In this document: positions 1 through 37,622 of the stretch, in pieces
How the letters are laid out: every line of letters begins with the position of its first letter
Numbering within the stretch: the first letter of the stretch is position 1
Made by a program: the position numbers and the translations under genes
Notes under the pieces: generated by a model
Told to the model about the DNA's origin: nothing
Seen by the model: the letters and a program-made list of their open reading frames with translations, nothing else
Databases searched by the model: none
Origin: Trichormus sp. M33_DOE_039
GTDB taxonomy: Bacteria; Cyanobacteriota; Cyanobacteriia; Cyanobacteriales; Nostocaceae
Direction of reading: 5' to 3'
DNA: 37,622 nucleotides
Assembly (NCBI GenBank): GCA_015296085.1
Contig: DVDT01000065.1
Location: forward strand, 1 to 37,622

Positions 1-173
1 ATTCTTTGTAGCCAGAGAAAATTTAGGAATCCAATACTTTTGTTCCTTGATTATTTTGTTTCGCTAAGTAGGCTACGCAGAAATTAAGAGTCTGATTTTT
101 CTCTGTAGAACATGAATTAGCCCTAGGGGTTAGGGGGGATCTAAATGTACTTAAAGTCACAGCCGAACACTTT

Positions 174-197
174 TCAAACACCCTCTAAGGTATCCAT
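174..197 (-). pseudogene. xisI start remnant (5 codons then foreign sequence)
   Basis: On the minus strand an ATG at 197 gives M-D-T-L-E followed by G-V and a stop. MDTLE is the usual beginning of XisI, the partner of XisH among the fdxN-element excision controlling factors of heterocystous cyanobacteria. The ATG overlaps the end of the xisH remnant (the last codons of xisH lie across 185-197), which is the normal xisH-xisI arrangement. Everything after codon 5 is missing. The match is very short and is believable only because of its position. Confidence 0.55.
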
Positions 198-372
198 TCA
201 GTGATTACCTCCAGTTCGGAATCAAATATGAGTAAACAAAGCCGTTGATTCTCGATCAATATTTTACCTATTGGTTCTTAGAACAACTCTGAGTATGTTT
301 CTTGGCGAATAGCAAGATACAAACAACGCTCTGGCTCTAAACGGCATCGTGATATCTATCTTTAGCTGGCAT
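185..372 (-). pseudogene. xisH remnant, internally deleted
   Basis: Reading the minus strand from the ATG at 372 gives MPAKDRYHDAV, the typical XisH N-terminus, then a stop. From about 340 in another frame the sequence continues as EPERCLYLAIRQETYSELF, a stop (TAA at 278-280), then EPIGKILIENQRLCL...EVITEWIP and a stop at 185-187, which is the XisH C-terminus. About 60 residues of the central (nuclease-like) part are therefore missing, and there is one frame change and one nonsense codon. XisH/XisI pairs occur in many copies in filamentous cyanobacteria; this copy is dead. The bases from 1 to 173 show no gene that I recognise. Confidence 0.8.
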
Positions 373-384
373 AGTAGAATTTAT

Positions 385-1800
385 TTAAACTAACGCTTTT
401 AACAACGCCTGAAGCTTGAGTTGAATTTCTGCAAATTCTCGATCAGGATCAGAACCTGCGACGATACCTGCACCAGCATAAAGTCTAGCGCGATCGCCAT
501 TAATTAATGCGGAACGAATCCCGACAATAAACTCACAGTTACCTTGAGAGTCTACCCAACCTAAAGGCGCAGCATATAAACCCCTCTCAAAGTTTTCATA
601 ACGGCGAATCTCTGCACAGGCGATATCTCTAGCTGCACCGGCTACGGCTGGTGTGGGATGTAATTGAGCGACAATTTTTAAGGGATGGACGTTAGCTGGA
701 ACTATTGCGCTAATTGGTGTCCATAGATGCTGAATATTAGATAATTGTCTCAAACGCGGAGCTAATACTTGGGGCAATAAACCTAGTTGGGTGAGGCGTT
801 GGGTAATAAAATTCATCACAAGTAAATGTTCATGTCTTTCTTTTTCACTATTGAGTAAGCGATTTGCGTTAGCTGCATCTTCCGCAGGGGTTTTTCCCCT
901 GGGTGCAGAACCAGCCAATGCGTCAGTAATTAATTGTTGATTATGAATACTAATTAATCTTTCTGGACTCGCACCAATAAAACTTTGTCCTTTGCCATTA
1001 CTTGTAGAAAAAATATAACAGTTAGGATGATTTTTTCGCAGATTATTTAATGAATTAAATAAATTAAAATTTTGATTGGAATTTACATCTAAAACGTCTG
1101 CTAGTACAATCTTGCTGAGACGACTAGAATTAATTTTTTCTAAAACTGATACAACAGAATGTTTGAAATGTTCTGTCTTTTTGATGGAATTTTTCGTAAA
1201 AATTGCGGGAAAATAATCGATTTTAGGTGAATAAGGTTTTAGAGAATTAATAGTTTCTATTTTATGACTGAGTTTTTGTAAAAATAACTGAATATTAAAA
1301 TTAGCATTAATAATAGTATTGACTACTAAAATACATTGTTCATTTTTGACAGATATCTGCCAACGTGGTAAAAAAACCGTAGCCGCGGGAAATGGATAAT
1401 CAATCTGGTGAGGTTGATCAAAAAAGCTGAAATAACAAAAAAAGTGCGGCCCAGTAAAGACTGCCTTCTTATCACCAAAAGTAATTATATTCTTGAGATG
1501 AGATTGAATGAAATATTCAGCTTGAGTAAAACGGTCTGCGCCATGAATCTGGATTTTCTTCACTGCGTCGATAGCGGCGATCGCCTCACCTTTGCCTTTA
1601 TTCTCAAAGTAAAAATTTATTTCATTTGCTTGCGCTAATTTATCCAATACTATTAAAGGATCAACCAAATCAATTGGTAGGGAAATGCTCACAATCTGCC
1701 GACAATTATTTTTGAGGCAATTTTCCTGAACAGCTAACAAAAATTGGTAGAGGTCTTTTTGTTCTACAACAAAGTTACTACGACATGGTGAAACTGTCAT
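385..1800 (-). CDS. menF: isochorismate synthase MenF
   Basis: Converts chorismate to isochorismate, the first step of phylloquinone (vitamin K1) synthesis, in the cytosol. The 471-residue length fits the family. The C-terminal half carries the chorismate-binding signature in order: FIGASPERL, TDALAGSAPRG, the KERHEHLLV helix, LHPTPAVAG, E-rich RRYENFERGLYAAPLGW, and IRSAL...YAGAGIVAGSDP near the end. The N-terminal ~180 residues are variable, as usual. It is transcribed away from menA, with a 357-bp shared spacer. The start ATG at 1800 has no clear Shine-Dalgarno sequence. EntC/salicylate-type homologues have the same fold, but the neighbouring menA, menC and menE make MenF the best call. 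Confidence 0.93.
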   Translation of the reverse strand: MTVSPCRSNFVVEQKDLYQFLLAVQENCLKNNCRQIVSISLPIDLVDPLIVLDKLAQANEINFYFENKGKGEAIAAIDAVKKIQIHGADRFTQAEYFIQSHLKNIITFGDKKAVFTGPHFFCYFSFFDQPHQIDYPFPAATVFLPRWQISVKNEQCILVVNTIINANFNIQLFLQKLSHKIETINSLKPYSPKIDYFPAIFTKNSIKKTEHFKHSVVSVLEKINSSRLSKIVLADVLDVNSNQNFNLFNSLNNLRKNHPNCYIFSTSNGKGQSFIGASPERLISIHNQQLITDALAGSAPRGKTPAEDAANANRLLNSEKERHEHLLVMNFITQRLTQLGLLPQVLAPRLRQLSNIQHLWTPISAIVPANVHPLKIVAQLHPTPAVAGAARDIACAEIRRYENFERGLYAAPLGWVDSQGNCEFIVGIRSALINGDRARLYAGAGIVAGSDPDREFAEIQLKLQALLKALV

Positions 1801-2157
1801 AAATCTAGAAATAGTAAATTTTTTTTAAGTTATCTTCCTAAAGTGTAATTAAACATGGTCGTATTTCTACAGGTAGCATATTCAGTCACCATTTCACCAG
1901 AGTATGGCTTGCTTTGTTTATGGTGTTCTCAAACCCTGACAAGCGAGGTTTATTCTGTGGCTGCCAACAAAAAAATGTAAAATTTGCCACGGGGAGGTTA
2001 AGGAGTTGTAACATACGTGCTGCGTTCTGAGTGAGTACAGATAATTGATCAGGCTTACTTTCAACTAATACACTGAACTAAACAGAAAGTATATTACGCA
2101 TCACTCAGCATGAATGAATTATGAGTAAATTTTTGTTAGTTTAACTAATCAGGACTG
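1801..2157. promoter_or_regulatory. menF-menA divergent spacer
   Basis: A 357-bp spacer between two divergent genes of the same pathway, so promoters for both directions must lie here. I could not assign -10/-35 boxes with confidence. AGGA at about 2150-2153 gives menA a plausible ribosome binding site. The middle of the spacer (1904-2030) may hold a decayed gene, listed separately. Confidence 0.5.
1904..2030 (+). pseudogene. possible gamma-glutamylcyclotransferase-like remnant
   Basis: An ATG at 1904 gives MACFVYGVLKP then a stop. This resembles the N-terminal FVYGTLKPG motif of gamma-glutamylcyclotransferase-like (GGCT) proteins, which are common in cyanobacteria. In the next frame the sequence goes on as ...KNVKFATGRLR..., which could correspond to the strand that follows the motif in that family. 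The match is short and needs a frameshift, so this is a weak call; it may be chance. Confidence 0.28.
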
Positions 2158-3063
2158 ATGACTACAAAACAAATTTACCGTCCTAAGAGTAAATTATGGA
2201 TGGCGGCAATTAAACCGCCAATGTACAGCGTGGCAATTATGCCAATTTGGGTGGGATCATCTGTAGCGTTTGCAGAAACTAAAAGTTTTAATGTTGCAAT
2301 ATTTTCTACTTTTGTAGCTGCCGCAATTTTGATTCTGGCGTGGGAAAATATCAGTAATGATGTATTTGATTCAGAAACAGGTATAGATATAAATAAACAC
2401 CACTCATTGGTGAATTTAACTGGTAAGAAGAGTCTAGTATTTTGGTTAGGAAATTCGTGTTTGATTGCGGGGTTGCTGGGAATATTAGCGATCGCCATAT
2501 GGCAACAAGACCCCACCGTCATCGGTATAATTCTGTTGTGCTGTGCTTTGGGCTATATGTATCAAGGGCCTCCCTTTCGTCTAGGATACCAAGGTTTAGG
2601 CGAAATCCTTTGCTTTTTTGCCTTTGGGCCTTTGGGCATCACCGCCGCATACTACAGTCAAACTAAAACTTGGTCATTCACAAGTTTAGCTGCCTCCGTA
2701 ATTGTGGGGATTGTGACAACTTTAATTTTATTTTGCTCACACTTTCACCAAGTCAAAGATGACATTGCTGCCGGCAAGCGATCGCCCATTGTGCGTTTAG
2801 GTACAGCCACAGGTGCAAAAGTTCTTACTTGGTTTACAGCTAGCATTTACCCACTCAACTTGCTGTTTGTAGTATTGGGTATTTTCCCACTGTGGACACT
2901 ATTAAGTTGGCTAAGTCTCCCCTACGCCTACAAATTGTGTCGCCATGTCCAAGAAAATCACAACCAACCTGAAAAAGTCAGCAATTGTAAATTCATCGCT
3001 GTAGCTGTGCATTTTTGGAGTTGCTTGTTATTAGGTGTAGGATTTGTAATCGCAGGTTTTTAA
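2158..3063 (+). CDS. menA: 1,4-dihydroxy-2-naphthoate prenyl(phytyl)transferase MenA
   Basis: Integral membrane UbiA-family prenyltransferase that attaches the phytyl chain to 1,4-dihydroxy-2-naphthoate in phylloquinone synthesis. The 301 residues carry both Asp-rich motifs: NDVFDSETGID near residues 66-76 for the Mg-diphosphate, and KDDIAAGKRS near residue 200. About eight hydrophobic segments are visible. It starts with ATG, with AGGA a few bases upstream. menC follows after a 43-bp gap that is almost entirely a heptamer repeat, so the two genes are probably co-transcribed with menE. UbiA enzymes vary in acceptor, but the men context supports the assignment. Confidence 0.92.
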   Translation: MTTKQIYRPKSKLWMAAIKPPMYSVAIMPIWVGSSVAFAETKSFNVAIFSTFVAAAILILAWENISNDVFDSETGIDINKHHSLVNLTGKKSLVFWLGNSCLIAGLLGILAIAIWQQDPTVIGIILLCCALGYMYQGPPFRLGYQGLGEILCFFAFGPLGITAAYYSQTKTWSFTSLAASVIVGIVTTLILFCSHFHQVKDDIAAGKRSPIVRLGTATGAKVLTWFTASIYPLNLLFVVLGIFPLWTLLSWLSLPYAYKLCRHVQENHNQPEKVSNCKFIAVAVHFWSCLLLGVGFVIAGF

Positions 3064-3099
3064 AGGCAAAAGGCAAAAGGCAAAAGGCAAAAGGCAAAA
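3062..3099. repeat. heptamer tandem repeat (AAGGCAA x5)
   Basis: GGC recurs exactly every 7 bp at 3065, 3072, 3079, 3086 and 3093 in an A-rich background. It fills the gap between the menA stop and the menC start. It is a short tandemly repeated sequence of the kind typical of heterocystous cyanobacteria. Confidence 0.9.
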
Positions 3100-3106
3100 G
3101 AAAAGA

Positions 3107-4111
3107 ATGCCCAGTCCCCAGTCCCCAGTCCCCAATCCCCCATCCCCAAGCTACCACTTTGAATTTCGTACAATAACACGGAAATTCGCGCGATCGCTAG
3201 TTACTAGTCACGGTATTTGGGAAACCCGCGAAGCCATTATTCTCAAGTTGAGTGATTCCACAGGGAAAGTCGGCTGGGGAGAAATCGCCCCCATTAGTTG
3301 GTTCGGTTCTGAAACTCTAGAACAAGCTTTAGATTTCTGTCACCAACTCCCCCAAGAAATTACGGCAGCAAATATTTTTTCTATTCCCGATAATTTACCA
3401 GCTTGTCAGTTTGGCTTTGAATCAGCGTTGGAGGGATTGGGGATGAGGAACTGCCCAATGACCAATTTCCAATACAGTGCTTTACTTCCCGCCGGGGATA
3501 CGGCATTACATCAATGGCAAACTCTTTGGCAGGAAGGATATCGCACGTTTAAATGGAAAATTGGCGTAAATCATATTAGTCAAGAACTCCAAATATTTGA
3601 TTTACTGACGCAAGCCTTACCATATACAGCCAAACTGCGCTTAGACGCTAATGGTGGACTGAACTATGAACAGGCGCAATTATGGTTAGGAACTTGTGAT
3701 CAGTTGCGAAAAAACTCTGAGTCAGCTGTCGAGATTGAGTTTATTGAACAACCGCTACCTGTGGCAGATTTTTTCGGGATGTTGGCATTGAGTCAGTGCT
3801 ATGATACTGCGATCGCTTTAGATGAATCCGTCGCCACACTGCAACAATTAGCAGCTTGTTACGACAAAGGTTGGCGAGGAATTTTCGTGATTAAACCAGC
3901 TATTGCGGGTTATCCCTCGCGTCTGAGAAGATTTTGCCAACAGCATAAAATTGACGCAGTATTTTCATCAGTATTTGAAACTGCGATCGCCAGACTTGCT
4001 GCACTCAGACTAGCAGCAGAATTATCCTACAAAAACAGGGCTGTTGGTTTTGGCATCAATCATTTTTTTACCCAAGCAGAAGATGACACCTGGCCACAAA
4101 GTCTATTTTGA
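3107..4111 (+). CDS. menC: o-succinylbenzoate synthase MenC
   Basis: Dehydrates SHCHC to o-succinylbenzoate in phylloquinone synthesis; enolase superfamily. Visible catalytic elements are KWKIG (the KxK motif), LRLDANGG (metal Asp), IEFIEQPL (metal Glu), ALDES (metal Asp) and IKPA (the second catalytic Lys). The 334-residue length is normal. Family members usually begin near the YHFEFRTI segment. The only in-frame start codon upstream is the ATG at 3107, so the first ~15 residues (Pro/Ser-rich) are encoded by a CCCCAGT heptamer repeat. The end overlaps menE by 29 nt, consistent with translational coupling. Confidence 0.92.
   Translation: MPSPQSPVPNPPSPSYHFEFRTITRKFARSLVTSHGIWETREAIILKLSDSTGKVGWGEIAPISWFGSETLEQALDFCHQLPQEITAANIFSIPDNLPACQFGFESALEGLGMRNCPMTNFQYSALLPAGDTALHQWQTLWQEGYRTFKWKIGVNHISQELQIFDLLTQALPYTAKLRLDANGGLNYEQAQLWLGTCDQLRKNSESAVEIEFIEQPLPVADFFGMLALSQCYDTAIALDESVATLQQLAACYDKGWRGIFVIKPAIAGYPSRLRRFCQQHKIDAVFSSVFETAIARLAALRLAAELSYKNRAVGFGINHFFTQAEDDTWPQSLF
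3109..3150. repeat. CCCCAGT-type heptamer repeat, 6 units, inside the menC 5' end
   Basis: Six 7-bp units (GCCCAGT, CCCCAGT twice, CCCCAAT, CCCCCAT, CCCCAAG) lie directly after the menC ATG and are translated as a Pro/Ser-rich tail. The same heptamer family recurs at 18460-18494. Confidence 0.88.
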
Positions 4112-5492
4112 TCACCTAATTCACCATGATTTGCTAATTGGCGAAAATAACCAAGAATTTCAGCAAATCGCCACCCAACTACACACCGAATTCACCCAAT
4201 TATCAACGCCAAATCATCCACTAAAAATCATCCTAGCTGAACGAGAACCAGTCAAATTATTAGCCTGTTTTCTCGCCGCTTGTACCGCTAATTGCCAACT
4301 GTTCTTATGTAATCCTGACTGGGGAAAACAAGAATGGGATCAAGTATTTGACTTAGCACAACCCGATATAATTTTTGGCATCAGCCATGATGCTGAAATT
4401 TACCATTCCCCCCGTCCTTCCGCAATTGCTCCACTTGGGCAAAGCCCAACACCGCATTGCTCCCTGCCCCATTCCCTAATCATGATTCCCACCGGCGGTT
4501 CATCGGGCAAGATTAAATTTGCCATGCACACCTGGGAAACTCTCACAGCGTCAGTACAGGGATTTATAGAATATTTTCAGCTACAACAAGTGAATTCCTT
4601 TTGCGTTTTGCCGTTGTATCATGTCAGCGGTTTAATGCAGTTTATGCGTGCTGTGATCACTGGTGGTAAACTCGTAATTCTACCTTTTAAATCAATAGAA
4701 TTATCTCAAAGTTACCAGATTAATCCGCAAGATTTTTTTATATCCTTAGTACCAACGCAATTACAAAGACTGCTACAGCATCAAGAATTAACTGCTTGGT
4801 TAGCTCAATTTCAAACTGTGCTTTTAGGTGGTGCGCCTGCTTGGGATGAGTTATTAGCAAAAGCCAAATTTCATCGTATCCGGTTAGCACCAACTTATGG
4901 CATGACCGAAACAGCTTCTCAAATTGCCACCCTTAAACCTGATGATTTCTTAAGAGGCAAAACTGGCAGTGGACAAATTCTGCCACATGCTCAAATAAAA
5001 ATTTGTGACAATCAAGGACAAGTTTTATCAGCCAATCAAATAGGCAATATCACTATTCAAGCAAAATCTTTAGCTCTGGGTTACTATCCTCATTGCTGGA
5101 ATCATCAAGATAATTTTTCTGTAGATGATTTAGGCTGTTTAGATGAACAAGGTTATTTAAACATTGTTGGACGTAACAGCGATAAAATTATCTCAGGTGG
5201 AGAAAATATTTACCCCATAGAAATTGAGTCAGCCATACTGCAAACGCAAATGGTTATTGATGTGTGTGTAATTGGTGTAACTGATCAAGATTGGGGACAA
5301 GCATTAACAGCCGTTTATATTCCTAAAAATCCAGCTATTACTTCTGAGGAAATTAAAAACGCACTCCAAAATCAATTGAGTAAATTTAAGCTACCTAAAT
5401 ACTGGATTCCTCTTGAGAGCTTACCGCGTAACAACCAAGGTAAGATTAATCGCCAAACATTACAAGAAATAGCTAGAGAATTTTTAAGATAA
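4083..5492 (+). CDS. menE: o-succinylbenzoate-CoA ligase MenE
   Basis: Activates o-succinylbenzoate to its CoA thioester via an acyl-adenylate (ANL superfamily). Motifs visible, numbered from the ATG at 4083: P-loop-like PTGGSSGK near residue 136, YGMTE near 272, the hinge region NIVGRNSDKIISGGENIYP, and the C-terminal catalytic Lys in NNQGKINRQTL near 454. I prefer the ATG at 4083 (MTPGHKVYF), which overlaps menC by 29 nt. An upstream ATG at 4044 in the same frame would add 13 residues read from menC sequence. It is the last gene of the menA-menC-menE run. No strong terminator is seen in the 120 bp before the convergent thioesterase gene. Confidence 0.92.
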   Translation: MTPGHKVYFDHLIHHDLLIGENNQEFQQIATQLHTEFTQLSTPNHPLKIILAEREPVKLLACFLAACTANCQLFLCNPDWGKQEWDQVFDLAQPDIIFGISHDAEIYHSPRPSAIAPLGQSPTPHCSLPHSLIMIPTGGSSGKIKFAMHTWETLTASVQGFIEYFQLQQVNSFCVLPLYHVSGLMQFMRAVITGGKLVILPFKSIELSQSYQINPQDFFISLVPTQLQRLLQHQELTAWLAQFQTVLLGGAPAWDELLAKAKFHRIRLAPTYGMTETASQIATLKPDDFLRGKTGSGQILPHAQIKICDNQGQVLSANQIGNITIQAKSLALGYYPHCWNHQDNFSVDDLGCLDEQGYLNIVGRNSDKIISGGENIYPIEIESAILQTQMVIDVCVIGVTDQDWGQALTAVYIPKNPAITSEEIKNALQNQLSKFKLPKYWIPLESLPRNNQGKINRQTLQEIAREFLR

Positions 5493-5612
5493 GCAACACA
5501 TTAGTATAACTACACGGCTAAATTTATACTTTGAGAAACTCCTGTATGATGGTCATCTTGACCTTTTTGTGCGGACGATATGCCCGCAACACAAGAAATA
5601 TTGAATTATGTT

Positions 5613-6062
5613 TTATGCAATCACTTCTCTAGCTTTCCTTCGCTCTGATTCTTCTATTTCTCTGCGATTTCTTTCTAGCCAATGGACAATATTAGTTGGT
5701 AATGGTTGCTTATTGCGAGTATTCGCTTCAATACAAACGTGGCGAGTAATGGCCTTAGCCACTACTACTTCAGACAAGGCGATTTCGTAGTTAATTTCAA
5801 ACTTTTCTGCACCAACTTTTTGCGGCATTAAACTAACTAATAACTTGTCTCCACAAAATATAGGACGCAGAAAATCGACGCTAGCGTGAACAATGGGAAA
5901 AGCTACCTGGGGATGCGTAAAAAAATCTTTGAGATTAATCCCGGATGTTCTGAGAGATTCTTCATAAGCTTCATGACAAATACTCAGAATATTGGCGAAG
6001 TAGACTACACCTGCTGCATCTGTATCTTGAAAGTGAACAGTGCGATGATAACTAAAGGACAT
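5613..6062 (-). CDS. 1,4-dihydroxy-2-naphthoyl-CoA thioesterase
   Basis: Hotdog-fold acyl-CoA thioesterase of 149 residues. The N-terminal motif [16 protein letters not shown] contains the catalytic Asp of the 4-hydroxybenzoyl-CoA thioesterase family. The protein closely follows the cyanobacterial DHNA-CoA hydrolase pattern ([27 protein letters not shown]). It releases 1,4-dihydroxy-2-naphthoate from its CoA ester, the step just before MenA. Its place next to menF/A/C/E supports that role over a generic thioesterase. It is convergent with menE. Immediately upstream lies the terminator of the next minus-strand gene, so it must have its own promoter in a gap of under 80 bp. Confidence 0.88.
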
Positions 6063-6078
6063 AAATAGAATTCATTGA

Positions 6079-6106
6079 TAAAAAAATAGCAGGTTACAGA
6101 CCTGCT
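6079..6106 (-). terminator. intrinsic terminator of the APH-HopA1 pair
   Basis: On the minus strand AGCAGGT-CTGTA-ACCTGCT forms a perfect 7-bp stem with a 5-nt loop, followed by ATTTTTTT. It lies 35 bp after the stop of the HopA1-family gene and before the start of the thioesterase gene, so it separates the two transcription units. Confidence 0.87.
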
Positions 6107-6140
6107 CTAATGCTTAATTTTACTGCAATGTCAATACAAA

Positions 6141-7229
6141 TTACTTGATGGGCAAATATATGTCTTCAGAGGTAGGGTTGAGGTAGGGACGCTGTAAATC
6201 AATGGCATGATCTTGAAAGTGTTGATGAATAGCTTTCATCCTTTCTTCTACAGCATTCTTACCTTTTTGCCAAGCTTCCAGTAACGCATTAGCTAAGATT
6301 TGGCAGCGATTCATGCCAAAACTTTCTTGTGCTGTAAATTTTTGAGTCGGTTCTTCAGCTAGTCCTAAACCTGGTGCTAAAAACTTGGTAAATAAAGGTA
6401 TTTCTGGACGAAAATAAGCTTGATGTTCTTGATAGACAAATTGCAAAATTTTGTGAATCGCTGGATAGTCGTGACTTTCAAAGTAGAGTACACCAGCATC
6501 GTAACGTTCGTAGGCACTAGGGTTATAAAGGACTTGAAAGGTAAAAGGAATAGTATTAGTGTTGAGTTGCTGGGTGAGGCTATCCATGAGAGCGATCGCA
6601 CCAGCCGCACTAAAATTAAAATATATTCTACCAGTACCTAAATTTACGTCTGGGTTGCCTTGTTGTTCCTGTCCTACATTACTCACAGCTAAATAATGGC
6701 CATTTTGCAAGCGATTATTCGGCATCCAAATCGCTACTGATTCACCAACTTGGGCAGATTTTTTTCCAGGTTTGAGATGACAATCTGGTTCAATATATAA
6801 AGTTAAACCATTTTTAGTCACTGCCAGACTACCATCAGGCTCTTTTCTCAGCACTTCCCAACTAGGATCAAAATAACCTCTACCATGATTGTTCGCTTGT
6901 AGTTGTTCGTAAAATTCCCAGTCGATACCCACAATAGAATTAGTCGCTAAATTGTGTGGAACTTGATAGTTAGTATTACTAGAATCAACTGCCAAGCTGC
7001 TTTGTAAGACACCGTTGTAATAGACACCATAAATAAAATTACGCAATAATAAATTGAGATACTTATGTTGTAAGTCTGGAGAATTTTGTTGAAATCTATC
7101 TGCTACTTTGGTTGGTAAGGCAAACGGTTGATAATTAGGATGATAGATACAAAAATTAGGCTCAATGTGGATATTAGCAGCTATATCTTTTAAGGAATTT
7201 AACATTGTTCTTGCAGAGTAATTTAGCAT
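6141..7229 (-). CDS. HopA1-family protein (lyase-like, class V lanthipeptide LanY type)
   Basis: A 362-residue soluble protein that I recognise as the HopA1 effector family by its overall pattern: RNFIYGVYYNG near the N-terminus, GRGYFDP, VGESVAIWMPNN, GTGRIYFNFSAAGA, PFTFQVLYNP, YDAGVLYFES and the C-terminal GMNRC...ALLEAW. Bacterial HopA1-like proteins act with an APH-fold kinase in class V lanthipeptide synthesis (LxmY with LxmK), where the kinase phosphorylates Ser/Thr and the HopA1 protein eliminates phosphate. The gene follows such a kinase gene 65 bp downstream on the same strand and ends at a good terminator. A second Met (codon at 7203-7205) is a possible alternative start. The catalytic role is inferred from family and pairing; the target here is unknown. 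Confidence 0.75.
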   Translation of the reverse strand: MLNYSARTMLNSLKDIAANIHIEPNFCIYHPNYQPFALPTKVADRFQQNSPDLQHKYLNLLLRNFIYGVYYNGVLQSSLAVDSSNTNYQVPHNLATNSIVGIDWEFYEQLQANNHGRGYFDPSWEVLRKEPDGSLAVTKNGLTLYIEPDCHLKPGKKSAQVGESVAIWMPNNRLQNGHYLAVSNVGQEQQGNPDVNLGTGRIYFNFSAAGAIALMDSLTQQLNTNTIPFTFQVLYNPSAYERYDAGVLYFESHDYPAIHKILQFVYQEHQAYFRPEIPLFTKFLAPGLGLAEEPTQKFTAQESFGMNRCQILANALLEAWQKGKNAVEERMKAIHQHFQDHAIDLQRPYLNPTSEDIYLPIK

Positions 7230-7294
7230 TAATCAATCAAAAATTCAGTCTTGAGCAGTTTTTTCCCTTTACCTTTTGCCCCTTACCTATTTAA

Positions 7295-8533
7295 TTAGCA
7301 GCCACGCAAGCGAGTTTTTTCGTAATACAAGCGAACTAACTGCTTTTCTTTTTCTGGTTGGGGTATTTTATCAATCTTGGCGATAGAACTAATAATTACT
7401 GAATCATCCACTCCCAGAATACTGACTATGGATTGTTCAGGCATAGTCAGGATATTTTTGGCAATCTGTAACTTATAAATATCAGAATTATCAAAGCTTT
7501 GGCAATTATTAATACTGTCTTGAATTTGATGAATTAATGCCAGTCCTGTAAATTTGATAACTCTTACCAAAAAATCACTACTATATTCCAAAATCATTGG
7601 GAAAGCATTCAGGTAAGCCTGTAATAAAGCTACTAATGAGGGTTGAATATCCTCTAATGGAGTCACGGCTAATTGTAGAGATTCTGCTAACTCTAAAGTT
7701 GGATCTATTACTAAGCTAGAAAGCCAAAATCCTAAGTAACTAGCTAATATATTGCCCAAATCAAAAGCGGGATCTCCCCAACCACAGGCTTCCCAATCAA
7801 TTAATCGTACTAAGCAGTTATCTAATTGATTCCACCGGGAATGAATTAAGATGTTGTGCAGATTCAAATCATTGTGTGTTAAGCAGCAAGGATTCCATTC
7901 ATAAGCTAAATCAGCGATCGCTGCTTCTAAACTTTCATAACGTTGATAAAGCGCATAAAACTGTATTGCTTCGCGCTTAACTTTACCAAAAATCTCTGGA
8001 CTGATTGAATCTATACCTTGTGCTGGGTTGTAAAAACTGTAGCGAAACTGTCCTTGGGGTGCAGTCGCCATAAAATCGCGGTATTCCTTGCGTTGGAACG
8101 TAGCGCGATGTAGTGCTGCTAATGTTGTCCCGATTGCTGAAGCAATCTCTACAGGAAAAATATTGTGGTGTTGATAAAAATTACTTAAGTCTAGGTATTC
8201 ACTGAGATAGCTACGCACCAAGATGGAATTTTCTTCATCAAAATGTAGCACTAAGGGCGCGATCGCAGAAATATTACCTAAAACTGGAAACTGTTGTAGT
8301 AATTGTTGGAAAAGCCATTCATTGAAAAATTCATGGGGCATTCCATCGTTTTCAATGTTATGTTTTTGCTTCACTAGGAGTTGACGATTATCTCCTAAAT
8401 TCACCACTAAATTGCGATTTTTCTTATTAGTTTCAGGCAGCTTAACAGTATTAAAAGTACCATCTACTAAGCTACACAGACCTACTTGTTGTAGATACCG
8501 GATAACATTTTGAGAAGATAGTGGTGATAACAT
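7295..8533 (-). CDS. APH-fold phosphotransferase (LanK-like kinase)
   Basis: A 412-residue protein with the aminoglycoside-phosphotransferase/choline-kinase fold. It shows the Brenner motif LTHNDLNLHNILI (catalytic Asp and metal-binding Asn) near residue 218 and the metal motif RLIDWEACGWGDPAFDLGN near 246. The N-terminal nucleotide lobe has NRQLLVKQK, a likely ATP-binding Lys. A C-terminal tail of about 90 residues is not typical of simple APHs. The HopA1-family gene is directly downstream. In class V lanthipeptide systems this kinase type phosphorylates precursor Ser/Thr residues; an ordinary small-molecule kinase cannot be excluded. The start ATG at 8533 is preceded by AT-rich DNA where no Shine-Dalgarno is obvious. 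Confidence 0.78.
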   Translation of the reverse strand: MLSPLSSQNVIRYLQQVGLCSLVDGTFNTVKLPETNKKNRNLVVNLGDNRQLLVKQKHNIENDGMPHEFFNEWLFQQLLQQFPVLGNISAIAPLVLHFDEENSILVRSYLSEYLDLSNFYQHHNIFPVEIASAIGTTLAALHRATFQRKEYRDFMATAPQGQFRYSFYNPAQGIDSISPEIFGKVKREAIQFYALYQRYESLEAAIADLAYEWNPCCLTHNDLNLHNILIHSRWNQLDNCLVRLIDWEACGWGDPAFDLGNILASYLGFWLSSLVIDPTLELAESLQLAVTPLEDIQPSLVALLQAYLNAFPMILEYSSDFLVRVIKFTGLALIHQIQDSINNCQSFDNSDIYKLQIAKNILTMPEQSIVSILGVDDSVIISSIAKIDKIPQPEKEKQLVRLYYEKTRLRGC

Positions 8534-9624
8534 ATATTATTTCCTAGTTAGTAAAATCGCCGTAAAATCAGTGAGTGTCAGGCTTATTTTTACTTGAGCA
8601 ATTTAGGTAGATAACAACAAGTATTTATATAGCGATGTTCTTTCAATCTATTCCATTAATATCTCATCTGTTTGATTTCAACCTGCCAAAATGGCAATAA
8701 TTAGCTTTATTTTTACTTTAATTTTTGATGTTTTCTCTACCAAATCTTTATAGTCAATGCGCTTATTTAATAAAAGCAACTCAAGATTCTTCAAATAAAG
8801 AAATTGAATTAGAACTCATTATTTTTCTAAAATATTGATTAATTGCTTAGTTCTGAATTATACACAAATAAAATATTGAACATTCAGATGTTCAACTTAA
8901 TTTAAGACTTATCATCCTTATCAATCAGGAACAAATAATTTCTACAACTATTAAATTATACTTTATACTTACATATTTTTTGTATTATTTATTACACAAA
9001 TATTTTATTTATAATAATTTATCAATAATAGTTAGTAATGTATTTTCAACTTTATCAGTTTTGTGTAGTTCAATGATCATCTACTAGAAAAACTGTCTTA
9101 AGGTAGATGTAAATGAATATAATTCAGTATCGTACTTAGAGATGATTTTGCTGATCAGATGTTGGAGGATTGTGCAGTAGGTAGATAAAGTATGACTACC
9201 CGAAGATCGCTTATATTTAGTATATTTTTATACAAAATTTATTATTTACTGATAAAGCAGATAATTGCTCTATAGATGAAACTACATAGCAACCCTGAGA
9301 TATTCAATGCCACGAATATGACATCAGCTGTTATTTCCATTTATCATCATGAAGTTACAACAACCGGATATTTTAGATAGGTAGAAATTATTTTTTTAGG
9401 GAAAATATTAATGAGCAAGCGGTGAAAATACCGTAGGGAGTTTTTTTTGATACAAAATAGAGGTCAATAATTCGCTCTTGTTTGCTCTACATCTGTCAGG
9501 ACTGGGAATAATTATGAATTTTGTGGATTTTAAATTTTTCCATCCCAAATCTAAAATCCAAAATTCTCCAGCCTTCTCTTGTGGTGTAAATTAATATAGA
9601 TGTACTATCAAGTGTCAACAATTG
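8534..9624. other. 1.09-kb AT-rich gene-poor region
   Basis: No open frame of 60 codons or more on either strand. I read the possible short frames. The longest are a 34-codon plus-strand frame at 9276-9380 (Thr/Ser-rich, no Cys) and a 33-codon hydrophobic one opposite it (ATG at 9340), neither with a convincing ribosome binding site. Around 9541-9564 there is an AAATCTAAAATCCAAAATTC-type stretch seen often in Nostoc spacers. Promoters for the APH gene should lie at the left end. A very short gene or RNA here cannot be ruled out. Confidence 0.6.
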
Positions 9625-9945
9625 CTACCGCACAGCAACAAGTTGATTTACCATGACTGTCAGTGCCAGCATCCCTAAAATAGTCATTAGACCTGCTGGC
9701 ATAAATTTGCGTGTTTTGGCTAATCTCAAGGCAAAGAAAATGACTAAAACAGCAGTGATGCAGGTTGTAAAAATCAAAGCCCAGGCTTGTCCTTGCAATT
9801 GCAAGTAAGCACCAAGCATCAGTATTAAACCGCTAACCAGACCACTCAGGAGGGAAACTTGACTATTAGCTTGAAAGTAACCAATAATGCCACCAATGAT
9901 CGCTAACATACCATAGGCGATCGCAGCAATTATACTTAAATTCAT
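9625..9945 (-). CDS. TMEM14-family membrane protein
   Basis: A 106-residue, very hydrophobic protein with about four membrane helices. The sequence follows the cyanobacterial/plastid TMEM14 (UPF0136) pattern: YGMLAIIGGIIGYFQANSQV, LLSGLVSGLILMLGAYLQLQGQ, and a conserved positively charged stretch ALRLAKTRKFMPAGLM before the last helix. Plant relatives (FAX1) take part in fatty-acid export from plastids; the bacterial role is not established. It is divergent from the DUF815 gene, with a 140-158-bp spacer. Confidence 0.85.
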   Translation of the reverse strand: MNLSIIAAIAYGMLAIIGGIIGYFQANSQVSLLSGLVSGLILMLGAYLQLQGQAWALIFTTCITAVLVIFFALRLAKTRKFMPAGLMTILGMLALTVMVNQLVAVR

Positions 9946-10103
9946 GGTTAATCCTTATGTAGATTTTGCTTTTCCTACCTAGTCCCGCAGAGAATCAACC
10001 TGTTTCACATTGAATCTATATACAGTGTGTAACGAGGATGCTGATAAAAGCTAAGTTCTTTATTTTGAATTTTGAATTCCTTTGATTGACGGATAATCCA
10101 GCT

Positions 10104-11453
10104 ATGCCCACGGCAAGTTCTTCTTCCTATGCCCATATTCAATTTCTCCAACGCCAAGCAGCGTCGCTTCTACTTTATCAATCAGTTCTTCAAGATGAAG
10201 TAGGAATTGCCTTTTTGGAATTGTTGCAAGCTATTCGCTACACCGATGCTGATGCAAGGGGTTGCTTACAGGCTTATGGTAGTTACTTTCGTGCCTTAGC
10301 AAATCAACAGCAAACGTGGGAAGACTACCTCATCACTCAAATTCTCACAGCGGAAAATCCGTTCACGAAACTAGCCCAACAGCGAGACATGGAGGCTTTA
10401 CCTCAGGCTTTACTAGCCGCAGCCCAGCATGATTTACAAATATTACAGAGTCTTTACGAATGCAGTAGTGCGATTTTGAGTGAATGGGTACAAGGCGTAG
10501 GACATTTAGCCGTGTCTCCTGTGGTGTGGTACGTTGAACCAGAGGACACAGCTAAAGAAGCAGGGCTAGCATTCTCTCTGCACCACACTGACAATTGGGG
10601 AGAGTTAGTAGCAGACTTAGCAAACCACTATCGGCAATTTGGTACAGGCTTGTTTGCCCAATATCGCGCATTGCGTTGGCAAGGAGGACAATTTATTGGT
10701 ATTCCTTACCCTGATCCCGTGAAGTTGCATCACCTCGTGGGTTATGAATCCCAGAAAGATGCCCTGATCAAAAATACAGAATTTTTATTAGCAGAAGAGG
10801 TAGCACTGCACGTATTACTGTATGGGACTCGTGGCGCAGGTAAATCTTCCTTAGTCAAGGCTTTGTTGAATGAATATAGCCATCGCTACCTCCGCCTGCT
10901 AGAAGTGACAAAATCAGACTTGCAAGATTTACCAACCATTGTGGAAAAGTTACGTGGCTTACCACAGAAATTTATTATTTTTGTTGATGATTTATCTTTT
11001 GAAGAAGATGATGATGCGTTTAAAGCCTTAAAAGTGGTTTTAGAAGGGAACTTAACTGCTAGACCACAAAATGTAGTTGTGTATGCTACGTCTAACCGTC
11101 GTCACCTGATTCGGGAATTCTTTGCTGATCGACCGACTCCCAAAGACAATGAAGAAGTTCATGCTTGGGATACCATGCAAGAGAAACTTTCCTTTAGCGA
11201 TCGCTTTGGTTTAACTTTAACCTTTGAGTCCGCCGACCAAAAAACATACTTGCAAATTGTACAGCATCTTGCCGTACAAGCTGGAATTGACCTCACCCAG
11301 CAAGATTTAGAATTTCAAGCCTTACAATGGGCAACACGTCATAATGGACGTTCTGGAAGAACAGCACGACAATTTATCGATTTTCTCAAAGCAGAATTAT
11401 CACTTTTTGGAGGCAATAACAATACATCAGACATCAAATCATCAGTCAGTTGA
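10104..11453 (+). CDS. DUF815-family AAA+ ATPase
   Basis: About 450 residues. The C-terminal 280 residues are a P-loop ATPase of the DUF815 type: Walker A GTRGAGKSS near residue 240, Walker B FIIFVDDLSFEEDD near 292, a sensor-1-like VVVYATSNRRHL, then a DRFGLTLTF segment and an Arg-rich HNGRSGRTARQF. The N-terminal half is helical and unrecognised. I chose the ATG at 10104; a TTG at 10086 would add six residues in frame. It is followed by 256 bp of spacer and then the TerB-C gene on the same strand. Whether it works with that island is unknown. DUF815 proteins are widespread in cyanobacteria without known function. Confidence 0.85.
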   Translation: MPTASSSSYAHIQFLQRQAASLLLYQSVLQDEVGIAFLELLQAIRYTDADARGCLQAYGSYFRALANQQQTWEDYLITQILTAENPFTKLAQQRDMEALPQALLAAAQHDLQILQSLYECSSAILSEWVQGVGHLAVSPVVWYVEPEDTAKEAGLAFSLHHTDNWGELVADLANHYRQFGTGLFAQYRALRWQGGQFIGIPYPDPVKLHHLVGYESQKDALIKNTEFLLAEEVALHVLLYGTRGAGKSSLVKALLNEYSHRYLRLLEVTKSDLQDLPTIVEKLRGLPQKFIIFVDDLSFEEDDDAFKALKVVLEGNLTARPQNVVVYATSNRRHLIREFFADRPTPKDNEEVHAWDTMQEKLSFSDRFGLTLTFESADQKTYLQIVQHLAVQAGIDLTQQDLEFQALQWATRHNGRSGRTARQFIDFLKAELSLFGGNNNTSDIKSSVS

Positions 11454-11536
11454 TGGAAAAACACAACTATGTTAAAGACGATAAACTAGGCTAAAACCCT
11501 CTTCCCTTCTGCCTAACTTGCGGGAAGAATTTCGCG

Positions 11537-11563
11537 TAGATTGCTTCCCTGAAAGGGTACTGC
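11537..11563. repeat. interspersed repeat fragment (GTAGNTTGCTTCCC type)
   Basis: GTAGATTGCTTCCCTGAAAG and the following bases contain a small CCCT/AGGG hairpin. The unit resembles the repeats at 14431-14450 and 19951-19963, so it appears to be a scattered cyanobacterial spacer repeat rather than a gene-specific site. Confidence 0.5.
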
Positions 11564-11709
11564 CTGATCCCAATTACAAATATTTAAATCGTTCTATTTA
11601 AACTTAAAAAATTGCAGTAGTTTGCAACTAAATGAGGTACACAACCAGAGAATTCACATAAAAATTCTTCTTCCTTCTGTCTTTTGACTTCTGCCTCCAA
11701 ACCAGCAAT

Positions 11710-12975
11710 ATGCAGTCATCTATGTTCAGCAATCGATTTATATTAGGTATCGTTGCCTTTAGTGTCAGCTTTGGTCTTAGCCTAGTTCCGAAGTGGGATT
11801 TTAACCAAGCTTTTCTCACAGGAGTAATTACTGTAGTTGCTACCTATGCAGCTGCCTTATTTGTAGATAAGCGACGTAGAACCCATGAACTGCTGATTTT
11901 GGCTTCCTTTCGCAAACGTATTAAAGAAACGGAAGGACTAAAACTTCGGGTTGTCAGAGAAATTGAGCAAATAGAAACCCACCGTAATTTACTTTACAAC
12001 GAAACTAAGCAATTACAAAATCACATCCTCGAATGTCGCAACCAAAGAGATACTTTACATCGAGAATTAGGCACATTCGCCGCACAAAAAAAACAATTGG
12101 AGTCAGAACTTATTAACTTTAGAACAGAAATTCAAAGTTTAGAAAATAATCAAACTGAACTGCATCATTTACTATCAAACTTAACATCAGAAAAACGCCG
12201 TATAGAATCTAATTATAATGCGTTTCATGCTGAAATTAACCAGTTGCAAACTCATATACAAGAACTTAGACAAGAAAAACAAGAAATAGAAAGCAATATC
12301 ACCCTCTTAGGTAGAATTAAACCTCAGTTAGAAGAGAAGCTTTATGAATTGCGACTAGAGATTCAAAACTTAGAATCAGAAAAAAATCAACAAAATCAAT
12401 TGCTGCTAGCTACAACAAACGAAAAAGATGATGTGACAGCCACAATCAATTCCTTGCAATCTCAAAAATCACAGCAACAAGAACAATTACAACAATTAAA
12501 AAATGAAGTTTCTCTACTGCAACAAGAACGTGATTTGTTGCAAAATCAAGTTTGGGAGCTACTACAGCAAATAGAAACATTTAATCAAGAAACTATTTCT
12601 GAAGATTCATCAGAAGAAAATCTTGAAGTATTTCCTTTTGCCGACTTACTAGAAACTGAAGAAACATCGGATACTATACCTGAGATATGGGATCAATTCT
12701 TTAATCAATTACCAGGACATGAATTTCAGGTATTAAAAGCCATAGTCGAACAAGATAATCCTCACCCAACTATTAAAAAAATAGCTGAATCTAATATTAC
12801 CATGCCTAATATATTAATCGATTCTATAAATGAACTTGCTAGTGATGTTATCGGTGAATTAATTATTGAAACAACTGCGGATAAACCAGCAATTTCTCCA
12901 GAACATATCCATCATGTCATCCAAATGATTGCCTTGTATGAAAACCTCATGGCTAGACACGCCTCCTCAAATTAA
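11710..12975 (+). CDS. membrane-anchored coiled-coil TerB-C domain protein
   Basis: A 421-residue protein in three parts. Residues ~8-52 contain two hydrophobic helices (ILGIVAFSVSFGLSLV and FLTGVITVVATYAAALFV) followed by KRRRT, a positive-inside anchor. Residues ~65-290 are a long coiled coil rich in Gln, Glu and Leu. Residues ~300-421 resemble the TerB-C domain of tellurite-resistance-associated proteins (W near the start, FQVLKAIVEQ, MPNILIDSINELASDVIGELIIE, ISPEHIHHV). TerB-C proteins are known to occur beside helicases and ATPases in predicted stress or phage-defence loci. The two genes that follow here are exactly such partners. The TerB-C assignment rests on pattern memory, not a search. 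Confidence 0.68.
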   Translation: MQSSMFSNRFILGIVAFSVSFGLSLVPKWDFNQAFLTGVITVVATYAAALFVDKRRRTHELLILASFRKRIKETEGLKLRVVREIEQIETHRNLLYNETKQLQNHILECRNQRDTLHRELGTFAAQKKQLESELINFRTEIQSLENNQTELHHLLSNLTSEKRRIESNYNAFHAEINQLQTHIQELRQEKQEIESNITLLGRIKPQLEEKLYELRLEIQNLESEKNQQNQLLLATTNEKDDVTATINSLQSQKSQQQEQLQQLKNEVSLLQQERDLLQNQVWELLQQIETFNQETISEDSSEENLEVFPFADLLETEETSDTIPEIWDQFFNQLPGHEFQVLKAIVEQDNPHPTIKKIAESNITMPNILIDSINELASDVIGELIIETTADKPAISPEHIHHVIQMIALYENLMARHASSN

Positions 12976-13057
12976 ATTTTCAGGTACGTTGTAAAATAGT
13001 CATTATCATAGGTTGATCGATATACCTTGGCGTTGATATCCAAATACAGTAAAATAC

Positions 13058-14386
13058 ATGGCAAAGCTCAAACTCTCGAAAAAAACTACAACTGCTTTAA
13101 TTAATTCTCTCAGTGCTGGAGTAGTTCCCAGAATAGGAGTTGAACACATAGCAGTTGGTCGAGAAAAAGAACTTAAAAGCCTATTACAAAATCTCGATGA
13201 TATAGCCGAAGGTGTCGCCGCATTTCGTTTTATAATTGGCAACTATGGTTCTGGTAAAAGCTTCATGCTGCAAATGATCCGTAACCGTGCGATCGAGCAG
13301 GGTTTTGTGGTCGCTGATGCTGATTTATCTTCAGAACGTCGGCTAGCAGGAAGCAACAATGAAGGCTTGGCTACCTATCGTGAATTAATGAGTCATCTCT
13401 CTACGAAAACTCGTCCTGATGGTGGAGCATTAGTTTCAATTTTAGAAGGTTGGATTAATAAAATTCAACAAGAAGTAGCTAAAGAAACTAATTTACATCC
13501 CCATGATGAAGGTTTTGATGACCAAGTAGAAGCAAAAATTAGGGAAGTTGTACAGTATATAGAAGATTTAGTTCATGGTTTTGATTTTGGCACAGTAATT
13601 ATTTCTTATTGGCGAGGTTATCGTTTAGATAATGATGACTTAAAAAACTCTGCATTACGTTGGCTAAGAGGAGAATTTAACACTAAAATCGAAGCTAAAG
13701 CTGCCCTAGGAGTGCGTGTCATTATTGATGATGATAGTTGGTATGATTACATCAAGCTCTTAGGGAAATTTGTCGCTGAAATTGGCTATAAAGGCTTATT
13801 AATTTTGATTGATGAAGCAGTAAATATTTACCAAATTTCAACTACAGTTACTCGCGAAAAAAACTATAACCGACTGCTAGCAATGTTTAATGACACGATG
13901 CAGTGCAAAGCAGAAAATTTAGGTATTTTTATTGGTGGCACAACAAAATTTTTAGAAGATCCCAACCGTGGACTATTTGCAGATCAAGCTTGGCGTAGAC
14001 GCACTAAGGAAAGCCGTTTTGCTACTCAAGTTGATGTGCAAGAATTTTTGGGGCCAGTGATTCGGCTTAATCCTTTGAGTGAAGCGGAAATTCTCAGTTT
14101 GTTACAACGTTTAACCGAGATTCATGCTACTCATTTTAGTTATGATAAAACTTTGGCAATTCGTGAATTAAAGGAATTTGTACAAGAAATTGTTAACCGC
14201 TTAGGAGCAGAAGCATTACTAACACCAGGTGAAATTGTTCGTGATTTTATTAGTGTGTTGAATATCCTGCACCACAATCCCAAAATTGTCTTCAGTGAAC
14301 TCATTCATGGCTCTCAATTTAAGCCTACTGGTGTGGGTAAAGATACAGGTTTAAATGAAGATAACGCCGCAGAGTTTAGTTTGTAG
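13058..14386 (+). CDS. BREX BrxD-like ATP-binding protein (DUF2791 type)
   Basis: A 442-residue P-loop ATPase. Walker A is FIIGNYGSGKSFML near residues 56-69, and Walker B with a downstream acidic residue is GLLILIDEAVNIY near 247. There is an Arg-rich segment QAWRRRTKESRF, and the C-terminal third (LNPLSEAEILSLLQRL, LLTPGEIVRDFISVLNIL) resembles a helical lid. The N-terminal ALINSLSAGVVPRIGVEHIAVGRE is the classical opening of BREX ATP-binding proteins. It is flanked by the TerB-C gene (82 bp upstream) and the helicase (139 bp downstream). In BREX type 2 systems BrxD accompanies the helicase BrxHI; no PglX, PglZ or methylase is present in this window. Confidence 0.82.
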   Translation: MAKLKLSKKTTTALINSLSAGVVPRIGVEHIAVGREKELKSLLQNLDDIAEGVAAFRFIIGNYGSGKSFMLQMIRNRAIEQGFVVADADLSSERRLAGSNNEGLATYRELMSHLSTKTRPDGGALVSILEGWINKIQQEVAKETNLHPHDEGFDDQVEAKIREVVQYIEDLVHGFDFGTVIISYWRGYRLDNDDLKNSALRWLRGEFNTKIEAKAALGVRVIIDDDSWYDYIKLLGKFVAEIGYKGLLILIDEAVNIYQISTTVTREKNYNRLLAMFNDTMQCKAENLGIFIGGTTKFLEDPNRGLFADQAWRRRTKESRFATQVDVQEFLGPVIRLNPLSEAEILSLLQRLTEIHATHFSYDKTLAIRELKEFVQEIVNRLGAEALLTPGEIVRDFISVLNILHHNPKIVFSELIHGSQFKPTGVGKDTGLNEDNAAEFSL

Positions 14387-14525
14387 TCAGGATTTTATTT
14401 TTAAATGCAAAGTAACGCAGCGAAAAGTATGTAGCTTGCTTCCCGTAGGGTGTGGAGGCTTCCTCCGATTAGAAGTTCGTTAGAAACGCGGAGTATGGAA
14501 AATGAAGGGGTGACAAAGAACAAAC
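14387..14525. repeat. spacer with interspersed repeat and small hairpins
   Basis: The gap between the BrxD-like and helicase genes contains TGTAGCTTGCTTCCCGTAGG (from 14431), then GGAGG-CTT-CCTCC, a 5-bp hairpin. The 13-mer TGTAGCTTGCTTC also occurs at 19951. These are short scattered repeats typical of Nostoc-type spacers and not an obvious terminator. Confidence 0.6.
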
Positions 14526-16688
14526 ATGAGTGATGCTTTTAACCGACTTGCACCTTTTATTCAAGAATATATTTATCACCACAACTGGACGGAATTACGA
14601 CCAGTTCAAGCAGCAGCTTGTCAAGTGATATTTGACACCGATGCTCATTTACTAATTGCCGCCGCCACAGCAGCCGGAAAAACAGAAGCAGCATTTTTAC
14701 CTGTATTAACTGTTTTACATAACAATCCTACTAATACCATAGGTGCATTATATATTGGCCCTATTAAAGCTTTAATTAATGACCAATTTGAACGCCTCAA
14801 TGACTTACTAAAAACCGCCGATATACCCGTCTATCATTGGCATGGTGATGTCGCTCAAAGCCGCAAAAATAAGCTGCTACAAAATCCCCAAGGGATTCTG
14901 CAAATTACACCAGAATCTCTAGAAAGTTTATTAGTCAATAAGCATAAAGATTTACTCCGATTATTTAGCGATTTGAGATTTGTTGTCATTGATGAAATTC
15001 ATGCTTTCATGGGGACTGAACGTGGTTGTCAAATTATCTGTCAGTTGCAGCGTTTGGCCAATTTAACCCAAACCAAACCACGCCGCATTGGTTTGTCAGC
15101 AACTCTCGGTGATTACTCAATGGCTGAGGATTGGTTGCGTTCTGGTACTGATAAACCAGTGATTACACCAAAAGTTGAGGCAGGAAAACGCCAAATTAAA
15201 TTAGCTTTAGAACACTTTTATATTAATAATGAGGAATCAGATACAGCAGACTATGAGCAATATATTTTTCATTTAAGTCAAGCTCGTAAATGTTTGATAT
15301 TCGCGAATAATCGCTCGCAAACCGAATCAATTATTGCTTCATTGAGAGAGATTGCTGTTCATCAATCACTCCCAGATATTTATCATGTACATCACGGTAG
15401 TATCTCTGCTAGTTTGCGGCAAGTGGCAGAAAATGCCATGCGCGAACCTCATCAATCTGCTGTCACTGCGGCTACTTTAACTTTAGAATTAGGTATAGAT
15501 ATTGGTCATTTAGAGCGAGTTATTCAGTTAGAATCACCGCTTTCTGTAGCTAGTTTTTTGCAGCGTTTGGGACGCGCAGGAAGAAGAGGTGAAGCAGCGG
15601 ATATGCGCTTTGTCTGTGCTGAGGATGAACTCTCAGCCGACGCATCTTTACCAGAACAAATTCCTTGGCAACTATTACAGTGTATTGCGATTATTCAACT
15701 TTATTTAGAAGAACGTTGGATTGAACCAATTAAGCCAATTCAATATCCTTTGAGTTTGCTATATCATCAGACGATGAGTGTTCTGGTAGCCACAGAAGCA
15801 ATTTCACCAACTGCATTAGCTCAACAGATTTTAACTTTGCCACCATTTGCGGCAATTTCCCAAGAAGATTATAAATTATTGTTACGTTATTTAATTGATA
15901 TTGGACATCTTCAACGTACTGAGCAAGGTAAGTTAATTTTAGGTTTAGCCGCAGAGAAAATAGTAGGCAAGTTTCAGTTCTATGCTGTCTTTGCTGATAA
16001 TCAAGAATATAGTGTCAAGCAAGGCAGTACAGCAATTGGTAGTATTATTATGCCGCCTCCTGTTGGTAGTCAATTCGCGTTGGCTGGGAGAAGTTGGGAA
16101 GTATTAGAAATTGACTTTAAAAAAAGAAATATCATAGTTAAGCCAGTGGAAGGTAAAGCTACTAGTTACTGGCGGGGTGGTGGGGGTACGATTCATACTA
16201 AAGTTCTGCAAAGAATGAAGCAAGCTTTACTGGAAGATATAGAATATAGCTATTTACAAAAAAATGCTCACCAACGTTTACAGATAGCCCGCAAGTTGGT
16301 ACAGAAAGCTGGATTAGATCAACAAAATATTTTGCGATTAGAAAATGGTAAATGCTGCATTTTTCCTTGGATGGGAACTGTTGCTTACCGGACTTTAGTG
16401 AGATTAATTAACAACTTTTGCCGGGAATCTTTGGAAATTAGTAGCATTGGTGGGATTAATCCCTATTATTTGACAATGAACATAGGGAAAAATAAATTTA
16501 AAGAGGTGTGCCAAGAAATCATAGCTTTGTGTGAGCAGAGAATCATTCCAGAATCTTTAGTGAGTGATGCGGAAGCACCACAAATGCAAAAGTATGATGA
16601 ATTTATTCCTTACCCGCTTTTACGCAAAGCTTTTGTTTATGATTATTTAGATTTGGCAGAAGTTCAGCAATTAGTATCACATTGGTAG
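14526..16688 (+). CDS. Lhr/BrxHI-like DEAD/DEAH-box helicase
   Basis: A 720-residue superfamily 2 helicase. Motifs: Q-like LRPVQAAA, motif I ATAAGKTEA near residue 48, motif II DEIH near 156 (VVIDEIHAFMGTERG), motif III LSATLGD near 190, motif IV LIFANNRSQTE, motif V TLTLELGIDIGH, and motif VI QRLGRAGRRGE near 345. The gap between motif II and motif III and the ~350-residue C-terminal region (a winged-helix-like segment and an LILGLAAEKIVG... domain) match Lhr-type helicases. It is shorter than full Lhr (~1400) and similar to BrxHI of BREX type 2. It follows the BrxD-like ATPase, the natural partner, and ends 13-16 bp before the kinase-WD40 gene. Confidence 0.87.
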   Translation: MSDAFNRLAPFIQEYIYHHNWTELRPVQAAACQVIFDTDAHLLIAAATAAGKTEAAFLPVLTVLHNNPTNTIGALYIGPIKALINDQFERLNDLLKTADIPVYHWHGDVAQSRKNKLLQNPQGILQITPESLESLLVNKHKDLLRLFSDLRFVVIDEIHAFMGTERGCQIICQLQRLANLTQTKPRRIGLSATLGDYSMAEDWLRSGTDKPVITPKVEAGKRQIKLALEHFYINNEESDTADYEQYIFHLSQARKCLIFANNRSQTESIIASLREIAVHQSLPDIYHVHHGSISASLRQVAENAMREPHQSAVTAATLTLELGIDIGHLERVIQLESPLSVASFLQRLGRAGRRGEAADMRFVCAEDELSADASLPEQIPWQLLQCIAIIQLYLEERWIEPIKPIQYPLSLLYHQTMSVLVATEAISPTALAQQILTLPPFAAISQEDYKLLLRYLIDIGHLQRTEQGKLILGLAAEKIVGKFQFYAVFADNQEYSVKQGSTAIGSIIMPPPVGSQFALAGRSWEVLEIDFKKRNIIVKPVEGKATSYWRGGGGTIHTKVLQRMKQALLEDIEYSYLQKNAHQRLQIARKLVQKAGLDQQNILRLENGKCCIFPWMGTVAYRTLVRLINNFCRESLEISSIGGINPYYLTMNIGKNKFKEVCQEIIALCEQRIIPESLVSDAEAPQMQKYDEFIPYPLLRKAFVYDYLDLAEVQQLVSHW

Positions 16689-16704
16689 TACTCAGAATGT
16701 TTTG

Positions 16705-18420
16705 GTGATTTTGAATATTTTACAAAACCGTTATCGTTTAATGAATCTGATTAGCCAAGAGGGATTTTGCCAAACTTACATGGCTGTAGATGAGGGCAAA
16801 TCACCTCCAATGGTTTGTATAGTAGAACAAGTAACAGAAGGAAATCAAACACAGCAATTTTTTGAGCAGAAAGCGCAGTTACTTCAAGAAATAGGACAAC
16901 ATCCACAAATTCCCAATTTATTAGCCCATTTTCAAGACAATGGTTACTTTTATTTAATACAAGAATTTATTTCTGGGTCGAATTTAGAGCAAATCTTGGC
17001 AACAGAAGGGGCATTTAATGAAAGTCAAATTTGGCAACTTTTACAAGAGATATTACCAGTCCTAAAATTTATTAGCGATCGCCACATTATTCACTGTGAC
17101 ATCAAACCCCAAAATATCATCCGCATCTACTCAGGAAATTTCGCCTTAGTCGATTTTGCTAATGCTCAAATTGCCTCAGCAATTAACACTAATCACAACA
17201 TTACTGGTAATCCTGAATATTCCGCACCCGAACAAATCCAAGGTAAACCAGTATTTGCTAGTGACCTTTATAGCTTGGGAGTAACTTGTATTTATCTCCT
17301 GACTCAAATTTCGCCCTTTGATTTATGGGACATTACTAATGATGAATGGGTGTGGCGACAATATCTGACTACAAAGATCAGCGATCGCCTCGGCAAAATT
17401 CTCGATAAATTAATCTCAAAAGCCATTCCTCAACGCTATCACACAGCCGATGCAGTCATGCTGGCAATGGGGATCACTCACACATCTACCTATGATTGCA
17501 GCAATTTCAAATCCCCAAATCTGTGGCAATGTACCCATACCTTCACAGGTTCTAGTAGTATTCATACCGTTAGCATGAGTCCTGACGGCAAGATTTTAGC
17601 TAGTGGTGACGACAATAAAATCATCAAATTATGGGACTTAGATACAAAAAAAGTCATCAACACCTTATCAGGACATTCCCAAGCTGTGACATCGCTGACT
17701 TTCAGTCCCAACGGAGAAATCTTAGCCACGGCTAGCGATGACCACAGCGTTAAATTATGGCACTTGCCAACATCAAAAACCATTTACACCCTCACAGGAC
17801 ACTCACACAGCATCAAATCAGTCGCCTTTAGTCCTGATGGGCAAACTCTTGCTAGTGGGAGTTGGGACAAACAAATCAAACTTTGGGATGTGAATAATGG
17901 CGTAGAAATTTGTCACCTATCAGGACATCAACTACAAGTGAGTGCAGTCGCCTTTAGTCCCGATGGAAAACTTTTAGCGAGTGCTAGCTTCGATAGAACA
18001 ATTCGTCTATGGCAATTGAAAAACCGCCAGTGCTATGACTTGTCAGAAACAATCTCAGGTCATACACGAGCGGTTTTAGCGATCGCCTGGAGTCCAGATG
18101 GTAAACTCTTGGCTACAGGCAGCGATGATAACACCATTAAATTGTGGGATGTCAACACTTTTGAGCTAATTGGCACATTGTTAGGCCATTCTTGGGCAGT
18201 AGTCGCAGTAGCTTTTACTGCCGATAGCAAAACACTCATGAGTGCCAGTTGGGATAAAACCATCAAGCTTTGGCAAATCAACACAACACAACAGATAACT
18301 ACTCTAGTAGGTCATGTAGACTCAGTATCCACGGTTGCCGTCAGCCAAGTTGCACAACTAATAGCTAGTGGCAGCCGGGACAAAACCATCAAAATTTGGG
18401 AGTTGACAGTTGACAGTTGA
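16705..18420 (+). CDS. degenerate Ser/Thr kinase fused to seven WD40 repeats
   Basis: About 571 residues: an N-terminal kinase fold (~10-270) and a C-terminal single seven-blade WD40 propeller (~275-570; blades end in KLWDL, KLWHL, KLWDV, RLWQL, KLWDV, KLWQI and KIWEL). The kinase lobe departs from active relatives. The Gly-rich loop is ISQEGFCQTY, the ATP Lys position is Glu (CIVEQV, codon 16825-16827), HRD is HCD (HCDIKPQN) and DFG is DFA; the DIKPQN loop, APE and DLYSLG segments remain. It is probably a pseudokinase scaffold or weakly active. Start is GTG 16705 or the adjacent TTG 16702, only 13-16 bp after the helicase, so likely co-transcribed. The last codons and the stop are supplied by a heptamer repeat. 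Confidence 0.85.
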   Translation: MILNILQNRYRLMNLISQEGFCQTYMAVDEGKSPPMVCIVEQVTEGNQTQQFFEQKAQLLQEIGQHPQIPNLLAHFQDNGYFYLIQEFISGSNLEQILATEGAFNESQIWQLLQEILPVLKFISDRHIIHCDIKPQNIIRIYSGNFALVDFANAQIASAINTNHNITGNPEYSAPEQIQGKPVFASDLYSLGVTCIYLLTQISPFDLWDITNDEWVWRQYLTTKISDRLGKILDKLISKAIPQRYHTADAVMLAMGITHTSTYDCSNFKSPNLWQCTHTFTGSSSIHTVSMSPDGKILASGDDNKIIKLWDLDTKKVINTLSGHSQAVTSLTFSPNGEILATASDDHSVKLWHLPTSKTIYTLTGHSHSIKSVAFSPDGQTLASGSWDKQIKLWDVNNGVEICHLSGHQLQVSAVAFSPDGKLLASASFDRTIRLWQLKNRQCYDLSETISGHTRAVLAIAWSPDGKLLATGSDDNTIKLWDVNTFELIGTLLGHSWAVVAVAFTADSKTLMSASWDKTIKLWQINTTQQITTLVGHVDSVSTVAVSQVAQLIASGSRDKTIKIWELTVDS

Positions 18421-18430
18421 CAGTTGACAG
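18401..18430. repeat. heptamer tandem repeat (AGTTGAC x4) ending the WD40-kinase gene
   Basis: Four perfect 7-bp units plus two bases. The gene's final L-T-V-D-S and its TGA stop (18418-18420) are read from the repeat, so the true C-terminus ends at KIWE and the repeat provides the stop. Confidence 0.9.
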
Positions 18431-18459
18431 GGACAGAAATCTCTCTTGTATCTCTCACT

Positions 18460-18494
18460 CCCCAATCCCCAGTCCCCAGTCCCCAATCCCCAAA
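18460..18494. repeat. CCCCAGT-type heptamer repeat, 5 units
   Basis: CCCCAAT, CCCCAGT, CCCCAGT, CCCCAAT, CCCCAAA. It ends exactly at the base before the stop codon of the convergent PSRP-3 gene. It belongs to the same family as the repeat inside menC. Confidence 0.88.
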
Positions 18495-18794
18495 TCAAGC
18501 ACTACCCGTGAAAGCAACTTCAGGGAATTTCAACTGTGCTTCTGCCATCGGACGGTTTCTGCCTTCCTCTTGCCAGTAGTTAATTACTTCTGTTGCCTTA
18601 TTTAGCAACTCTACGCGGTCGATATCAGAGATCCAGTGTTTGGATTCGAGTTCTTTCTTTAACTCTTCCCAGGCATCATTTCTAGGCCAGAAAAAATACT
18701 TAGTCAAAGGACTTGTACCTTTGCCAACAACTTGATCAACTGCTAGGGCAACGTTCTCATCTAGCCAAAGGATTTTCAAAATGAACTTGGACAA
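18495..18794 (-). CDS. 30S ribosomal protein PSRP-3 (Ycf65)
   Basis: A 99-residue small-subunit ribosomal protein found in cyanobacteria and plastids. The sequence is nearly the family consensus: [27 protein letters not shown] (start), [38 protein letters not shown], and a C-terminal KFPEVAFTG. The start is a TTG at 18792-18794, chosen because a perfect GGAGGT lies 4 bp upstream on the minus strand. No in-frame ATG exists near the beginning of the conserved domain. It is convergent with the WD40-kinase gene. The function is structural within the ribosome, and this is a confident identification. Confidence 0.94.
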
Positions 18795-18798
18795 TTAT

Positions 18799-18804
18799 AC
18801 CTCC
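18799..18804 (-). promoter_or_regulatory. strong Shine-Dalgarno fixing the PSRP-3 TTG start
   Basis: The minus strand reads GGAGGT-ATAA-TTG. A six-base anti-16S match at ideal spacing supports the non-ATG start. Confidence 0.85.
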
Positions 18805-18963
18805 GGGGAATATCCGGCTATGACTTACTAAGTTTGCGATCGCTTATTTTAACGCAATATTCACCAGTTGACCAAATAGATTAGGGAATTGGGTATGGGG
18901 AATTGGGAATTGTAGATATTCGTAGGGATTATTTGTGGATAGAGATAATTGTGAATAGGCCGG

Positions 18964-19125
18964 ATGTTGAGGATTTGGAATATTGTCAAGAAATGGGATA
19001 ATTTCGCTAAAGATACAGTCGGTAAGCCAATAGTACGTGCTGCTGATAGTATTTGTGCAAACCTTGCAGAAGGGAGAGGTAGATGCAATGAAAGAATCCT
19101 CAACAAAAGCGATCGTTGTATTTGA
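18964..19125 (+). pseudogene. four-helix-bundle (S23/IVP-type) protein remnant
   Basis: A 53-codon frame beginning MLRIWNIVKKWDNFAKDTVGK, then PIVRAADSICANLAEGRGR, which is the conserved core of the four-helix-bundle (23S rRNA intervening-sequence-type) protein family common in cyanobacteria. Homology stops right after AEGRGR. The frame then runs 38 bp into the HAD hydrolase gene in a different frame and ends. Full family members need a further ~60 residues. It looks as if the 3' half was lost when the sequence now holding the HAD gene was joined here. Confidence 0.75.
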
Positions 19126-19885
19126 TATTGATGGTGTTGTGCGTGACGTTGGTAGTTCCTATCGTCGGGCTTTAGCAGACACAGTAGAGTATTTTACTAA
19201 AAACGCCTATCGCCCCACATCCTTAGAAATTGACCAACTCAAATCAGAAGGTATCTGGAATAACGATTGGGAAGCATCCCAAGAATTGATCTATCGGTAC
19301 TTTGCTAGTCAAGGAACGCCCCGTGAACAATTACAACTTAACTACGAAACTATAGTTGCTTTTTTTCAATCCCGTTATCGTGGCCCTGATCCCCAAAACT
19401 GGACAGGATACATCTGTGATGAACCTTTATTATTACAACCTAGCTATTTAGCACAACTGACACAAGCTGATATTGGTTGGGGTTTTTTCAGTGGTGCTAC
19501 TCGCGGTTCTGCTACCTATGTGTTAGAAAAACGTCTGGGTTTACAGTCTCCCGTTTTGATTGCGATGGAAGATGCACCCAGTAAACCAGACCCTACAGGA
19601 TTATTTGCTACTCTCAATCATTTAGAAAATGGGTCAGAAGGCACATCAACTATTATTTATGTAGGTGATACCGTGGCAGATATGTACACGGTTGGTAAAG
19701 CCAGAGAACTGCAACCTCACCGGACTTGGGTTGGTGTCGGCATCTTACCGCCTCATGTACAGGAAACACAAGACCGTTCTGACGCTTATGCACAAACGCT
19801 AATCAAAGCAGGTGCATCACTGGTTTTAAGTAATGTTGAGCAATTAATTCCAGGTACAATTGCGGAGTTAGTCAAAAATCATTAG
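19088..19885 (+). CDS. HAD-superfamily hydrolase (subfamily IA type)
   Basis: A 265-residue phosphohydrolase-like protein. HAD motif I is FDIDGVVRD (nucleophile D13, acid D15), motif II is the Ser/Thr in FFSGATRGS, motif III is the Lys in SKPDPTGL, and motif IV is YVGDTVADM. A helical cap lies between motifs I and II (~30-125). The best start is the ATG at 19088, preceded by GGGAGAGG. An upstream ATG at 19037 would read through the four-helix-bundle remnant. The pattern resembles the cyanobacterial TIGR01548-type HAD group. The substrate is unknown. No operon partner is evident: the next gene is 160 bp away on the same strand. Confidence 0.85.
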   Translation: MKESSTKAIVVFDIDGVVRDVGSSYRRALADTVEYFTKNAYRPTSLEIDQLKSEGIWNNDWEASQELIYRYFASQGTPREQLQLNYETIVAFFQSRYRGPDPQNWTGYICDEPLLLQPSYLAQLTQADIGWGFFSGATRGSATYVLEKRLGLQSPVLIAMEDAPSKPDPTGLFATLNHLENGSEGTSTIIYVGDTVADMYTVGKARELQPHRTWVGVGILPPHVQETQDRSDAYAQTLIKAGASLVLSNVEQLIPGTIAELVKNH

Positions 19886-19939
19886 CCATTAGTGATTTAT
19901 TCTCTCAATCCCTAATTTCCCAATGCCCAAAATTCTTTA

Positions 19940-20000
19940 ATTTTGAATTTTGTAGCTTGCTTCTCTAACGAGACGTGACTGCGTACCCTTAGGGTATTTT
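19940..20000. repeat. spacer repeats between HAD and DUF4336 genes
   Basis: Two TTTTGAATTTTG-type copies flank TGTAGCTTGCTTC (shared with 14431) and a TACCC-TTA-GGGTA hairpin. It is a mosaic of scattered Nostoc-type repeats with no coding signal. Confidence 0.55.
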
Positions 20001-20045
20001 GAATTTTGAATTGATTAGCCCAATGCCCAATTCCCCATTCCCTAG

Positions 20046-21242
20046 ATGAATCCGCAAGATTTTAGCTGGCCTTTCTGGTTTACTTTACCGCTCTACCCAT
20101 ACGGTAAGCGACGAACACTCCGGCATGAAATTATTAAAGACACAATCTGGACTTTTGACCAGATGCAGGGCATTTTTTATGTTATAGTCCCCATTCGGAT
20201 GACGGTCGTTAAATTAGACAAGGGGGGACTTTTGGTTTATGCACCAGTTGCCCCAACGCGCGAATGTATTAGTCTGGTAAATGAACTAGTGGCAGAACAC
20301 GGAGATGTCAAATATATCATTCTGCCCACGATTTCCGGTTTAGAACATAAGGTATTTGTCGGCCCTTTTGCTAGATGCTTTCCCCAAGCGCAGGTGTTTG
20401 TCGCACCGAACCAGTGGAGTTTTCCGCTGAATTTACCCTTGAGTTGGCTGGGTTTACCACCTCAACGCACCTACATACTACCAGCAGATAGTAGCCAAGC
20501 ACCTTTTGCTGACGAGTTCGACTATGCAATATTAGATACCATTGACCTTGGCCCTGGTCAATTTGCAGAAGTTGCATTTCTACACAAGCGATCGCATACT
20601 TTACTAGTAACAGATACCATCATTTCTGTACCCGAAAATCCGCCAGCGATCGTTCAGCTAGACCCCTACGCCTTACTCTTTCACGCCAAAGACCAAGCTG
20701 CTGATCTAGTTGCAGATAATCCCACCAACCGCCGCAAAGGATGGCAACGCATCACCTTATTTGCCTTGTATTTTAGCCCTAGTGCTTTAGAAGTACCCCG
20801 TTGCCTGGAAGTCTTTCGCAATGCTTTAAAAGCCCCAGAAAAGTCATATAAAGCTTATTTTGGGTTGTTTCCCTTTCAATGGCGACATGATTGGCAGCGT
20901 TCTTTTGATGCAGTGCGGGGAGATGGACGTTTGTTTGTCGCACCAATATTACAGACATTGATTCTCAACCGCGCACCCCAAGCAACCATTAACTGGGCTA
21001 ATCAAGTCGCCAGTTGGGATTTTGAATGGATTATTCCCTGTCACTTTGATGCACCAATCAAAGCCGAACCGCATCAGTTTCGCCAAGCTTTCTCTTTTTT
21101 AGAAAAACAGCCTGCGGTAAGTGCGGGTGTATTTAGTAGTAGTAGCTACCCTCTACCAGAGGAAGATTTTCAACTGCTGAGAGTAATTGATCAAGGCCTA
21201 AATCGCCGCGGGATTGTACCACCACCAAAGGAGAAATTATAA
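20046..21242 (+). CDS. DUF4336 domain protein
   Basis: A 398-residue protein I recognise as the cyanobacterial/plant DUF4336 family by the opening WPFWFTLPLYPYGKRRTLRHEI, the WTFDQMQGIFYVIVPIRMTVVKL segment, LPTISGLEHKVFVGPFARCFPQAQVFVAP and the C-terminal WIIPCHFDAPIKA. The layout (VVKL...GGLLVYAPV, then IILPT...EHK, then a final PCHFD) resembles a metallo-beta-lactamase-like fold with an altered metal site. No signal peptide is seen. The family has no established biochemical role. It ends 44 bp from the convergent DevA-like gene. Confidence 0.85.
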   Translation: MNPQDFSWPFWFTLPLYPYGKRRTLRHEIIKDTIWTFDQMQGIFYVIVPIRMTVVKLDKGGLLVYAPVAPTRECISLVNELVAEHGDVKYIILPTISGLEHKVFVGPFARCFPQAQVFVAPNQWSFPLNLPLSWLGLPPQRTYILPADSSQAPFADEFDYAILDTIDLGPGQFAEVAFLHKRSHTLLVTDTIISVPENPPAIVQLDPYALLFHAKDQAADLVADNPTNRRKGWQRITLFALYFSPSALEVPRCLEVFRNALKAPEKSYKAYFGLFPFQWRHDWQRSFDAVRGDGRLFVAPILQTLILNRAPQATINWANQVASWDFEWIIPCHFDAPIKAEPHQFRQAFSFLEKQPAVSAGVFSSSSYPLPEEDFQLLRVIDQGLNRRGIVPPPKEKL

Positions 21243-21286
21243 AACTTATAGGTTATACCGTTTCTTAATGAAGATGCACTTTACTT

Positions 21287-22018
21287 TTACTCTATAGCAG
21301 TTTTTAGCTGTCCATCTTCCATATAAATGATGCGATCGGCAATATCCAAGATGCGATTGTCATGAGTGACTAATAAAATCGTACAGCCTTGTTCTTTAGC
21401 TAATTTCTGGATTAATTCCACCACATCTCGACCAGTTTTTTTATCAAGTGCGGCTGTGGGTTCATCTGCTAAAACAATTTGCGGGTTACTAACTAAAGCA
21501 CGCGCGATCGCTACCCGTTGTTTTTGTCCTCCAGAAAGTTTATCAGGATAGTAATTGATTCGGTCTCCCAAGCCAACTGCTTCTAACATGGTAATCGCTT
21601 TGTCATCTGCATCTTGACTTAGCTGATTGTCATGTAACTCTAGAGACATCCTGACATTATCTTTTGCTGTTAAAAAAGTCATTAGGTTATGGGCTTGAAA
21701 AATGTAGCCAATCTGTCGCCGCAAGACAGTTAATCTCTGTTCACTAGTTCCACAAATTTCCTGTCCTAAAATTTTTAAACTACCTTCTTGAGCCGCACGT
21801 AGTCCACCTAAGAGAGTTAATAGAGTGGTTTTCCCAGACCCAGAAGGCCCGGTCATAATGACAATATCACCGCGATTAATATCTAAATTGATATTAAATA
21901 AAACTTGCTTGCGTATTCCACCTTTACCAAAGTAGTGATTGAGATTCCGAACCGAAATTACAGGCTCTTCAACCGCAGGATTAGACTCAGAAATTAGTGG
22001 CAAATAGTTTTGTAACAT
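21287..22018 (-). CDS. DevA-family ABC transporter ATP-binding protein (orphan)
   Basis: A 243-residue ABC ATPase with Walker A GPSGSGKTT at residues 57-65, the Q-loop in YIFQAHNL, signature LSGGQKQRVAIARAL, Walker B IVLADEPTAALD and the H-loop VTHD. The opening VRNLNHYFGKGGIRKQVLFNINLDI and the MTFLTAKDNVRMSLEL segment are typical of DevA, the ATPase of the DevBCA glycolipid exporter and its paralogues in heterocystous cyanobacteria. No devB (membrane fusion) or devC (permease) gene is next to it, so it must use partners encoded elsewhere. The RTX gene lies upstream on the same strand with a strong hairpin in between. Confidence 0.88.
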   Translation of the reverse strand: MLQNYLPLISESNPAVEEPVISVRNLNHYFGKGGIRKQVLFNINLDINRGDIVIMTGPSGSGKTTLLTLLGGLRAAQEGSLKILGQEICGTSEQRLTVLRRQIGYIFQAHNLMTFLTAKDNVRMSLELHDNQLSQDADDKAITMLEAVGLGDRINYYPDKLSGGQKQRVAIARALVSNPQIVLADEPTAALDKKTGRDVVELIQKLAKEQGCTILLVTHDNRILDIADRIIYMEDGQLKTAIE

Positions 22019-22060
22019 ACCTCAAAACCACCCTTTATCTGATCATTTTAGAGATGAGAG

Positions 22061-22088
22061 GGTCAAGTCCTCTTGAGAGGACTTGACC
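22061..22088. other. perfect 13-bp inverted repeat
   Basis: GGTCAAGTCCTCT, TG, AGAGGACTTGACC. It is a very stable hairpin between the RTX gene end and the DevA-like gene start. Neither strand shows a U-run right after it, so it may be a factor-dependent terminator, an RNA-processing signal or an operator for the DevA-like gene. Confidence 0.8.
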
Positions 22089-22150
22089 AGAAATGCCATA
22101 TAGTGTGGCCGTTTTATTGATATCGTGCTGTACTATAGCAGCAATGTAGA

Positions 22151-23566
22151 CTAGGCAATGAAATCTGCTGCTGTCAGACTGCTAGCTTGAATGCGATCAA
22201 CAATTGCAAATGGTGCTTCGTTACTACCCGCGATCGCAATTAAAACGTTACCGCCAGTTTGAATGAAGGAAAGTTGTCCAAAGCTAACTTGTTCAGGTAG
22301 CTTGAAGTGGTCTACTCCTTTCTCAAAATCAAAGATTTGATCCAATCTTGCGCCTCTACCCAATACAAAGATATCGCTACCAGTTCCACCATGCAGTAGA
22401 TTGAATCCTAGACCACCATCGAGTATATCGTTACCGGCTTCGCCGTTCATGATGTCATCATTTGCGCCGCCAAACAGTTGGTCATGGCCGAAACCACCGT
22501 TTAGTAGGTCATCTCCAGCATCTCCAATGATGGTATCGTTGCCGAGACCACCATTGAGAAAATCACCATCAATACCACCATCTATATAATCGTTGCCGTA
22601 ATCACCATTGATGAAGTCACCACCTTCTTCACCAAATAGGCGATCGCTACCTAAACCACCGTTGATCACATCGGCACTCAGTCCGCCGCGGATAGTATCA
22701 TTCTCAAATCCACCGTTGAGAAAATCGCTAGCGTCTGTCCCAACAGTTTGGGGGTTAATCACACCAATACTCGGAATGTCTTCTTCTAATATAGATGTGT
22801 ACTGAGGATACAGTTCAGCCTCGCTGACTTGGACAAAATTGGCTGGTGTAATTTGATCAGCAGCAACAAAGATTACCAATGCAACTACTTCACCTGTGGC
22901 AGCTACAGTAATCAAAGAACTAGGGCCAACAGCCTCGATCTTGATTTGATCGTATGTTAAGCCCCCAGCTAAACCAATAAAATCATCGGTAGGGTTAAAG
23001 TCAACAATAGAGTCCACTCCCTCGCCGGCTTTAATGACGAAGCGATCGCGTCCTTCCGCACCAAACAGCACATCGTTACCAGCACCACCGTAAAGTAGAT
23101 CATCATCAGCAGCACCAAATAGACCATCATTTCCTGCTCCACCCAACAGGACATCGTTACCCCCACCTCCTCCTACGAGGTCATTACCAGTACCTCCAAC
23201 TACGATATCGTCTTCATCGTTGGGTAAACGTAAAAAGAAGTCATTACCACCTCCACCAAAGAGGATATCTTCACCTAGAGAACCAACAATAAAGTCATTA
23301 CCTAAGCCACCTACAATTAAATCGTCAGCATCACTACCATTGAGCAGATCATTACTAGCAGTACCCACCAAGACTGATCTGTGAACGTGTGAACTGGAGC
23401 TGCCATGATCATTGTTTAATAAGCTATCTTGAATCAAAAGAATGGCGGAATCAACAAGATGATTTAGTAGTCTTGACATATTTTTAGTTGGGTAGTTACA
23501 AGAGTTTAATGTGCGTTCAAGCCGCAGCAAAGAGTTAATCCAGCCAAGATAAAATGAGTCATTCAA
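22151..23566 (-). CDS. RTX (hemolysin-type) calcium-binding repeat protein
   Basis: A 471-residue protein with two blocks of GGxGxDxhx nonapeptide repeats, about residues 70-180 and 270-400, which form Ca-binding beta-rolls. Each block is followed by a similar capping module: DRFVIKAGEGVDSIVDF...ITPANF after the first and DIFVLGRGARLDQIFDF...LTAADFIA at the C-terminus, so the protein looks like an internal duplication. There is no N-terminal signal peptide. RTX proteins usually leave by type I secretion with a C-terminal signal, and the C-terminal LTAADFIA fits. The first ~65 residues (helical, with HHV-type HGSSSSHVH) are unrecognised. No enzyme domain is visible, so the role may be structural or adhesive. 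Confidence 0.87.
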   Translation of the reverse strand: MNDSFYLGWINSLLRLERTLNSCNYPTKNMSRLLNHLVDSAILLIQDSLLNNDHGSSSSHVHRSVLVGTASNDLLNGSDADDLIVGGLGNDFIVGSLGEDILFGGGGNDFFLRLPNDEDDIVVGGTGNDLVGGGGGNDVLLGGAGNDGLFGAADDDLLYGGAGNDVLFGAEGRDRFVIKAGEGVDSIVDFNPTDDFIGLAGGLTYDQIKIEAVGPSSLITVAATGEVVALVIFVAADQITPANFVQVSEAELYPQYTSILEEDIPSIGVINPQTVGTDASDFLNGGFENDTIRGGLSADVINGGLGSDRLFGEEGGDFINGDYGNDYIDGGIDGDFLNGGLGNDTIIGDAGDDLLNGGFGHDQLFGGANDDIMNGEAGNDILDGGLGFNLLHGGTGSDIFVLGRGARLDQIFDFEKGVDHFKLPEQVSFGQLSFIQTGGNVLIAIAGSNEAPFAIVDRIQASSLTAADFIA

Positions 23567-23891
23567 GACCTAGTTAAATCTTATTGGCTAGTTTATCTAT
23601 AGAAGATAGCTATTGAAATTTTGTGAATGATTAGTTAATCAGGGGAATCTCAAAGAGGTTTTTACATGAAGTGCAACATCCTTGAAATTACTTATCCACA
23701 TCATATATATAGATGTATGTATTAAAAATTAAGGTTTGTTTATTAACAGGTTAATTTTGCTCATGCCTAAGTTTCGGACTGTCTAAATTGCCAAAATACA
23801 TTCAAGATTAAATTTCGTTTATCTAATAATTAAAACACGCAAATCAACTTGTAAATCGAAATTTTTGGGACAAATTAGTTACACTTTTGAG

Positions 23892-23911
23892 AATAAGTAA
23901 TATTACTTATT
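23892..23911. promoter_or_regulatory. 20-bp perfect palindrome, candidate operator
   Basis: AATAAGTAATATTACTTATT is fully self-complementary around 23901/23902. It sits 326 bp upstream of the RTX gene and 669 bp upstream of the polyketide cluster. The binding protein is unknown. Confidence 0.5.
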
Positions 23912-24531
23912 AAAATATGTAAATAAATCGTAGAGATATATGATTTATATTTATATTTGGTCAATTCTATAGAAAATATAAAATACTCTCTCATTATGTG
24001 TGTATAATTTTCACGTGTGCTGTAATTTAACTGGATGGAGTAAATCAACTCCACAACCAACTACTCAAAGTGTGTCAATAATTCAGTTTGGTAAAGAAGT
24101 CAAACATAGTTCATGTCAAATCCAAAAATACCTACAGTATGCAGGTGAAAGAATCTAGATTACCTATACAAAAAAAATCATGGCACACCGATGAGTAAAG
24201 CATTCTCGAACCTGATGCCTATAACCCAAAAGCATTGTAGTCAATATATTGGGGATAAGCTATACGGTTAAATTTGCTCTCATCAATTGAATGCAAAGCC
24301 TGTATTTCTTTATTTCAAAAACTTCAACTTTACACAATCTAAAGTATATCGGCTGTGGGCCTAGTTCACACCCATATTGTTGTGGCAATTCTTAGTAAAA
24401 GCACCGGAAATTGCAAATAACTGTCATGGCTAGTGGCATGGCTAATCTTATTGCAGAGATCGTTTCGCCTACTGTATTTTGCTAATTTAACCAAAAAACT
24501 TTAGCCAAAATATATCAATCTCTTGTTGGGT

Positions 24532-24552
24532 TTACGCAAGGTCAATTACGCA
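24532..24552. promoter_or_regulatory. TTACGCA direct repeat with 14-bp period
   Basis: TTACGCA occurs at 24532-24538 and again at 24546-24552, 28 bp before the methyltransferase ATG. The spacing resembles a tandem response-regulator site, but this is only a guess. Confidence 0.35.
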
Positions 24553-24579
24553 TAGTTTATTTTTGGTGTACAAAGACTT

Positions 24580-26334
24580 ATGCAATTAAAAGACAAGATT
24601 TCTAGCGGTGCATATACCAGAAGTAATATCCTGGAAAAATTGTTTATACCTAGAGATGTTCCTCATTTGTCAGGAAAAGATAGTGAAGAAAGACAAGAAC
24701 GCCTTGCAGTTCGTCGCACAATCTTCCTCCATCTAGATGGAATTGCGATCGCTCCGACAATGAACGCTCTACAAACAAGGGGAATTTTCTTCTTATTTAC
24801 AGAGGGAAAACCAATCTCCCTGGAATTGATTCTGAAATACTTTCCAGGCAATATTGGTTATTTGAATGTGGCTTTGCGATTGATGGTGTCTCAAGGATGG
24901 ATGAAGCATCAAGAAATTGATGGCGAAGTCTTCTACACCTTGACCCGTCGAGGTGGTATTGCTGTTGGACTTTCAACAATTTATAAAGACCTCGTTGCGC
25001 TCATACCTACTCTCATCAATATTAAAGACTATTTTTTTGGGGACTTATCTTTGTCGTTACAGTCGAAACTCACTAACGGCATGAATTTGTCCTCTTTTTT
25101 ACTCAGAGCTAAGAGACAGTGGGAATTAGTAGAAAGTGACGACGAGGATTATCAATATGTGTGCTGTCAAATATTGCACCATCTCAATGGCTTATTAGTA
25201 GGGCCAACGATGGTGGCTTTAGCAGTAGCTAAGGTATTTGAGCAAATTGATCCTCAAACACACATACTTGATATCGAAAAGCTTTCAGGTAATCAAGAAC
25301 ATTTAATAGAAGCTTTCAAGATACTCGCTCTACAAGGTTGGGTAACAGTTCAAGGATGTCAAGTCCAATTTAGTAGTGCTGGGTTGTATGCGGTGTCTAG
25401 AGCCTATGCTTACGGAGTCACCGTTTCCTATTTGCCAACCTTTGAAAAAGTTCCTGAATTGTTATTTGACAATCCTGCTATCCTATGGAGGCGGGATACT
25501 CAAGGGCATGAAACTCATGTGAATCGCCCCCTAAATATTTGGGGTAGCGGACTAGCACATCAAACTTATTTTCAGAAAGTTGACGCGATTATCAGAGATA
25601 TCTTTAACCGTCCCATCCATGAGCAGCCCAAAGGCATTGTAGACATGGGTTGTGGAGATGGTACATTTATGGAGCATCTCTATAATGTCATTCAACATCA
25701 GACGCTCAGAGGGCAAGTCCTGGACGAGTATCCCTTGATTATGGTTTGTGCTGACTATAATCAGGCTTCTCGTGAAGCTACCTACAACAAACTCAAGGGT
25801 TTACAGTCCCCTGTCAGCGTCATCTTTGGTGATATTAATGATCCAGACGACTTGGCTAAGACGATACTCGCCAAACATGGAATTCCATCAAGTGAGTTTC
25901 TTCATGTCAGATCATTTTTGGATCACAATCGACCTTTTATCAGTCCCAGAATGGGGAATATGGGTTGTGAATTGACTTCTACAGGAGCTTTTGTCTGTAG
26001 GGGTCGAATGATTAGAGCAGCTGAACTCATCCAAAATTTATTAGAGCATCTACAGCGTTGGAGGCCACATATTGGCAGATTTGGTTTGTTAGTCCTAGAC
26101 TTACACACCATTCCCCCAGAGTTAGCGGCTGCGAATATTGGGTATACCTTGGCTACAGCTTATGATGCAACGCATGGTTATACCGATCAATATCCAATAG
26201 AACTCAATCAATTTCTGGCGGCGGCTGAATTAGCTGGATTAAGTCCTGATCCTCGCTACCAAGCAAAATTCCCAGCCAATGATTTGGCTACAGTCAGTCT
26301 GAATTTGTTTTTACCTATATCCCCACAGGAGTAA
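24580..26334 (+). CDS. stand-alone AprA/SxtA-like polyketide methyltransferase
   Basis: A 584-residue protein. Residues ~345-584 are a class I SAM-dependent methyltransferase: VDMGCGDGTF near 352, an acidic ADYNQ, GDINDPDD, and the segment HVRSFLDHNRPF near 440 that resembles the metal-binding region of AprA MT1 (a mononuclear-iron methyltransferase acting on malonyl-ACP). LVLDLHTIPPE follows. The N-terminal ~330 residues contain two similar units (LHLDGIAIAPTMNAL...LMVSQGWM and HHLNGLLVGPTMVAL...LALQGWV), probably a duplicated winged-helix-like or adaptor domain. In apratoxin and saxitoxin loading modules such domains alkylate the starter and are fused to other domains; here it is free. PKS1 starts 81 bp downstream. 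Confidence 0.75.
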   Translation: MQLKDKISSGAYTRSNILEKLFIPRDVPHLSGKDSEERQERLAVRRTIFLHLDGIAIAPTMNALQTRGIFFLFTEGKPISLELILKYFPGNIGYLNVALRLMVSQGWMKHQEIDGEVFYTLTRRGGIAVGLSTIYKDLVALIPTLINIKDYFFGDLSLSLQSKLTNGMNLSSFLLRAKRQWELVESDDEDYQYVCCQILHHLNGLLVGPTMVALAVAKVFEQIDPQTHILDIEKLSGNQEHLIEAFKILALQGWVTVQGCQVQFSSAGLYAVSRAYAYGVTVSYLPTFEKVPELLFDNPAILWRRDTQGHETHVNRPLNIWGSGLAHQTYFQKVDAIIRDIFNRPIHEQPKGIVDMGCGDGTFMEHLYNVIQHQTLRGQVLDEYPLIMVCADYNQASREATYNKLKGLQSPVSVIFGDINDPDDLAKTILAKHGIPSSEFLHVRSFLDHNRPFISPRMGNMGCELTSTGAFVCRGRMIRAAELIQNLLEHLQRWRPHIGRFGLLVLDLHTIPPELAAANIGYTLATAYDATHGYTDQYPIELNQFLAAAELAGLSPDPRYQAKFPANDLATVSLNLFLPISPQE

Positions 26335-26414
26335 CTACAAACTACAAAGGAATCTAAACAGCCCAATCAAGTTGCTTTCTCCAATTCGTAATTAATCAAG
26401 TAGGTGAATGAGAG

Positions 26415-29400
26415 GTGTCTAATAATTTCAACGAAAAAGCGATCGCTATTATCGGGATGTCCGGGCGTTTTCCCCAAGCTAACAACCTGGATGAATACTG
26501 GCGCAATCTCCAAAACGGTGTGGAATGTATCTCATTCCTCAGCGATGAAGAACTAGCAGCCGAAGGTGTAGATCACTCTACCCTCAATGACCCGAAGTAT
26601 GTCAAAGCCAGTCCCATCATCGACAACGTTGAATACTTTGATGCAGGATTTTTTGGCTATTCACCCAGAGAAGCCAAACTTATAGATCCTCAACATCGCC
26701 TATTTCTAGAATGTGCTTGGGAAGCCCTAGAAGATGCTGGATGTGATCCCGAAAACTATGAACATCCTATCGGATTTTATGCTGGCGCAAGTATCAATAC
26801 TTATATCCTCGATTGTATTTTAGGCGATCGCTTACGACCTAAACTTGATTTTGAAAGCTTCTTAGAAACCTTTGTAGGTAGTGATAAAGACTTTCTCACC
26901 AGTCGTGTATCTTATCGATTAAACCTGAGAGGGCCTAGCGTCACCGTACAAACAGCTTGTTCAACTTCTTTAGTTGCCGTACATTTAGCTTCTCAAAGTT
27001 TGTTGAATGGCGACTGCAAAATGGCTTTGGCTGGGGCAATTTCTGTGCGAGTACCCCATCGTGTTGGTTACTACTATCGTGGTGGTGGTATTGTTTCTCC
27101 CGATGGACATTGCCGCGCCTTTGATGCTGAGGCTGGGGGGACTGTCTTTGGTAGTGGCGGCGGGATTGTTGTGTTGAAGCGTTTCCAGGATGCTTTGGTG
27201 GATGGCGATCGCATTCATGCCGTCATCCGGTCTACAGCTATTAATAATGACGGTGCTAGTAAAACTAGCTATACCGCACCAGGGGTAATAGGACAGTGCA
27301 ACGCCATTATTGATGCGCTTGCGAAGGCTGAAATCAATCCCGAAACCATCTCATACATCGAAGCCCACGGCACAGGAACGCCCATTGGCGACCCCATCGA
27401 AATCGATGCTTTAACCCAGGCATTTCGCACCCAAACTCAAAAACAGGGATTCTGTGCCATTGGTTCAGCCAAACCTAACATTGGACATTTGGATGTAGCA
27501 TCAGGTATGGCTGGACTCATCAAGCTAACTCTGGCTTTAAAGCACAAACAAATACCACCCAGTATTAACTTTAACCAACCAAATCCCCGCATTGATTTTG
27601 CTGGTAGCCCCTTCTACGTCAATACAAAACTCGCACCGTGGGAAACCAATAACATCCCTCGCCGCGCCGGAGTCACAGCCCTGGGCTTGGGAGGGACTAA
27701 CGCCCATGCGATTCTAGAGGAAGCCCCGACCTTAGAACGAGTAGAGAGTAATAATACAGAAAATAAGTATTACCTGCTACCTTTATCAGCTCGTGGCCCG
27801 GAAGCCCTCCAGAGTTTAGCTAAGTCTTATCAAGAGTTTTTAGCTAATCAACCGGAAACTCTACTAGACATTTGCTATACCGCCAGCGTCCGCCGCAGTC
27901 ATCATTCCCATCGCCTCAGCGTCATAGCTCATTCTCACACTGAACTATCACAATTACTGCAAACATATCTCCGGGGAGAACTGCACCCCCAAATTACCAC
28001 AGGTATTCTCACCCCAGACCGCCCAACTCAACCGATTTTTATCTTCCCAGGACAGGGTTCTCAGTGGTTGGGCATGGGGCGGAAACTATTACAGCAAGAA
28101 CCTGTGTTCCAAGCTGCGATAGTTGAGTGTGATGCAGCCATCAGCCGATATACAGATTGGTCATTACTGGAACAATTGCAGTTAGACGAAGCCGACTCTC
28201 GCCTGGGAGAAATCGACGTTATCCAGCCGACATTGTTTGCCATTGAGGTCGCCTTAGCCACCCTTTGGCAATCATGGGGAATTCAACCTGCGGCTGTGGT
28301 CGGTCATAGTATGGGAGAAGTTGCAGCCGTACATATTGCAGGTGCTTTGAGCCTGGATGATGCAGCCAAGATTATCTGTAAGCGTAGCCAACTGATTAAA
28401 CGGGTCAGTGGTCAAGGTGCAATGGCTGTAGTGGGTTTATCATTGGCTCAAGCAGAAACAACGATAGTTGGCTATGAAGACCGTGTATCTGTAGCGGTGA
28501 GTAATGGCCCGACATCAACTGTATTATCAGGCGACCCCAAAGCGATAGAAACTATCTTGGCAGATTTACAAGCCAAAAATATTTTCTGTCGGTTGGTGAA
28601 AGTCGATGTAGCTTCCCACAGTCCGCAAATGGAAGCCTTACAAGGAGATTTGTTGCAACTTTTGCAGGGAATTCAACCCCAAACCGCAACTATCCCCATT
28701 TATTCCACAGTCACGGGTCAATTAATTGATGGTTCAGAGTTGGACGCAGGTTATTGGGTGAAGAACTTGCGAGAACCAGTGTTGTTCTCAACGGCTATTC
28801 AAACCTTGATAGCAGCAGGACATGAAGTGTTTGTGGAAATTAGTCCCCATCCGATTTTAACCACAGCCATTGAACAAGGAATCCAGTATAGCGATCGCCA
28901 AGGTGTTGTACTTCCTTCCCTCAAACGCAACGAAGACGAACTAGCGGTCATGCTCAATTCTTTAGGTGCGCTGTATACTGCCGGATATCCTGTGAATTGG
29001 CGCAAACTCTACCCCTCTGGGGGAAATCACATCCAACTACCCACTTATCCTTGGCAACGTCAGCGATATTGGTTAGATCGAAAAATTGCCCGGAAAACTC
29101 CACCTCCAGAAGAGACGAACAAATCCGCGATCGCAGAAGATTTGTTCTATGATTTAACTTGGCGATCGCAACCACAGCCAAATTCACTCAGTCAAGACAA
29201 TCAAGATGGATTGTGGTTAATCTTCACTGATAGTCAAGGTCTAGGAGATTCCCTAGCATCGCAATTACACGCACAAGGTGCAACCTGTTACTTTGTTGTC
29301 CCTGGGGAAAGTTACAGCCAAGGGTCTCCAGCACAGTTCACAATTAATCCTGGCCATCCTGAAGATTTGTCACGGCTCATTCAGGATACAACAGCCAGCA

Positions 29401-31100
29401 GTCAGTTACCGCTGCGGGGAATTGTGCATCTGTGGAGTTGGGATATTGCTGCCGCAGAAGTCACTGCAACATCCTTGCAAAGTGCCGAAACATTACTTTG
29501 TGGTAGTGTGCTGCACTTAATTCAAGCCTTGGTGAACAACCCCCCATCAGACTATCCGCGCTTGTGGTTGGTGACACAAAACACCCAGCCAGTGAAATCT
29601 CCCCTCAACTCCCAAGCACTACCCCAATCACTTCTTTGGGGACTGGGAAGAGTGATTGCACTGGAACATCCAGAACTTTGGGGTGGACTCATTGACCTGG
29701 ATACAACGACCCCCAACCCAGCCACCATTCTCTTAGCAGAAATGCAAACCTCTGACGGAGAGGATCAAGTTGTTTGGCGTGATAGTCAAAGATATGTAGC
29801 TCGCCTCGTCGCCAGTGCCGTACCTTCGGCGTTGAAACCATTAACAAAATTCAACACCGAAGGTACTTACTTAATTACAGGTGGTTTGGGTGGACTAGGT
29901 TTAAAGTTGGCAGCTTGGTTAGTTGTTAATGGCGCAAGATATCTAGTTCTCACCAGCAGACAAGAACTCCCAGAACGTGCTTTCTGGGATACCTTAGCAC
30001 CCGATGACAAACGCAAAAAAGCCATTACAGCCATTCAAGCTTTAGAAGCGCAAGGCGCATCCATCAAAGTTGTGCAAGCAGATGTCAGCAACTTTAGCCA
30101 GATGCAAGCTGTATTAGCCAGCCAGACGCAATCACCTTGGTGCGGTATCATCCATGCGGCGGGGATTTCCATTCCCCAAGCTTTAGCCGAGATGAGTCTG
30201 AGTACATATCAAGACGTACTCGCAGCCAAGGTCACGGGGACTTGGGTACTACATCAGTTAACTCAAAATCTCCCTCTCGACTTTTTGATTCTGTTTTCCT
30301 CCGCCGCCGCCATCTGGGGTTCTAGCGGACTTGCACCTTACGCCTCAGCAAACCACTTTTTGGATATCATGGCTCACTATCGCCAAGCCAATAACCTACC
30401 AGCCTTAAGCGTTAACTGGGGTAGTTGGGATGAAATTAACGTGGTGGCGGCTGAAGTCCAAAATTTGTGGTCGCGCGTTGGTTTAAAACCGATGGCTGCA
30501 AACCAAACCTTAGAAGCCTTAAGGTTGTGTTTGCAGGCAGGTGTAGTACAGAAAACAGTTGCAGATGTTGACTGGAGTATCTTTAAACCCACCTATGAAG
30601 TCAGACGACGCAGACCGTTGCTAGCAGAGTTGGGACAACAGCAGGAAATTCCAGAAACTCACACTGTCACTAAATCAGAACTATTGGTGAGGTTAGAGAA
30701 GAGTGTAGCAGGCGATCGCCTCAACTTACTCATTACTCATCTACAAGGGATAGTCAGTGAGATTTTGGATCTAGACCCAGAAAACCCTCCTGAAATCCAG
30801 CAAGGATTTTTCCAAATGGGGATGGATTCTCTTATGTCTATCCAACTCAAAAATCGGCTAGAAGCATCTTTAAATCATTCTCTACCTTCAACTTTAGCCT
30901 TTGATTATCCCAACATTGAAATGCTAGCAGATTATCTCATGCAAGAAGTACTAGCTACAATTTTCATTCAACATCTTGAGCCTATTCAAGAACCAGATAC
31001 ACAGGCAACATCAGTAAATTCTAGCAATAGCTTAGATGAGATGTTTGCACAAATAGAATCACTATCTGAAGACGCAGTAAAACAGTTGTTTTTGAATTAA
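26415..31100 (+). CDS. type I polyketide synthase, KS-AT-KR-ACP
   Basis: A 1561-residue single-module PKS. KS ~7-430 (active Cys in TACSTS, His in EAHGTGT and KPNIGHLD); AT ~540-840 (FPGQGSQW, GHSMGE near 630, VASHSPQM near 730); a linker; KR ~1150-1330 (TGGLGGLG, FSSAAAIWGSSGLAPY with catalytic Ser and Tyr, Asn in SANHF); ACP ~1430-1510 (Ser in GMDSLMS). No DH, ER or MT is present. The Trp in IWGSS and lack of an LDD motif suggest an A-type KR. VASH in the AT is not the malonyl HAFH motif and points to a branched extender or an uncertain one. It starts with GTG directly before the KS with no docking helix; the C-terminal SLSEDAVKQLF resembles a docking tail. Confidence 0.93.
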   Translation: MSNNFNEKAIAIIGMSGRFPQANNLDEYWRNLQNGVECISFLSDEELAAEGVDHSTLNDPKYVKASPIIDNVEYFDAGFFGYSPREAKLIDPQHRLFLECAWEALEDAGCDPENYEHPIGFYAGASINTYILDCILGDRLRPKLDFESFLETFVGSDKDFLTSRVSYRLNLRGPSVTVQTACSTSLVAVHLASQSLLNGDCKMALAGAISVRVPHRVGYYYRGGGIVSPDGHCRAFDAEAGGTVFGSGGGIVVLKRFQDALVDGDRIHAVIRSTAINNDGASKTSYTAPGVIGQCNAIIDALAKAEINPETISYIEAHGTGTPIGDPIEIDALTQAFRTQTQKQGFCAIGSAKPNIGHLDVASGMAGLIKLTLALKHKQIPPSINFNQPNPRIDFAGSPFYVNTKLAPWETNNIPRRAGVTALGLGGTNAHAILEEAPTLERVESNNTENKYYLLPLSARGPEALQSLAKSYQEFLANQPETLLDICYTASVRRSHHSHRLSVIAHSHTELSQLLQTYLRGELHPQITTGILTPDRPTQPIFIFPGQGSQWLGMGRKLLQQEPVFQAAIVECDAAISRYTDWSLLEQLQLDEADSRLGEIDVIQPTLFAIEVALATLWQSWGIQPAAVVGHSMGEVAAVHIAGALSLDDAAKIICKRSQLIKRVSGQGAMAVVGLSLAQAETTIVGYEDRVSVAVSNGPTSTVLSGDPKAIETILADLQAKNIFCRLVKVDVASHSPQMEALQGDLLQLLQGIQPQTATIPIYSTVTGQLIDGSELDAGYWVKNLREPVLFSTAIQTLIAAGHEVFVEISPHPILTTAIEQGIQYSDRQGVVLPSLKRNEDELAVMLNSLGALYTAGYPVNWRKLYPSGGNHIQLPTYPWQRQRYWLDRKIARKTPPPEETNKSAIAEDLFYDLTWRSQPQPNSLSQDNQDGLWLIFTDSQGLGDSLASQLHAQGATCYFVVPGESYSQGSPAQFTINPGHPEDLSRLIQDTTASSQLPLRGIVHLWSWDIAAAEVTATSLQSAETLLCGSVLHLIQALVNNPPSDYPRLWLVTQNTQPVKSPLNSQALPQSLLWGLGRVIALEHPELWGGLIDLDTTTPNPATILLAEMQTSDGEDQVVWRDSQRYVARLVASAVPSALKPLTKFNTEGTYLITGGLGGLGLKLAAWLVVNGARYLVLTSRQELPERAFWDTLAPDDKRKKAITAIQALEAQGASIKVVQADVSNFSQMQAVLASQTQSPWCGIIHAAGISIPQALAEMSLSTYQDVLAAKVTGTWVLHQLTQNLPLDFLILFSSAAAIWGSSGLAPYASANHFLDIMAHYRQANNLPALSVNWGSWDEINVVAAEVQNLWSRVGLKPMAANQTLEALRLCLQAGVVQKTVADVDWSIFKPTYEVRRRRPLLAELGQQQEIPETHTVTKSELLVRLEKSVAGDRLNLLITHLQGIVSEILDLDPENPPEIQQGFFQMGMDSLMSIQLKNRLEASLNHSLPSTLAFDYPNIEMLADYLMQEVLATIFIQHLEPIQEPDTQATSVNSSNSLDEMFAQIESLSEDAVKQLFLN

Positions 31101-31120
31101 ATTTTTCAGGAGAACAAACC

Positions 31121-31372
31121 ATGTCCATTATTTACACAGTTTTAGATAACATCTCACAAATGTCAGGAGGTAAAAAAATCCTCGCAATTTTTATTACCCT
31201 GTTTATCGTTGCTGTTCCCATTACTGGTTTATACTTACTATTTAGAACCTATAATGCCGTAGGTTTAACTTCAATCATGATCATCTACTTTATTTTGATG
31301 CCTCGCGATTCTTATCTGGAAAGGAAAGACATGAGAAAAGCCGAGAAACGTATGAAGGCATTCAAAGTTTAA
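31121..31372 (+). CDS. small two-helix membrane protein in the PKS operon
   Basis: An 83-residue protein not recognised as a family. It has a clear AGGAGA site before its ATG and starts 21 bp after PKS1. Residues ~18-41 (ILAIFITLFIVAVPITGLYLLF) and ~47-60 (LTSIMIIYFILMP) are hydrophobic, and the C-terminus is strongly charged (ERKDMRKAEKRMKAFKV). It would place a basic tail in the cytosol. It could anchor the PKS or assist product handling. It is definitely a gene by position and ribosome binding site; the function is unknown. Confidence 0.8.
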   Translation: MSIIYTVLDNISQMSGGKKILAIFITLFIVAVPITGLYLLFRTYNAVGLTSIMIIYFILMPRDSYLERKDMRKAEKRMKAFKV

Positions 31373-31472
31373 ATCGAGAATTTGCTCATCAATTTTTCTT
31401 TGTGTGAGCATTAGATACTTTCGCAAAATCATCTTGGTACTTAACCCCAGCTAAGTCAAAATAGGCAAAGCG

Positions 31473-32240
31473 ATGACTGTTACTAAAGAAATTAACACCT
31501 GGATTATTTCCCCCAAACCAAATCCGAAAGCTGAAATTCGCTTCTTTTGTTTTCCTTATGCTGGGGGTGGTACTTCCATATTTAGAGATTGGGTTAATAG
31601 CTTACCCACAAATTTAGAATTATGTCACGTCCAACTTCCCGGACATGACAGTCGTATCAAAGAAAAGCCATTTTCTCATCTGACTCCTTTAATAGAAACA
31701 ATGGTTTCAGGCTTGTTACCATACCTGGATAGACCATTTGTTTTTTATGGACACAGTATGGGAGCATTGCTCTGTTTTGAAACAGCGCGCCAGCTACGTA
31801 AACTGCATAATTTACAACCAGAACATCTATTTGTCTCTGGTAGCCGCGCTCCCCAAAGACCATCATTTTTAAAACCCACTCATCATTTACCAGATAACTT
31901 ATTTATCAATGAAATCAACAGACGCTATAAAGCTATCCCCAATGAAATTTTAAATAACCAAGAAATCATGGAGCTATTTCTGCCCATTCTCAAGGCAGAC
32001 TTTTCCATTATCGAAACTTATGAATACATTCCTGACTTGCCATTAGACTGTCCCATTTCTGCCTTTGGTGGACTGCAAGATGAAATGGTAAATATCGAAG
32101 ATATTGCGGCTTGGCAAGAGCAAACATCTGGAAAGTTTATCTTGCGAATGATTGAAGGAGAGCATTTTTTCATCAATCATAAAAAGCAAGAATTACTGAC
32201 AGTTATATCTGAAAAAATAAGAGAAAATTCTAAAATTTAA
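31473..32240 (+). CDS. type II thioesterase
   Basis: A 255-residue alpha/beta hydrolase of the external editing thioesterase family. It has FCFPYAGGGTSIFRDW near the N-terminus, nucleophile motif YGHSMGALLCFE (Ser near residue 94), VSGSRAP, the acid in FGGLQDEMV (~200) and the catalytic His in EGEHFFINH (~230). Such enzymes remove wrong or stalled acyl groups from carrier proteins in PKS/NRPS systems. It lies between the membrane-protein gene (100 bp) and the discrete ACP (15 bp), consistent with a single transcript from PKS1 on. Confidence 0.92.
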   Translation: MTVTKEINTWIISPKPNPKAEIRFFCFPYAGGGTSIFRDWVNSLPTNLELCHVQLPGHDSRIKEKPFSHLTPLIETMVSGLLPYLDRPFVFYGHSMGALLCFETARQLRKLHNLQPEHLFVSGSRAPQRPSFLKPTHHLPDNLFINEINRRYKAIPNEILNNQEIMELFLPILKADFSIIETYEYIPDLPLDCPISAFGGLQDEMVNIEDIAAWQEQTSGKFILRMIEGEHFFINHKKQELLTVISEKIRENSKI

Positions 32241-32245
32241 CTCCC

Positions 32246-32250
32246 GGAGG
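32246..32250 (+). promoter_or_regulatory. Shine-Dalgarno fixing the ACP TTG start
   Basis: GGAGG followed by TCGTC and then TTG at 32256. There is no in-frame ATG before the conserved ACP helix 1, so TTG is the likely start. Confidence 0.8.
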
Positions 32251-32255
32251 TCGTC

Positions 32256-32483
32256 TTGGAAACGCTAACAGAAATTTTTGCAGATGTTTTAAATATTCCT
32301 TCCACAGATATCACAGATCAACTCAGCCCCAATACCCTCAAAACTTGGAATAGCATGGCGCACATGAAACTAGTTATGGCTATAGAGGAAGCCTACGATA
32401 TCGTTTTTACAGTTGACGATGTGAAATCCGTGAAATCCTTCGCCGATGCTCGCCAAATCCTACTGCAAAAAGGCATCTCCTGA
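32256..32483 (+). CDS. discrete acyl carrier protein (W-N-S-M type)
   Basis: A 75-residue carrier protein. The phosphopantetheine Ser is in KTWNSMAHMKLVMAIEEAYDI (Ser near residue 33), in place of the usual GxDS(L/M). The W-(D/N)-S-(L/M)-x-H form is typical of stand-alone ACPs that carry small hydroxyacyl units such as glyceryl- or glycolyl-ACP. The C-terminal VDDVKSVKSFADARQIL is normal for helix 3 and 4. It follows the thioesterase by 15 bp and precedes the E1/E2 genes by 246 bp. I infer that it is the acceptor for the acyl group made by the E1/E2 enzymes. Confidence 0.88.
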   Translation: METLTEIFADVLNIPSTDITDQLSPNTLKTWNSMAHMKLVMAIEEAYDIVFTVDDVKSVKSFADARQILLQKGIS

Positions 32484-32544
32484 CTGAAGAAAGGCAGTCC
32501 CGATGAAGCAAGTTTCACAGTCAAACATGAAAGATGTCTTTCTC

Positions 32545-32580
32545 CCCCTGCTACCCCTGCCTCCCCTGCTTCCCCTGCTC
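32545..32580. repeat. 9-bp tandem repeat (CCCCTGCNN x4)
   Basis: CCCCTGCTA, CCCCTGCCT, CCCCTGCTT, CCCCTGCTC. It lies in the 246-bp gap between the ACP and E1-alpha genes. It is followed by pyrimidine-rich DNA (32640-32700), and no clear terminator is seen. Confidence 0.8.
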
Positions 32581-32729
32581 TTTTAAATCAGAGGAGAGAA
32601 GGCTTAAGGTTAAGAAGACAAAATGTAGAAAGGCATAGCTTAAAACTTTTTTCTTTCCTTCTGCCCTCTGAAAAAATTTTCTCTTTTTTGCATATATCCT
32701 GTGAGCTTTTCTAATTACCCACACCAGCT

Positions 32730-33665
32730 ATGAAACTTGATACTCTCCCCCCAACTATAGAAACTCGAAAACTAACTCCGATATCAGATGATGACTTGAG
32801 AATCATGCTGATGATTCGGCACTTTGAACTGTCACTATTAGAACTATTTTCGAGTGGTAAATTAAACGGTACAACCCATACTTGCTTAGGTCAAGAATAC
32901 ATTCCTGTAGCACTCAGAGCAGTTTTAACCGACGATGATTTTATTCTCAGCAATCATCGTGGACATGGCCATTACCTCGCCAGATTTCAAGATCCCGAAG
33001 GTTTGCTAGCAGAAATTATGGGTAAAGAAGGTGCTGTTTGTCATGGTGTAGGCGGAAGTCAGCACATCTATAGAAAAAACTATTTGTCTACTGGTATTCA
33101 AGGCGAAAGTTTACCCGTAGCGGCCGGAATAGCTTTGCACCTGCGCCGCCAAGGTAACTTGGGGATGGCTGTAGTTCACATCGGTGATGGTACGTGGGGA
33201 GAAGGAGGAGTCTACGAAGCCCTCAATATCGCCCAGCTATGGCATTTACCAGTGCTAGTAATTGTAGAGAACAATAAAATCGCCCAATCTACTCCTAATA
33301 GATTGCAAATGGCTGGGACAATTGCAGGCCGTGTGCAAGGTTTTGGCATTAATTATCTCAAAATCAACTCAATAGATATTAATGAGATTCGGACGCTCAT
33401 TCGCCCTTATATTCAAGTTGCTAGAACTAAATCCTCCCCCTTAGTTATTGAATTTGAAACTAATCGAGTCGGCCCCCACAGCAAAGGCGACGACACACGA
33501 GATATTAAAGAGCTAGAAAGAATTCAAAAGTGGGATTGGTACTCAGCGTATCGCCAACAATATCCAGCGCAATTTGAACACCTAGGATTAAAAGTTCAAA
33601 CAGAAGTAAGTAGTTTGATTAAAGATGTAGAAGCTAGGGAATTAGTACAATGGAAGCTACTCTAA
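32730..33665 (+). CDS. 2-oxoacid dehydrogenase-like E1 alpha subunit (ThDP)
   Basis: A 311-residue thiamine-diphosphate E1-alpha. The ThDP/Mg motif runs from GDGTWGEGG (~152) to VENNKIAQS (~181). The phosphorylation-loop region reads RVGPHSKGDDTRD. An early segment THTCLGQEYIPVALRA...LSNHRGHGHYLA is as in pyruvate/acetoin-type E1 enzymes. It decarboxylates a 2-oxo substrate (or cleaves a ketose) on ThDP and passes the acyl carbanion to the E2 lipoyl arm with E1-beta, whose gene overlaps the 3' end by 16 nt. The substrate cannot be read from sequence. The position inside a PKS cluster argues for a dedicated rather than central-metabolism role. Confidence 0.9.
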   Translation: MKLDTLPPTIETRKLTPISDDDLRIMLMIRHFELSLLELFSSGKLNGTTHTCLGQEYIPVALRAVLTDDDFILSNHRGHGHYLARFQDPEGLLAEIMGKEGAVCHGVGGSQHIYRKNYLSTGIQGESLPVAAGIALHLRRQGNLGMAVVHIGDGTWGEGGVYEALNIAQLWHLPVLVIVENNKIAQSTPNRLQMAGTIAGRVQGFGINYLKINSIDINEIRTLIRPYIQVARTKSSPLVIEFETNRVGPHSKGDDTRDIKELERIQKWDWYSAYRQQYPAQFEHLGLKVQTEVSSLIKDVEARELVQWKLL

Positions 33666-34681
33666 AAAAAACTGAGCGAGTTGTTGAGAATTTAAACCGC
33701 GCTTTACATCATATTTTTGCTGTAGATCCGCAAGTTTTTTTAATCGGTGAAGATATCCTCGACCCCTATGGAGGGGCATTCAAAGTTAGCAAGGGTTTAT
33801 CTACCAAATACCCGGATCGGGTTTTATCTACACCTATTAGTGAAGAAGCCATTATCGGCATCGGAGGTGGTTTAGCTTTGTGCGGTAATAAGCCAATTGT
33901 AGAAATCATGTTTGGTGATTTCATTGCTTTGGGATTTGATCAGATTTTGAATTTTGCCTCTAAATCTGTATCAATGTACGGCACAAAATTAGACTTAAAT
34001 ATGATTGTGCGCTGTGCTGTTGGTGGTAATAGAGGATATGGCCCGACACATAGCCAAAGTTTGCAAAAACACTTTGTAGGTATTCCCAACTTATATTTAT
34101 TTGAATTATCTCCATTACATGATAATATTGCAGTGTTTGAAAAGTTAGTTAATCTAACTTATCCCTCCATATTTTTTGAAGATAAGGTACTTTATACCCA
34201 AAGAATTTATACCGATGGATTGATTGATGATCTGTTTAGTTATGAGTTCTTAGATACAGCGAATAACTTCGCTAGAATTTATGCCGATAGTTTTGAAGAA
34301 AATAGCTGTTTGCTAATTGCCCCTGGAGGATTAGTCCCACGCTGTTTAGCCGCAGCTAGGGAATTATTTATTGATTTTGAGATTGAAACTCAAATTATTG
34401 TTCCTAGCCAACTATATCCGTTTGAACTAGAAACTATTTTAGGGTTATTAACAGACGCTACCCATATTTTTATTGTGGAAGATAGTGTGGCTGGTGGAAC
34501 TTGGGGCAGCGAAATTGCTCACCAAATCTACAGTCACCTCTGGGGTAAGTTAAAAAATCCTGTCAAATTAATTCACTCTAAAAATAGTATTATTCCGTCT
34601 TCTGCCCATTTAGAAAAACAGGTATTGGTGCAGAAAGAAGACATTTGCAATTCTGTGAAGGATGCGGTATTATATGTATGA
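33650..34681 (+). CDS. 2-oxoacid dehydrogenase-like E1 beta subunit
   Basis: A 343-residue transketolase-like beta subunit. The catalytic Glu lies in TPISEEAIIGIGGGLAL (~64), which activates the ThDP aminopyrimidine. The His lies in YGPTHSQSLQ (~133), which normally reads AQHSQS. A C-terminal transketolase domain has IVPSQLYPFE and FIVEDSVAGGTWGSEIA. It overlaps E1-alpha at the 5' end and E2 at the 3' end, so the three are translationally coupled. Pyruvate-, branched-chain- and acetoin-type betas look alike at this level. Confidence 0.9.
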   Translation: MEATLKKTERVVENLNRALHHIFAVDPQVFLIGEDILDPYGGAFKVSKGLSTKYPDRVLSTPISEEAIIGIGGGLALCGNKPIVEIMFGDFIALGFDQILNFASKSVSMYGTKLDLNMIVRCAVGGNRGYGPTHSQSLQKHFVGIPNLYLFELSPLHDNIAVFEKLVNLTYPSIFFEDKVLYTQRIYTDGLIDDLFSYEFLDTANNFARIYADSFEENSCLLIAPGGLVPRCLAAARELFIDFEIETQIIVPSQLYPFELETILGLLTDATHIFIVEDSVAGGTWGSEIAHQIYSHLWGKLKNPVKLIHSKNSIIPSSAHLEKQVLVQKEDICNSVKDAVLYV

Positions 34682-35777
34682 AATAGTTCTACCAAAATTT
34701 AATAATAATGATGAAAGTTATACGTTACTTTACTGGCTGTTAGATGCAGGTAAGCCAGTTAGTAAACAGGAAGCGATCGCAGTATTTGAAACATCGAAAG
34801 CAGCTTTCGATTTAGAAAGTGAATCTGAAGGCATTTTACATCCATTACCCCAAGCTGGTGATGAATGTAAGCCAGGAGATGTCATTGGCTATCTATTTGC
34901 AACGGAAGTAGAAAGGCAGGATTTTATCCAGAATTCTGGAGCGAAAACTAAAGAAACGAAGGATAAATCCTTAACCATTACCAAAGCTGCTCAGGAACTC
35001 ATAGAAAAGCATGGTATTGCGGAAGAAAGTATTAGAAAACTAGGTAAGAGTATTATTAAAAGACCGGATATTGAAAAGTTAATCAGTGAACAAAATCAAA
35101 GTGTTGTGACTGGTTTAGAAATATCTCGTCAACAAATGGCGATCGCTCGTGTAGTCACCCAGTCTCACAACCAAATACCCAAAGCATTTCTGTTGATGAA
35201 AGTCTACTGTGATGCTGCAATACAAATGTTGAATGACCACGGAACAAAACACGATGTCATTATTGGTTTACCAGAACTACTAGTTAAAATCACCGCCACC
35301 TTACTTTCAGACTTCCCCTTTTTCTTTGGCAGTTTAATTGATGACAATCGATTTATGCCAGGAGAGGTTGCTAATATTGGCGTTACCCTTGATTTAGGCA
35401 AAGGCTTATTCATCCCTGTCATTAAAAACGTTGGTGATAAATCTTTATCAGATGTTGCCAATACTTTGATTGATTTTAGATTGAAAGCGATGCGTGGTCA
35501 GTTTACAGAAGAAGAATTAAATCAGGGAAATATTTCTATCTCCATTAATATGGATCAAGATTCTCTGGTGACGATTCCGATTATTCTTCCCTCACAAACT
35601 TGTATGCTATCGCTAGGTGGAATTCAAGAAGAACTTTATTTAGATACAGAACAACATATTAAGACTCGTAGTTATATCAATTTAGGGCTAGCCTACGACC
35701 ACAGAGTAATTAATGGGCGAGAAGCTGCTCAATTTTTAACCAAAATTAAAACCAAACTTGAACAACCAAGTATATGA
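34674..35777 (+). CDS. 2-oxoacid dehydrogenase-like E2 (lipoyl acyltransferase)
   Basis: About 367 residues: one lipoyl domain (1-80; lipoyl Lys in ETSKA at residue 42, where most have ETDKA), one E1/E3-binding domain (~100-140, AAQELIEKHGIAEESIRKLGKS) and the acyltransferase core (~155-365) ending with the catalytic His in YDHRVINGREAAQFL. The usual Asp after the HRV step is Asn; this is also seen in some genuine E2p enzymes, so activity is plausible. I prefer the ATG at 34674; an ATG at 34662 adds four residues. The role is to transfer the acyl group from lipoyl to CoA, or here probably to the discrete ACP. No E3 (lipoamide dehydrogenase) gene is present in the window. Confidence 0.9.
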   Translation: MYEIVLPKFNNNDESYTLLYWLLDAGKPVSKQEAIAVFETSKAAFDLESESEGILHPLPQAGDECKPGDVIGYLFATEVERQDFIQNSGAKTKETKDKSLTITKAAQELIEKHGIAEESIRKLGKSIIKRPDIEKLISEQNQSVVTGLEISRQQMAIARVVTQSHNQIPKAFLLMKVYCDAAIQMLNDHGTKHDVIIGLPELLVKITATLLSDFPFFFGSLIDDNRFMPGEVANIGVTLDLGKGLFIPVIKNVGDKSLSDVANTLIDFRLKAMRGQFTEEELNQGNISISINMDQDSLVTIPIILPSQTCMLSLGGIQEELYLDTEQHIKTRSYINLGLAYDHRVINGREAAQFLTKIKTKLEQPSI

Positions 35778-35873
35778 GTAATTAGCTAGGTGCAGTAGTC
35801 TTTGAGATCGTGTATCGGAGGTTAATTCTAATTCTTCATGACAGCATGAGGTTAAAAACTAGGGGAAACAAAT

Positions 35874-37622
35874 ATGGGTAAACTTCCAGAGCGCATTACC
35901 AATCTTTCAGCAACAAAACTCGCGCTCTTGGTACAACAAATGCGCGCCAAAACTGATAGCATCGAACTGTTAAACGCAGAACCGATTGCTATTATTGGTA
36001 TGGGTTGCCGATTTCCTGGTGGTAGCGATAACCCCGAAGCATTCTGGAAAAATCTCCGTAACGGTGTTGATGCTATCAGCGAGATTCCTTCAGACCGTTG
36101 GGATGTGAACGCATATTATGACCCCAACCCCGATACACCAGGAAAAATGTATTCCCGACATGGTGGTTTTGTTGGTCAAATAGACCAATTTGAGCCGGAG
36201 TTTTTCGGGATTAGTCCACGGGAAGCTCAGAGTCTCGATCCCCAGCAGCGACTAATGCTAGAAGTTACCTGGGAAGCACTAGAAAATGCTGGAGTTCCCC
36301 TCAATCAATTGCAAAGAAGCAAAACCGGCGTTTTCGTTGGCATTACCACCACAGATTATCTACAACTGCAAACCAGTCTTGCAGACGATCAACTTATAGA
36401 TGCTTATACAAATTCCGGCGGGGCAATTAACTTTGCGGCTGGTCGATTATCTTATTTTTTAGGGTTACAAGGGCCAAGTTTAGCTGTAGAAACAGCTTGT
36501 TCCTCATCATTAGTAGCAGTTCATTTAGCTTGTCAAAGTCTGCGTCATCAAGAAAGTGAATTGGCAATTGTCGGCGGTGTTAACTTGATTGTCATCCCAG
36601 AGATGAACGTCAGACTATGTAAAGCCAAGATGATTGCAATGGATGGACGCTGCAAAACCTTTGATAGTGCTGCGGATGGTTTTGGACGTTCCGAAGGTTG
36701 TGGTGTTTTGGTACTCAAACGCCTTTCCCAAGCATTAGCTGACGGTAACAACATCGTAGCCTTAATTCGTGGTTCAGCAGTCAATCAAGACGGTGCTAGC
36801 AGTGGTTTGACTGTACCTAACGGACTAGCGCAACAAGCAGTGGTCAGACAAGCACTAGCTAACGCTGGACTAGAACCCCATCAAGTGAGTTATATCGAAA
36901 CTCACGGTACAGGTACATCTTTGGGAGATCCGATTGAAGTTAATGCCCTTGGCGCGGTATTTGGGAAAGAGAAAACAGCTGATCAGCCCCTCATGTTAGG
37001 GTCTGTCAAAACCAACATCGGTCATACAGAAGCAGCCGCAGGTATAGCTGGCATCATTAAAGTAGCTTTGGCACTACAACATCAAGAAATTCCGCCACAT
37101 CTGCATTTTCAAACACCCAACCCTCATATTGCTTGGGAAAATTTACCAGTTACAGTCCCAACTCAACTAACACCCTGGCTACCACATCAGCAACGTCGCA
37201 TTGCTGGAGTAAGTTCCTTTGGTGCAAGCGGGACAAATGCTCATGTAATCCTAGAGGAAGCACCAATAACTCACAGGGGAGAAGAACTGAAAATTGAGCG
37301 ACCCCTACATCTACTAACACTATCAGCCAAACAACCAAACACCCTAAAAGAACTAGCCCAACGCTACATCAACTACCTTTCATCACACCCAGAAACACCA
37401 CTTGGCGACATCACCCACACATCCCAAATCGGCAGAACTCACTTTCATCATCGTCTGGCTGTAATTGCATCTGACCACCAGCAAATGCAACAACAGTTGC
37501 AAGCCTATCTCGATGAAAGCGAAGTCATCGGCATCCATCAAGGACACAGCAGTCAAAAAACCAGAAAAATCGCCTTCCTCTTCACCGGACAAGGTTCACA
37601 ATATCACCACATGGGTCGGCAA
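35874..37622 (+). CDS. type I polyketide synthase, KS-AT..., cut by window edge
   Basis: 583 codons are visible with no stop. Residues 1-35 form a docking-like helix (ITNLSATKLALLVQQMRAKTD). The KS follows at ~38-460 (active Cys in TACSSS, His in ETHGTGTSLGD and KTNIGHTEAAAG). An AT begins at the edge with FLFTGQGSQYHHMGRQ. All KS catalytic residues are present. The start ATG at 35874 comes 97 bp after E2, with an AGGGGA upstream. The N-terminal helix has the LSxxKxALL pattern of cyanobacterial class 2 docking domains and could accept the C-terminal tail of PKS1. Later domains, and possibly further genes, lie outside the window. Confidence 0.92.
   Translation, partial: MGKLPERITNLSATKLALLVQQMRAKTDSIELLNAEPIAIIGMGCRFPGGSDNPEAFWKNLRNGVDAISEIPSDRWDVNAYYDPNPDTPGKMYSRHGGFVGQIDQFEPEFFGISPREAQSLDPQQRLMLEVTWEALENAGVPLNQLQRSKTGVFVGITTTDYLQLQTSLADDQLIDAYTNSGGAINFAAGRLSYFLGLQGPSLAVETACSSSLVAVHLACQSLRHQESELAIVGGVNLIVIPEMNVRLCKAKMIAMDGRCKTFDSAADGFGRSEGCGVLVLKRLSQALADGNNIVALIRGSAVNQDGASSGLTVPNGLAQQAVVRQALANAGLEPHQVSYIETHGTGTSLGDPIEVNALGAVFGKEKTADQPLMLGSVKTNIGHTEAAAGIAGIIKVALALQHQEIPPHLHFQTPNPHIAWENLPVTVPTQLTPWLPHQQRRIAGVSSFGASGTNAHVILEEAPITHRGEELKIERPLHLLTLSAKQPNTLKELAQRYINYLSSHPETPLGDITHTSQIGRTHFHHRLAVIASDHQQMQQQLQAYLDESEVIGIHQGHSSQKTRKIAFLFTGQGSQYHHMGRQ

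Follow-up and report, generated by a model that had tools for sequence, protein, structure and literature searches.

The question raised by this locus is what a set of genes related to those of the 2-oxoacid dehydrogenases is doing, with a discrete acyl carrier protein (ACP) of its own, inside a modular polyketide synthase (PKS) cluster. The window analysed here, a stretch of 37,622 nucleotides on contig DVDT01000065.1, comes from Trichormus sp. M33_DOE_039, and its genes for the ACP, E1-alpha, E1-beta and E2 lie in a row. On the basis of sequence comparisons we lean, without great confidence, towards these four genes encoding enzymes that generate glycolyl-ACP and so prime the PKS. The features concerned are as follows, with the evidence in brackets.

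21287..22018, minus strand: ATPase of a DevA-family ABC exporter, at the cluster edge (NCBIfam TIGR02982, above cut-off)
24580..26334, plus strand: AprA MT1-type methyltransferase, 584 aa (AprA_N, WH_AprA, Methyltransf_36; Pfam 8e-105)
26415..31100, plus strand: PKS1, KS-AT-KR-ACP (Pfam; KS relatives and their context)
31121..31372, plus strand: conserved 83-aa ORF, membrane-like by eye (conservation in N. calcicola)
31473..32240, plus strand: type II (editing) thioesterase, TEII (Pfam Thioesterase 8e-45; syntenic)
32256..32483, plus strand: discrete ACP, 75 aa, TTG start (Pfam PP-binding 1.7e-5; comparable ACPs next to E1/E2 genes of other phyla)
32730..33665, plus strand: E1-alpha (Pfam E1_dh 1e-49; tree)
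33650..34681, plus strand: E1-beta (Pfam Transket_pyr 6e-22, Transketolase_C 3e-13)
34662..35777, plus strand: E2, a single lipoyl domain and an acyltransferase domain (Pfam 2-oxoacid_dh 4e-39, Biotin_lipoyl 3e-5)
35874..37622, plus strand: PKS2, with an N-terminal docking-like segment, a KS and the start of an AT (Pfam), truncated by the contig end at 37622

The original prediction placed the four genes between two PKS genes in a cis-AT setting. The setting is confirmed, as a cis-AT PKS/NRPS cluster, and PKS genes do flank the set on both sides; the upstream one, however, is not directly adjoining, as the 83-aa ORF and TEII intervene. This ORF has no Pfam match, and 67 of its 83 residues are identical in N. 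calcicola. The TTG start of the ACP is preceded by GGAGG, and no other start codon lies between it and the stop at 32238. A gap of 246 bp separates the ACP from E1-alpha, and the predicted overlaps are present, with 16 bp shared by E1-alpha and E1-beta and 20 bp by E1-beta and E2. As had also been claimed, no E3 gene is seen in the cluster, in ORF lists that include the whole cluster in relatives. All of the key residues expected can be read in the translations: the ThDP motif GDG...NN at aa 152-182 of E1-alpha, Glu65 (TPISE) and His134 (HSQS) in E1-beta, Lys46 (ETSKA, lipoyl) and His347 (DHRVING, acyltransferase domain) in E2, and the phosphopantetheine site Ser33 (32352-32354) of the ACP within W-N-S-M-A-H. 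We take these to be the catalytic and attachment residues, and the stretches around Glu65 and His134 align with a solved 2-oxoacid dehydrogenase structure. The DevA-family ATPase at the cluster edge is a putative, unproven pathway member.

Since the set shares its families and motifs with pyruvate dehydrogenase (PDH), it might be an ordinary PDH that lies here by chance, or a duplicated one that acylates CoA. The window genome contains separate and distant genes for E1-alpha, E1-beta and E2, so that the cassette does not represent its only such genes, a possibility that the prediction had left standing. The cassette is only 30-31% (E1-alpha), 29% (E1-beta) and 25% (E2) identical to these other copies. 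The best NCBIfam models for its E1 and E2 are pyruvate- and 2-oxoacid-dehydrogenase families, but all score far below the curated cut-offs, and the proteins are thus close neither to the genome's other E1/E2 nor to curated PDH. A third, weak E1-alpha match (C59, E 8e-7) lies within a 639-aa frame of the same genome. The separate E1/E2 genes and the synteny with the PKS described below rule out an ordinary PDH, and with an ACP of its own in the set the PDH reading as a whole, duplication included, is hardly credible.

Among 217 genomes of the Nostocaceae, the E1/E2 cassette is carried by five, and all five preserve the order methyltransferase-PKS1-TEII-ACP-E1a-E1b-E2-PKS2. Conservation of the ACP-E1a-E1b-E2-PKS order, for which a comparative search had been proposed, is therefore observed, and a gene block syntenic in five genomes is not there by chance. 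The full cluster is visible only in the relatives, where three unbroken contigs show it whole; it comprises seven PKS genes, an HMG-synthase (HMGS) cassette and a terminal NRPS-TE. In N. calcicola, PKS2 has the domains KS-AT-DH-KR-ACP, and the HMGS cassette (HMGS-ECH1-ECH2-ACP) lies between PKS3 and PKS4. The HMGS was identified by Pfam and the cassette is syntenic among carriers, while the names ECH1, ECH2 and donor ACP come from inspecting the sequences by eye, without a profile.

The relationships of E1-alpha suggest what the complex may transfer. In a tree of the best 80 of 196 relatives, built from tblastn-matched segments, the window E1-alpha is nested in a clade of secondary-metabolism E1s; its identity to the loci from actinobacteria and Chloroflexota (L011-L088) is 54-68%. 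The phylogeny asked for by the original prediction thus sets it apart from the genome's other E1 and groups it with loci resembling the NapB/QncN and SclQ systems, these look-alikes standing in the tree for authentic QncN, NapB and SclQ2. The cyanobacterial rows are flagged for odd composition and the branch to L005/L006 is long, so the seven-row group is best treated as a lead. Once two doubtful matches (L036 and L082) are set aside, 18 of 81 loci have an ACP with the motif W-x-S-x-x-H/Q near E1, and 15 of these 18 are neither Nostocaceae nor L006. The hand-set ACP labels in the tree likewise omit L036 and L082, which look false, and add L068, the window and L005. The motif went unmatched in 61 of the 81 loci, and ACP loading of this kind may therefore not be clade-wide.

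Several of these loci, among them L051, L032, L025 and L052, have similar discrete ACPs. The E1-alpha of L051 is 58% identical to that of the window, and the gene content of this locus resembles that of the scleric acid cluster, with DAHP synthase, chorismate-binding/GATase, thioesterase, C-A-PCP NRPS and PPTase genes around ACP-E1a-E1b-E2; its ACP has no Pfam match, and no counterparts were seen there of two further genes of that cluster, for an isochorismatase and an ATP-grasp protein. L032, L052 and L025 combine E1a-ACP with one ORF spanning E1b and E2, the QncN-M-L layout, and no E2 was matched in L024. Longest-ORF gene calling is misleading in GC-rich loci, so genes were picked by GC3 weighting instead, and identities given by eye to neighbouring genes are leads. 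One such lead is L063 of Streptomyces noursei, in which E1a-E1b-E2, flanked by PKS genes, comes after a KAS III-like gene and an ACP-like ORF; it would fit a tetronate-like use of the acyl-ACP in chain release instead of priming. For the window set this is very improbable, given that inspection by eye of the ORF lists for the entire cluster showed nothing like KAS III/FabH, and that the assembly line terminates in C-A-PCP-TE.

Several characterized pathways offer points of comparison. QncN/QncM/QncL of the quinocarcin pathway and NapB/NapC/NapD of the naphthyridinomycin pathway, which PMC6335953 and PMC5384830 also cite, consist of a ThDP E1, a lipoyl-E2 and an ACP, and place glycolyl on a carrier protein. 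The window set has the same components, and shares with glycolyl-ACP systems the absence of an E3, a place in an assembly-line cluster and a discrete ACP beside E1. However, the Qnc/Nap glycolyl unit enters an NRPS line whereas the window set adjoins a PKS, and the ACP precedes E1-alpha instead of lying between E1-alpha and E1-beta as it does in the Qnc look-alike loci. In quinocarcin biosynthesis the E1-beta and E2 domains are combined in QncL (PMC6335953, available text); in the window they are separate. Closer in layout is SclQ1-SclQ4 of the scleric acid pathway of Streptomyces sclerotialus, with separate genes for the ACP, E1-alpha, E1-beta and E2 and no E3 in the cluster as listed in the available text (PMC6335953). 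The window set likewise has four separate genes, a discrete ACP and no E3 seen, but SclQ is actinobacterial, adjoins a PPTase and feeds a one-module NRPS (proline), not a modular PKS. According to the same text, deletion of sclQ1-4 left residual scleric acid and addition of glycolic acid restored the product (PMC6335953), so the SclQ set is not the sole glycolyl source in that pathway. In pepteridine biosynthesis, the E2-T-C fusion Plu2796 and a PDH-like E1 are proposed, in the portion of the report available (PMC5384830), to acylate a carrier arm rather than CoA. This pathway also has no E3, but its carrier is fused to E2, its substrates are 2-oxoacids and its acyl group goes to a pterin.

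The original prediction had listed glycolyl, acetyl, lactyl-derived and branched acyl units as candidates. Glycolyl is the best supported of these, because the set is not the genome's sole E1/E2, travels with the PKS cluster and groups with NapB/QncN/SclQ-type look-alikes; nothing was seen that favours a lactyl-derived or branched unit. An acetyl-ACP, or another 2-oxoacid-derived acyl-ACP, could be made from pyruvate as an ordinary starter that bypasses CoA, in keeping with the families of the best NCBIfam models and with the carrier priming from 2-oxoacids proposed for pepteridine (PMC5384830, in part). We consider this unlikely, in view of the placement among glycolyl look-alike loci, and a starter as common as acetyl should need no dedicated four-gene set.

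The glycolyl-ACP generator would operate as follows. By homology, a ketose phosphate, for example xylulose 5-phosphate, would give up a two-carbon hydroxyacyl unit to E1-alpha/E1-beta with their ThDP, and oxidation would transfer this unit to the lipoyl arm of E2. The acyltransferase domain of E2 would then pass the acyl group to the discrete ACP, not to CoA, and the reduced lipoyl arm would presumably be reoxidised by the cell's own E3. PKS1 would add one unit and reduce it, the AprA-type methyltransferase perhaps methylating in trans, and PKS2 and the rest of the line would then extend the chain until it reaches the terminal NRPS-TE, with the type II thioesterase removing misloaded units.

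Priming would require the PKS1 KS to accept an alpha-hydroxyacyl (glycolyl) group from the ACP, and its type mostly takes chains from NRPS carriers, and thus alpha-amino-acyl groups. A preceding NRPS module was found for 23 of 29 relatives of this KS and for 7 of 29 relatives of a control, the PKS2 KS (Fisher p 5.5e-5). Each set covered 29 of 30 loci, the window's own being left out, at one or two per genome, and a locus counted as NRPS-following when, within 1.5 kb, an A-PCP probe matched or a GGxS motif was present. The PCP-type GGxS motif is present at 15 of the 29 loci of the PKS1-KS set and at none of the control loci among the motifs listed; four of the seven control positives instead carry a plain ACP-type motif, and may therefore not be true NRPS modules. 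The PKS1 KS starts at residue 8, without an N-terminal docking segment, compared to residues 33-44 in PKS2, 5, 6 and 7. KSs in L035, L059 and L038 share 51-54% identity with it (over 232 residues in L038), but a KS type specific to E1/E2 is ruled out by KSs up to 65% identical in cyanobacterial genomes that have no cassette. What survives is that the PKS1 KS is of an NRPS-following type, despite which no NRPS lies upstream in the window cluster. PKS1-type KSs are found in 28 of 194 cyanobacterial genomes (E <= 1e-110) and are not tied to E1/E2; their being common in cyanobacteria speaks against the glycolyl-priming reading.

A different use of the acyl-ACP is possible because the HMGS cassette lacks a decarboxylating KS. 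Neither an ORF between PKS3 and PKS4 nor a separate ORF of at least 150 aa in the cluster was found for this function in N. calcicola, and in genomes G402 and G393 and in D. muscorum the genes are spaced too closely to accommodate one; the apratoxin cassette, by contrast, is described as ACP-KS-HCS-ECH1-ECH2 in the available text of PMC3075265. E1/E2 might then take the place of a malonyl-ACP decarboxylase and supply the donor of the HMGS cassette, by charging the discrete ACP or the second small one with glycolyl or with acetyl made from pyruvate. The genome also has small stand-alone KSs outside the cluster. One of these (L180) was considered as the missing decarboxylase; its normal active-site Cys and unrelated neighbours speak against this. 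Another is of 417 aa, and L181 and L182 are likely counterparts of L180. Supply of the HMGS donor is the main rival to glycolyl priming, conceivable but improbable: the cognate ACP adjoins E1-alpha and not HMGS, whose cassette has its own small ACP, and HMGS was not found in the window genome, which breaks at that place in its assembly but keeps E1/E2/ACP and PKS1 intact. Nor did HMGS match in any of the 80 outside E1/E2 loci, with context of up to 10 kb per side; the A-PCP probe of that context survey could match single AMP-ligases as well. A combined role is decidedly unlikely, in which the complex would both prime PKS1 through its own ACP and replace malonyl-ACP decarboxylation as HMGS donor, ACP-E1-E2 being a mobile acyl-ACP generator across phyla that also serves surface-glycan acylation. 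If such dual use were real, the source for beta-branching would be central sugar phosphates and not malonyl-CoA.

Glycolyl-ACP E1/E2 systems are already known, and what is probably new here is their cyanobacterial PKS version. In agreement with the original prediction, no cyanobacterial PKS with E1/E2-ACP loading was found in a literature search covering titles and the starts of abstracts of the entries listed (in one case 15 of 52), with subscription papers mostly outside its coverage. Glycolyl priming would extend an actinobacterial peptide-pathway system to cyanobacteria. A modular cis-AT polyketide would then be started, with no need for activation by CoA, from a hydroxyacyl unit derived from sugar, and this in a phototroph, a host rich in ketose phosphates. 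Together with PKS1, the four genes would also be a compact test case for moving glycolyl priming to other PKSs. Relatives of the cassette genes are seen in Chloroflexota, and also in a lineage of the same phylum with small genomes, so that comparison offers a way to test which substrate is used.

The methyltransferase at the head of the cluster corresponds to only part of an AprA-type loading module, in which MT, GNAT and ACP form one protein; the GNAT and ACP that follow MT in AprA are missing from the window protein. Its PDB relatives align over approximately their first 500 residues, with matches to chain residues 10-508 of 713 in 7uci ('Polyketide synthase-related protein'), which we take to be SxtA, and 31-523 of 652 in 6b39 ('AprA Methyltransferase 1'). 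As in the apratoxin cluster, insofar as the available text of PMC3075265 describes it, an AprA-type methyltransferase stands at the head and an HMGS cassette follows later, but the cluster studied here differs in this shortened methyltransferase, in an HMGS cassette without a KS gene and in the presence of E1/E2/ACP.

The system of discrete ACP, E1-alpha, E1-beta and E2 genes is real and conserved. ORFs were found where the original prediction had placed all four, and profiles and motifs concur on their identities, the E2 having one lipoyl domain. Upstream on the same strand lie an AprA MT1-type methyltransferase (MT) without its usual GNAT and ACP, the polyketide synthase gene PKS1, a small conserved ORF and a type II thioesterase (TEII). 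PKS2 follows downstream, truncated by the contig end, since the window is the entire contig C36.

26415-31100, + strand: PKS1, KS-AT-KR-ACP
31121-31372, + strand: conserved, membrane-like 83-aa ORF between PKS1 and TEII, with no Pfam match
32256-35777, + strand: ACP, E1-alpha, E1-beta, E2
35874-37622: PKS2, cut by the contig end

That prediction, in which E1/E2 acylate their own ACP to prime the PKS, would be refuted if these genes were the organism's only PDH or if their order were not conserved with the PKS. The genome has a further E1-alpha (C47, 30-31% identity to the cluster copy), E1-beta (C105, 29%) and E2 (C113, 25%), each on a separate contig and most naturally read as housekeeping PDH, and the first objection therefore falls.

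When one genome per species was scanned, Desmonostoc muscorum FACHB-395 (L009) as well as Nostoc calcicola FACHB-3891 (L010) yielded an E1-alpha with 89% identity. Carriers number five among 217 genomes of the family, including the window's own, and an even draw across the phylum gave three matches in 291 genomes at E <= 1e-40: the window's genome and two of 1.9 Mb. In N. calcicola and two further genomes (85-100% identical to it, gene by gene), the full cluster runs unbroken on a single strand as MT-PKS1-TEII-ACP-E1a-E1b-E2-PKS2-PKS3-HMGS-ECH1-ECH2-ACP-PKS4-PKS5-PKS6-PKS7-NRPS, HMGS being an HMG-synthase; D. muscorum has the same gene set scattered across four contigs. The order is thus kept together with the PKS, which disposes of the second objection.

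Domain architectures of the downstream N. calcicola genes
PKS2: KS-AT-DH-KR-ACP
PKS3: KS-AT-KR-ACP-KS-AT
PKS4: KS-AT-ACP-KS-AT-DH-KR-ACP
PKS5: KS-AT-KR-ACP
PKS6 and PKS7: KS-AT-DH-KR-ACP each
NRPS: TubC_N-C-A-PCP-TE

The A-domain pocket of the NRPS, read by eye, is DLYNMSLIW, which we take to resemble cysteine codes. PKS3 ends (L098) in a KS-AT pair immediately ahead of the HMGS cassette, its degenerate AT having GGGVGE in place of the usual GHSxGE and no ACP behind it. A DevA-family exporter ATPase lies at the cluster edge in the window (21287-22018), and apparent membrane-fusion and permease partners of a DevA-type ATPase were seen by eye beyond the NRPS, at the opposite cluster end, in N. 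calcicola.

In the window's genome, contig C116 starts within PKS5, continues through PKS6 and PKS7 and covers no fewer than the N-terminal 510 residues of the NRPS. Its start (G000:C116:1-139) is an exact 139-bp overlap with the end of C36 (window 37484-37622), and the HMGS of the relatives was not found in this genome; the middle of the cluster has therefore either been deleted, with PKS2 running into PKS5, or been lost in assembly.

In an E1-alpha tree of 84 rows, the window sequence falls in a seven-row group (support 96/99; long branch and odd composition flagged) alongside the remaining Nostocaceae, two Chloroflexota and both genomes of 1.9 Mb. This group is nested in a clade made up mainly of actinobacteria, well removed from the E1-alpha that the genome has elsewhere. 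A hand-set label for a discrete W-x-S-x-x-H/Q ACP required eight changes on this tree, against a mean of 18.7 when shuffled (0 of 500 as low). Outside relatives were taken as the best 80 loci of 196; the 80 outside loci scanned with probes comprised 78 of these and two from another search. NRPS A-PCP or C probes matched at 50, KS at 13 and either at 61, and HMGS at none of the 80. Both 1.9-Mb genomes (L006:6806-17033 and L007; G269:C24 and G025:C4) are from the window's phylum and have an E2-ACP-E1a-E1b order beside lipoate-protein ligase, PPTase, polysaccharide deacetylase and glycosyltransferase genes, L006 also having MBOAT and AlgX-like genes; this set may by itself provide the acyl-ACP with which surface glycans are acylated.

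The cyanobacterial set is best read as a variant of the E1/E2/ACP glycolyl-loading kind, sited in a cis-AT PKS; no earlier description of such cyanobacterial loading turned up in the open-access literature, judged from listings. In Streptomyces sp. CBMA152 (L051), Pfam places DAHP synthase, chorismate-binding/GATase, thioesterase, C-A-PCP NRPS and PPTase genes around ACP-E1a-E1b-E2, and the ACP, with no Pfam match, matches the window ACP at E 1.7e-12. This content covers much of the list reported for the scleric acid cluster in PMC6335953, which assigns SclQ1-4 to glycolyl supply. Three loci (L032, L052 and L025) have the QncN-M-L layout of quinocarcin as given in that paper, E1a-ACP followed by a single ORF spanning E1b and E2. 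The same source reports residual scleric acid after sclQ1-4 deletion, which counts against glycolyl priming.

The KS of PKS1 starts at residue 8, compared with residues 33-44, behind docking-like segments, in PKS2, 5, 6 and 7; the N-terminus of PKS4 is short as well. Among 194 cyanobacterial genomes, relatives of the PKS1 KS lie directly downstream of an NRPS module at 23 of the 29 loci examined, versus 7 of 29 for the PKS2 KS control (Fisher p 5.5e-5), and the KS looks like a type accustomed to alpha-heteroatom acyl groups. Given that no NRPS precedes PKS1 and the cluster's sole NRPS gene is its last, PKS1 looks like the entry module, and the adjoining acyl-ACP would be its natural donor. This KS type is widespread in cyanobacteria without E1/E2, which counts against the priming reading. 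The acyl-ACP could instead serve the HMGS cassette, since that cassette has no decarboxylating KS; it differs in this from the apratoxin cassette, which has one according to PMC3075265. Use in chain release is perhaps suggested by Streptomyces noursei (L063:8569-13003), where KAS III-like, ACP-like, E1a, E1b and E2 ORFs lie amid modular PKS genes.

Elsewhere in the window, a row of DUF815 AAA, TerB-C, BrxC/D-like ATPase, DEAD helicase and kinase-WD40 genes (10086-18420) is possibly a defence-like island, and a HopA1-domain protein adjoins an APH-type phosphotransferase and a 4HBT thioesterase on the - strand (5613-8533).
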